From Myxococcaceae bacterium (GTDB lineage Bacteria > Myxococcota > Myxococcia > Myxococcales > Myxococcaceae): a DNA stretch of 44,920 nucleotides. Shown piece after piece: positions 1 to 44,920 of this stretch; the stretch's first letter is position 1; each line of letters begins with the position of its first letter. Made by a program: the position numbers and the translations under genes. The stretch lies in NCBI GenBank assembly GCA_019694575.1, contig JAIBBR010000027.1, positions 1 to 44,920 of the forward strand. The letters run 5' to 3'. Under the pieces are notes generated by a model. It was not told the DNA's origin. It searched no databases and saw nothing but the letters and a program-made list of their open reading frames with translations.

Positions 1-509
1 GGAATGATGCAGAAAGCGCACTTGTTGTCGCAGCCTTCCGAAATCTTCAAATACGCGGTGTAGCCCTGCATCGAGTTGGTACGGGGCGTGGCCGAAGAAT
101 GAATGTAATCGGGGTCTGGAATCACCTGGCGCGGCGTCGCTTCAGCCGCGAGCAAGTCGCCAATCTGCGCGTACGCCGACGTGCCCAAGAAGTGATCAAC
201 CTCGGGCATGTCTTTCGCGAGCTCAGGCGCGTAACGCTGCGAGAGACAACCCGTCACCACCAGCGTCTTGCACTGGCCTGACTTTTTGTACTCGGCGAGC
301 TCGAGAATCGAATCGACTGACTCTTGCTTCGCGGGCCCGATGAAGGCGCAGGTGTTGATGACAATGACTTCGGCGTCGTTCGGCTCTTGCACCAGCGTGT
401 ACCCACCGCGGCTCAAGGTACCGAGCATGATTTCTGAATCTACCCGGTTCTTCGGGCAGCCCAAGGTCATCATGTACAAGCTCTTCGCTGCTGCCTTCTT
501 CTTCACCAC
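1..509 (-). CDS. rimO: Ribosomal protein S12 methylthiotransferase RimO (N-terminal part, cut by window start)
   Basis: Radical-SAM enzyme that adds a methylthio group to an aspartate of ribosomal protein S12. Visible are the N-terminal UPF0004 cysteines ([22 protein letters not shown]) and, at the window edge, the radical-SAM cluster motif GCDNKCAFC. The serine and spacing around these motifs fit RimO better than MiaB, but the C-terminal TRAM domain lies outside, so the subfamily call is strong rather than certain. The start is GTG at 509 or GTG at 506. Either overlaps the stop codon of the upstream gene (503-505), indicating translational coupling. An alternative ATG pair lies about 14 codons downstream, just before the TLGCPKN motif. 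Partial: the C-terminal two thirds are missing. Confidence 0.93.
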
Positions 510-1570
510 GTCGTGACTGCCTTCCCTAGCTCGCTGCGCTCGAAATGATCACCGCTCCACGTGAAGTGGGTGGTGTTGCCCTGCGTGTACCCAATGGCGA
601 GATTTCCGTCTTCGCTCAAGTCAAACCGCATCGCTTTTCCCAAAGTGCACGAAGAGGCGGGCCACTCGAGCACGTTGAACGCGGTGCGCCCATTCACCAC
701 GTACCACGCCATGCGTACTTCGCGCTCGTTGTGGCACTCGTCGCCCTCGAAAGGGTCGGCTCCGGTGAGCACAATGACCAACGGTTTGTGGTCGGGCGTC
801 GTCAAATCAGTCGGTATCGGCAGCCGTGCTTTTTCCGGCACTACCGCGTCATCGGGAGCCACCAACGCCCCCACGCTCGCAGCGGTTAAAGGGGCGTCAC
901 CCCACACGAAATTGACGAAATGGAGCGCGGCGAAACCGACCCACCCCCCTTCACGGCCCTCGAGGCCCACCACGTCTTTGGGCACCTTGAAGCCCAAGCC
1001 GGCGCGCATTTCTTGAGGCAACAAAGCAGCCTCAGCGGGGTTGCAGGCTGCCAAGACGGGCCCATTCGCGGCGTGCTGGTACTCGGTGCACACTGTCAGC
1101 CCCAGCGTACCCATGGCCGAAAAACGGGGCAGGGCGCGCGCCGGCACAGACAGCTCGACGTCGAGGCCTTGGCCGCTTTTTTTCGCCGCTGCGGTGGCCA
1201 GCTTGAGCGCGAACGCCGGTGTCGTCAGCGTGCCTTCTTCGGGCTTGGACTGCACCAACCCTTGAGGGCCGACATGAAAGCTGTAACCGGTGGCAGTGAC
1301 ACCAGCGTCGGCGAAGAACAGGGTGAATTTTACCTCGCTCGCGTCGCTGACCGATTTGTCGACCACCCTCGCCCCTAAATAAAGCGTGCCTTTTCGATAC
1401 GCCACGCGTGAGGTGAGCGACAGGTTGGGGTCGGCGGGCGCCTTGCGTTCTAAGGCGGGTGAAAAGTCTTTCCAGTCACCGTCGATGACCAAGGGTTTGC
1501 TGAGTGTCGGTATCAATGGTGGTTTGGGAGCGGCGGCCACCGCCGCGGTCACGAAGAGAGAGAGCCACAT
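503..1570 (-). CDS. Exported protein with CBM9-like N-terminal domain
   Basis: 355 aa. A short hydrophobic start (residues 2-14, then APKPP) looks like a signal peptide, but it lacks the usual positive n-region and is unusually short. An in-frame TAG lies five codons upstream of the ATG, so no longer N-terminus is available. Residues about 25-200 resemble the carbohydrate-binding family 9-like fold found in bacterial periplasmic proteins: the [11 protein letters not shown] motif, alternating strands, and a [11 protein letters not shown] segment. The C-terminal third is unrecognised and contains two Cys pairs that could form disulfides. The gene's last codons overlap the rimO start, and RNase J lies 63 bp upstream on the same strand. 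Ligand and function are unknown; the domain call is by pattern only. Confidence 0.75.
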
Positions 1571-1633
1571 GCGAAAAACAAGCTACCGCAAAAAGACAAT
1601 GCGAGGGCGATGTTCGAAACCGCCCCGCACGTC

Positions 1634-3280
1634 TTAGCGATTGATTTTCAGCACCACCGGCACCACCGCAGGCCGTGAACCGGTGAGTTGTTTGAAGGCG
1701 CGACGCGCTCCCAATACCAGCGTGTCGCGCACCAACACTTCATCGCCCAGCAGGCGCTGCGCAGATATTTCAGCCAACGCCTGCTTCGCGCTTTCGGCGG
1801 CCATTTGCACTGCGGCGCTCTCGTCGGCGCCGAGCCCACGTGAGGTGATGCGCGGGCCGTCGACGAGTGTGCCATTGCGTGCGTCGATGATGACCGAAAC
1901 AAAAATCACACCCGCGGTGGCAATCAACTTTCGCTCGTCGATGGCTTCTTGAGAAATTGCCGCGTCACCTTCACGCCGAAACGCCGCGCGCCCGTGCGTC
2001 ACCCGGCCCAGTGAGCTCAAACCGTCTTGGTTGACGCCCACCACGTCTCCGTCGGTCGCGAGCAACACTTGCGGCACCTTCGCTTCGTGGGCCAGCTGCG
2101 AATGCCGGTGCAAATGCTTCAGCTCTCCGTGAATGGGTATGAACCCGTGCGGCTTCACCACTTCAATCATCTTGCGCTGCTCGTCGTTCGCGGCGTGCCC
2201 CGAGGCGTGCAACCCGCGCTCGATGGCCGGGTAGAGCACCTGCGCGCCGCGTGAGAGCGCCGTATCAACCAAGGTGGCCACCGACGTGGCATTGCCGGGA
2301 ATGGTGCGTGAAGAAAAGAGCAGCAAGTCGCCCGGCTCGATGCGCAAGTCACCGGGAGTCGCCGAGAGCATTTGCCACAACGCCGACCGCGGCTCACCTT
2401 GCGCTCCGGTGGCGATGACCAGCGTTTGAGGCTTGGGCACCAGCGACAACGCGCCGAACTCAAGCAACGTGTCGTCTTTCACGTTCAAATAACCGAGCTC
2501 ACGTGCCAGCGAAACGTTGCGCTGCAGGCTGCGGCCCGCGAGCAAAACTTTACGGCCCAAGCGCTCAGCCAGCCCGAGCAAAAAATGAACGCGGTGAAGG
2601 TGCGAGCCGAACAGCGTCACCACCACCCGGCCGGGGTAAGGGGTGATGAGCCGTTCGAGTGTTTCAACCACTGCGCGCTCGCTGCCGGTGGTGCCCGGCA
2701 CTTCTGAATTGGTTGAATCTGACAGCAACAGCGCCACGCCTTCTTCGCCCGCTTCTCCGAGGCGTTGCAAGTCAGTCAGCTGCCCGTCGATAGGGGCGCC
2801 GTCGAGCTTGAAGTCGCCGGTGTGCACCAGGCGGCCGTACGGCGTGTCGAAAATCAACCCCACCGCGTCGGGCACCGAATGGGTGACGCGAATCGGCTCT
2901 ACCGTGAAGGTGGGGCAAAGCTTCACCCGTTCTTTCGGCTCGAAGACGCGCAGGTCGGCTTTGATGGAAAGCTCGTCGAGCCGGTGGCGCACCAACGCCA
3001 GCGTGAAGCGGGTGCCGTAAACAGGCACCGGGTATTTACGGAGCAACCACGGCAACGCGCCCACATGGTCTTCATGTGCATGGGTGAGCACCACGGCGTT
3101 CAACGTCGCGGCCCCTTCGGCCAGCGCGGTGAAATCGGGAACGAAAACTTCCACCCCGGGAAAATCACCATGGGGAAACATCAGGCCGCAGTCGATGAGC
3201 ACGCGGCTGCCCTGCGCTTCGAGCAGCATGGCGTTGAGCCCAATTTCACCCAGGCCTCCGAGGGGTACCAGCTTCAGCAT
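1634..3280 (-). CDS. rnj: Ribonuclease J (metallo-beta-lactamase / beta-CASP RNase)
   Basis: 548 aa from ATG 3280, matching the usual family length of about 555 aa. Cytoplasmic endo- and 5'-3' exoribonuclease for mRNA decay and RNA maturation. The zinc motif HAHEDH is at residues 67-72, further ligand regions are THS (133-135) and HTGDF (153-157), followed by a beta-CASP domain and the RNase J C-terminal domain. The open frame extends upstream to 3388, but that extension runs through the inverted repeat and has no family similarity, so the start was placed at MLKLVPLGG. No clear Shine-Dalgarno is visible before 3280. The transcript leader would consist of the 165-bp inverted repeat at 3286-3450, which could form a long stem upstream of the start. 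Confidence 0.95.
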   Translation of the reverse strand: MLKLVPLGGLGEIGLNAMLLEAQGSRVLIDCGLMFPHGDFPGVEVFVPDFTALAEGAATLNAVVLTHAHEDHVGALPWLLRKYPVPVYGTRFTLALVRHRLDELSIKADLRVFEPKERVKLCPTFTVEPIRVTHSVPDAVGLIFDTPYGRLVHTGDFKLDGAPIDGQLTDLQRLGEAGEEGVALLLSDSTNSEVPGTTGSERAVVETLERLITPYPGRVVVTLFGSHLHRVHFLLGLAERLGRKVLLAGRSLQRNVSLARELGYLNVKDDTLLEFGALSLVPKPQTLVIATGAQGEPRSALWQMLSATPGDLRIEPGDLLLFSSRTIPGNATSVATLVDTALSRGAQVLYPAIERGLHASGHAANDEQRKMIEVVKPHGFIPIHGELKHLHRHSQLAHEAKVPQVLLATDGDVVGVNQDGLSSLGRVTHGRAAFRREGDAAISQEAIDERKLIATAGVIFVSVIIDARNGTLVDGPRITSRGLGADESAAVQMAAESAKQALAEISAQRLLGDEVLVRDTLVLGARRAFKQLTGSRPAVVPVVLKINR

Positions 3281-3285
3281 GGGGT

Positions 3286-3450
3286 TTAACACTGCTGCGT
3301 CATATCCCGGACCGAGCCCAGCGAGCGAGTCACAAGCAGCGCGAGGTGCGAGGAGGCGGTGGGTTGGTGGACCCATAACGACGCGCAACGAAGCGATGCG
3401 CGGGGAATCGTTCGCTCGGCGACGGGAGGGATGTGAGGCAGCAGTGTTAA
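3286..3450. repeat. Long imperfect inverted repeat with TTAA ends
   Basis: The ends match perfectly in inverse orientation over 13 bp: 3286-3298 reads TTAACACTGCTGC and 3438-3450 is its exact reverse complement. Continuing inward by hand, the first 48 bp of each arm (3286-3333 versus 3403-3450) agree at 36 of 48 positions without gaps. The element fills the whole gap between the thioesterase stop and the RNase J start; the thioesterase TAA lies within the right TTAA. It could be a decayed miniature transposable element, a transcribed regulatory hairpin, or both. No transposase and no coding capacity with family support is seen inside it. Confidence 0.75.
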
Positions 3451-3923
3451 GGCACCGCCGGTTTGAGCGAGGCAGACCAGGGGTCTTTGAACATGCGAAT
3501 CAGGCCGGTGGCAGTGGCACACGTCACTTCGTTCTCATCGAGAATTTTCGATGAAGCGAAAAGCAGCACGTCGCCTTTGCGGTCGATTTTGGCCAGCGCC
3601 CGGCATTTGGCGCCCTTCACCGGCCGCATGAATTCAATCGAAAGTTGCACCGTGGCCGAGCGGCGAGTCGGCTCATAGAGCGCGCCGCAGCAGCCGATAG
3701 CGAGGTCGAAAATCGCCGCCAGCACGCCGCCGTTCACCGCGTCGGTACCCAGGCCTCCCCGTTGCGTGGGCAAAATGGGGTCTAACACCACTTCGACGGT
3801 TTCCACGTCGGGGAACTCGAGCCGCAAACCAAAGTGGCCAATCATGCCGCTTTGGTTGAAGGCCTCTCGGTAGCGGTTCAAAGCTGCGGCACTGGGAAGA
3901 GGGTACGCGGTGCGGCCAGTCAT
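3447..3923 (-). CDS. PaaI/YdiI-like hotdog-fold thioesterase
   Basis: 158 aa from ATG 3923. The hotdog signature is visible in the order expected for acyl-CoA thioesterases of the PaaI group: GLGTDAVNGGVLAAIFD (around residues 58-74, the central helix with its conserved glycines), then TVQLSIEFMRPVKGA and a C-terminal strand beginning ATATGLIRMF. The usual catalytic Asp/Glu of the helix is probably the D in AIFD. The longer reading frame to 3995 would overlap the upstream gene and adds no recognisable sequence, so the internal ATG, 17 bp after the preceding stop, is preferred. Substrate cannot be assigned. The stop codon lies inside the right end of the inverted repeat 3286-3450. Confidence 0.85.
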   Translation of the reverse strand: MTGRTAYPLPSAAALNRYREAFNQSGMIGHFGLRLEFPDVETVEVVLDPILPTQRGGLGTDAVNGGVLAAIFDLAIGCCGALYEPTRRSATVQLSIEFMRPVKGAKCRALAKIDRKGDVLLFASSKILDENEVTCATATGLIRMFKDPWSASLKPAVP

Positions 3924-3940
3924 CAAGCCCAAGCGTAGCC

Positions 3941-5215
3941 TCACTGCACCACCAGGTTTAGAGGAAACGAAGGTGCCACCGTGTCGGCCGGCCAAGGCGC
4001 AGGCGGAACCTGCAGCAAGTACGCGTCGAGCCGGCCACTCACGTTGCCCCAGTTGCTGGTGAAAGCAATCAGCGCTCCGTTCTTCGACATGTTCGCCATC
4101 GGCGCTTCGAGGTAGCCGCCCGGTGGCATGAGCGAGCGGTGATGCGCCAATCGCCGCACCCGTTGGCTGCCGTCGGTTGCCACTTGCGTAAGCTCATCGT
4201 CGAAGGGGCAAATGTTATTGACGCACCCGGGGTAGCTCGCCGTGCTGGTGCCGATGCGGTACCGGCTGGCCAGTGCCCACAGCTCATTGTCAGCCTGCAT
4301 CGAGAAATGGTCTTGCTGGTTGAGGTAACTCCACGCGTCGTCAGGCAGCATTTTCACCAGCGTGTTCGGCGCCAGCAACGAGCGAAAGCCAAGCGAGCGC
4401 GGCTCGTAGCTGGTGAAGAGCGTGCCGTGGCCCGAGTCGTAATGCCTAAAGCCGTGAGTCGTTTTGAGCTCGGTGGGCGGCGTGGTCGACAAGTCCCAGA
4501 TGCTGTTGTCGGGGCCGTTGGTGTCCATCACTACCGAGAGAAAGCGACCGCTCTTGTCGATTTGCACTTCATTGGTGCCGGTGATGGTTACTTTAAGCAG
4601 CACTGTTTTGGCGCCGGTGCTCTCGATGCGCCACGCGAGGTACCCGCCGTCACTGCCATTGATGAGAAACTTGTTGGCGAAGATTTTGTCGTCAGCACTG
4701 CGGCTCATTTGCCAGTCGAAAGTTTCGCCGCTGCCAAGCACTGACGAAGCTTGCGTGCTGACCGAGAACGTCTGCGCCGCCACGTCGTAGGCGTAAACCG
4801 CGCTGGCCGAGGGTACGTACAGCACGTTGGGGTTTATGCCGCTCCATATGCTCCAGTATTGGTAGAGGCCGCTGGGAGCCGATGACAGCGTTCGACGTTG
4901 CAGGCTCGTGAAGGTGACCGGGTCGATTTGAAACAGCACGGCGACTGAATTGGGTGCACAGCGCGTCACCACCCACGTGCTGTCAGCGTTGAACGCGGCA
5001 ATGTTTGAGTATGTCACCGTGCATTGCGTGTTGCCTTGCGCGCCGTCGGTGAGCCGCAGAATCGTGGTGCCGAAGGTGGGGTCGACGACCTTGCTCCCCG
5101 CTGCTCCGAATGTGGGCAAGGCGGGCAGTGGGTACACCCCCATGTCGGTCTTGACTTGGGCCCGGGCCGCCAGCCCGAGTAGCAACACCCACCATCTCAC
5201 GTGGCGATTCACCAT
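3941..5215 (-). CDS. Exported beta-propeller (TolB/WD40-like) protein ending in a fibronectin-type stub
   Basis: 424 aa. A typical signal peptide is followed by probable cleavage after ARA (residue about 19). The mature part has repeated blade-like segments with aromatic and Asp/Ser turns: VDPTFGTTILRLTD, VLFQIDPVTF, VYAYDVAAQTF, NSIWDLSTTPP and YLEAPMANMSKNG. This is reminiscent of TolB- or oligogalacturonate-lyase-type propellers. The last residues (PADTVAPSFPLNLVVQ) look like the first strand of a fibronectin type III domain, yet the protein stops there. Nothing in the other frames just downstream continues such a domain. The gene is the divergent partner of pcrA, with a strong palindrome between them. 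Function unknown. Confidence 0.75.
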   Translation of the reverse strand: MVNRHVRWWVLLLGLAARAQVKTDMGVYPLPALPTFGAAGSKVVDPTFGTTILRLTDGAQGNTQCTVTYSNIAAFNADSTWVVTRCAPNSVAVLFQIDPVTFTSLQRRTLSSAPSGLYQYWSIWSGINPNVLYVPSASAVYAYDVAAQTFSVSTQASSVLGSGETFDWQMSRSADDKIFANKFLINGSDGGYLAWRIESTGAKTVLLKVTITGTNEVQIDKSGRFLSVVMDTNGPDNSIWDLSTTPPTELKTTHGFRHYDSGHGTLFTSYEPRSLGFRSLLAPNTLVKMLPDDAWSYLNQQDHFSMQADNELWALASRYRIGTSTASYPGCVNNICPFDDELTQVATDGSQRVRRLAHHRSLMPPGGYLEAPMANMSKNGALIAFTSNWGNVSGRLDAYLLQVPPAPWPADTVAPSFPLNLVVQ

Positions 5216-5218
5216 TCA

Positions 5219-5290
5219 GGTGTCAGACTTTACATGTTGTCGTTCGATGATGCCCGTCGAGGCGAACGACAACATGTAAAGTCTGACACC
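5219..5290. repeat. Perfect 28-bp inverted repeat (palindromic element)
   Basis: Left arm 5219-5246 and right arm 5263-5290 are exact reverse complements (28 of 28), separated by a 16-nt loop (5247-5262). The outer end reads GGTGTCAGACTTTACATG. The element is visibly more AT-rich than its surroundings and sits between two divergently transcribed genes, so it is not a transcription terminator. The GGTGTCAGAC terminus resembles palindromic repeats I have seen near REP-associated (Y1) transposases; that link is from memory and no transposase is present in this window. A second copy was not found by eye. Confidence 0.93.
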
Positions 5291-5332
5291 AGGCGCGCCA
5301 GGCGCAAAACGCCGTGATAACTGCCAGCGCCG

Positions 5333-7612
5333 ATGAGCGAGCTTCTCAAAGACATGAATGAACCCCAGGTGCAGGCGGTGCTGCACGAAAAGGGGCCGCT
5401 GTTGGTATTGGCCGGAGCAGGTTCAGGCAAGACGCGCGTCATCACCCGGCGCATTGCCCATTTGGTGCAAGAGCGCAAAGTGCCGCCCTGGCGCATTTTG
5501 GCTGTCACGTTCACCAACAAGGCCGCGAAAGAAATGCGCGAGCGTTTGGTGAAGTTGCTCGGTGAAGAAGCGGCGCGCGAGCTGACGGTGTCGACGTTTC
5601 ACGCTTCAGCGGCAATGTTTCTTCGCCGTGAAGCGCAGGCGGCGGGTTTGGAGCCTTCGTTCGTTATTTACGACGACGGCGATCAGTTGCAGATGGTGCG
5701 CCGGGCGCTGCGCGAAGCGGGTATGGACCCGGCGGGTGCCAACGCGCGCGAGTACCTTTCGCGCATTGACGCCGAGAAGAACGCCGGCCGGCTGCCGGAG
5801 CAAATGCCGGTGGGTGACAACATTCGCGACAAGATGGCGCACCGCGTTTACACCGAGTACCAGCGGCTGTTACGCGCGGCAAACGCGGTCGACTTCGGCG
5901 ACTTGCTGTTGCTCTGGGTAAACACGCTGAAGACCCACCCTGAAGTGCGGGTGAAGTACCAGCGTCGCTTTCAGCATGTGCTGGTCGACGAGTTTCAAGA
6001 CACCAACCCGGTGCAGTACCAATTGCTGCGCTTGATGGCTCCGCCCGCGTCGAACTTGGTGGTGGTGGGCGACGATGACCAGTCTATCTACCGGTGGCGG
6101 GGCGCCGCGGTAGACAATATTTTGGGCTTTCCCAAAGACTATGAAGGCGCGGTGGTGGTGAAGCTCGAGCAGAACTATCGCTCTGACCAAACCATTCTCG
6201 AGGCGGCGCATGCGGTCATCGCCAACAACCGCCGCCGTATGGACAAGAAATTGTGGTCTACCCGGGCCAAAGGCGAGCCGCTCACGTTGATGATCAACCG
6301 CGATGAGCGCCAAGAGGCGCAAGACGTGGCGGCGCGCATTCACCAACTGCGGCGCGACGGCATCGTCGACTACGACGGGTGCGCGGTTTTCTACCGCACC
6401 AACGCGCAGAGCCGCGTGTTGGAAGAAACGTTTCGCCTGTCGCGCGTTCCCTATCAACTCGTGTCGGGCCGCAGCTTTTATGACCGCGCCGAAATTCGCG
6501 ATGCTTCTTCGTACTTGCGGCTGATGGTGAACCCGAAAAGCGACGCTGACTTGTCGCGAGTCATCAACACGCCTCCGCGCGGCATTGGCGACACCACCGA
6601 AGAACGCCTTGCCAACGAAGCGCGCGCGCAAGGTGTGTCACTGTTCGACGCGTTAGAATGGCCCGAGCGCATTCCCTCGCTCAATTCTGGCGCGGTGAAG
6701 CGGTTGATTGGCTTTCGCCAGCTGCTCGACAGGTTGGTGGCATTCGGTAAGACAGCCCCCGACGCCACCAGCGCGGCCGACTTCATGCTGCGCGAGACGG
6801 GGCTGCTCGTCAGCCACCAGGCCGAAGGCTCGGTCGAATCGCAGACCCGCGCCGAAAACTTGGCTGAATTGCTCACCGCCACCAAAGAATTCGACAAGGC
6901 GCGCGCCGAGGCCAAGCCCGTCGTGGCGCCGGCGCCGATAGAAGGCGAAGACAACGCGCCGCTCGCCATTGAAGTGCCAGCGCTGCAGGCGTTTTTGGAG
7001 CAAATCAGCTTGGTGGGCGAAGCCGACGCTGAGGTGGGCGAGGGCAAAGTGTCGGTGATGACGCTGCACGCCGCCAAAGGGCTGGAGTTCGACGCCGTGT
7101 TTTTGACCGGAATGGAAGAAGACATGTTTCCCCACAAGCGGGCCACCCAGCCTGATTCAGACCCTGAAGAAATGTCTGAAGAACGAAGGCTCTGTTACGT
7201 GGGGTTTACCCGCGCACGCCGCCGGCTTTACGTGTCGCTTGCCACCAGCCGCGTGCAGTTCGGTGAATTGAAGTTCAACCCGCCGTCGCGCTTTCTCGCC
7301 GAGGTGCCGAAAGAATTGTTCGGTTTCTCTGAAGAATTGCCCGCCGCGCCGCGTGTGGCCCAGCCTGTGCGCGTGCGCCGCCGGTATAGAGATGATGACG
7401 ACGACGGCCCGCGGGTGGACCATTCGTTTGATCAGTCGGCTGAGCTCGCGCAGCACGCAGGTGACGTGAAGGGCCTGCGCGTGACGCACTCGCAATTTGG
7501 CCGCGGCGTGGTGCTCGACGCTCGGGGCCAAGGGCCGACCGCGAAGCTGCTCGTGCGCTTCGAGACGGTGGGCGAAAAGACGGTGGTGGCGAAATTTTTG
7601 ACGCCGGGGTGA
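5333..7612 (+). CDS. pcrA: ATP-dependent DNA helicase PcrA/UvrD (SF1A)
   Basis: 759 aa, full length for the family. 3'-5' helicase for nucleotide excision and mismatch repair and for clearing recombination intermediates. Motifs in order: Walker A GAGSGKT (28-34), VDEFQDT Walker B (about 218-224), GDDDQSIYRWRG (about 246-257), QNYRSD (about 280-285) and MTLHAAKGLEFD (about 576-587). The C-terminal 55 residues form the Tudor-like domain of PcrA that contacts RNA polymerase (VTHSQFGRGVVLD). This domain and the spacing favour PcrA/UvrD over Rep. An acidic run near residue 690 is a linker. The gene converges with the YeiH-type gene, with only 4 bp between stops. Confidence 0.96.
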   Translation: MSELLKDMNEPQVQAVLHEKGPLLVLAGAGSGKTRVITRRIAHLVQERKVPPWRILAVTFTNKAAKEMRERLVKLLGEEAARELTVSTFHASAAMFLRREAQAAGLEPSFVIYDDGDQLQMVRRALREAGMDPAGANAREYLSRIDAEKNAGRLPEQMPVGDNIRDKMAHRVYTEYQRLLRAANAVDFGDLLLLWVNTLKTHPEVRVKYQRRFQHVLVDEFQDTNPVQYQLLRLMAPPASNLVVVGDDDQSIYRWRGAAVDNILGFPKDYEGAVVVKLEQNYRSDQTILEAAHAVIANNRRRMDKKLWSTRAKGEPLTLMINRDERQEAQDVAARIHQLRRDGIVDYDGCAVFYRTNAQSRVLEETFRLSRVPYQLVSGRSFYDRAEIRDASSYLRLMVNPKSDADLSRVINTPPRGIGDTTEERLANEARAQGVSLFDALEWPERIPSLNSGAVKRLIGFRQLLDRLVAFGKTAPDATSAADFMLRETGLLVSHQAEGSVESQTRAENLAELLTATKEFDKARAEAKPVVAPAPIEGEDNAPLAIEVPALQAFLEQISLVGEADAEVGEGKVSVMTLHAAKGLEFDAVFLTGMEEDMFPHKRATQPDSDPEEMSEERRLCYVGFTRARRRLYVSLATSRVQFGELKFNPPSRFLAEVPKELFGFSEELPAAPRVAQPVRVRRRYRDDDDDGPRVDHSFDQSAELAQHAGDVKGLRVTHSQFGRGVVLDARGQGPTAKLLVRFETVGEKTVVAKFLTPG

Positions 7613-7616
7613 CGTG

Positions 7617-8576
7617 CTACGTCAGCCAACCCTGGCGAATCATCACCAAGGTTGTTGACGCGACGAGCACCCACAGCACCCCCCCGAGCAGCAGCGGCCG
7701 CCCGCCAACGCTCTTAAGCGCCTCCCGTGAAACGCCCGCGCCTACCAAGAACAATGTCAGCACCAACAACTTGCGCGCCGCGCTGGCCACTTGCAGGCCC
7801 ACCCCATTGAGCCCCGGCACGTAGGTAACGGTGGCCGCGGCCGCAATGAAACCGACGATGAACCAGGGCAACTTCATTTTGCCCTTCGGTTCAGCTGCGT
7901 CGTCACCGCGAGGCCAGAAGCGCGCCAGCAACAGCGTGAGCGGCACGATCCACAAGGCGCGTGCGAGCTTCACTGTCGTGCCAACCGCGAGCGCGTGCTC
8001 TCCAAACTGCATCGACGCACCCACCACTGAAGACGTGTCGTGAATGGCGAGCGCGCTCCACAAACCGAACGCTTCAGCAGAAAGCCCCGCCCAGTGGCCA
8101 ATGGGTGGAAAAAGCACCAGCGCCGCCGCGTTGAGCAGAAACACCACCGCCAGTGAAATAGAAAGCTGTGTGCTTTTGGCTCCCACCACAGGCCCTGCCG
8201 CGGCAATCGCGCTGCCCCCACAAATGGCGGTGCCCACACCGATAAGCAGCGAAGTCGTGCGCTCTGTTTGCAGTACCTTCGCCAACAACCATGTTGCGCC
8301 GAGTGTCGTCGAGAGGGTGAGCAGCGTCTGCCCCACGCCTTGCGCACCCACCCGCGCGATGACCGTGAGCTGTGTGCCAGCTCCTAACCCCATGACGCAC
8401 GCTTGCAAAAGCACCGTCTGCAGCTTCTTCACCTGCGCGGGGAAAGGGTTGCCCAAGGTGAGCGAAAAGGCGATGCCGGCGACAAGGGCCATGGCCGCGG
8501 TCGCTGCCGGCAAGAGACAAGCCAAGGCCAGCAAAATGAAGACAGCCGCTTTGAGGCGAAATGGCACCGGCGTCAT
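7617..8576 (-). CDS. YeiH-family (UPF0324) multi-pass inner-membrane protein, putative anion exporter
   Basis: 319 aa with about nine to ten hydrophobic segments. The family signature is clear: GVGTAICGGSAIAAAGPVV in the middle, the preceding GLGAGTQL segment, and the later IHDTSSVVGAS and TLFLVGAGVS segments. Family members are annotated as putative sulfate exporters, partly on the basis of neighbouring sulfur genes. Here the neighbours are pcrA and adenosine deaminase, so context gives no substrate. The gene is transcribed divergently from adenosine deaminase, across a region holding a 9-bp inverted repeat. Family call is firm; the transport role is inferred from family annotation only. Confidence 0.9.
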   Translation of the reverse strand: MTPVPFRLKAAVFILLALACLLPAATAAMALVAGIAFSLTLGNPFPAQVKKLQTVLLQACVMGLGAGTQLTVIARVGAQGVGQTLLTLSTTLGATWLLAKVLQTERTTSLLIGVGTAICGGSAIAAAGPVVGAKSTQLSISLAVVFLLNAAALVLFPPIGHWAGLSAEAFGLWSALAIHDTSSVVGASMQFGEHALAVGTTVKLARALWIVPLTLLLARFWPRGDDAAEPKGKMKLPWFIVGFIAAAATVTYVPGLNGVGLQVASAARKLLVLTLFLVGAGVSREALKSVGGRPLLLGGVLWVLVASTTLVMIRQGWLT

Positions 8577-8578
8577 TT

Positions 8579-8637
8579 AGGGCCCGCGAAGGAATAAGTC
8601 GATCGCCCTCAAGCGCCGATCCATCCCGGCGGGCCCT
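8579..8637. repeat. Short inverted repeat in a divergent intergenic region
   Basis: AGGGCCCGC at 8579-8587 is an exact reverse complement of 8629-8637, with a 41-nt spacer. It lies between the divergent starts of the YeiH-type gene and adenosine deaminase, so an operator or leader hairpin is more likely than a terminator. GC-rich 9-mers can pair by chance, hence the low confidence. Confidence 0.35.
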
Positions 8638-8699
8638 CACCCAAATCGTCAAGGCACGTGCGTGAAGTTGCTGTCACCTACCGATTCGTGCCTTTAATC

Positions 8700-9875
8700 A
8701 TGACCATGGCATCGATTCGCGACGACGAGTTGCCGGACTCCACGGGTATACCTTCTACCGCGCGCCGCTTGGCTGGGCCGCCCACCATCGAAGTGCCGAA
8801 ACTCGAGGTGACGCAAGAGCTGCTCAAAGCGCTGCCCAAGACCGACTTGCACTGCCATCTCGACGGCAGCATGCGGCTGAAGACGATTCTTGAGCTCGCC
8901 GAAGCGCAAAAGGTGAAGCTGCCGGCCGACACCGAAGAAGGCCTCGCGCGCGCCATTCACATGGGCGAAGTCTGCAAGAGCCTCGAAGACTACCTGGTGG
9001 CCTTCGACGTCACGCTTTCGGTGCTGCAGACTGAAGAATCGCTCTACCGCTCGGCGTACGAGCTGGCCATCGACGCCGCCGCCGAAAACGTTCGCTATCT
9101 CGAGGTGCGTTATTCCCCCGCGCTGCACCAGCAAAAGGGAATGAAGATGACCACCATCATCGACGCGGTGCTCGAGGGTTTGCGCCAAGCCAAGCGCGAG
9201 AAGGGCATTAAATGTGGCCTCATCGTGTGTGGCATTCGGCACATGAGCCCCCAGACGTCAGTGCGTTTGGCCGAGCTGTGCGTGGCGTACAAAAACCGCG
9301 GGGTGATTGGCTTCGACTTGGCGGGCGCTGAAGTGAATTTTCCCGCTAAAGATCACAAAGACGCGTTTCAGCTCATCTTGAAGAACAACGTCAACTGCAC
9401 CGCGCACGCCGGTGAAGCATACGGGCCTGAGTCGATTGCCCAGGCCATTCATTTTCTGGGTGCGCACCGCATTGGCCACGGCACGCGGCTGCGCGAAGAC
9501 GGCGATTTGCTCAATTACATTAATGATCACCGCATTCCGCTCGAGGTGTGCCCCACTTCAAACGTGCAGACCGGTGTGTGCGCTGACTTGAAGAGCCACC
9601 CGCTCAAGTTCTATTTCGACTACGGCATTCGCGTCACCATCAACACCGATAACCGGTTGATTACCGACACCACGCTGACCAAAGAATATTGGGGCGCCCA
9701 CACTGAGCTCGGGCTTTCGCTCGAAGACCTCACCACCATTGTGGTCAGCGGCTTCAAGAGCGCGTTTCTGCCCTTTCGCGAGAAGCAAGACATGCTCAAA
9801 GCCATCAATTCAGAAATCGAGCAGACGCTGCAGAACTTTCAGCGCAAGCTCACCGCGGTGAAACGGCCCGCGTGA
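8700..9875 (+). CDS. add: Adenosine deaminase
   Basis: 391 aa from ATG 8700. Cytoplasmic zinc hydrolase converting adenosine to inosine in purine salvage. Metal and catalytic positions are visible: HCH in TDLHCHLDG (51-53), HAGE (His236, Glu239), HRIGHG (His256, His260) and NTDN (Asp317). The NTDN form is the bacterial variant of the usual Asp-Asp motif. The protein carries about 45 residues before the first catalytic motif, longer than most bacterial enzymes. A GTG at 8658 would lengthen it further, and an ATG at 8706 would shorten it slightly. The stop overlaps the start of the TlpA-like gene by 4 nt (GTGA). Confidence 0.95.
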   Translation: MTMASIRDDELPDSTGIPSTARRLAGPPTIEVPKLEVTQELLKALPKTDLHCHLDGSMRLKTILELAEAQKVKLPADTEEGLARAIHMGEVCKSLEDYLVAFDVTLSVLQTEESLYRSAYELAIDAAAENVRYLEVRYSPALHQQKGMKMTTIIDAVLEGLRQAKREKGIKCGLIVCGIRHMSPQTSVRLAELCVAYKNRGVIGFDLAGAEVNFPAKDHKDAFQLILKNNVNCTAHAGEAYGPESIAQAIHFLGAHRIGHGTRLREDGDLLNYINDHRIPLEVCPTSNVQTGVCADLKSHPLKFYFDYGIRVTINTDNRLITDTTLTKEYWGAHTELGLSLEDLTTIVVSGFKSAFLPFREKQDMLKAINSEIEQTLQNFQRKLTAVKRPA

Positions 9876-10360
9876 ATGCCGTGCGCACAGCCGCCGCTTC
9901 AGCGCTGCTTTTACTGGTGGCGGGGTGCGACCATGTCGAACGGCCCGGGCGCCCATTTCCCGACACCTTCGTGGCGCGAACGTTAGACGGCAAAGTCGTC
10001 GACCGTTCGACGCTCAAAGGCAAACCCTGGGTGCTGAACATTTGGCTGCCGGGCTGCGGCATTTGCGCGCGCGAGTTCCCCGCGCTCGAAACAGTGCGCC
10101 GTAAGTATGAAGAAAAAGGCGTGGGCTTTCTCGCCATCTCTGTCGAGCAAGACCCCGGCCGGGTAGAGCAGGCGGCGAAGAAAATGTCGCTGCCGCTCGA
10201 TGTCGCCTACGCGCAGTCTGAAGTGCTGGGGCCACTGGGGGTGCGGCTTTTGCCCTCGACGGTGTTTGTCGATGAGCACGGCGTGATTGTCGCGGCGGTG
10301 AATGGCGCCCAAGACGCGGCTTATTTCGAGCGCCGGGTGCGCGAGCTGCTCAAGCAGTAG
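9872..10360 (+). CDS. TlpA/ResA-like thioredoxin-fold lipoprotein
   Basis: 162 aa. A signal sequence ends in the lipobox VAGC (Cys19), so the protein is probably anchored facing the periplasm. The thioredoxin-like domain spans about 28-160. The redox motif is CGIC (62-65) in the context NIWLPGCGICAREFP; the usual Trp-Cys is replaced by Gly-Cys. The cis-proline loop is LLPSTVFVDEHG, as in TlpA/ResA/CcmG proteins. A role in disulfide reduction or cytochrome c maturation is possible, which would fit the many CxxCH proteins later in the window, but no ccm genes are here. GTG start at 9872 overlaps the add stop. It converges on glgC with a 10-bp gap. Confidence 0.88.
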   Translation: MNAVRTAAASALLLLVAGCDHVERPGRPFPDTFVARTLDGKVVDRSTLKGKPWVLNIWLPGCGICAREFPALETVRRKYEEKGVGFLAISVEQDPGRVEQAAKKMSLPLDVAYAQSEVLGPLGVRLLPSTVFVDEHGVIVAAVNGAQDAAYFERRVRELLKQ

Positions 10361-10370
10361 CCGCGCGACG

Positions 10371-11606
10371 TCACGTCAACTTGGTGCCCTTGGGAATCAC
10401 CACGATGCCGGTGTCGGTGACGAAGAAGCCTCGCTTCTTATCGTCGTCGTGGTTCACGCCAATGTGCATGCCCTGGGGAATGCTCACGTTCTTGTCGATG
10501 ATGGCCCGCTTCACCACCGCGTGCCGGCCAATGTCGACATTCTCGAAGAGAATCGAATCGCTCACCTGTGAATACGAGTTGATGCGCACCCGCGGCGACA
10601 GCACCGAATGGTCTACATGGCCACCCGACACGATGCAGCCCTCGCTCACCAAGCTGTCAGTGGCGAAACCGACACGGTTGTGGGTTTGGTCGGCGAACAC
10701 GAACTTCGCCGGAGGCGTGTCTACATGGTGGGTTCGAATGGGCCAATGCTCGTTGTACAGGTTGAAGACCGGGTCGACGGCCACCAGGTCCATGTTGGCT
10801 TGGTAATAGGCCTCGAGCGTGCCTACGTCGCGCCAGTAACCGCGCTCTCGTTCGGTCTGCCCGGCCAACATTTGCGTGGTGAAGTCGTACGCGTACACGC
10901 GCGAACGTTTGTACAATTCGCTCAGAATCGACTTGCCGAAGTCATGCGCTGACGCTTCGGTTTGTGCGTCACTGGCCACGGTGCGCACCAATGATTCAGT
11001 GGTGAACAGATAGTTGCCCATCGAGGCCAAACACCAACCGGGCTTCCCCGGAATCGGGGGGGCGTGGCGGGTCGGCTTCTCGAGAAAATTTTTCACTGCG
11101 CCTTCGTTGTCGACTTCGATGATGCCGAATTGCGAGGCCTCGCCTTCACGCACGGGCAAGGCCGCTACGGTGCAGTCGGCGCTCCGGGCCCGGTGAAACG
11201 CCTCCATGGGCCGCACGTCCATTCGGTAGACGTGGTCAGACCCGAAGACGAACACCACGTCGGGGTTGTCGTCTTCAATCAGGTTGAGGTTCTGAAAAAT
11301 CGCGTCGGCAGAACCTTTGTACCAGTCCATACCGGTGCGCATTTGTGCCGGCACCAAGTCGCAGTAGTGCCCCAGAAAGCCCGACATGCGCCAGGCGCGC
11401 GAGACATGCTGGTTGAGCGAATCAGACTTGTACTGGGTGAGAATCTTCAGCCGGTACACACCCGAGTTCACGAAGTTCGACAAACAAAAGTCGATGATGC
11501 GGTAGCGGCCTCCGAACGGCACCGCCGGCTTGGCGCGGTCGCGTGTCAAAGGCTCTAACCGCGTGCCCGCACCACCCGCCAGAATCATCGCGAGACTTTT
11601 GGCCAT
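10371..11606 (-). CDS. glgC: Glucose-1-phosphate adenylyltransferase
   Basis: 411 aa. Makes ADP-glucose from glucose-1-phosphate and ATP for glycogen synthesis. The nucleotidyltransferase motif is at the N-terminus: [20 protein letters not shown] (residues 9-28), then the RIIDFCLSN segment. The substrate loop [13 protein letters not shown] and the later FLEKP and [13 protein letters not shown] motifs are all present, followed by the left-handed beta-helix with ISCGG-type turns (here GCIVSGG). ATG 11606 begins the family-typical MAKSLAMIL; the frame extends to 11645 without support. No other glycogen gene is in the window, so the gene appears to be transcribed alone. Confidence 0.96.
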
Positions 11607-11616
11607 AAGTCGGCCA

Positions 11617-11645
11617 GCAGTATGGTGAAAAACAAATGGGTGCAA
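11617..11645 (-). promoter_or_regulatory. Possible sigma-70-like promoter upstream of glgC
   Basis: On the minus strand TTGCAC (11645-11640) and TACTGC (11622-11617) are separated by exactly 17 bp. Each hexamer matches consensus only partly (3 of 6 or fewer strong positions). The predicted transcript start would lie within about 5 nt of the glgC ATG, implying a very short leader. Weak call, listed because the spacing is ideal. Confidence 0.25.
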
Positions 11646-11685
11646 CCCCTGTCTCGTCGAGAGCGTGGGGCATTTTGTCGCTGTA

Positions 11686-12684
11686 CTATGCTGCCACCAC
11701 GCGCAACACCGGGGGCGCTGACGGCGTCGCGGCAGGAGCCGCCGGCGCGGTCTTCACCGCATTGCCCCGAGGAGCACGCAGGCTCGCCACGTCTTGTGCG
11801 AGCAAGGTGCGCGCGGTGCGGCGCAAACTGGCGGCGCTCTCTTCATTCGTCGCATCGAGCAGAAAGGGGCGGCGGCGGTTGACCGACTCGTGAACAATGC
11901 GGCTCGCGCGCATGTAACCCAGCACTGGCACCGAAATGCGCAGAAAGTCATGCACCATGCGCGAAACTGAACGCAGCACGTCGCCTTCTTTGGCGTCAAA
12001 GACTTGGTTACCCAGCAGGTGCGCGTTGAAGCTCGACAGTGTCTCTTCGAAGGTGTTCGCCAGGGCCGGGCTTTGCATGCCCGCGCGCTTGACCAGGCTG
12101 CTGACACGTTCGGTCTCGGTCGACGGCGGAGCGCTGTCGAAGAAGTCAGAGCCCGCCGCGGTCGCCGCTTTTTGCAAGGAGCGATACACCGCCCCTTTGA
12201 GAAACGAGTAAGCGTTTTGAATCGAGAGCAGTTGCGGGTTCGCCACCAACAACCGCGTGTCGGCGACATCGAAAAAGTCGAGTGAGTTGAACGCCACGCC
12301 GGCGCCCACGTCGACGATGACCACGTCGGCATCGAGGCTGCCGATTTGGCGCAGCAACTTGGTCTTCTGGCCGTGGTTGATGTTCGCCGCCCCTAACACC
12401 GCGCCGCTGCCGGGAATGAGGCTGACATTGGGAACACCCGTGTCAATGCGCGCTTCTTCGAGGTGCTTGAGCGAATGGTCAATCACCCCTTGCAGCGTGG
12501 GGCCGGGCCGGTCGATACCGAACAGGGTGTGCTGATTGGCGGCTCCCAAATCGGCGTCGACAATCACCACCTGGCTGCCTTCTTGCGCCATTGCCACCGC
12601 CAGGTTCGCGGCCACCACGCTCTTGCCCACGCCGCCTTTGCCGCCACCAACTGAAATGATGCGTCCGGGTGCTTGGGGGGCCAT
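11686..12684 (-). CDS. MinD/ParA-like P-loop ATPase (FlhG/Mrp-type)
   Basis: 332 aa. The N-terminal deviant Walker A motif [10 protein letters not shown] (13-22) with the signature lysine (Lys16), the switch [10 protein letters not shown] (about 43-52) and [12 protein letters not shown] (Walker B region) identify a MinD/ParA-superfamily dimerising ATPase. The DADLG-AN motif and the large middle helical region are most like FlhG-type proteins that place flagella or other polar machines. The last 30 residues are Ala/Pro-rich and disordered. A strong Shine-Dalgarno (GAGGAG, about 6 nt before the ATG) supports the start at 12684. No flagellar, pilus or chromosome-partition gene is adjacent, so the target is unknown. 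Confidence 0.87.
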
Positions 12685-12780
12685 GTCGTCTCCTCGAACC
12701 GTCGTGCTTGGCGCAGCTCAATTGCAAAAGAAGGGCGAGCTCTCGCCGTCGCTTTTTCAATGGGTTTGGTGGCTGTAACC

Positions 12781-12815
12781 GGGTCAAAACAACGCCAAGA
12801 GGTGTATTTTGACCC
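12781..12815. promoter_or_regulatory. 9-bp perfect inverted repeat just upstream of the oxidoreductase operon
   Basis: GGGTCAAAA (12781-12789) and TTTTGACCC (12807-12815) are exact reverse complements with a 17-nt spacer, ending 5 bp before the ATG at 12820. The position suggests an operator or a leader hairpin limiting initiation. It is AT-richer than its surroundings. No known regulator consensus is recognised. Confidence 0.5.
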
Positions 12816-12819
12816 TGCC

Positions 12820-13431
12820 ATGGGCCCTCATTCACCCACCTCACCCACCCGTCGCGGCGTATTGAAGAAAGGCCTCTTCGGAGGGGCCTTGCTGCTGCTC
12901 GGCTCGAGCGGTTGGCTCGCGTCGCGCGCGACGAAGCGGGTGCCGCTGCCAGAAGAGGGGCTGAAAGTGCTGTCGCCCAGGCAATACGCGGTGCTGCACG
13001 CTTTGGCTGAAGCGTTGATTCCCGCAAGCGGCGCCTTTCCCAGCGCTGAAAAGTTGCGCGTGGCTTTCGAGGCCGACCGCATTCTCGAGCGTGTCGACGT
13101 CACCGCGCAGACTGAAATCACCGCGCTCATCGGGCTTTTCGAAAACGCGCTCGCCAACGCGATTTTCGGTCAGCGCTTACGCCCGTTCACTCAACTCGAG
13201 CCGACAGAGCGCGAAAAGGCCGCGTTAGAATGGCGTGACAGCCGGCTCGCCGTACGCCGTACCGGTTTTCGCGCGCTGCGTGGTTTGTTGATGGCCGCCT
13301 ATTACGGAAACCCGGCGGTCTTCGCTGCCATCGGTTATGCCGGCCCGCCTCAAGGGCTTCACGATGCCCACGCCCCGGTGTGGAAAGGCGGCGGCACCCC
13401 GCGCCCCAAACTGTGGGAGCTTTCGCGGTGA
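12820..13431 (+). CDS. TAT-exported small subunit, gluconate 2-dehydrogenase subunit 3-like
   Basis: 203 aa from ATG 12820. The N-terminus carries a twin-arginine signal (TRRGVLKKG) and a hydrophobic stretch, so the protein is probably exported folded. The mature part is helical and has the LSPRQYAVLHALAEALIPASGAFP opening typical of the gluconate 2-dehydrogenase subunit 3 family, the small partner of GMC-type membrane dehydrogenases. The following GMC flavoprotein starts inside its stop codon (GTGA overlap). This supports a two-subunit complex in which the large subunit may be carried through the TAT system with this one. The frame is open to 12673 but that stretch crosses the divergent promoter region. 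Confidence 0.82.
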   Translation: MGPHSPTSPTRRGVLKKGLFGGALLLLGSSGWLASRATKRVPLPEEGLKVLSPRQYAVLHALAEALIPASGAFPSAEKLRVAFEADRILERVDVTAQTEITALIGLFENALANAIFGQRLRPFTQLEPTEREKAALEWRDSRLAVRRTGFRALRGLLMAAYYGNPAVFAAIGYAGPPQGLHDAHAPVWKGGGTPRPKLWELSR

Positions 13432-14996
13432 GCGCCACCCAACCCGGCCGTATTTACACCGGTGACGAGCTGACGCAGGACACCACGGTGGCCTGTGACG
13501 TGTGCATCATTGGCTCGGGCTCGGGAGGCAGCTGGCTGGGGCATGAGTTGGGCGCCCAAGGCTTGTCAGTGGTGATGTTAGAAGAGGGCGGGTACCACAC
13601 GCGCCGCGACTTCGACATGACCGAGGCCCGCGCCTACCCCGCGCTGTACCAAGACTTGGGTAACCGCACGACTGACGACCTCGCTATCACCTTGCTGCAG
13701 GGGCGCTCGGTGGGGGGCGGCACCACGGTGAATTGGTGCTCATCATTTCGCACGCCCAAGCGCATTCTCGACCTTTGGCGCGAGCGGTACGGGGTTGAAG
13801 GCCTCGACGAGAAGACGCTCACTCCCCATTGGGAAGCGGTGGAAGCCCGGCTCAACATTCGCGAGTGGCCGCTCGACCGGGTGAACCGCAACAACCACAT
13901 TCTGTGGAACGGCCTGGGCCAGCTCGGCTACCAGCGCGGGCTGATTAAGCGCAACGTGCACCAGTGCGCGAACTTGGGTTACTGCGGCTTGGGCTGCCCC
14001 ATTGACGCCAAGCAGTCGATGCTGGTCACCACCTTGCCTGACGCGGTCGAAAAATACGGTCTGCAGCTCTACGCCAACGCTTCAGCCCGGTACGTGGAGC
14101 ATTCGGGTCGCCGCGCCCGTGCCGTGCACGCTGACATTTTGAACCCTGTCACTGACAAGCCGACCGGAGTGAAGCTCACGGTGAATGCAAAGACTGTCGC
14201 GGTGTGCGGCGGCGCCATCAATTCACCGGCGCTGCTTTTGCGCTCGGGCATCGACGGTGCGGGCACGGTCGGCAAGCGTACGTGGCTTCACCCAGTGGCG
14301 GTGATGGTGGCGCTCTTCGATGAGCCGGTCGACGGGTACGCGGGCGCTCCGCAGTCAGTGTACTCGCACCACTTCGAAGAACGCGGCGTGGGAAAAATGG
14401 GCTTCTTTCTCGAAGTGCCGCCGATTCACCCGCTGCTTGCCAGCTCGGTCACCACGCCCACGGGGGCGGCGATGCAAGAGCTGATGGCGAACTTCACTCG
14501 GCTCAACGCGGTCATTGCGTTGCACACCGACGGGCTGCTGCCCGAAGAAGAGGGCGGCACCGTCAGCTTGAAGCGCGGCGCGTATTCACGCATCGGTCTG
14601 CAGTACGCCTTTACGCCCGCCTTTTGGGAAGCGTGCAAAGAAGCCTGTAAAGAAATGGCGAAAGTGCAGTTCGCTGCGGGTGCGCGGCGGGTGATGTCGC
14701 TGCATGACAAACCGGTGGTGCTCGATGACGTCTCGCAGTTGGGCAAGCTCGACGCCGCGCCGTATGCGCCTTTGAAAGTGAAAGTCGTCACCGCGCACCA
14801 AATGGGCGGCTGCGCAATGGGGAAAAATGCGGCCACCTCAGTAGTAGACGCGCGGTTGAAGCTGCATGGCTTCGACAACCTTTTCGTCGTCGACGGCTCG
14901 GTGTTTCCCACTGGGTTGGGTGTCAACCCGCAGCTGTCTATCTTTGGCCTTGCGCGTTGGGCGGCGACCCACGTTGCACAGTCGGTGCACGGGTAG
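13428..14996 (+). CDS. GMC-family FAD oxidoreductase
   Basis: 522 aa from GTG 13428. An FAD Rossmann motif CIIGSGSGG lies near residues 26-34. The GMC signature segment follows (LLQGRSVGGGTTVNW). The Cys-rich YCGLGCPIDAKQS segment is typical of the long-chain-alcohol/cholesterol-oxidase-like branch. The C-terminal active-site block is HQMGGCAMG, then LFVVDGSVFPTGLGVNPQLSI. It has no signal peptide of its own; its partner encoded immediately upstream has a TAT signal, so co-export is plausible. Substrate is not predictable: alcohols, sterols or sugars are all used in this family. It converges with the lipoprotein gene, 8 bp between stops. Confidence 0.92.
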   Translation: MSATQPGRIYTGDELTQDTTVACDVCIIGSGSGGSWLGHELGAQGLSVVMLEEGGYHTRRDFDMTEARAYPALYQDLGNRTTDDLAITLLQGRSVGGGTTVNWCSSFRTPKRILDLWRERYGVEGLDEKTLTPHWEAVEARLNIREWPLDRVNRNNHILWNGLGQLGYQRGLIKRNVHQCANLGYCGLGCPIDAKQSMLVTTLPDAVEKYGLQLYANASARYVEHSGRRARAVHADILNPVTDKPTGVKLTVNAKTVAVCGGAINSPALLLRSGIDGAGTVGKRTWLHPVAVMVALFDEPVDGYAGAPQSVYSHHFEERGVGKMGFFLEVPPIHPLLASSVTTPTGAAMQELMANFTRLNAVIALHTDGLLPEEEGGTVSLKRGAYSRIGLQYAFTPAFWEACKEACKEMAKVQFAAGARRVMSLHDKPVVLDDVSQLGKLDAAPYAPLKVKVVTAHQMGGCAMGKNAATSVVDARLKLHGFDNLFVVDGSVFPTGLGVNPQLSIFGLARWAATHVAQSVHG

Positions 14997-15004
14997 CGTA
15001 TTCG

Positions 15005-15805
15005 TTATTTCTTTGCGGGAGCCGCCGCGGCCGGCCGGGGTACGTCAGGCGTGGCGGGGCTTGAGGCCGGTGCATAGCGGTCAATGTCAGCGGCTTTGTA
15101 CCGGGTCACCGCGTCGAGATAGGGCTTGGGGTTGGGCTTCTTCTTCTTGGCCGCTTCAGTGACACCCACCAGCTCGGGCAGCTTGTTCAGCGCTTGCACC
15201 ACTTTGAATTCGTCGCAGAAATACCATTCGGTGACGCCGGCATCGTCTTGGCTTGCGTAGAACACCACCTGGGTGCGGCCACGGCATTTGGCTTTGCGTT
15301 GCTTGGCAAAGAGCGTGGCGCGGTTTGCTTTCCACGCTGAAACGTGGGCGCGCGTCTTCAACGTAGGCAAAAGCGTCTGCGCTTCGTCGAAACGCTTGCG
15401 TGCTTGAACGAGCAGCTCACGTGATTTTTTGAGGGCGTTCTTCAAGCCTCCATCAGAGAGGCATTGACGTGTGGCTTTGACAATCGCCTCGCCCGACGCG
15501 ATGGCTGGCCCCAGCGTGCTGGTGGCGTCTTCGAGCGTGCGAACTTTTGTGTCGTCCCACTCGGTGTCGGGCCCGCCCGCTGTTTCATTGAGAAACGCTT
15601 CGAGCGTGGGGTCGAGCGACGTCAAGTCTGCAATGAGCGTCGTCTCATAAACGTCGCATGGCGAAACCTTCGACCAGTCGCGATACGTTGTCTCGTTTGG
15701 CCCGTAATTCAGCTTCACCGGAGCGGGGGGCGGCACGCGTTTCTTCACACATCCGGTGCCTAAGGTAGCCAAGATGAACACTTGGACCAGCAATGTTGGG
15801 CGCAT
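15005..15805 (-). CDS. Lipoprotein of unknown function
   Basis: 266 aa. ATG 15805 gives a charged-hydrophobic signal ending in LGTGC, with acylated Cys at 19. The mature protein is mostly helical with no family I recognise. It has four further cysteines (in SPCDVYET, TRQCLSD, KAKCRGR, YFCDEF) that could make two disulfides, and a low-complexity Ala/Pro/Lys tail (APASSPATPDVPRPA). It is divergent from the FHA-GGDEF gene, with 44 bp between starts. An upstream ATG at 15826 is possible but would put extra residues before the signal sequence. No functional assignment. Confidence 0.7.
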   Translation of the reverse strand: MRPTLLVQVFILATLGTGCVKKRVPPPAPVKLNYGPNETTYRDWSKVSPCDVYETTLIADLTSLDPTLEAFLNETAGGPDTEWDDTKVRTLEDATSTLGPAIASGEAIVKATRQCLSDGGLKNALKKSRELLVQARKRFDEAQTLLPTLKTRAHVSAWKANRATLFAKQRKAKCRGRTQVVFYASQDDAGVTEWYFCDEFKVVQALNKLPELVGVTEAAKKKKPNPKPYLDAVTRYKAADIDRYAPASSPATPDVPRPAAAAPAKK

Positions 15806-15849
15806 GAACGAAAAGAAAAGTAGCATGGCTGTGCTAGGAATCGATTTTC

Positions 15850-16731
15850 ATGGGTAGCCAGGAAACCCGGGTCACCAAAATCTCTAAGCTTCAAGAGAAG
15901 ATGCCTGTCAGCACCGAGTGCTGCCTGGTGCAGATTCACGGCCCCGAGTTGGGCAAAAAGCATGTCCTTGACGAAGACGAGTTCACCATTGGCCGCGATG
16001 TAAAAAACAACATTGTGATTGATTTGGACAATGTCTCACGCCGCCACGCCAAAATTTCGAACCGCAGCGGCCGGCACTTCGTGGTTGATCTGGGCTCGAC
16101 CAACGGCACTTATTTGAATGACGAAGAAGTGCTTGAAGAGACACCGCTGCGTTCAGGCGACCACGTCAAAGTGGGCGGTTCTATCTTCAAGTTTCTGCAG
16201 GGCGGCAACATTGAAACCCTGTACCACGAAGAAATTTATCAGCTGACCATCGTCGACGGCCTTACCCAGGTGAACAACAAGCGCTTCTTCTTGGAGTTTC
16301 TCGAGCGCGAAATGGGCCGCTGCCACCGTTACAACCGCGCCTTGTCGTTGATCATGTTCGATATCGACCATTTCAAAAAAATCAACGACAACAATGGCCA
16401 CTTGGCGGGCGACTACGTGCTGCGTGAGTTGGCGCACATTGTCAAACAACGCATTCGCCGCGAAGAGTGCTTCGCCCGCTACGGCGGTGAAGAGTTCGCC
16501 ATCGTGATGCCCGAAGCGGGCCCCGACAACGCGCGCCGCTTGGCCGAGAAGGTGCGCAAGCTGATTGAAGACCATCGCTTCTCGTTCGAAGGCAAAGACA
16601 TTTCAGTCACCATTTCGCTGGGCGTGGCCGACATGACGGGCGACATGACTGAGCCTTTGCAGTTCATCAAGGCGTCTGACACGCACTTGTACAAAGCAAA
16701 GAAGGCCGGCCGAAACCGCGTCGTGGGTTAA
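15850..16731 (+). CDS. FHA-GGDEF diguanylate cyclase
   Basis: 293 aa, cytoplasmic. The FHA phosphothreonine-binding domain has its key residues: TIGRD (46-50), SRRH (63-66) and GSTNGT (82-87). The GGDEF domain has the metal site DIDHFK (171-176) and active loop GGEEF (212-216), so c-di-GMP synthesis from GTP is likely. The product-inhibition I-site would be RxxD at 204-207 but reads REEC, so feedback inhibition is probably lost. The architecture suggests output controlled by binding a phosphorylated Ser/Thr-kinase substrate. AGGAA (15836-15840) is a good Shine-Dalgarno 9 nt before the ATG. PilZ-like and cNMP-domain genes are also in the window, but not in the same operon. Confidence 0.95.
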   Translation: MGSQETRVTKISKLQEKMPVSTECCLVQIHGPELGKKHVLDEDEFTIGRDVKNNIVIDLDNVSRRHAKISNRSGRHFVVDLGSTNGTYLNDEEVLEETPLRSGDHVKVGGSIFKFLQGGNIETLYHEEIYQLTIVDGLTQVNNKRFFLEFLEREMGRCHRYNRALSLIMFDIDHFKKINDNNGHLAGDYVLRELAHIVKQRIRREECFARYGGEEFAIVMPEAGPDNARRLAEKVRKLIEDHRFSFEGKDISVTISLGVADMTGDMTEPLQFIKASDTHLYKAKKAGRNRVVG

Positions 16732-16742
16732 GGCGGGTTCGC

Positions 16743-18101
16743 TTAAAAGGTGTAACGCAAGCCGACGTTGAAACCGATGTACTGGTCGGTCGCGCCGGTC
16801 GCTTGGTACGCGTCGGCCATTTCGGGGCGGAAGCTCATCGCATAGCGGGTGAAGTTGAACGCGCCGCGAATTTGCAGCGCGGTGAGGAACGGCAGCTTGA
16901 AGCCAACGCCGGCACCGCCTTCTAACCCATACGCCGAGCCGCGGCTAAAATACGCGGTGCTGATGATTTGCCCGCTCGAGAGCACGGGCAGGTAGCTGAA
17001 GTTCAAGAACGCCACGATGTACTCGGCAAACGTGGCATCGAGTGACAACCCCAACCGCAGGGCTGAATACGCCACGCTCGGCAGCCCGTCGATGGTGCTG
17101 CCGTCGGTACCTTTGCCAAACGTGAAGCTGTGGCTGCGAAAGCCCGCATGGGGAGCAATCGCTACCCCTGACTCACCAAACGGAATGCGAAATTTCAACG
17201 CCACATCGAGCTTCGAATTGCTCGTCGCATAGTTGATGGGAGCCGGGCACGGGTCGACCCCACAGCCGGCCTTCGGTGCCTCGCGCCGTGATTGCAGACC
17301 AATGGCCATCGCGTAGCCCGCTTCAATGCCCAGCCCTGAAATCAAACCGTCGCTGAACACCGCGAGGGGAAAGAGCTCGAGCTGTGCCGCCGGCGCGCTG
17401 GCGAACGGCAACGCGTAAGTGCGCAAGTTGGGTGTGGTGGCCTGCACGTAACTCAAATTGCGGCTAAACCCGTCGAGGCCCAACTGAATCGAAAAGACCG
17501 GAGCCCGGCGCTTCTTCTTCGGCGCGGCGTCTTCAACTTCGGCGGGCGCCGGTTCGGGCTCGGCCATGCGCGAGGGCTTGGCTTTGGGCTCAGCCTCATG
17601 AATGGCTTCGGGTTCACTGGCCTTTGACGTGTCGACCATGGGGGCTGGCGGTTCACGCTTGGGCTCTTCGGCCGGTGCTTCAGCGACAGGCTCACCCACT
17701 TCTTTCGCTTCTGCGGCCATGGCACGAGAGAGCGCAGTGGCGGCGCTGGTGAGCATTTTCTTGGGTAACGTGCCGCTGTCGAGCTCGTAGCTCTTCTTGA
17801 ACTTCGGCGCGCCCGGCTTGTTCAACACCTGAAGCTCGACCGTGCGTTTCTTACCCTTGGCGATGACTTTGCCAGTCACCACGTAGACGACCTTTTCTTT
17901 CTTCGCCTTCTTCCAGTCAGGCTTGGTGCCCTTCATCACCTTGGCGGCGTTGACGCAGTCATTGTCTTCACAGAGCACCTGCGTGACTTGGTTGCGCACG
18001 ATGTCTGCGCCGGGGCCGGTGAATTTGGCAACGGCGATTTTTTCGGCAGAGGCAGACATTGAAATGATCAACGCCGCGGCAAGGGCAAACGAAGGTTTCA
18101 T
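16743..18101 (-). CDS. Exported envelope protein with Pro/Glu-rich linker and outer-membrane barrel-like C-terminus
   Basis: 452 aa from ATG 18101, which starts a clean signal peptide (cleavage after SASA). Three regions are visible. Residues 20-130 form a small alpha/beta domain (KIAVAKFTGPG, VVYVVTGKVIAKG) of the kind that opens many myxobacterial periplasmic proteins, with a Cys pair CEDNDC. Residues about 135-205 are a Pro/Glu/Ala/Lys-rich linker, likely spanning periplasm or peptidoglycan. The last 240 residues alternate polar and hydrophobic, with aromatic girdles, and end in Phe (GFNVGLRYTF), as in outer-membrane beta-barrels assembled by BamA. The frame extends to 18458, but that is antisense to the cNMP gene. 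Function unknown. Confidence 0.83.
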   Translation of the reverse strand: MKPSFALAAALIISMSASAEKIAVAKFTGPGADIVRNQVTQVLCEDNDCVNAAKVMKGTKPDWKKAKKEKVVYVVTGKVIAKGKKRTVELQVLNKPGAPKFKKSYELDSGTLPKKMLTSAATALSRAMAAEAKEVGEPVAEAPAEEPKREPPAPMVDTSKASEPEAIHEAEPKAKPSRMAEPEPAPAEVEDAAPKKKRRAPVFSIQLGLDGFSRNLSYVQATTPNLRTYALPFASAPAAQLELFPLAVFSDGLISGLGIEAGYAMAIGLQSRREAPKAGCGVDPCPAPINYATSNSKLDVALKFRIPFGESGVAIAPHAGFRSHSFTFGKGTDGSTIDGLPSVAYSALRLGLSLDATFAEYIVAFLNFSYLPVLSSGQIISTAYFSRGSAYGLEGGAGVGFKLPFLTALQIRGAFNFTRYAMSFRPEMADAYQATGATDQYIGFNVGLRYTF

Positions 18102-18150
18102 GGCAGCGCCGTAGTGTACTGCCCTAGCCGTGCTAAGAAAGTGTTTTGCA

Positions 18151-19239
18151 ATGACATCTGCCCCCGCTGCTCTTGAACAGTTTGTCAGAAGTATTCCCCT
18201 GTTCTCGTTGGTCGCTCCCAACGAGATGATGGACATTTTGCGCTTGCTCCGGCCGGTGCAGCTGTCGTCAGGGCAGGTGCTGTTCAAAGAAGGCGACCCG
18301 GGCAAGGCAATGTGGGTGCTCGGCAAGGGTACTGAAGTGTCTATTTCGTCGACGGCGGGTGGGCAACGCAAGAACGTGGTGGTGGCGTACGCCAAGAGCG
18401 GCGAAGTCATTGGCGAAATGGCGCTCGTCGACGACGGCGCGCGCTCAGGCACTGCCACGGTGACCCAAGAAGGCTTGGCGCACGAAATCGACGCGATGGA
18501 ATTTCACGCCCTGCGCGACGCCTTTCAGCCCGCGGCCTTCAAGGTGCTGCGGCAAATCTGTGTCGATTTATGTAAGCGATTGCGCGCCACCAGCGAGCGC
18601 GTAGTGCCGTCGAGTCAAAACGCGCTGCCCAAGGCGCCGCTGCCCAAGTCGACCAAGGCCACCGTCGAAGTGTTAGACCTGTTCAGCCCCTTCAAACCGC
18701 TGCCCGCGGTGGTGAAGCTGGCGCTGGCGCAGAAGCTCGAGTTCATCGAAGTGCATGAAGTGACTCCGCTCTTCGGTGAAGGCGAAGACTCTGACGGCAC
18801 CTGGTTCTTGGTCGAAGGTGAAGTGTCGGTTGGCCGCAACGGCAAGACGCTCGCCAACTTGGTGCCGGGCAATTTGTTCGGTTTGGTGTCAGCCATTGAC
18901 CAGGGCAAGCGCTCGGCGAGCTGCGTCACCACCGGGCCCGCCAAGCTGCTCAAGCTGTCAGACCAAGACTTCGATTTGCTCTTCGCGTCAGGTCACCGCT
19001 TCGCTTTTCAAATTGTCGACCTGGTGGCGCGGCAGCTGGTCGGCCACTTGCGCCAGACCAACGCGATGGTGCCGGCGCTCGGCAAGCGCTCACCGCATAC
19101 ACCAGTGCCCAGCGCGCCGATGACCAGCCTGCTGGCCACGCCACCCGGCGAAATGTCCGAGAGTGACTTAGACCTCATTCCCCTCGAGCTCGAGATGGAC
19201 GTCGACGAAGCCGTCATCACTGGCGAAATCGTGGGGTGA
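18151..19239 (+). CDS. Protein with two cyclic-nucleotide-binding (CRP-type) domains and no effector domain
   Basis: 362 aa from ATG 18151 (a GTG at 18130 is in frame). The first cNMP-like domain covers about 12-135: LSSGQVLFKEGDPGKAMWVLGKG, then GEVIGEMALVDDGARSGT, which has the phosphate-binding-cassette shape with Glu and Arg. The second covers about 165-290: LFGEGEDSDGTWFLVEGEVSV, GNLFGLVSAIDQGKRSAS. It is more divergent and lacks the cassette glutamate in the usual context. No helix-turn-helix, kinase or transport domain follows; the tail is disordered and ends in acidic LDLIPLELEMDVDE. It may act as a nucleotide-sensing adaptor. It is divergent from the barrel-like envelope gene with 49 bp between starts. 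Confidence 0.88.
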   Translation: MTSAPAALEQFVRSIPLFSLVAPNEMMDILRLLRPVQLSSGQVLFKEGDPGKAMWVLGKGTEVSISSTAGGQRKNVVVAYAKSGEVIGEMALVDDGARSGTATVTQEGLAHEIDAMEFHALRDAFQPAAFKVLRQICVDLCKRLRATSERVVPSSQNALPKAPLPKSTKATVEVLDLFSPFKPLPAVVKLALAQKLEFIEVHEVTPLFGEGEDSDGTWFLVEGEVSVGRNGKTLANLVPGNLFGLVSAIDQGKRSASCVTTGPAKLLKLSDQDFDLLFASGHRFAFQIVDLVARQLVGHLRQTNAMVPALGKRSPHTPVPSAPMTSLLATPPGEMSESDLDLIPLELEMDVDEAVITGEIVG

Positions 19240-19241
19240 AA

Positions 19242-19258
19242 AGGCGATTCACTCGCCT
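19242..19258 (+). terminator. Small hairpin after the cNMP-domain gene
   Basis: AGGCGA (19242-19247) pairs with TCGCCT (19253-19258) around a 5-nt loop, directly after the stop codon. No U-run follows, so it is at best a weak or factor-assisted terminator separating this gene from the nfu gene. Confidence 0.3.
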
Positions 19259-19327
19259 GGGGCACCGCTGCGATTGATTTTTGTAAGTCAAAGCCTTACT
19301 TAATTGGCCAAGGAGCTCCCCACACTT

Positions 19328-19891
19328 ATGGCCGTCAACATTCAACTCGAGTGGACCCCTAACCCCAGCACGTTGAAGTACGTGGTCGACGCCACGTTGT
19401 TGCCGTCAGGGGCGATGAATTTCACCAACCCAGAAAGCGCGACCGAAAAGTCGCCGCTCGCCGACAAGCTCTTTCACATTAAAGGCGTGGCGGCGGTGAT
19501 GCTGGGTACCCACTTCGTCACGGTGACCAAGGGCGACGAAGGCGAATGGGACGAGCTCAATGACTCGGTGATGATGACGCTCGACCAACACCTCAGCGCC
19601 GGTGAAACCGTGGTGAAGCCCGAGGTGCTCGCAGCCCGCGCGGCTGAATTGGCACAGGGCGGCAGCGGGGTAGAGCAGAAGATTCGCGAAATTCTCGAAG
19701 CCGAAGTGCGCCCCGCCGTGGCGATGGACGGTGGAGACATCACCTTAGACCGCTTTGAAGACGGCATCGTTTACCTGCACATGAAGGGCTCTTGCTCGGG
19801 TTGCCCCTCGTCGACGGCGACGCTGAAAATGGGCATCGAGTCACGCTTGAAAGAGTCGATTCCCGAAGTGAATGAGGTCGTGGCTGTCTGA
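19328..19891 (+). CDS. Nfu-type Fe-S cluster scaffold/carrier
   Basis: 187 aa from ATG 19328. Carries assembled Fe-S clusters to client apoproteins in the cytoplasm. It has an N-terminal Nfu_N domain (QLEWTPNPSTLKYVVD, then GTHFVTVTKG at about residues 58-67) and a C-terminal NifU domain (EVRPAVAMDGGDITLD) with the cluster motif CSGC (Cys156 and Cys159). This domain order is that of eukaryotic NFU1 and its bacterial relatives, not E. coli NfuA. AAGGAG (19310-19315) lies 12 nt before the ATG. A TTG at 19304 is in frame but would sit before that Shine-Dalgarno. The downstream methyltransferase overlaps or nearly overlaps its stop. The leader contains a 5-bp dyad (GTAAG/CTTAC). Confidence 0.93.
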   Translation: MAVNIQLEWTPNPSTLKYVVDATLLPSGAMNFTNPESATEKSPLADKLFHIKGVAAVMLGTHFVTVTKGDEGEWDELNDSVMMTLDQHLSAGETVVKPEVLAARAAELAQGGSGVEQKIREILEAEVRPAVAMDGGDITLDRFEDGIVYLHMKGSCSGCPSSTATLKMGIESRLKESIPEVNEVVAV

Positions 19892-20727
19892 AAAAAGAAC
19901 GCCGCCACATTCACGCCAGCAAGGTGCGCAAAGAGCTGCTCGTCAACCAGTCGACGGGTTTGCTCAAGGCGTTGCATTTGCTCACGCCCGAAGGCCGGCT
20001 CAACGCCGACAGCCTGCGTAAGTTGAAGCAGGTGAATCACTTGGTGGGGCTGTTGCAGCCTGCGCTCGATGCGGTGGGCAGTGGTGAGAAGGCTCCGGTG
20101 GTGGTCGACGTCGGCAGCGGCAATGCATACCTGGGTTTCGTGCTCTACGAGTTGTTTTTCAAAGCCCGCGAAGACGGTGAGGTGTACTGCGTTGAGTCGC
20201 GCCCTGAATTGACACAGCGGGCCCAGTCGCGCGCCAGCCAGCTCGGGTTTGGCCGCATGCGCTTTCAGACCGCGAGCATTCGTGCCGCCCAATACCCCGA
20301 ACAGATGTCGGTGCTCACCGCGCTGCATGCGTGTGACACCGCCACCGATGACGCGTTGGCCATTGGCATTTCGCGCGGGGTGGAACACTTGGCGGTGGTG
20401 CCCTGTTGCCAGGCCGAAGTCGCTTCATTGCTCAAAGAGTCGCGCGCTGACACGGGCCCCGCGTGGGCGGCGTTGATTTCTCACCCCATGCACCGGCGTG
20501 AATTCGGCTCGCACTTGACCAACGTCATTCGTGCGTTGGTGCTCGAGGCGCATGGTTACCAAGTGACGGTGACAGAGCTCACCGGCTGGGAGCACTCGCT
20601 CAAGAACGAGCTCATTTTGGCGCGCAAGGTGGGTCGCGAAAACCGGGTGGCGCAAGAAAGACTCGATGCGCTTCTCGGCTCTACCGGTGTGCAGCCGGCG
20701 TTGGTTCGCGCTTTGAGGCCGGGTTGA
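19888..20727 (+). CDS. SAM-dependent methyltransferase of the Methyltransf_32 type, possible CTG start
   Basis: 279 aa from CTG 19888 or 267 aa from GTG 19924. The SAM motif is VVVDVGSGNAYLGF; the later HACDTATDDAL and VPCCQ segments are the signature of the PF13679-type methyltransferases (relatives of METTL25 and Trm13). Starts: the frame is closed by TGA at 19873-19875, and only CTG 19888, ATT 19909 and GTG 19924 can open it. The residues between CTG and GTG (KKERRHIHASK) look like a genuine basic N-terminus. CTG overlaps the nfu stop as CTGA, copying the junction style of this genome, with GAGG 10 nt upstream; GTG 19924 has no Shine-Dalgarno. Substrate, RNA or protein, is unknown. Confidence 0.85.
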   Translation: MKKERRHIHASKVRKELLVNQSTGLLKALHLLTPEGRLNADSLRKLKQVNHLVGLLQPALDAVGSGEKAPVVVDVGSGNAYLGFVLYELFFKAREDGEVYCVESRPELTQRAQSRASQLGFGRMRFQTASIRAAQYPEQMSVLTALHACDTATDDALAIGISRGVEHLAVVPCCQAEVASLLKESRADTGPAWAALISHPMHRREFGSHLTNVIRALVLEAHGYQVTVTELTGWEHSLKNELILARKVGRENRVAQERLDALLGSTGVQPALVRALRPG

Positions 20728-21758
20728 GCGAAACACTTTTTGCGTCATGCCCGCCTGGCGCTGAGCCGGCGTTGTCGGCTGAGCTCAAGCGTGCCGGCCA
20801 CGGGGGCCATGTCGAGCGGGGTGGCGTCGTTTTCAGTGGCCCCACAGGGCTGCACCAGTGGGCGAATGTGTGGCTGCGTTGCGCTGACCGGGTGCGGCTG
20901 CAGGTAGCGAAGGTGTCGCGGCCCGAAGCGCTGCGCGAGCTTGACTGGAAACCGTACCTCGCTGCCGACGCGGCGTTGAAATTGGAGCCCGCGGGCGATG
21001 GCACCGCCGAATTCACCCGGGCCGCGCGAAGGTTTTGGAAAACGGCTGACCAGGGTTTGCCGGTGCAGCTGCGCATGACGGGCCGCGAATGCGTGGTGAG
21101 CCTCGACAGCAGCGGAGAGCTGCTCCATTTTCGCGGTTACCGCCAAGAGCTGGGCAAGGCGCCCCTGCGCGAGACGTTGGCCTCGGCGATGTTGGAATTG
21201 TCAGGCTACCAACCCGAAGCGCCGCTCGTCGACGTGATGTGCGGCTCGGGCACCTTGCTCATCGAAGCTGCGTGGCGCGCGCTCAACAAAGCGCCCGGCC
21301 GCAAACGCACGTTCGCTTTTCAGCGCTGGCCGTCGTTCGACGCCAAGGCTTTTGAGAAGCTGCCTCGGCAACTGCCCGGCCCGGTGGTGCCGCACTTGTA
21401 CGGCAGCGACTTGAACGCCGGAGCGCTCGGCGTGGCGCGCCGCAACGGCAAACGGGCGGGCGTGCAAGAGCTCTTGGTGTTGAATCGCGTCGACGCGCGC
21501 ACGGCGTGTCCTCCTGAAGAAGGCGAGCTGGGGTTGGTGGTGGCGAACCTGCCCTACGGCATTCGCGCCGGAGAAAAGAAAGAGCTCGAGGCGCTCTACA
21601 AAGCGTTGGGCGCGAACCTGGGCAAAGTCTTCAGCGGCTGGAAGTTCGGCTTTCTGCTCCTCGACGGTGAAGAGCATTTGCAGCTGCCCATTGCCCACAC
21701 GTACCCGCTCGAGAATGGCGGCCTGCGCTGCCGGCTGGTGGTGGGTACTGTCGTCTGA
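20724..21758 (+). CDS. THUMP-type RNA guanine-N2 methyltransferase (RlmL/Trm11-like)
   Basis: 344 aa from TTG 20724, overlapping the preceding stop (TTGA). An N-terminal substrate-recognition region of about 60 residues (LFASCPPGAEPALSAEL) is followed by a THUMP-like stretch, then a UPF0020 methyltransferase domain: PLRETLASAMLELSGY, the SAM loop VDVMCGSGT (about 169-177), DLNAGALGVARRN, and the catalytic NLPYG (275-279), a variant of NPPYG. These features match enzymes making m2G in 23S rRNA or tRNA. Length is about half that of the fused E. coli RlmKL. It is co-transcribed with the preceding methyltransferase and nfu. Confidence 0.92.
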   Translation: MSETLFASCPPGAEPALSAELKRAGHGGHVERGGVVFSGPTGLHQWANVWLRCADRVRLQVAKVSRPEALRELDWKPYLAADAALKLEPAGDGTAEFTRAARRFWKTADQGLPVQLRMTGRECVVSLDSSGELLHFRGYRQELGKAPLRETLASAMLELSGYQPEAPLVDVMCGSGTLLIEAAWRALNKAPGRKRTFAFQRWPSFDAKAFEKLPRQLPGPVVPHLYGSDLNAGALGVARRNGKRAGVQELLVLNRVDARTACPPEEGELGLVVANLPYGIRAGEKKELEALYKALGANLGKVFSGWKFGFLLLDGEEHLQLPIAHTYPLENGGLRCRLVVGTVV

Positions 21759-21809
21759 AGTCGCGGTGCAGCTGGTCAGCCGCGGGCATTGGCGCTAAGG
21801 CGCCGTTTC

Positions 21810-23204
21810 ATGTCTATCGAAAGCGCGCTGTCCCGAGCCAAGAGCCAGAAGTCGAACTACCTCGAAGATTTGAAGACGCTGATTCGCATTCCCTCTGTCT
21901 CGTTCGCCGGGTTTGACCCCGCCAAAGTGCGAGAGAGCGCCGAAGCCACGGCCAGGTTGCTCAAAGCGCGCGGCTTCGAGAACGTGAAGTTGCTCGAGGT
22001 GCCGGGGGCGCACCCATATGTGTACGGCGAAATTTTAAAGGCTCCGGGCAAGCCCACACTGCTGCTCTATGCGCACCACGACGTGCAACCCGCGGGCGAC
22101 GAAGCGGCGTGGAAAAGCCCCCCCTTCGAGCCGACCGAACGCGATGGCCGCCTCTATGCGCGCGGCGCGGCAGACGACAAAGCGGGAATCGTCGTTCACA
22201 CCTCAGCCGTCGATGCGTGGCTCAAAGGCACTGGTTCACTGCCGGTCAATTTGAAAATTGTCGTCGAAGGTGAAGAAGAAATTGGCTCGGGTCACCTGAC
22301 GGAGTTTTTGAAGACGCACAAAGCGCTGCTGAAGGCCGACGGCATTATTCTGACTGACACCGGTAACTTCGAGACCGGCGTGCCTTCTATCACCACGGCG
22401 TTGCGTGGCCTGGTGAGTGTCGACGTCGAAGTGCGCGCGCTCAAACAGTCGCTGCACTCGGGCATGTGGGGAGGGCCGGTGCCCGACCCGACAATGGCGC
22501 TGTGCAAAATGCTCGCGAGCTTGGTGAATGCTGACGGCTCTATCGCGATACCCGGCATCGCCGAAAAGGTGCGCCCGCTGACCGCGCAAGAAAAGGCGAG
22601 CATTGAAGCGCTGCCCACCGATGCGAAGACGTTTCGCAAGCAAGCGGGCTTTTTGCCGGGCACCGAGCTGCTGGGCGGCGACCGCCACCCGTGGGAAAGC
22701 AACTGGCGCCAACCGTCGCTGTCGGTGAACGCGATTCAAGCCAGCTCGCGCAAAGACGCGCGCAACATCATTTGCGAGTCGGCGTGGGCGCACGTGGGTA
22801 TTCGCTTGGTGCCCGACTTGGAGCCGCTCGACGTGCAAAAGAAGCTCATCGACGCGCTGAAGCAGGCCGCGCCGTGGGGAGTGGAAGTGCACATCGAAGC
22901 GCACCAAGCGTCGGGCTGGTGGTACACCGACCCTTCTGGCCCCGCGTTTGCGGCGGCGTTCCGCGCGCTCGAAAAAGGCTACGGCACTAAGGCGGTGGCA
23001 ATTGGCTGCGGCGGTTCGATACCCTTCGTAGAGCCGTTTTCGCGTGAGCTCGGTGGCGTGCCGGCGTTGCTCATCGGTGTCGAAGACCCCTACACCAACG
23101 CACACTCTGAAAATGAGAGCCTGCACTTAAGTGACTTCGAAAAAGCCATCAACAGCGCGGTGCACTTGTACGAAGCGTTGGCCGCCACGCTCAAGCCCCG
23201 GTGA
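21810..23204 (+). CDS. M20-family metallopeptidase (dipeptidase)
   Basis: 464 aa from ATG 21810, preceded by AAGG (21797-21800). Di-zinc exopeptidase of the M20 dipeptidase/carnosinase-like group. Ligand motifs in order: [10 protein letters not shown] (His about 90, Asp about 91), [11 protein letters not shown] (bridging Asp), [10 protein letters not shown] (catalytic and ligand Glu), DTGNFETG, and HSENESLHL near the end. A central lid/dimerisation domain (about 190-300) interrupts the catalytic domain. No signal peptide, so cytoplasmic. The frame can start at TTG 21789, but the ATG has the better ribosome-binding context. It is 51 bp after the methyltransferase and may belong to the same operon. 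Peptide versus N-acyl substrate cannot be told apart. Confidence 0.93.
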
Positions 23205-23292
23205 TTTTTACGGTTGGCACGCGCTGATGTTCTGTTTCTTTAGGTGTGGCAAAAATGCAAGGGTTGCTGCGCTTGAAGTTTCTGTTTGAGAG

Positions 23293-23313
23293 GCGCAGGC
23301 TCCGAGCCTGTGC
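23293..23313 (+). promoter_or_regulatory. Hairpin enclosing the probable start codon of the PilZ-like gene
   Basis: In RNA, 23293-23301 pairs with 23305-23313 over nine consecutive pairs (one G-U), with a 3-nt loop. The GUG start at 23310-23312 lies inside the 3' arm, and the purine-rich AGG that could serve as ribosome-binding site is in the 5' arm. This would hide both elements until the helix opens. If translation instead begins at TTG 23286, the hairpin is within coding sequence. Confidence 0.5.
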
Positions 23314-23804
23314 TCACTCTGCGTGCTAACCACCGGCGACTTCCCCGAGCTCCGATTCGCGTTCCTGCCAAGGTGAAGTTCGGCCGTGAAACTCAAGACG
23401 CTCACGTGCTGCAAATCGGCGAAGGAGGTCTCTTTTTAGATCTGCAAGACCCGCTGGTTCCGATGACTCAGCTCGCGGTGACCTTCGACTTGCCCAAGTA
23501 CGGCTCGCACAGCTCGGTGGTCGAAGTGCGCTGGTACATTCCCAAAGGCAGTTTGCGCATCGCGTTAGACGCCGCCGGAGCGGGTTGCCGCTTTCTCACC
23601 GTCACTTCTCAGACGCGTGAAGCCATCGCCGCGTACGTGAAACAGACCAAGCAAATGTACTCACAGATTCAGTTTGCCTTGGCGTTGAGCCGCCCGCTCC
23701 CGCATGTGCAGGGGTTGATTAAAGACGCCAAGCTCGACAATTTTCGCGACGCGCAGTCGCTCAAGCAGCACGTCGATTTGGTGCTGCAACAGCTCAACGT
23801 CTGA
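23310..23804 (+). CDS. PilZ-like domain protein with degenerate c-di-GMP site
   Basis: 164 aa from GTG 23310 (an in-frame TTG at 23286 would add eight residues). The RxxxR motif is intact (RRLPR, 9-13). The second ligand motif, normally D/NxSxxG, reads QIGEGG (35-40), with Asp changed to Gln and Ser to Gly. Later segments LAVTFDLP and VEVRWY follow the PilZ barrel pattern, and the last 55 residues are helical. The overall layout resembles the myxobacterial PilZ paralogue family (TIGR02266-like). c-di-GMP binding is doubtful, so it may be a protein-interaction adaptor. Neighbours are the M20 peptidase upstream and a convergent Rsm22-like gene 9 bp downstream. Confidence 0.82.
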   Translation: MLTLRANHRRLPRAPIRVPAKVKFGRETQDAHVLQIGEGGLFLDLQDPLVPMTQLAVTFDLPKYGSHSSVVEVRWYIPKGSLRIALDAAGAGCRFLTVTSQTREAIAAYVKQTKQMYSQIQFALALSRPLPHVQGLIKDAKLDNFRDAQSLKQHVDLVLQQLNV

Positions 23805-23813
23805 TTTGAGTTT

Positions 23814-24965
23814 TTAGGGTGGGTCTAAAAGCGACTGGCCTGCGCGCGCCACGTATTCGACTCTCGATGCCTCGTTCAAGCCCAGGCCGTCGCCCTTGGC
23901 TTCAGTCTGCTCGATGCGAATCACGTCGCCGCGGCGCAGCTTGAAAAAAATGTCGTTGCCCCCGTTGGCATGCCGCTCTTGTAGCGCCAAGCCAATGCGC
24001 CCTTCGGGCCCGCAACCCATGTAGCGAAGGCGGCCTTTGCCGGGCAGCTGCTCCGAGACAATGCGAAAGACGCGACCTAAGGGCGCCTCGCTCCACGCTT
24101 CTGCTTTGGGCGCCAGAATCAGGTAGCTCATTTTGAGCGCTTCTTTGTGCAGGCCGGCCGCCGCGGCGAGCGATTCGACGAGCGGCGGCATGCGCCACTG
24201 GCGTTCGGCGTGGCACCAGTCGGTGGGTTTTTGCAGGGCCGGGCAGGCGCCCCGGTAAAAGCAGGGCGCGCGCACGGCGTAGCCGCGCTCAACCAGCACA
24301 TCGCGCACTTCGAGCAACGCGCGGGAAGTTTCTTTTAGTGCCGGGTCGATGACCAGCAGGCTGCCGCCGCGGTTGAGCGACTTCATCACCCGCTCTAAAA
24401 AATCGGCGCGTTGGGCGGTGACGCCAGAAACGTCAGGGCGCCCAAAGAGCTCATTGAGCACGTGGCCTAAAGTGATGAGATCGTAAGTGCCTTGGGGCAA
24501 GGGGCGCTCGGCGCTCCATTCGCGCGCGGCCAGTGATTCGTCGGCTTCGGTGGCCAACGCGGTCGCCAGTTTGAGGGCGGCTTTGCTGCGCTCGGCGGCG
24601 GTGACTTCGCTCGAGCCGGCATCGAGGGCGGCGAAGGCCATGGGCGCGGGGCCGCTGCCTAGGTCTAACGTGAGACGGGGCCGGCGCTTAAGCTCTGACA
24701 GCGTGGCGCGGGCTTGGGCGTAACTTACCGGCCAATAGAAGAGCAGGTAAGCGCCGAGTAATTTGGGGTCGTCCATATAGCGCTGGCCGGCCAAGGTGCG
24801 CTCGCGGGTGAGCCCCAACGAGAGCTGGCGAATGCCGGCTGACACGTCGCGAATTTCGTTGTGGGTGAGCTGACCTGGCGGGCCCGACGTGCCACGCGCG
24901 CTGCGCCACACCGAAATCAAACGGGGCACCCATTTCTCTAAGTCTTTGGCGGCGTCGTGCGACAT
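23814..24965 (-). CDS. Rsm22/METTL17-like ribosome-associated methyltransferase-fold protein with Fe-S cysteines
   Basis: 383 aa from ATG 24965. It has a class I methyltransferase fold with SAM loop LTLDLGSGPAP (about 98-108), then DLITLGHVLNEL and LVIDPALKETS, typical of the Rsm22 family of small-subunit ribosome assembly factors. Four cysteines (235, 241, 251, 318) in the order APC, GAC, DWCH and GCG match the four-cysteine 4Fe-4S arrangement known for METTL17. The C-terminal beta-rich part (RIGLALQERH, KLRRGDVIRIE) resembles the family tail. The much longer open frame to 25349 crosses an unrelated small gene and is rejected. The GTG of that small gene overlaps this start in the divergent direction. 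Confidence 0.9.
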   Translation of the reverse strand: MSHDAAKDLEKWVPRLISVWRSARGTSGPPGQLTHNEIRDVSAGIRQLSLGLTRERTLAGQRYMDDPKLLGAYLLFYWPVSYAQARATLSELKRRPRLTLDLGSGPAPMAFAALDAGSSEVTAAERSKAALKLATALATEADESLAAREWSAERPLPQGTYDLITLGHVLNELFGRPDVSGVTAQRADFLERVMKSLNRGGSLLVIDPALKETSRALLEVRDVLVERGYAVRAPCFYRGACPALQKPTDWCHAERQWRMPPLVESLAAAAGLHKEALKMSYLILAPKAEAWSEAPLGRVFRIVSEQLPGKGRLRYMGCGPEGRIGLALQERHANGGNDIFFKLRRGDVIRIEQTEAKGDGLGLNEASRVEYVARAGQSLLDPP

Positions 24966-25247
24966 CGGTCGCCGGTACCTATCGCACTCACCGGCGTTTG
25001 CACACGCCCCAGGCCCAGGTGTTTTTCCTGCAACCGATTCGAAAGGCGTTGCGCCACCCTGGGGTGGACGTCGAGCCAAGAAACGCTGCTGAAGACGGCG
25101 TCGTTTGATCACAATTGCCCAAAAGAACAAATCAAAGTGCTGGGCGAGCAAGCAGAAGGCCTTGGCGCCGCGAGCTTTCGCCTCGACGTGTGCGGTACCA
25201 CCCGCGTCTACAAGCGCGCCGGCACGATGTACTACGACGCTGAATAA
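24957..25247 (+). CDS. Small protein with paired-cysteine C-terminal domain, N-terminus uncertain
   Basis: 96 aa from GTG 24957. The last 50 residues (KTASFDHNCPKEQIKV, then LDVCGTTRVYKRAGTMYYD) fit a short domain I recognise from many myxobacterial exported proteins: ASFD-x2-CPKEQ, a middle loop, then a second Cys and an aromatic-rich end. The two Cys probably form a disulfide. The first 45 residues are Arg/Cys-rich and do not look like a good signal peptide, and the GTG overlaps the divergent Rsm22-like start. The real start may be downstream, or the gene may be a degraded copy with a frameshift in its 5' half. The 88 bp after its stop contain only a 5-bp hairpin (GCGGT/ACCGC). Confidence 0.55.
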   Translation: MRHRSPVPIALTGVCTRPRPRCFSCNRFERRCATLGWTSSQETLLKTASFDHNCPKEQIKVLGEQAEGLGAASFRLDVCGTTRVYKRAGTMYYDAE

Positions 25248-25335
25248 GCCCCGCGGTTTCACCGCAAAGAAACACGTGCGTCTCCGGCAGACCCGGGTTA
25301 CGGCTAGCCGCCATTTAAGGGGTGTGAAGCCGGGC

Positions 25336-26337
25336 ATGATTTCAGTCAAAGGTCTGAAGAAGCACTACCAAGTGAAGCAGCGGCCTCCGGGGTTGGCCGC
25401 CGCATTGACCGCGCTTTTTTCGCCGCAGACCAAAACGGTGAAAGCCGTCGACGGCATCGACTTCGACATTGAGCCCGGCGCGCGTGTCGGCTTCTTGGGC
25501 CCCAACGGAGCGGGCAAAACCACCACCCTCAAAGTGCTCTCTGGCTTGCTTTACCAAAGTGACGGCAGCGTCACCGTCGACGGTCATGTGCCACAGCGGC
25601 GCGACGCGGCCTTCTTGAAAAAAATCATGTTGGTGATGGGGCAGAAACAGCAGCTTTTGTGGGACCTGCCGCCGTCAGAAACCTTCGAGCTCAACCGCGC
25701 CATTTACGAAGTACCGCGACCTGCTTTTGACCAACGCCTCGCGGAGCTGACTGAGTTGCTCGAGTTGGGCGACTTGGTGAACAAGCCCACCCGCACCTTG
25801 TCGCTCGGCGAACGCATGAAGTGCGAATTGGTGGCGGCGCTGGTGCACGGCCCGCGCGTGCTGTTCATGGACGAACCCACCATTGGCCTCGATGTCTCGA
25901 TGCAAGTGGTGATGCGCGACTTCATTCGCCGCTACAACGAGAAGTACGGCGCCACGCTGATTCTCACCAGCCATTATATGGACGACGTGGCCGCGCTTTG
26001 CCCCCGCGTCATCGTCATCGACAAAGGGCAGCTGTCGTACGACGGCTCGCTCGAAGCGCTGGCGAAGAAAGTAAGGCCTGAAAAGCGCGTTACTTTTCGT
26101 TGGTCGAGCGCGGTTGACCCTGAAGTGCTCTCGCGTTTTGGCCGAGTGGTGTCGTCGCAAGCGGGTGAAGCGGTGTTTCAATTGCCGCAAGCGTCGGTGA
26201 AAGACGCGGTGGGCAAGGTGCTGGCCACGTTGCCGGTGGCAGACTTGACGGTCGAAAACCCTCCGCTTGAAGAGGTGATGAGCGAGTTGTTTTCGCGCAG
26301 CCGCGCCGCTCAGAAACCGGTCGAGGCCGCGTCGTGA
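25336..26337 (+). CDS. ABC-2 exporter ATP-binding protein (COG4586-like)
   Basis: 333 aa from ATG 25336. Motifs: Walker A GPNGAGKTT (55-63), Q-loop near MGQKQQLLWDLP, signature LSLGER, Walker B RVLFMDEPTIGLD and H-loop LTSHYMDD. The roughly 25-residue insertion before the Walker A strand, and the missing Gln after the signature, are features of the COG4586 ATPases that pair with two PF06182-type permeases. Exactly two such permeases follow in overlapping order. The C-terminal 90 residues form a regulatory extension. The upstream frame to 25105 overlaps the small cysteine-pair gene and has no family support. Export substrate unknown. Confidence 0.95.
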   Translation: MISVKGLKKHYQVKQRPPGLAAALTALFSPQTKTVKAVDGIDFDIEPGARVGFLGPNGAGKTTTLKVLSGLLYQSDGSVTVDGHVPQRRDAAFLKKIMLVMGQKQQLLWDLPPSETFELNRAIYEVPRPAFDQRLAELTELLELGDLVNKPTRTLSLGERMKCELVAALVHGPRVLFMDEPTIGLDVSMQVVMRDFIRRYNEKYGATLILTSHYMDDVAALCPRVIVIDKGQLSYDGSLEALAKKVRPEKRVTFRWSSAVDPEVLSRFGRVVSSQAGEAVFQLPQASVKDAVGKVLATLPVADLTVENPPLEEVMSELFSRSRAAQKPVEAAS

Positions 26338-27155
26338 GCGCGGTGGGCCGCACGCTGCGGGCCCTGCCCACGATGATGAAAATCGGCGTGTCAGAGGCCA
26401 TCGCCTATCGCGCAGAAATGCTGGTGTGGGTGCTGTCGACGACGATGCCCTTCATCAACATGGCGCTGTGGTCGGCGGTTTCTGCTTACACCCCGGTGAC
26501 CACTGCGCAAGGCCGCACGTACGGCTCGGCTGATTTCGTCACCTATTTTCTCTGCGCGTTCATCGTGCGCCAAATCGTCTCGAGCTGGGCCTCATGGGAA
26601 ATTAATTGGGAGGTGCGCAGCGGCGCGCTGTCGATGCGTTTGTTGCGGCCCATGCACCCCATCGTCGTTTACGGCTCGGGCAATTTGGCCGCGCTGCCGA
26701 TGCGGCTGCTGGTCACGTTTCCCGTGGTGGTGCTGCTCTTCATCACCGGAGCGTTTGCGAAATTGCCCAACACCGCTTCGTTGTGGGCGCTCTGGCTGCT
26801 CTCGATGTTCGGCGGCTGGCTGGTGACCTTCTTCATCAACATCGCCATCGGCAGCTTGAGCCTGTTCATGGACAGCAGCATCAAAGTGATGGACGTATGG
26901 CTGGCCGGTTTTTTCGTTTTCTCGGGCTATTCTTTCCCCCTCGCCATCGCGCCCAGCTGGCTTTCCACCGTCGCTCACTACATGCCGTATCGTTACCAGT
27001 TCGGCTTGCCACTCGAGATGATGACCGGGGCGCATGACTTGGCGTCAGCGTTGCCGTTGCTCGCCACACAGTGGGGCTGGGTCACCGCCACGGGCGTCTT
27101 GGCGGTAGCATTGTGGACCTTCGGCGTGCGTCGCTTTCAGGCTTTTGGAGGGTAA
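26334..27155 (+). CDS. ABC-2 exporter permease 1 (COG4587-like)
   Basis: 273 aa from GTG 26334, overlapping the ATPase stop (GTGA). Six hydrophobic segments; the N-terminus has the amphipathic MMKIGVSEAIAYRAEMLVWVL-type entry helix of the PF06182 family. The WEINWEVRSGALSMRLLRPMHP segment between helices 2 and 3 is characteristic: a short cytoplasmic loop ending LLRP, thought to contact the ATPase. The final part, PYRYQFGLPLEMMTG, is also family-typical. It should form the heterodimeric channel with the next gene. Confidence 0.9.
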   Translation: MSAVGRTLRALPTMMKIGVSEAIAYRAEMLVWVLSTTMPFINMALWSAVSAYTPVTTAQGRTYGSADFVTYFLCAFIVRQIVSSWASWEINWEVRSGALSMRLLRPMHPIVVYGSGNLAALPMRLLVTFPVVVLLFITGAFAKLPNTASLWALWLLSMFGGWLVTFFINIAIGSLSLFMDSSIKVMDVWLAGFFVFSGYSFPLAIAPSWLSTVAHYMPYRYQFGLPLEMMTGAHDLASALPLLATQWGWVTATGVLAVALWTFGVRRFQAFGG

Positions 27156-27158
27156 CGC

Positions 27159-27950
27159 GTGGGCCGCTACGTCACCTTGCTCCGCATGCAGCTGCGCGCT
27201 TCGGCGTTGCTCGCCGCGCAATACCGGTGGGACTTTCTCATCGACGGGGCGCTCTCGTTGTTCTGGGCGGCTACCGCGGTGATTCCACTCTTCGTGGTCT
27301 ACACCGAAGGCCGTGCGTCGATACCCGGCTGGAGCTTCGACGAAGCGATGATGGTGGTGGGCTGGTTCATTCTGGTGCAGGGGGTGCTCGAAGGGGCCAT
27401 CAACCCCGGCTTGGCCGCGGTGGTTGATCACATTCGCAAAGGCACGTTGGACTTCGTATTGCTGAAACCCGCCGACGCGCAGTTTCTCGTTTCAACGTCG
27501 CGCTTTCAGCTGTGGCGGGTGGCGAGCTTGCTCACCGCGCTCACCATTTTTGGCGTGGTGTTCAACCGGCTGGGCCGCGCACCGGCACTGCTCGATATTG
27601 GGCTCTCGGTTCTGCTGATGTGGGTGGCGGTGCTGACGCTCTATTCGATGTGGATTCTCATCATCAGCGCCGCGTTCTACGTGGTGAAAATCGACAACCT
27701 CAATTACCTCTTCACTTCTATCTTCGATGCCGGGCGGTGGCCGATTTCGGTGTTCAAAGGCGGTCTGCGGTTGCTCTTCACCTTCGTGGTGCCACTGGCA
27801 TTGATGACCACTTTTCCCGCCGAGGCGTTGCTGGGCCGCATGGGTTCTTCGACCTTGGCCATTTCGGTCAGCGCCGCTCTGGTTTTCGCCACCGCGTCGC
27901 GCTGGGTGTGGCGAAAGAGCCTGCGGCATTACACCTCGGCCAGCAGCTAA
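27159..27950 (+). CDS. ABC-2 exporter permease 2 (COG3694-like)
   Basis: 263 aa from GTG 27159, 3 bp after the preceding stop. Six predicted membrane helices. It shares with its partner the family loop here reading DHIRKGTLDFVLLKPADAQF, the LLKP form of the ATPase-contact motif. The ending FPAEALLGR and a last hydrophobic helix before WVWRKSLRHY match COG3694 members. The trio forms a complete exporter. No accessory periplasmic or outer-membrane component is adjacent, so the complex probably acts in the inner membrane alone. Confidence 0.9.
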   Translation: MGRYVTLLRMQLRASALLAAQYRWDFLIDGALSLFWAATAVIPLFVVYTEGRASIPGWSFDEAMMVVGWFILVQGVLEGAINPGLAAVVDHIRKGTLDFVLLKPADAQFLVSTSRFQLWRVASLLTALTIFGVVFNRLGRAPALLDIGLSVLLMWVAVLTLYSMWILIISAAFYVVKIDNLNYLFTSIFDAGRWPISVFKGGLRLLFTFVVPLALMTTFPAEALLGRMGSSTLAISVSAALVFATASRWVWRKSLRHYTSASS

Positions 27951-27967
27951 ACCTCACCAGCCCACCC

Positions 27968-28747
27968 ATGAAAATCGCCACCTGGAACATCAATTCGATT
28001 CGCGCCCGCGGCGAGCGCATGCTGGCGTGGTTGAAAGAGCACCAACCTGATGTGCTGTGCCTGCAAGAGCTCAAGTGCACCGACGAGCAGTTTCCAATGC
28101 TCGACGTGCAGGCCGCCGGTTACCGAGCCGAAGTGTTTGGCCAGAAGACGTACAACGGCGTGGCGATTGTCTCGAAGCACGCCATCACCGACGTGACGCG
28201 CGGCTTGAACGACGGCGTTGAAGACGACCACGCGCGGCTCATCGCAGGCACCGTACAGGGCATTCGCATTTACAGTTTGTATGCACCCAACGGCCAAGAA
28301 GTCGGCTCGCCCGCGTACCAATACAAGCTGCAGTGGTACGACAGGTTGGGCGCGCTTTTGAAAGCGAAGCACCAGCCGACTGATTCGGTTGTTTTATGCG
28401 GCGACTTCAACGTGGCGCCCCAAGACATTGACGTCTGGAACGTGCCGCTCTTCGCTGGGCAAACGCTGTTCACCGAGCCCGAAAAAGCGGCGCTCAAACG
28501 CCTGGCGGAATCACTGGCATTGACCGACGTTTACCGCAAAGTTCACCCCGAACCCGGCAAGTACAGCTGGTGGGACTACCGCATGCTCGGCTTTCCAAAA
28601 AATCATGGCCTGCGCATTGATCACCATTGGGTGACGGCGTCAGTGGCGGCGCGGGTCAACGCCGCTGAAATCGACCGTGAAGCGCGCAAGGGCAAGTTAC
28701 CGTCAGACCACGCTCCGGTGTGGGTGCAGTTGAGCGAGGCGACGTAA
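27968..28747 (+). CDS. xth: Exodeoxyribonuclease III
   Basis: 259 aa from ATG 27968. AP endonuclease and 3'-5' exonuclease of base-excision repair. Catalytic motifs: WNINSIRAR (Asn7), LQELK (Glu34), NGVAIVSK, YAPNGQ, CGDFNVAP (Asp/Asn pair), and the C-terminal LRIDHHW and SDHAPV (catalytic His). Length matches the family. It follows the ABC exporter by 17 bp on the same strand and could be co-transcribed, though function gives no link. Confidence 0.96.
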   Translation: MKIATWNINSIRARGERMLAWLKEHQPDVLCLQELKCTDEQFPMLDVQAAGYRAEVFGQKTYNGVAIVSKHAITDVTRGLNDGVEDDHARLIAGTVQGIRIYSLYAPNGQEVGSPAYQYKLQWYDRLGALLKAKHQPTDSVVLCGDFNVAPQDIDVWNVPLFAGQTLFTEPEKAALKRLAESLALTDVYRKVHPEPGKYSWWDYRMLGFPKNHGLRIDHHWVTASVAARVNAAEIDREARKGKLPSDHAPVWVQLSEAT

Positions 28748-28810
28748 CGCGGTGAATGGCAATCGGGCGGGTACCCAAGACGTAACGACTGGCGAAGCAG
28801 GAGGCACTCG

Positions 28811-29794
28811 ATGGACTGGACAGAGCACATTTCGGTAGCGGGTTTGATGATGGGGGCGATGGTCTGGTTTGGCCTGCGTTACGTGTTGGGCGGGTTCTTC
28901 ACCGTTGACCAGAATGAACGTGCGGTGAAGACCGTGTTCGGCCGTGCGCAACGCTTGCAAGCCACCACGCTCGACAGCCCCATTGCCGAGTCGCTGCGGC
29001 CCGACGAGCGCGAGCGCTACAAGTACCCGCAGGTGAAGGTGATTGGCCCGGGCTTCTATTTCAAATGGCCGTGGGAAAAAATTTACAAAGTCTCTATCGC
29101 CACCGAGACGTTGAACATGGCGTACGACCCCGAAGACAAGAACGCCAACCGGGGCGGCACCATGCTCGACGCGGTGACGAAAGATCAACTCAACACCGGC
29201 TTGGTGGGGCAGCTGCGTTTTCGTATTTCAGATCAAAACCTCTATGCGTACCTGTTTGGCGTGAAGCGGCCCATTGTGCATGTGATGGGCTACTTCGTTT
29301 CGATTCTGCGGCAGCGCATCGCCAGCTTCGAGGCGCCTTTGACCGAAGAAGGCGGTGTCAGCTCGGCGGTGGCAGGTGTTTCCATCAACGACTTGCGTAA
29401 GAATCTGCGGTTGCTCAACGAGGTGATGGACCGCGACTGTGCTTCAGCCCCCGCGCGCTATGGCATTGCACTCGATGCGTCGCTGATTACGAGTATTGAT
29501 CCTCCCGGTGAAGTCGAGAGCGCGCTCGCCGCCATCAACACCGCGCACAACCACGTGTCTTCAGAAGTCAGCTTGGCGCAGGCTTCGGCTGATCAAAAGT
29601 TGGTGCAGTCGAAACGCGCGGTAGAAATTGAAACGCTGAATGCCCAAGCCGAAGTCGAGCCCCTGGTGCAAATGGCCGAGCAACTTTCGAGCTTGAAGCA
29701 GTCGGGAGCCAAAGTGCTCGCCGCCTATGTGCGCAACGTGCGGTTGTCGCTCTTCAACAAAGCGCAGACCGCGATGTTGGAGGTGAAGAAATGA
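28811..29794 (+). CDS. SPFH/Band 7 membrane protein, HflK-like
   Basis: 327 aa with a strong Shine-Dalgarno (AGGAGG, 28799-28804). One N-terminal membrane helix is followed by an SPFH domain: VDQNERAVKTVFGR, GPGFYFKWPWEKIYKV, then GQLRFRISDQNLYAYLFG. The coiled-coil helix after about 230 (SLAQASADQKLVQSKRAVE) is typical of stomatin/HflK proteins that build membrane cages around proteases. The C-terminal stop overlaps the next SPFH gene (ATGA), and the pair is arranged like hflK-hflC. No FtsH or hflX gene is in view, so the partner protease is unconfirmed. Confidence 0.9.
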   Translation: MDWTEHISVAGLMMGAMVWFGLRYVLGGFFTVDQNERAVKTVFGRAQRLQATTLDSPIAESLRPDERERYKYPQVKVIGPGFYFKWPWEKIYKVSIATETLNMAYDPEDKNANRGGTMLDAVTKDQLNTGLVGQLRFRISDQNLYAYLFGVKRPIVHVMGYFVSILRQRIASFEAPLTEEGGVSSAVAGVSINDLRKNLRLLNEVMDRDCASAPARYGIALDASLITSIDPPGEVESALAAINTAHNHVSSEVSLAQASADQKLVQSKRAVEIETLNAQAEVEPLVQMAEQLSSLKQSGAKVLAAYVRNVRLSLFNKAQTAMLEVKK

Positions 29795-30693
29795 GCAGCT
29801 TTCTGATTTCGCTGGTGGTGGGCGCCTTCGGTTGCTTGGTGGGTGTGCCGCTGCTCTTCGCGCTGGCCCGCGGTTTGGGTTTCTACGCCGTCGTCGACGA
29901 GCGCAAAGCCCGTGTTTATTTGCTCTTTGGCAAGGTGGTGGGCGTACTCGATGAGCCCGGCTTGCACTTCTTGTGGCTGAAGCTCGGTTGGCGAGCGCCG
30001 CTGGTGAACTGGTTTGGCCGGTGCCAAGTCGTCGACCTGCGGTTAGACCAAGAATATTTGCGCAGCCAACCGGTGAACTCCGAAGAGGGCGCGCCGATGG
30101 GTATCGGCATTTGGTACGAAATGTTCGTCAACGACCCCATGTCGTTTCTCTTCAAAAACGCTGACCCCCGCGGCTCGTTGCGCGCCAACGTGAGCAACGC
30201 GGCAGTGCGCTCGCTGTCGAACATGAAGCTGTCAGACATGCTCGAAACGCGACACCAAATGAGCCAGGCGGTGCGGCATGAAGTGAGCGCCAAGTCGCGT
30301 GAATGGGGTTACCAGTTGGGCTCTGTCTACATTCGCAAAGTGCATTTTCGCGATGGACAGATGATTCGGCAGATTGAAGAGAAAGTGGTGAACCGCCTGC
30401 GCCAGGTGACCAGCGCCATTCGGCAAGACGGCGCCAACCAGGTGAACATCATCAAGAGCACCGCCGAACGTCAGGCGGCGATTGAATTCGCCCGGGCCCA
30501 AGCGCAGCGGCCGCACATCGTCGGCCAGGCGCTGCAGAAAATTTCTGCCGACGGTGAGGTGATGGAGGCGATGTTTCAAATGCTCGAGTACCAGCGGCTG
30601 ATTGATGGCAACGCCAAGGTGACGTTGCTCCCGCCGGGAGAAAAAGGCGACCTGCTCGCGCCCTTGCTCGCGGCGCAGAATCAGAAGCCGTAG
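29791..30693 (+). CDS. SPFH/Band 7 membrane protein, HflC-like
   Basis: 300 aa from ATG 29791 (ATGA overlap). N-terminal membrane helix, then an SPFH domain: VVDERKARVYLLFGKV, DEPGLHFLW, GIGIWYEMFVNDP, and the long helix INIIKSTAERQAAIEFARAQAQ that stacks in SPFH cages. It is shorter and more divergent than its neighbour, consistent with an asymmetric hetero-oligomer. Ends in a basic, Gln-rich tail. The gene converges with the glycosyltransferase, 92 bp apart, with no clear terminator. Confidence 0.9.
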   Translation: MSSFLISLVVGAFGCLVGVPLLFALARGLGFYAVVDERKARVYLLFGKVVGVLDEPGLHFLWLKLGWRAPLVNWFGRCQVVDLRLDQEYLRSQPVNSEEGAPMGIGIWYEMFVNDPMSFLFKNADPRGSLRANVSNAAVRSLSNMKLSDMLETRHQMSQAVRHEVSAKSREWGYQLGSVYIRKVHFRDGQMIRQIEEKVVNRLRQVTSAIRQDGANQVNIIKSTAERQAAIEFARAQAQRPHIVGQALQKISADGEVMEAMFQMLEYQRLIDGNAKVTLLPPGEKGDLLAPLLAAQNQKP

Positions 30694-30785
30694 ACGCTGG
30701 CACTGACGAGGCGGGGCGAAAGGGGGCTTGAGCGGCTTGCGTTCGTACGCGCTTCATCTCGTTTGAGCCGAATGCGGCCCGCTCG

Positions 30786-31784
30786 CTACTTCGCCAGCAG
30801 CTTCTCGTAAAGCGCCTGCATCGTCTGCGCTTCCCGTGCAATGCCGAAGCGCGCTTGCGCCGCCCGAGCCGCCGCTTCGCCCACCGCTTTTGCTTTCAAT
30901 GGCTCGTTCATCAACTCGCGCAAAATGCGCTGCAACGCGTCGCTGTCGCCGACGGGGTAAATGAAGCCCGTGCGCCCGTGCTCGACGTACTGCGCGACAT
31001 GCGGCAACGCGCTGGTCACCAGGCAACACCCACTTGCCATCGCCTCGAGCATCACCAGACCGAACGACTCCGCATGTGATGGCTGCACCACGATAGAAAG
31101 GCTCTGATACCAAGGCACCACATCGGCATGCTCGCCCGCGAGCACCAACTGCCCATTCGTCTGCGCTCGCAATCTATCGGCCCACGCCACGTCGGGCCCA
31201 CGCGCCAGGCCCACCAGCACCGCGCGCCACGAAGAAAACGCTTCGAGAAGCGGCGCCACTGCCTTCACGAAATCGCCCTGGCCTTTGTCTACCCGAATGC
31301 GGCCCACCACGCCGATGCCATATTCACCGCCCAACCGGTGCCCGCGCCACAACCCTTGCCGGTCCTCGGGGGGCGTAAAGCGTTCCAACGAAACGCCATG
31401 CGGCACCACTTCGCTCGAAGAAGAAAGCAGCCGGCTGCCTTCGTGGGTCAGCGTGACCCGTTGATCAGCCCGGGCCGCAAGAAAGCGCGTATAGCGCCCC
31501 GGCACGCCATGCCCATGGCGGCTGAACACCACCCGCAGCTTGGGGAAAAATAGCCGCAGCGCAAGGCCCGCCATCAACTCGTTGTTTCGGTGTGCGTGCC
31601 AAATCGCTGGCTCCTGCCCGAGCCTTCGCAGCAGTTGCCCCCAGCTCAATTGCGGCACCCGGCTTTGCAGCGAACGGCCCAGCGCGAAGACCTCGACATG
31701 CGGTGCGAGCGCCTTCACCAAGCTCTCGGTGTGCGCCGTAACGCCCGTGCGGCGGCCATGAAAATGCGGGTGAATGACGAGCAT
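30786..31784 (-). CDS. Glycosyltransferase, GT4-like (GT-B fold)
   Basis: 332 aa from ATG 31784. The donor-binding half has GVVGRIRVDKGQGDFV, VLVGLARGPD, HADVVPWYQSLSIVVQPSHAESFGLVMLEAMASG (motif E-x7-E), and a final helical region, all as in family 4 glycosyltransferases that use nucleotide-sugars. The N-terminal half has PHFHGRRTGVTAHTESL, the usual GG-like opening loop. It probably acts on cytoplasmic or lipid-linked glycans, but no other polysaccharide gene is adjacent. It is divergent from the small double-CxxC gene. Confidence 0.92.
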   Translation of the reverse strand: MLVIHPHFHGRRTGVTAHTESLVKALAPHVEVFALGRSLQSRVPQLSWGQLLRRLGQEPAIWHAHRNNELMAGLALRLFFPKLRVVFSRHGHGVPGRYTRFLAARADQRVTLTHEGSRLLSSSSEVVPHGVSLERFTPPEDRQGLWRGHRLGGEYGIGVVGRIRVDKGQGDFVKAVAPLLEAFSSWRAVLVGLARGPDVAWADRLRAQTNGQLVLAGEHADVVPWYQSLSIVVQPSHAESFGLVMLEAMASGCCLVTSALPHVAQYVEHGRTGFIYPVGDSDALQRILRELMNEPLKAKAVGEAAARAAQARFGIAREAQTMQALYEKLLAK

Positions 31785-31866
31785 CGACTTAAACGACGGT
31801 ACTTAGGCCGGTTGCCGCAGGCAGGCGAGCCCTTGCTTCGGTGAAAGCCGGCGTTATCTGTACCTC

Positions 31867-32076
31867 ATGGTTTCCCAGATACATGTGGTGGGTGACGAAG
31901 TGGCTGACGTCACCATTCCCGGTGCGTGCATGGTGTGCAAAGGCGAAGTGGCTTTGCGCATGACGGGCATGTCAGCCGCGCTCGTCTGCTTGAGCTGCCA
32001 TTTGATTACCCACCCCAAAGTCGAAGTCGGTACCGACAGCGTGCGACTCGATTACCGACCCCGCGCGTTGGTCTAA
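31867..32076 (+). CDS. Small double-CxxC (zinc-ribbon-like) protein
   Basis: 69 aa from ATG 31867. Two CxxC pairs (Cys21/24 in ACMVCKG, Cys41/44 in VCLSCHL) are 16 residues apart, enough for a compact zinc or redox site, with short strands either side. No signal peptide, so cytoplasmic. It could be a zinc-ribbon RNA- or protein-binding factor or an orphan metal-binding subunit. No Shine-Dalgarno is obvious. The stop overlaps the stop of the convergent triheme gene by 3 bp, so a shared transcript region is unavoidable. Confidence 0.72.
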   Translation: MVSQIHVVGDEVADVTIPGACMVCKGEVALRMTGMSAALVCLSCHLITHPKVEVGTDSVRLDYRPRALV

Positions 32077-32984
32077 GGCCAAACAATGCGGCCGGGAGCG
32101 TCGTTACGGCCTTGTTCGGTATGGCAGGTGTTGCAGTCTCCGTCGGTCTGCGGCGTCGTCATTGCCCGCACGCGGCCGTTGGCTTTCACCCGAGCCGTGT
32201 AAGGCATGGCAATGGTGGTGCGGGTGCTCGTCGACATGAAGTTGCCCGACGCGTTGACCATCAACGTCGCGGCCACTTTGCCCTGCGCGTCGATGATTTC
32301 GACCGTGCCTCCACTCGAGGGCACCACGCTGCGGCAGAGGTTCTTTTCGTGCAGCGAGGGGAACACGGTGCCCATGAAGAAAAAGGCCCTGCCGCGCTCT
32401 GAATCTCCGTTGGGGTTTTGCCCCTCGAAGTTTTGGCCCAAATGGCAGCTGCGGCAGGCGAACCCCGGGTTCATTGAAGCACTGCCGTCGTTGCCGCGGG
32501 TCCAGAAGGTGTTGGAGCTGCACACCGTGGGGGCGGGGCCTGCGTCGACCGGCTCAATCACGGTGACGCCGGCATCTGCTTCACCGCACCTACCGTCGGG
32601 CATGCCCTCGGCGACCCACGTCTCGAAGGCCGCTTTTTCTTCTTCGGTGGGCTGTGGGTAGCGCGCGGGAGGCATGCTCAAGGCCGTGTCGCGCATGCGA
32701 AGGGCAGAGCGTGCTCCGACGGTAACGCTGGGGTCGACTTGAGAGCGCTCGAGCAGGTTGGCGCGCGAAACCAGGGGTATCGGAGCGCTGTTCTTCAAGG
32801 GAGCCCCGTGGCACCCGTTACAACGGGTGTTGAGCAAGCGTGAAATGTCACACGGCATGCCGGGCAGGCTTTGGTCGACGGTATAGCCGCCTTCGAGCTT
32901 CGGAGCGCTATCGACGCCTTCTCCGCAACCTGTCGCTACAAGCACCCCAATCGGAAGCAATAACCAAACGTTTGAACGCGCCAT
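32073..32984 (-). CDS. Triheme c-type cytochrome lipoprotein with an internal Ig-like segment
   Basis: 303 aa. The signal ends in VATGC, acylated Cys20. Three heme-attachment motifs: CNGCH (55-59), CRSCH (177-181) and CNTCH (284-288). The first has an MPPARYP loop about 45 residues later, a likely distal Met. Between hemes 2 and 3 the GGTVEIIDAQGKVAATLMVNASG segment looks like a transthyretin/carboxypeptidase-regulatory-type beta domain. Unpaired cysteines at 45, 133, 155 and 217 may form disulfides. Location is periplasmic face or outer membrane. A terminator just upstream separates it from the YceI fusion, so it likely has its own promoter in 32985-33046. Confidence 0.87.
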   Translation of the reverse strand: MARSNVWLLLPIGVLVATGCGEGVDSAPKLEGGYTVDQSLPGMPCDISRLLNTRCNGCHGAPLKNSAPIPLVSRANLLERSQVDPSVTVGARSALRMRDTALSMPPARYPQPTEEEKAAFETWVAEGMPDGRCGEADAGVTVIEPVDAGPAPTVCSSNTFWTRGNDGSASMNPGFACRSCHLGQNFEGQNPNGDSERGRAFFFMGTVFPSLHEKNLCRSVVPSSGGTVEIIDAQGKVAATLMVNASGNFMSTSTRTTIAMPYTARVKANGRVRAMTTPQTDGDCNTCHTEQGRNDAPGRIVWP

Positions 32985-33046
32985 ACCTTGCGGCTTTTAC
33001 GCCCGGCGGCATGCGAAAGTCTCGCTTCGGTTTTTCGATGGCTGGG

Positions 33047-33073
33047 AAAAAGGGCCATGTGCGGTGGGCCCTT
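33047..33073 (-). terminator. Rho-independent terminator after the YceI-cytochrome gene
   Basis: On the minus strand AAGGGCC (33073-33067) pairs with GGCCCTT (33056-33050) around a 10-nt loop and runs straight into a T-tract (33051-33047). The stem begins in the stop codon of the YceI-cytochrome gene. Classic intrinsic terminator layout. Confidence 0.8.
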
Positions 33074-34442
33074 ACTTCTGACTCAGTGTTTTGCGTTTGC
33101 TGCGATCGAAAATGGGCGGCGCTACCTTGGGGTGGGTGAGAAACGTGACGATGTCGCGCAAGTCAGTGTCGGGCAGGCGCTCGATGCTGAAGGGAGGCAT
33201 GAAGCGGTTGCCGTGGCCTTCCAGTCGGCGCACGCGCTTCACCACCCAGTCGGCTTCATACAACCCCGGCGCCCACACCGGGCCCACCCGACCGTCTAAG
33301 TGACAAGTCATGCAGTACTTGTCAGCGAGCTCTTTGCCGCGCACCGGGTCTCCGCCGGCCGGGTCTCGAATAGACGATTCGTAGGTGCGGTACAGCGTGC
33401 GGTAATCGAGCTCAGGTGAAGGGTCGGGGCTAATGGCTTCGATGAAGGCGAGCAGCGCGCTGCGTTGCGCTTCGGTCAAACCTTGCCCTTGCATGAAAAT
33501 CTTCTGGCAAATGTCGGCTGCTTTTCCCGCGTCGGTGGCAAAGCCGTTCCAAAAACGGGGGCGCTGCGCCGAATTGAACAGCGTGTGGGCGGGCCGCGCA
33601 TAACCGTCGGCCTGCACCAGCCCCGCCCGCTCGTCGCCGCGGGCATGGCAGTGCGCGCAGGTGAGCTTGTTGGTGCTGCCTCCTATTTCGGGTGAGTAGT
33701 AGTAGTGCTCACCTTTGGCTTTGGGCTCATCGCCTTTGAAGGCGAACGTTTTGTAAATTTGCGGTTTCGGTTTGCGCGGCGGGCGCGGCTTGGGTGGTGG
33801 GGCCAGCGGCAACACTTCAGTCACTGTCGGTTGCAGCGGCACTTTTGGGGTCGGCGCGCTCGCCACTGACGTCGTGGTGTCGGTGAACGCCACGTCGAAA
33901 AAAACGTCGGCCACGTCGCCCAATTTGAAGAAGAGCCGCTGCGGGCGCTGAATGTTGTAGTCAGCGAATGGCACCGCGAATTTGCCGCTCACCCACAGTG
34001 TGCCGTCGGCGTCTAAACGTGCCCGCGCGGTAAACCGCACCGCCCGCCGAACGCCGTGAAGCTCGAAGGTGCCCACTGCTTCGCCTTCAGCGCCTTGACC
34101 CTTTGCAATCGCCGTCGCTGAGGGTCGCTCGATTTTGTCGATGGTGAGCAGCGCGAAAGGAAAACGACTGGTCTGCAGAAACTCTTCGCGCATGTCGGCA
34201 TCACGCGCGGGAATACCCGTGCGTACGGTGTCGAGCGGCAGGCCCACCACGCCATGCCCGTTGGCCCAGGCGGCGGGGTCTAAGTCTAAATGGCCTTCGA
34301 CCGAGCGGCTTTCGCCCTTCACGTCGTCAATTGGCCCTTCAACGGTGAAGCGAATCGAGCCATGCGGGCCCGGCGCGACGCGGTAGCTGCCGGCGAACAC
34401 TGCTTGACTAAATAGACACAACGGCAAGAGCAAGCGCTTCAT
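33072..34442 (-). CDS. YceI domain fused to a diheme cytochrome c region
   Basis: 456 aa from ATG 34442. A signal peptide (cleavage after VFA) is followed by a YceI-like lipocalin-type beta-barrel to about residue 190 (SIRFTVEGPIDDVKGE, EFLQTSRFPFALLTI, GTFELHGVRRAVRF), a Pro/Lys-rich linker (about 195-230), then cytochrome motifs CAHCH (262-266) and CMTCH (377-381) with possible distal Met in HGNRFMPPFS. YceI proteins bind isoprenoid lipids such as ubiquinone-like chains, so a quinone-to-heme electron path within one chain is conceivable. Shine-Dalgarno AGGTGA (34451-34456) is 8 nt before this ATG and overlaps the kinase stop; GTG 34454 is the alternative start. Confidence 0.9.
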   Translation of the reverse strand: MKRLLLPLCLFSQAVFAGSYRVAPGPHGSIRFTVEGPIDDVKGESRSVEGHLDLDPAAWANGHGVVGLPLDTVRTGIPARDADMREEFLQTSRFPFALLTIDKIERPSATAIAKGQGAEGEAVGTFELHGVRRAVRFTARARLDADGTLWVSGKFAVPFADYNIQRPQRLFFKLGDVADVFFDVAFTDTTTSVASAPTPKVPLQPTVTEVLPLAPPPKPRPPRKPKPQIYKTFAFKGDEPKAKGEHYYYSPEIGGSTNKLTCAHCHARGDERAGLVQADGYARPAHTLFNSAQRPRFWNGFATDAGKAADICQKIFMQGQGLTEAQRSALLAFIEAISPDPSPELDYRTLYRTYESSIRDPAGGDPVRGKELADKYCMTCHLDGRVGPVWAPGLYEADWVVKRVRRLEGHGNRFMPPFSIERLPDTDLRDIVTFLTHPKVAPPIFDRSKRKTLSQK

Positions 34443-34450
34443 GTTTGGTT

Positions 34451-34456
34451 TCACCT
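34451..34456 (-). promoter_or_regulatory. Ribosome-binding site deciding the YceI-cytochrome start
   Basis: AGGTGA on the minus strand, 8 nt upstream of ATG 34442, overlapping the kinase stop codon. It favours ATG 34442 over the in-frame GTG 34454, which would have the site overlapping its own codon. The arrangement couples translation to the kinase gene. Confidence 0.6.
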
Positions 34457-35803
34457 CACGTCTACCAACACCACGGTTCGCGTCATGCGGTCGACCAGGG
34501 TGCGGCGTTCTTTCGAAAACAAGGCCGCGCCTGCGCCTCCCAGGCCCAACAGGGCAAACGTCACGGTGAGCAGCGCATAAGTCGCGTGCACCGTTTCAGA
34601 AGCCGATTCATACACGCTGCTCACCAGCAAAATGCCGAAGGCCAGCCAGACGTGTTGCAAAAGAAAACGCATCAAGCCCCGCAGCGGCGATACCGGGTTG
34701 TCGGGAGGCCGGCGCAAGGCGAGCCGCATCATCCACTGGGCGGGAGTGGCTCCCAACGCCACGATGCCGCCCATCACCCACAGCACCAGCACACCGAAGC
34801 CGAGCAAGGGAAAAAGCGCCCGGGTGAAGGCGGTCACCACCGCGAAGACTGACACGTCGAGGGCCCACGAGAGCACCCGCGACACAACGGTGGCGGGAAT
34901 AATCGGTTTCGGTTGTGCCTTTTTCAGCGCGTCAACCAGTTCGGCGTAGTCTTGAAAGCGGCGCGTCTTGTCGTGTTCTAGACAGCGGTCAATGACTTCG
35001 GCCAATGCCATGGGCAATTTCGGAGCGTGTTGGCGTATTTTCGGTGGCGGCGGCCCGGCGAAGTGTTCTCGCAGCGCTTGCAGGGTGTCGCCGCGGTTCG
35101 CCGGTTGGCCGGTGAGCAATTCGTAGAACGTCGCGCCCAGCCCGTAAATGTCGCTGCGCGCATCGAGCGCTTCACCGCGCGCTTGCTCGGGAGACATGTA
35201 TGCCGGGCTGCCCATGATGGCGCCCACCATCGTCAGCTTGGGCAACGCGGGGCTGGGCAGTGTGTCGTGCTCTCCCAAAGCGGCGGCTTCTTGCGTGTTC
35301 ACCGGCGCCGCGAGGCCGAAGTCAGCCAAGTGGGCCAAACCGAAACGGTCGAGCAGAATGTTATGGGGCTTGATGTCGCGGTGAATGATGTTGAGCCGCG
35401 CGGCTTCGCCCAAACCTTCGGCCAACCCCAGCATGTGGCGCGCGGCTTCTTCCCACGGCAGCCGCTGCGCAGGCTCGAGAAAGTCGGCCAGGCAGCCGCC
35501 GTCGACCAGCTCCATCACGATGTAGACCGCGTCTTGCTCTTGGCCGATGTAATAGACCTGCACCACGTTTGAATGGGCGATTTGCGCCTGTGCGCGGGCC
35601 TCACGAACGAAGCGGTCGACGAATTCGGAGCGCTGCGCCAAGTCAGAGCGAATGACTTTGATGGCCACTGGCCGTTGCAGCGAAGTGTCGAAACCGAGCA
35701 GCACTTCGCCCATGCCGCCGCGGCCCAAGACTTTGTCCAAGCGAAAGTGGTGCAGGTACCGCCCGCCGCTTTCGCCTGGTCTGCCGACCGATGGGGTGGT
35801 CAC
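34451..35803 (-). CDS. Serine/threonine protein kinase with C-terminal RDD membrane domain
   Basis: 450 aa from GTG 35803. Hanks-type kinase with all key motifs: glycine loop GRGGMGEV (27-34), catalytic Lys49, HRDIKPHN (141-148), DFG (161-163), APE-equivalent SPEQ, and a regulatory loop with several Thr/Ser. Residues about 300-450 form an RDD domain with three to four hydrophobic segments (WALDVSVFAVVTAF, WVMGGIVAL, WLAFGILLV), so the kinase is tethered to the inner membrane with the catalytic part in the cytoplasm. There is no extracellular sensor domain. The gene sits 3 bp after the truncated haemoglobin gene and overlaps the YceI-cytochrome ribosome-binding site; the three genes form one operon. 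Confidence 0.95.
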   Translation of the reverse strand: MTTPSVGRPGESGGRYLHHFRLDKVLGRGGMGEVLLGFDTSLQRPVAIKVIRSDLAQRSEFVDRFVREARAQAQIAHSNVVQVYYIGQEQDAVYIVMELVDGGCLADFLEPAQRLPWEEAARHMLGLAEGLGEAARLNIIHRDIKPHNILLDRFGLAHLADFGLAAPVNTQEAAALGEHDTLPSPALPKLTMVGAIMGSPAYMSPEQARGEALDARSDIYGLGATFYELLTGQPANRGDTLQALREHFAGPPPPKIRQHAPKLPMALAEVIDRCLEHDKTRRFQDYAELVDALKKAQPKPIIPATVVSRVLSWALDVSVFAVVTAFTRALFPLLGFGVLVLWVMGGIVALGATPAQWMMRLALRRPPDNPVSPLRGLMRFLLQHVWLAFGILLVSSVYESASETVHATYALLTVTFALLGLGGAGAALFSKERRTLVDRMTRTVVLVDVR

Positions 35804-35806
35804 CGT

Positions 35807-36265
35807 TTACGGGGCCTCGACGATGTCGCCGCGCATTGGCCCGAGCAACGCGAGCAGCTCGCCTTTTTCGGTCGCCGGTACTTTGAAGGCGTCGAGCGTG
35901 GCCACCAAATGGCCCACCACGATATCGAACTGGGCGTGGGTGATGTTCATGCCGGTGTGCACCGTTTTCATGTCGCGGCCCGAATATGTGCACGGGCCGC
36001 CGGTCGCGTAGCAAACCAACTCGACGAGCCGTTTGCGCAAGCGGGGCACGTGGCTGCCGGCGAAGGTGGCGTTGATGCGCTCGTCTTTCGCCAAGCGGCC
36101 CATGAAGTCGTCAATCACCGCTTCGATGGCCGGTTGGCCCCCGAGGCGCTGGTAGAGCTTGGCGTTTGCGGCCGGCGGGTTGGGCGCCGAAAAAGCCGCT
36201 TGCGGTGTGGTGGCGCAGCCAAAGGCACATACAGAGAACGCGGTCAGCGTGAGCAAAAGGCGCAT
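35807..36265 (-). CDS. Exported (probable lipoprotein) group I truncated haemoglobin
   Basis: 152 aa from ATG 36265. The globin 2-on-2 fold spans about 37-150: LYQRLGGQPAIEAVIDDF, then LVCYATGGPCTYSGRDM, proximal His103 in the KTVHTGMNITHAQFD block, and the following VVGHLVATLD. The N-terminus is a signal sequence with a lipobox-like AFGC (Cys17); Phe at -2 is atypical, so a type I signal is possible. Truncated haemoglobins bind O2 or NO and are usually cytosolic, so an exported copy is unusual. First gene of the operon haemoglobin, kinase-RDD, YceI-cytochrome. It is divergent from ogt. The frame runs on to 36865 but that part is antisense to ogt. Confidence 0.9.
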   Translation of the reverse strand: MRLLLTLTAFSVCAFGCATTPQAAFSAPNPPAANAKLYQRLGGQPAIEAVIDDFMGRLAKDERINATFAGSHVPRLRKRLVELVCYATGGPCTYSGRDMKTVHTGMNITHAQFDIVVGHLVATLDAFKVPATEKGELLALLGPMRGDIVEAP

Positions 36266-36358
36266 GTCGAAGCGAAGGTAGCAAACCGTTGCCTGAGCGG
36301 TGTTTGTAAAAGCGAAAACGTTGATCGCGAACGCGTGGCTTGCGAAGGTGGCGCGCGA

Positions 36359-36880
36359 ATGGAATCGAAACAAAACTACATCGTGATGAAGAGCCCGCTG
36401 GGGCCGCTGATGTTGACCAGCAATGGAGAAGCGCTTACTGGCCTGCACATGACGCCGCACCCGCCACGCGGCAGTGGGGTGGCCCGAGAAGACGAGGTTC
36501 TGAAGGCGACCAAGCTGCAGCTGCGCGACTATTTCAAAGGCACGTTGAAGGCCTTCGAAGTGCCGCTGCTCTTTAGTGCCGGCACCGCGTTTCAGCAGAA
36601 AGCGTGGCAGTGCCTGACGCAAATTCCCTACGGAGTAACGTGGACCTACCAGCAGCAGGCCAAGCGGCTGGGAGATGCAAAAGCCACCCGCGCGGTCGGT
36701 TCGGCGAATGGGCAGAACCCCATTTCCATCATCGTGCCTTGTCACCGCGTGGTGGGCGCCAACGGCTCGTTGATTGGGTACGGCGGCGGTTTGGAGCGTA
36801 AGCGCAAGTTGCTGCGGCACGAGTCGAAGTTCGCCGGGCCGGGGCGGTTCAAAGATTCGCCGCAATTGTCGTGGTGGTGA
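36359..36880 (+). CDS. ogt: Methylated-DNA--protein-cysteine methyltransferase
   Basis: 173 aa from ATG 36359, preceded by GAAGG about 10 nt upstream. Suicide repair of O6-alkylguanine. Active-site motif IIVPCHRVVG with Cys128, the DNA-binding Arg finger ATRAVGSANG (Arg111), and the family block IPYGVTWTYQQQAKRLG are all present. The N-terminal domain is short, as in Ogt rather than the Ada fusion. The much longer open frame from 35573 overlaps the haemoglobin and kinase genes on the other strand and is spurious. Divergent from the haemoglobin gene, convergent with the FG-GAP gene. Confidence 0.96.
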   Translation: MESKQNYIVMKSPLGPLMLTSNGEALTGLHMTPHPPRGSGVAREDEVLKATKLQLRDYFKGTLKAFEVPLLFSAGTAFQQKAWQCLTQIPYGVTWTYQQQAKRLGDAKATRAVGSANGQNPISIIVPCHRVVGANGSLIGYGGGLERKRKLLRHESKFAGPGRFKDSPQLSWW

Positions 36881-36900
36881 AGCGCAGATCTCCCGTCGCG

Positions 36901-36945
36901 GCAGCCAGAAGCTGACGAGAAGCCCTCCTCGTCGCTCGGAGCTGC
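36901..36945. terminator. Nested hairpin between convergent genes
   Basis: GACGAG (36914-36919) pairs with CTCGTC (36928-36933) around 8 nt; outside, GCAGC (36901-36905) pairs with GCTGC (36941-36945). The position between the convergent ogt and FG-GAP genes suggests a bidirectional terminator. No T-run follows on either strand within 10 nt, so confidence is low. Confidence 0.35.
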
Positions 36946-36962
36946 TTCACCTCACTCGCCTA

Positions 36963-39900
36963 TTAAAAATTCAACGGGGTGACGAAGGCGCTGCCATTCG
37001 CCGTGCCCGTTCGGTAGCTGATGGGCGCGCCAATACCGAGCAGTGCTTTCAGCGGCCCAGACGCAACAGAAAGACTTAAGTCTTGCCCGAAGTTGCCGCG
37101 CTCACGGTGGTCTCCCAAGAACATCATTACCGGCTCGCGTGCGCCCGAGAGGCCCGGCCCGCCCGCGAAAACGAAAACCGCTCCCGTGCCTTCGCCATTC
37201 ACATTGGCCCGTGACGCGCCCACCACCAAATCGACGATGCCGTCGCCGGTGAGGTCGACATTGCCTGCCAACGCCCGGCCAAATTGCGGCGCCCGGTCTT
37301 TGTAAACCAAGGGAATCGGCGTCAACCCGCCACCCCTCATCGGCACCAACGCGCTGCCTTGCGCCGGCCGCAGTGCCGCGATTTGCATTTTGTCGTAGAG
37401 CAGCACCGTGGGCTGCGTCACGCCCTCAAAGGGGTACAACCGCGCAGAGACGGCGATGAACTCGCGGTTGTCTCCCAGCACCTTGCCCACTGCCGCCGCG
37501 GCGTAACCGAACTGCACTGAGTTGATGCCCACGTCGATTTCGCCCGAGATGTACATGTAAGCCGGTTGCGTGTGCGCGCCGCATGCGCCGTTCGGGTCGA
37601 AGCCGAAGACGATAATCAGCCCCTGCGGAGTCACCAGGGGGTCTACCAGCCCGGAATTGAGGTTTCCGTAGCGCACGCCGACTTCGTCGCAGCCGTCGCC
37701 GTCGAGGTCGCCCAATGCCATCGGGCCGAAAGTGCCGCGGTTGTGCTGCGGCAACGTGAAGAGCGGCCCACACACCGCGGTCAGCTTCGACAGCGTCGCG
37801 TCAGCCGGCGGGCGGCCGGGAAAAATGTCGAGCCCCGAATTTCGCGTCAGCGCGATGTCTTCGTTGCCGTCATTGTTGAAATCGAAACCGCCGGCAATAC
37901 CCGTGCGTGCCAGGCCTGCGCGCAAGCAGGTGCCGCCATCGCACTCGCCATTAATCAGCTCGGGCGCCCATACCCGGTAGCCTTCTTTGAAGGTGCCGTC
38001 GCTCTGTGAAAGCTGCACCGTGACACCGCCCAACGCTTTCACGGGGCTCATCGTGCAACCGGCATCGAGCGGCAACTGCGCGTACTCGGTGTTGGTGGGC
38101 AACGGCGTTTGAAAACCGGGCAACGCAATCGCCAAGTCGGGGCGGCCGTCGCCGTTGAAATCGGTGAGCGCCACATCGACGCCCGAAAAGCGGCCTCCGA
38201 ATAACTGCTTGCCGTCGCGCACGTACGAGCCCACCGCGCCCTCGTGCACCACCAACGGCTGGTCACCTTTGCCCACTTCGTAAGCGATGGTTTGACCCAC
38301 CGAGGTGTCGTTGCCGAAAGCGTTTTGGTCAGGGCCCGAGTACCAAGGTGCACCCACCAGCACCCGCGGCTTACCGGCGATGGTGGCGGTTTCGAGGCTC
38401 ACGCCGAACTGTTCAGACGCCAAGTGGGCGGGCACGTCGGCGCTCGTCTTCGCCCACGCGTCGATGGGGCCGGTGCCGAGAAACGCGTCGACACGGCCGG
38501 TGAAATCGCCTCCGTCGGTGGTGGCGCGTGATGCGACCGTGACGAGCCCCAAAGTGCCTGCCGGCCGCCACGCGGCCAACGCCGTGCCCAACGTGTCGGC
38601 CCGGTCTCCCGCGCGAAATTCGAACGCTTTGTTGCGCACCGTGCCCTGCGGCAGGCTGTGAAGCCCAAACACCGCAATCTTGCCGGTCTGCAGCAAGGTC
38701 GGCGCCGGCGGGTTGTGCGCGTACGGAGCACCCACCACCAACGACAAACCCGCGCCGTCTTCAAGCTCTGCCAACGTGAAAGAGCGCCCCATCTGCCAGC
38801 CGGCGGTTTCACCGTAGAAGCGCGCGTAAGCGTCGGTGCGCTCCAAAGTCGTGGCGGCGGTGGGCACGGGTGAAGAAGTGGGCCCGCGCCCAGTGAGGTT
38901 GAAGAGATAGACGCCTCCGCCGTTGCTGCCGCCTGCGGTGCCGCCGTCAGCGCTCAAGTTGGGCGAGTCAGCGCGGTCGAGCGCCGTCAACAACATCGCG
39001 GGGTGGTCCAATTCTTTGGGTACGTAACCCAAGCGCAGTGTGCCTTCGTCGCCGTCAGCGAAATTCACCGGCAACACATACAGGTCGGGCTTTTCGACGA
39101 AGCGCGGTGCCGTGACGCGGGCGAAGTGCACGGCCACCGCGGGTTGGGTGCGGTTGGGGCTGCCGCCGTCAGGCAACGGAGCCGAAGTCACACCGTTGAA
39201 CGCCAAGTCGGCCAAACCGTCGCCGTCGAAGTCGCCTACCGCGAGCGAACGGCCAAAACGCAGATTGTGGGTGGCCTTGAACGTCTTGTCGGGCGCCAAG
39301 TCCCAACCGCCCAAACGAAACGCGCTCTGGTCAGCGATGCCGCCGCCGCGTTGACCAAGAAAAACGTCAACCACGCCGCGCGACGAAATTTGAGCGGTCG
39401 GCGCCAAGTCAGCCAGCGGGCTCGTCACCACCAAGTCTTTGATGCCGTCTGAATTGACGTCGAAAATCGCCAGTGCCGCGCCGAAGTTTCCACCGCGCGC
39501 CACGCCGCTCAAGTCGCTGCGCATCTTCTTGGGGCCTGCAGACGTGAAGAGGTACAGCTGCACCACGCCCGAGTCGCCCCCCGTCACGTCAGCCCCGGGT
39601 GCGCTCACCGCCAAGTCGTCGCGCCCGTCGCCGTCTAAGTCGCCCGCCGCCATGACCGCGCCCAGCTGCGCGGTGTCGCTTTCACCCAGCAAGGTCCACG
39701 TTGCCATCGAGGGGAGCCCCGCCGCCGAACCTTTGTAGATGAAGACCGCGCCCCCCGAGGGAAAGGAAAGGTCGCTTTCGGCGATGCCCACCGCCACGTC
39801 GGCAAAACCGTCTCCGTCGAAGTCACCTGTCACCACCGAAGCCACGTCGGTTAAGTGCCCATGCGGGCGGCCCTCGCGCTTCAGTTCTTCGAGAATGCGC

Positions 39901-40673
39901 ACCGTGACGCTCGTTTTTTCGCCGGTGTAGCGGTCGACGCCTTCGAGCTGCGCCGTGCCCGTGTCGCCCGCGGCCGAGATGAACGTGTTGCCCATGACCG
40001 AGCCAGGGCCCGAAAGCTTGGACCACGTCACTTGCCCGCTGCCGTTGGCCACACCCAACGGCGCTTGCGCCCCCGCGGGAATGCCCAACTTGGGAGGCAC
40101 CGCGCGCAACTGCGCCGACGCGCTGACCGCGTATTGCAACAGCACTTGCTCGCCGGTGCCGGTGTCTTCGACGGTGATGAGGTCTAACCCGTTGGTGGCA
40201 CCCGCCACGTAGTTGCCGGTGGCACTGAGGCTGCCGCCTGAGCCGAGTGCCTGCGCGGTGAAGCGGGCTGTGCCCAACGCACCCGAGACGGTGATGGTGA
40301 ACGCGGTGGCGGGCTTCACCGTGGCGCGGCTGGGCGCGACGTAAAAAGCGCCGCGCACTTCCACCGTGGTGGTGGCTTCGTTGCCGCAGTCGTCGATGAC
40401 GGTCAGCGTGTCGGTGGCTGGAGTGGGCCCCGCGATGAAACGGCCTTCGCGCAGTTCTCCATTTGAGCCGCCCACCGCCGCGCTGTAGCTGTAATGACCG
40501 CTACCGCCCGATGCGGTGAGCGCCACCGGCGCATTGACGTGCACCAAGGGGGGCACTGCTTCGAGCTTCACTTCTGACAGCCCGTCGCAATGGTCAATGG
40601 GGGGCGGCTTGGGCGGCAACGCGTTGTCGTCGCACGCGGCCAACAGCATGCAGCCAAGCAAAGCGGCTCTCAC
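36963..40673 (-). CDS. Very large FG-GAP (integrin-type beta-propeller) lipoprotein
   Basis: 1236 aa from GTG 40673, which overlaps the preceding stop (GTGA) and gives a signal ending in LLAAC, acylated Cys14. The first 250 residues contain two or three Ig-like/PKD-like beta domains (VALTASGGSGHYSYSA, FTITVSGALGTARFTA). From about 275 onward come at least eight calcium-type FG-GAP repeats: DFDGDGFAD, DLDGDGRDD, DVNSDGIKD, DFDGDGLAD, DFNGDGRPD, DFNNDGNED, DLDGDGCDE and DLTGDGIVD. These build one or two seven-bladed propellers, suited to binding a ligand or partner at the cell surface. No enzymatic motif is seen. The longer frame to 40841 is an artefact. Last gene of the exported redox operon. 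Confidence 0.9.
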   Translation of the reverse strand: MRAALLGCMLLAACDDNALPPKPPPIDHCDGLSEVKLEAVPPLVHVNAPVALTASGGSGHYSYSAAVGGSNGELREGRFIAGPTPATDTLTVIDDCGNEATTTVEVRGAFYVAPSRATVKPATAFTITVSGALGTARFTAQALGSGGSLSATGNYVAGATNGLDLITVEDTGTGEQVLLQYAVSASAQLRAVPPKLGIPAGAQAPLGVANGSGQVTWSKLSGPGSVMGNTFISAAGDTGTAQLEGVDRYTGEKTSVTVRILEELKREGRPHGHLTDVASVVTGDFDGDGFADVAVGIAESDLSFPSGGAVFIYKGSAAGLPSMATWTLLGESDTAQLGAVMAAGDLDGDGRDDLAVSAPGADVTGGDSGVVQLYLFTSAGPKKMRSDLSGVARGGNFGAALAIFDVNSDGIKDLVVTSPLADLAPTAQISSRGVVDVFLGQRGGGIADQSAFRLGGWDLAPDKTFKATHNLRFGRSLAVGDFDGDGLADLAFNGVTSAPLPDGGSPNRTQPAVAVHFARVTAPRFVEKPDLYVLPVNFADGDEGTLRLGYVPKELDHPAMLLTALDRADSPNLSADGGTAGGSNGGGVYLFNLTGRGPTSSPVPTAATTLERTDAYARFYGETAGWQMGRSFTLAELEDGAGLSLVVGAPYAHNPPAPTLLQTGKIAVFGLHSLPQGTVRNKAFEFRAGDRADTLGTALAAWRPAGTLGLVTVASRATTDGGDFTGRVDAFLGTGPIDAWAKTSADVPAHLASEQFGVSLETATIAGKPRVLVGAPWYSGPDQNAFGNDTSVGQTIAYEVGKGDQPLVVHEGAVGSYVRDGKQLFGGRFSGVDVALTDFNGDGRPDLAIALPGFQTPLPTNTEYAQLPLDAGCTMSPVKALGGVTVQLSQSDGTFKEGYRVWAPELINGECDGGTCLRAGLARTGIAGGFDFNNDGNEDIALTRNSGLDIFPGRPPADATLSKLTAVCGPLFTLPQHNRGTFGPMALGDLDGDGCDEVGVRYGNLNSGLVDPLVTPQGLIIVFGFDPNGACGAHTQPAYMYISGEIDVGINSVQFGYAAAAVGKVLGDNREFIAVSARLYPFEGVTQPTVLLYDKMQIAALRPAQGSALVPMRGGGLTPIPLVYKDRAPQFGRALAGNVDLTGDGIVDLVVGASRANVNGEGTGAVFVFAGGPGLSGAREPVMMFLGDHRERGNFGQDLSLSVASGPLKALLGIGAPISYRTGTANGSAFVTPLNF

Positions 40674-42214
40674 GGCAACATGCCTCCGTTCACCCAGCGC
40701 ACGATGCGTGAAATCAACGTCGGGTCGAGCGGCCCGTCGGCGGGCATGCGCTTGTCTTTGACCGCGGTGACAATCAATGCGCCCTCTCGCTTCCACAATT
40801 CGTAGACTGACAGGTCGCGCCCCGGGCCGGTGACGTGGCACTTGGCGCAGCGCGCTTCGAAGAGCGGTTTAATGTCGGCTTGCCAGGCCACCGGGCCGCT
40901 CAAGCCCGCTTTGAGCTCGAAGTGCACCCGGCGCGTCGCCAGCGCGCCGTCTTTGTAAACCGCAATCGCTGACAGCGTGTGCGGCCCGTCGTTGTAGCCC
41001 GTGAGTGAGAAGGGCTTGGGCTCGCCGTTGTCGGCGCCCCCCAATGAAAACACCCATTGCCCGGTGTACGCGCCGGTGCCCGGCAGGGCGTCGTCGAAGC
41101 GCACTGGCGATTCTTCACCCTCGTCGATGCGGTAACGCACTGCTTGCACTTCGCGCTGATGAGAGACCTGAACTGTCACGACCGCTTCAGTGCCGTACAC
41201 TTCTTCGTTTTGAAAAATGCCCGACAGCCGTGGCACCCAGCCGTTAGAGATGACGTGGCTTTGCTCTCTTTCACGCACCCAGGCAGTACCGGCCGCGTCG
41301 ACTGCTTGCAGTGTCAAACCGGCAGCGAGATTTTTGGCTTCACCCCACGCACCTTCGTCAGCGTCGTACCGGTACAGCGCGTCGTCTACGCGCAGCCAAG
41401 CAAAGCGGCCGGCCGAAAGCAATTGCTCAGGAGCGTGGGCCAGCGCGTAACGAAACCACGTGCCGCCACGAAAGCGCCACAGGTTGCCCGCTTGGGTGAT
41501 GGCCCACAGTTCTCCCGCTGACTTGGGTGACGGCGCAATACCCGCCAACGCCAACACGCCGCCTTTTAAATTCTCAAGCGACAGCCCGCTCTCTTTAATC
41601 AGGTAGCCGCCCGCTGACTGACGCTCGGCGCAGTGAAGCTTTTCGGCGCCCGCGAACCACACGGCTTCTGCGCCTGACGGGCCCGGCGCGACTGCGAGCG
41701 AAGTAATGCCTTCCAAGTGGGCTCCGCTGGAAGTGAGCTCGAAGAGCTGGCCGTTTTCCAATCGAAACAAGCCGCTCTGGTGCGCAAGCCACGCCACGCC
41801 GTCAGCACCGAGCCCCGTCGCCACCAAACCGTCAGCGCTGAGCCGCGACTGCCAGGGCGGCGCGATGACCCAGCCTGATTCAGCCACGAAGAGCCCCGTA
41901 GACGTGCCTAGCAACGCCGAGAACGGCCCCAGTGGCCATACCGCTGTGACAGGGCCAGGCGCCACTGGGTTGCCAGGGTGAGCCAGGAGCGGCGCTTGGG
42001 AGCCGTCAGCGCGCAACCGCACCCCTTGCCCCGCTGTGCCCGCGAAAATGCCGCCGCCGCGTTGGTCGGCAAACCCGGGCGCCGACGAAATCGCGCTCGA
42101 CGACAGCAGCACGCTGGCTTCGAAAGGCGTGGGCGAAATTGCTTCAGAAACAACCCCCGTGCCGCACGCGCACAGCCCCAGGCCCGTCAGAAGAAAGAGA
42201 AAAGACGAATGCAT
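40670..42214 (-). CDS. Lipoprotein with propeller-like repeats and a C-terminal monoheme c-type motif
   Basis: 514 aa. Signal sequence ends in GLCAC (probable acylated Cys17). Residues about 45-340 show repeated short strands ending in Trp or Leu plus Gly/Ala (GVAWLAHQSGLFRLENG, ELWAITQAGNLWRF, RFAWLRVDDALYRYD), compatible with an irregular beta-propeller. Residues about 350-440 look like an Ig-type strand block. The C-terminus has one heme site CAKCH (456-460), then DKRMPADGPLD with a likely distal Met, as in cytochrome-c-like modules found in planctomycetal and myxobacterial surface proteins. It overlaps the FG-GAP start and follows the DUF1501 gene by 9 bp. Role unknown. Confidence 0.83.
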   Translation of the reverse strand: MHSSFLFLLTGLGLCACGTGVVSEAISPTPFEASVLLSSSAISSAPGFADQRGGGIFAGTAGQGVRLRADGSQAPLLAHPGNPVAPGPVTAVWPLGPFSALLGTSTGLFVAESGWVIAPPWQSRLSADGLVATGLGADGVAWLAHQSGLFRLENGQLFELTSSGAHLEGITSLAVAPGPSGAEAVWFAGAEKLHCAERQSAGGYLIKESGLSLENLKGGVLALAGIAPSPKSAGELWAITQAGNLWRFRGGTWFRYALAHAPEQLLSAGRFAWLRVDDALYRYDADEGAWGEAKNLAAGLTLQAVDAAGTAWVREREQSHVISNGWVPRLSGIFQNEEVYGTEAVVTVQVSHQREVQAVRYRIDEGEESPVRFDDALPGTGAYTGQWVFSLGGADNGEPKPFSLTGYNDGPHTLSAIAVYKDGALATRRVHFELKAGLSGPVAWQADIKPLFEARCAKCHVTGPGRDLSVYELWKREGALIVTAVKDKRMPADGPLDPTLISRIVRWVNGGMLP

Positions 42215-42223
42215 GAAGTCGCT

Positions 42224-43606
42224 TTAGCCGAGCAAGGCCTTAATCGGCTCAACGCGGGTGATGCTGTAGTCGAGCTGTGCCGAGGCCAAAATCGTCGCCA
42301 CGATGTCTTCGGGCGTGAGGTTGACGCCGCTTTCGTCGGGTAACCCAGTGGCCACGTTCACCCGCACCGGCGTCATGCCCACGTCGCCCGTTTTGCCGAA
42401 CACCCCGTTGTGTTTGATGCCCGCGCCCACCAGCAGGCAGCTCGATGAAATATGGTGGTCTCTGCCCCCTGAGCCATTGAGCAGCGGCGTGCGGCTGAAC
42501 TCAGAGAACACCGCGATGGTGGTGTGGTCCATGAAATTGCCGCCCATCGGGTGAGCCGAGGTGCGCAAGTCTTGCACCAAGTCTCCCAGCGCGTTCCACC
42601 CCAGGCGCTGCTGCTGCGCGTGGGCCAAGCTGGTGCCGAAGTGGGTGTCGAGCCCGCTGGCGAGCTGAATCGTCACACACTGACTGATGCCTTGTTTGAG
42701 CGCGGTGGCCACCAACGCGGCTCGCCCCGCCGCGGTGTCATAAGGGCCTGTCGCGGGCAAACCGTACGCTGCGCGCACGGCCGCGTTCTGCGCTTGCTCG
42801 AAACGAAACGAAGCGTCGAGCTTGGCGCTCTGCACCGACTGCATTTGATTGCGCGCGTCGCGGTATTGGCCCACCAGACCGCGCGTGTCGTAGGCCTGCG
42901 CTTCGCAGGTCACGGTTTCTCCGCGCAAGTTGACGAGCTGCTTTTCGATTTCACTGTTCAACGCGGTGGGGCTGGGCGCCAAGGTGAGCAACAAGTCAGC
43001 CGAGCGCGAAACACCGAGCGCGCTGGCCGCGCCCGGGTAGCGATCGTTGTAGCTTTCGACGCCGTACGCGATTGAAGGCACCGGCACGGTGGGCTTCATT
43101 TGCCCCACGATTTCAGTCGCCACCGACGAGCCGCGCGCGGCAGAGCCGATGGGCGGCTTGCCGGTGAGAAAGTAGCGGTAACCCACTTCGTGGGCCACGG
43201 TATTCATATTGATGCCGCGCACCACGGTGCACAAATCGTAATGGTCGGCCATGCGGCCAATCGCGGGGCCGAATTGCATCGTGGGAGCCGCGGAGCCCAT
43301 GCGCGTGGCCGGCGTCACCAACGCAGTGGGAAACGTCGCGTCGTTGGCGAGCAGGTTGTAGGCAGGCTGAATGCGCGTGTCTGACAAACGCTCGTTGGTA
43401 AACACCGCGGGGTCGCGCGGGTCTAAGCTGAGCAGCACGTCCCACCCGCCTTGAAAGTAGGCGAAGACGAAGCAGCGCCCCGCGGGCGCGAGGTCTGCCG
43501 CTTGGGCAAAGGCACGAAACGGCGTCACCCCGAGCAGCATCGAGCCGCCGAACCCGGCAGCGGCTTTCAAGAAGGAGCGGCGTGAGTCGAAGCCATTCTT
43601 TTTCAT
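42224..43606 (-). CDS. TAT-exported DUF1501 protein
   Basis: 460 aa, with SD AGGAG (43616-43620) 9 nt before the ATG. Twin-arginine signal SRRSFLKAAAG (8-18). The DUF1501 signature is clear, a sulfatase/phosphatase-superfamily-like fold of unknown activity: VFAYFQGGWD, GINMNTVAHEVGYRYFLTGK, VTIQLASGLDTHF, TTIAVFSEFSRTPLLNGSGGRDHH, and SSCLLVGAGI. In planctomycetes and myxobacteria such genes sit beside cytochrome-like DUF1549/DUF1553 or DUF1588-type genes; the same pairing is seen here. Exported folded, it probably carries a metal cofactor, though none is identifiable. Between two lipoprotein genes in the operon. Confidence 0.94.
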   Translation of the reverse strand: MKKNGFDSRRSFLKAAAGFGGSMLLGVTPFRAFAQAADLAPAGRCFVFAYFQGGWDVLLSLDPRDPAVFTNERLSDTRIQPAYNLLANDATFPTALVTPATRMGSAAPTMQFGPAIGRMADHYDLCTVVRGINMNTVAHEVGYRYFLTGKPPIGSAARGSSVATEIVGQMKPTVPVPSIAYGVESYNDRYPGAASALGVSRSADLLLTLAPSPTALNSEIEKQLVNLRGETVTCEAQAYDTRGLVGQYRDARNQMQSVQSAKLDASFRFEQAQNAAVRAAYGLPATGPYDTAAGRAALVATALKQGISQCVTIQLASGLDTHFGTSLAHAQQQRLGWNALGDLVQDLRTSAHPMGGNFMDHTTIAVFSEFSRTPLLNGSGGRDHHISSSCLLVGAGIKHNGVFGKTGDVGMTPVRVNVATGLPDESGVNLTPEDIVATILASAQLDYSITRVEPIKALLG

Positions 43607-43622
43607 CGCGGGTCACTCCTTT

Positions 43623-44303
43623 CTAATAGGTAAAAAAACGTGGGTCGGTCATCAGCGCGACGCAAATGCCTCCCCAGGCTTGCTGCCGTGGAGCCACCGC
43701 GGTGGCGGGAGGCACGATATTTTTTGTGGCGTTGGCGAGCGCTTTGAAAGCCGTCACCCATTTGTCGAGCTCGGGCCCGGCGAGCGGCTCGCCCCAGAAA
43801 CGCGTCGACAGGTAGACCATGTTGTTGCGCACGTCGGCGTCGGCCAGGGTGGTCAAATCGCTCGCGGTGGGTACCAGGGGGCTCAGCACCCGGGCGCCGG
43901 CATCAGCCACGCCCAAGTCATTCAGCGCGGCGGCGAGACAGACTTCGCGCGCTCCGTCTTCAAGAAACTTGGTGAACACCATGTTCGGCACCGTCGACTC
44001 GGTGTTGATGAGCGCGTAGTCGGCTTGCCCGAGCGAAGTGGCCAGGTTGTCGATTTGGCTCCACTGACGGCCGGTGGTGATTTGAATCGACGCTTTGAGC
44101 TGCGCCACGGTGAGGCGACGCGGCGCGCGGCCCACGTGACCGCCTTGGTCGTCAGGGTCAGGCAAGTGCGTCAAGGGCGGGTGGTTGCCCATGTCGACGG
44201 GTGTCAGGTCAGCCGGCGTCTCTCCCGGTTTGGGCTTGTTGCAGCCAAGAGCGAACACGCAGAGCGCCGCGCCGAGCAACGTAGAGCGAAGGGTCGACGT
44301 CAT
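43623..44303 (-). CDS. Lipoprotein resembling a split DUF1587/DUF1592-type N-terminal module
   Basis: 226 aa from ATG 44303, which shares one base with the preceding stop (TAATG). The signal ends in ALGC (Cys21). The segment RLTVAQLKASIQITTG resembles the opening helix of proteins in the DUF1587/1592/1588 series (the LT-R-EY-N-TVRDLLG element), but the rest is shorter than those and has no heme motif. Two Cys (EVCLAAAL, GGICVALM) may form a disulfide. The end (GICVALMTDPRFFTY) resembles the closing element of the same series. I infer it works with the cytochrome-like protein encoded just upstream. The reading frame extends to 44453 without signal-peptide logic. Confidence 0.7.
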   Translation of the reverse strand: MTSTLRSTLLGAALCVFALGCNKPKPGETPADLTPVDMGNHPPLTHLPDPDDQGGHVGRAPRRLTVAQLKASIQITTGRQWSQIDNLATSLGQADYALINTESTVPNMVFTKFLEDGAREVCLAAALNDLGVADAGARVLSPLVPTASDLTTLADADVRNNMVYLSTRFWGEPLAGPELDKWVTAFKALANATKNIVPPATAVAPRQQAWGGICVALMTDPRFFTY

Positions 44304-44920
44304 TAGTCGATTCTCCGGTACGCGTCGGTGGTGACAATGAGCTTCACCAAGTTTTTGTAGGCGCGGCCTTGCGCGGTCCACTTTTGGGTCAGCGTTTCTA
44401 AGTACAGGGCTTGTTCTGGCATCGTCATGGGGCGGCCCAAGAGCTGGTTCCACACGTTTTTTACCGCGCAGCGCTCTAAATCGCCCGATTGCATCATGCG
44501 TTCCACCAACAACCGGGGCCCGCCCGCGATGTTCGGCTCTTCGTCAGGCGTGCGGTAGAGGTACGTCTTGAGCAGCCCGAGCGAAGCGGCGCCGTCGCCG
44601 TCGAACGCTTGCATCACGTAGTTGGCGCATTCGTTCTCGCAGCTGATGTTGCCCGCCAGCGCGCACTCACGGCATTTGGTGTCAAAGCGGGGGAAACGCA
44701 GCGGGTCTAAGTAAGTGGCATTGCGTTCGCCGAAGCGGCCCCAGTGCGCACCGACCGGCTCGATGGTGGCGTGGCAGTAATTGCAGCCGCAACGCTTGGC
44801 CAAGTTGTTTTCGCGGTTGCACGCATCGTCAGCCGCGGGCACCTTGGCTCCGGCGGGCGGCGCGAAGTGCTTGCACAAGAATGCTTCGTAAAATTCGTTC
44901 ACCCGCGCACGCTGGGTGGG
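44303..44920 (-). CDS. Cytochrome-like protein of the DUF1588/DUF1592 type (C-terminal part, cut by window end)
   Basis: 206 codons in the window; the 5' end lies beyond 44920. An apparent start at 44902 is probably internal, because the frame stays open upstream. Heme-type motif CNYCH within CGCNYCHATIEPVGAHWGRFGE matches the CxxCHxxIDPLG-F-xF block of DUF1588-type proteins. It is unusually Cys-rich: further CRECA, SCENECA and RCAV elements may bind metal or form disulfides. The end (QLLGRPMTMPEQALYLETLTQKW, IVTTDAYRRI) is typical of this series. First visible gene of the exported operon continuing through 36963. Redox partner or substrate unknown. Confidence 0.82.
   Translation of the reverse strand, partial: PTQRARVNEFYEAFLCKHFAPPAGAKVPAADDACNRENNLAKRCGCNYCHATIEPVGAHWGRFGERNATYLDPLRFPRFDTKCRECALAGNISCENECANYVMQAFDGDGAASLGLLKTYLYRTPDEEPNIAGGPRLLVERMMQSGDLERCAVKNVWNQLLGRPMTMPEQALYLETLTQKWTAQGRAYKNLVKLIVTTDAYRRID

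Follow-up and report, generated by a model that had tools for sequence, protein, structure and literature searches.

Do the five closely spaced genes at one end of a Myxococcaceae contig, which encode proteins with CxxCH motifs, a DUF1501 domain and beta-propellers, belong to a single system, and if so, what kind of system is it? The window analysed here covers all 44,920 nucleotides of contig C41, from a Myxococcaceae assembly of 5.28 Mb, and its right end is the contig end. Re-reading the sequence recovered all five genes, in consecutive order on the minus strand, at window positions 36963-44920:

Gene 1, 44303-44920, minus strand: 3′ fragment (205 aa) of a PSCyt/PSD-type exported monohaem protein, covering the PSCyt3 (DUF1588)/PSD2 (DUF1585) C-terminal region, with the motif CGCNYCH.
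Gene 2, 43623-44303, minus strand: 226-aa lipoprotein with lipobox ALGC, probably PSD5-like (DUF1595).
Gene 3, 42224-43606, minus strand: 460-aa Tat-exported DUF1501 protein with a predicted alkaline phosphatase superfamily fold.
Gene 4, 40670-42214, minus strand: 514-aa lipoprotein with an N-terminal beta-propeller and, at the C-terminus, a class I cytochrome c domain with one haem site (CAKCH ... RMPADGP).
Gene 5, 36963-40673, minus strand: 1236-aa FG-GAP (integrin-alpha-type propeller) lipoprotein with a GTG start at 40673, the last gene of the operon.

These coordinates and the contig end agree with a preliminary description of the locus as five minus-strand genes, the first of them cut, with two gaps of 16 and 9 bp. 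The same description counted three junctions that share bases; only two do, with TAATG common to genes 1 and 2 at 44305-44301 and GTGA common to genes 4 and 5 at 40673-40670, and the remaining two junctions are the gaps. Because the end of the window is the end of the contig, gene 1 is genuinely cut. At the opposite side, a convergent ogt-type gene on the plus strand ends at 36880, 82 bp short of gene 5, which sets the FG-GAP gene as the 3′ end of the operon. In Myxococcus xanthus (locus L054), the gene 1 orthologue (7300-9324, 674 aa) starts at 7300 and is divergent from a DUF420 gene, which marks the 5′ end there. With both boundaries placed in this way, the operon comprises five genes. A scan of the locus for promoters and terminators gave signal no better than that of shuffles. 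A haem oxygenase gene lies beyond the DUF420 gene in M. xanthus. A role in anti-phage defence was rejected, PADLOC having given no match.

To what extent the five genes travel together was assessed among 96 Myxococcaceae genomes, where a DUF1501 orthologue was defined by at least 60% identity or as a fragment at a contig edge. By this definition the orthologue is present in 81 of the 96 genomes. The FG-GAP gene accompanies it in 80 of these 81 genomes and the monohaem gene in 79, and neither is found in the other 15 (0/15). The corresponding Fisher P values for co-occurrence with DUF1501, with relatedness left uncorrected, are ~1e-16 for the FG-GAP gene and ~1e-15 for the monohaem gene. As had been expected in the preliminary description, the set therefore co-occurs in other genomes. 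Loci located by tblastn came from Myxococcus (M. xanthus included), Corallococcus, Archangium, Pyxidicoccus and Citreicoccus, and the FG-GAP gene lies within 18 of them. Wherever the contig reaches far enough, these loci keep the order PSD protein (gene 1), gene 2, DUF1501, monohaem protein, FG-GAP protein, except for locus L035 of a close relative (G048, a 78%-complete metagenome-assembled genome), in which unrelated sequence follows the first three genes and neither the monohaem nor the FG-GAP gene is present. A second genome (G027) lacks only the monohaem match, and its DUF1501 match is a short contig-edge fragment. The FG-GAP protein occurs in nearly all of the large-genome Myxococcaceae surveyed. 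The conservation of both content and order across the family leads us to reject a chance neighbourhood, and, judged by these genomic comparisons, the five genes are one conserved locus and one operon.

The identity of gene 1 was established through its relatives, whose full-length versions span approximately 650-680 aa and carry a Sec-type N-terminus without a lipobox. The M. xanthus orthologue matches PSD2 at 28.3 bits against a Pfam cut-off of 25.8 and shows weak matches to PSCyt2, PSD4 and PSCyt3 in the expected order; the window fragment by itself scores 18.0 bits for PSD2, which is under the cut-off. Residues 346-672 align with fused PSD proteins of the source genome (hhalign 98.6%, E 7.6e-16), and the region matched is the PSD4-PSCyt3-PSD2 half of those proteins. 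A single CxxCH motif is invariant among the orthologues, and a predicted structure (pTM 0.34) was too poor for use. The upstream continuation in M. xanthus and other genomes bears out the placement of the CxxCH protein in this same locus, since it is the first gene of the operon there. The candidate explanation that gene 1 is an unrelated upstream gene is ruled out, in that a full-length orthologue opens the same operon in relatives.

Orthologues of gene 2 match PSD5 (DUF1595) weakly and under the cut-off (best E 0.01, with 3 of 18 members matching), and when gene 2 is compared with the fused proteins, it aligns to their PSD5 region with an hhalign probability of 63% and an E value of 6.9e-5. 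These profile matches give moderate support to gene 2 as the putative supplier of the PSD5 part. An RRLT motif in gene 2 appears PSD3-like by eye only. By inspection, nearly all full-length gene-2 matches stand directly before a DUF1501 match; one (G184:C348) is on a contig without a listed DUF1501 match.

Gene 3 matches Pfam DUF1501 (PF07394) at 89.7 bits (cut-off 27), and the RR of its Tat signal is invariant when 18 divergent members of the family are aligned. A sequence search of solved structures returned nothing credible for DUF1501, DUF1552 or the PSD proteins. An AlphaFold2 model of gene 3 built from 13 sequences is of low confidence (pLDDT 53.5, pTM 0.61) and therefore supports a fold class only. 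The leading Foldseek matches to this model belong largely to the alkaline phosphatase (AlkP) superfamily, with no E value reaching significance. After VIA re-alignment, the leading rows are again AlkP superfamily members, with Z up to 10.9 over 221 residues, and the matches include nucleotide pyrophosphatases, sulphatases and PafA/SPAP phosphatases. By this computation, DUF1501 is assigned an alkaline phosphatase superfamily fold on a low-confidence model.

AlkP superfamily enzymes possess a two-metal site with a nucleophile, and the order of residues in DUF1501, D ... T ... D-x-H ... D-H, resembles that site. D56, T136, H139, D320, H322, D383 and H384 are each conserved in at least 17 of the 18 divergent DUF1501 homologues. 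The late third histidine of the superfamily, which is a metal 1 ligand, corresponds to H412 in Escherichia coli phosphatase. This ligand was not identified in the 18-protein DUF1501 alignment. DUF1501 is like NPPs, PafA/SPAP and sulphatases in fold, and its order D, T, D-x-H, D-H resembles their two-metal site with a threonine nucleophile; it differs from them in that a late third histidine ligand was not found and in having no solved relative by sequence search. As read from the alignment, DUF1501 keeps most of the expected AlkP metal and nucleophile residues, and it is likely to act as a metal-dependent hydrolase or transferase, although we know of no activity for this family.

In gene 4, the propeller region gives profile matches to solved sensor-kinase beta-propellers (4a2l, E 1.1e-6), and the C-terminal domain gives profile matches to cytochrome c6/c552. 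The CxxCH motif is invariant in 15 divergent homologues, most of which also have an axial Met-Pro (MP). Cytochrome_CBB3 is matched by 13 of these 15 homologues at E values up to 0.1, with the window protein under the cut-off. Gene 4 is computed from these matches to be a propeller lipoprotein whose C-terminus is a class I cytochrome c with one haem. Gene 5 exceeds the FG-GAP cut-off of 22.1 bits by a wide margin (122 bits, E 6e-36, seven stretches) and matches integrin alpha propellers with an E value of 4.2e-8. It is single copy and adjoins gene 4 where contigs allow.

Lipoboxes are present in genes 2, 4 and 5. In M. xanthus, a lysine at position +2 directs lipoproteins to the inner membrane, and an alanine at +7 directs them to the matrix (PMC3222651). 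In the three window lipoproteins, the residues at +2 are N, G and D, and those at +7 are G, S and P. Because none has Lys +2 or Ala +7, the M. xanthus sorting rule predicts that the products of genes 2, 4 and 5 reside in the outer membrane.

What system do these parts compose? The preliminary description correctly named the DUF1501 protein, the monohaem lipoprotein and the FG-GAP protein, and it missed the PSCyt/PSD pieces in genes 1, 2 and 4 and the AlkP fold. Since genes 1, 2 and 4 match pieces of fused proteins, we read the homology as one polypeptide elsewhere corresponding to separate genes here. The five genes very probably encode the planctomycete-type PSCyt/PSD-DUF1501 system in split form. 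The set is a variant of an already known, uncharacterised system in which PSCyt/PSD proteins are paired with a Tat-exported DUF1501 protein. We take DUF1501 to be the uncharacterised partner family found beside the PSCyt1-PSCyt2-PSD1 proteins of planctomycetes and Verrucomicrobia. The PSCyt/PSD domains were first described in Rhodopirellula, where a PSD1/PSCyt2 gene has been discussed among common stress-response genes (PMC2754498). In Verrucomicrobia, PSCyt/PSD genes adjoin two unknown families, their function is not known, and the PSCyt proteins are sometimes fused to carbohydrate-binding or protein-interaction domains (PMC5615132).

Several known arrangements can be compared with the operon. 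The source genome has 12 PSD2 matches over the cut-off and three weaker ones, including window gene 1 (about 14 loci). Two of its fused lipoproteins carry PSD3-PSD5-PSD4-PSCyt3-PSD2, all over the cut-off, beside a Tat-exported DUF1552 protein (HXXSHH). These fused PSCyt3/PSD proteins resemble the operon in their homologous domains, single CxxCH, export and Tat partner, whereas in the operon the domains are divided among two or more genes, the haem lipoprotein is separate and the partner is DUF1501 rather than DUF1552. The PSCyt1-PSCyt2-PSD1 systems share with the operon a DUF1501 partner and the PSCyt2-like N-terminus of gene 1, and PSCyt elsewhere occurs with propeller or binding domains. In contrast to them, gene 1 is PSD4-PSCyt3-PSD2 with no full PSD1, and separate proteins supply the cytochrome, PSD5-like and propeller parts.

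Contig C181 of the source genome has another DUF1501 locus, which encodes in a row a PSD protein of 589 aa, a 334-aa lipoprotein and a DUF1501 protein. The lipoprotein has a CxxCH near its N-terminus and the gene-2 domain at its C-terminus (i-E 2.4e-15), and the locus therefore supports a link between the PSD, gene-2, haem and DUF1501 parts. This locus differs from the operon in that it has three genes, CxxCH is fused to the gene-2 domain, propeller and FG-GAP parts are absent and its DUF1501 protein is more divergent. Many large Myxococcaceae genomes likewise have a second locus that matches the C-terminal half of the gene-2 profile.

Outside Myxococcaceae, the order PSD, gene 2, DUF1501 recurs in seven other Myxococcota families (f7, f16, f17, f20, f21, f25 and f26) at approximately 40% identity. 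The monohaem gene is usually upstream of the PSD gene in those families; it is downstream of the trio in Myxococcaceae. A single five-part locus (L062) was seen outside Myxococcaceae, and it is rearranged, with the FG-GAP gene divergent from the monohaem gene and with FG-GAP similarity that spans profile positions 42-503 only. The trio without the FG-GAP gene is more widespread than the five-part set. Because the FG-GAP protein occurs mainly in Myxococcaceae, it may be an accessory.

To our knowledge, none of the five has a known biochemical function, and the substrate and reaction proposed here are therefore guesses. In the preferred model, the five products would assemble in the periplasm, with the three lipoproteins as outer-membrane anchors, and the propellers of genes 4 and 5 may hold a polymer or glycoconjugate. 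DUF1501, with its putative two-metal site and threonine nucleophile, would remove or transfer a phosphate or sulphate group on the held polymer, and the two haem proteins might serve as electron carriers for a coupled oxidative step or pass electrons on to the respiratory chain. Taken by itself, this mechanism is doubtful. The split PSCyt/PSD-DUF1501 identity and the mechanism, joined in one statement, we hold tentatively, with the balance tipped somewhat against the whole. The surface complex performing oxidative chemistry on a polymer, which the preliminary description put forward, is a possible candidate reading.

The operon might instead serve surface adhesion or the matrix, with the FG-GAP lipoprotein binding exopolysaccharide or a partner cell, the other products being structural or processing proteins and DUF1501 being catalytically weak or inactive. 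The integrin-type propeller of gene 5, the near-universal FG-GAP gene of large-genome Myxococcaceae and the FG-GAP repeats of the Vibrio cholerae matrix proteins Bap1 and RbmC (PMC4551309) all fit this reading. However, the haem sites and DUF1501 active-site residues are conserved, the trio without FG-GAP is the more widespread form and no window lipoprotein carries the +7 alanine that is the M. xanthus matrix signal (PMC3222651), which leaves adhesion improbable. To the same degree improbable is periplasmic electron transfer or redox sensing, wherein the monohaem proteins would belong to a respiratory or stress-linked chain and DUF1501 would act on a small molecule. Consistent with such a chain are the class I cytochrome c domain of gene 4, the divergent DUF420 gene with the haem oxygenase gene beyond it in M. 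xanthus and the Rhodopirellula stress-response discussion of PSD1/PSCyt2 (PMC2754498), yet two large propeller lipoproteins are unexpected in a simple electron chain.

Two merged units are a distinctly improbable explanation, in which the functional system would be the PSD-gene 2-DUF1501 trio, and Myxococcaceae would have gained the monohaem and FG-GAP genes for an unrelated or loosely related role. The trio stands by itself in L035/L006 and L060, the monohaem gene changes sides between families, and the one FG-GAP gene seen outside Myxococcaceae is divergently oriented. Nevertheless, both added genes track the DUF1501 orthologue almost perfectly within Myxococcaceae, most distant loci have the monohaem gene next to the trio, and at the C181 locus a single protein combines a CxxCH domain with the gene-2 domain.

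The Cellvibrio proteins Cbp2D and Cbp2E (YceI, c-type cytochrome, DUF1587) are likewise exported and combine PSD-family with c-type cytochrome domains; they are polysaccharide-linked candidates for electron donors to lytic polysaccharide monooxygenases (LPMOs), whereas the operon has neither YceI nor a carbohydrate-binding module. That the haem proteins here feed an LPMO or other oxidase encoded elsewhere while the propellers dock on polysaccharide is highly improbable: the c-type cytochrome domain of Cbp2D, which also has a DUF1587 domain, reduces LPMOs in vitro (PMC8981238) and Verrucomicrobia PSCyt genes can carry carbohydrate-binding domains (PMC5615132), but LPMO_10 (PF03067) is absent from the source genome and, among the 81 genomes with the operon, from 28 (about one-third), which makes a dedicated donor role unlikely, and the DUF1501 enzyme would be left without a role. 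Cbp2D is nonetheless the closest lead to function that comes from experiment.

Returning to the split PSCyt/PSD-DUF1501 system, we consider it unlikely, if conceivable, that the operon represents a new kind of extracytoplasmic enzyme assembly, in which an AlkP-fold hydrolase works with a pair of haem c proteins and a pair of propellers that bind a polymer, and as such the genetically accessible version of the PSCyt/PSD systems of planctomycetes, verrucomicrobia and myxobacteria. Many PSCyt/PSD proteins are paired with DUF1501 or DUF1552, and the literature found describes them as having no known function. In this operon each part has its own gene, and the locus is present in single copy in most Myxococcaceae, including M. 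xanthus, in which genetics is routine. It is therefore possible in M. xanthus to delete, tag and assay the parts one at a time, which fused proteins do not allow. The locus matters chiefly because it lets the PSCyt/PSD-DUF1501 problem be tested in an experimentally tractable organism.

The complete Myxococcus-type operon, its gene order unchanged, is present in locus L052 (BNCN01000002.1), a record titled Comamonas sp. KCTC 72670, and the record is therefore probably mislabelled. Immediately upstream of the M. xanthus operon are a divergent DUF420 gene and a gene for haem oxygenase (L054:5888-7220). All five parts also occur in a distant member of the Myxococcota (L062:5326-16001), where their arrangement is different and a calcineurin-like phosphoesterase gene lies near the DUF1501 end. 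In the nearest relative, MAG CTSoil_096, the first three genes are retained (L035:3932-7842, L006), with unrelated sequence at the expected place of the monohaem and FG-GAP genes, an absence that may reflect either loss or misassembly.

The genome under study itself carries a second DUF1501 locus:

Contig C181, L004:7295-11632, minus strand: genes for a PSD protein, a lipoprotein with CxxCH and gene-2 domains, and a DUF1501 protein

The PSD protein of this locus has 589 amino acids, the 334-aa lipoprotein joins a CxxCH domain and the gene-2 domain in one polypeptide, and the 518-aa DUF1501 protein is divergent. About a dozen PSD2 (DUF1585) proteins above the cut-off are encoded elsewhere in the assembly (L080-L087 and others). 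A Tat-type partner gene adjoins the PSD gene in all five loci that were fully read (L080-L084), and both of the partners scanned among these are DUF1552 genes.

Three other genes of the window lie beyond the operon:

35807-36865, minus strand: truncated-haemoglobin-type globin (PF01152)
33072-34454, minus strand: fusion of YceI and cytochrome c domains (PF04264, PF00034, PF13442)
32073-32984, minus strand: exported protein that contains several CxxCH motifs and weakly matches cytochromes

The globin, whose true start is probably near 36265, seems to have a lipoprotein signal, MRLLLTLTAFSVCAFGCATTP, an unusual feature among globins. The YceI-cytochrome c gene lies a few genes away from the operon, and its layout is reminiscent of the Cellvibrio redox proteins Cbp2D and Cbp2E.
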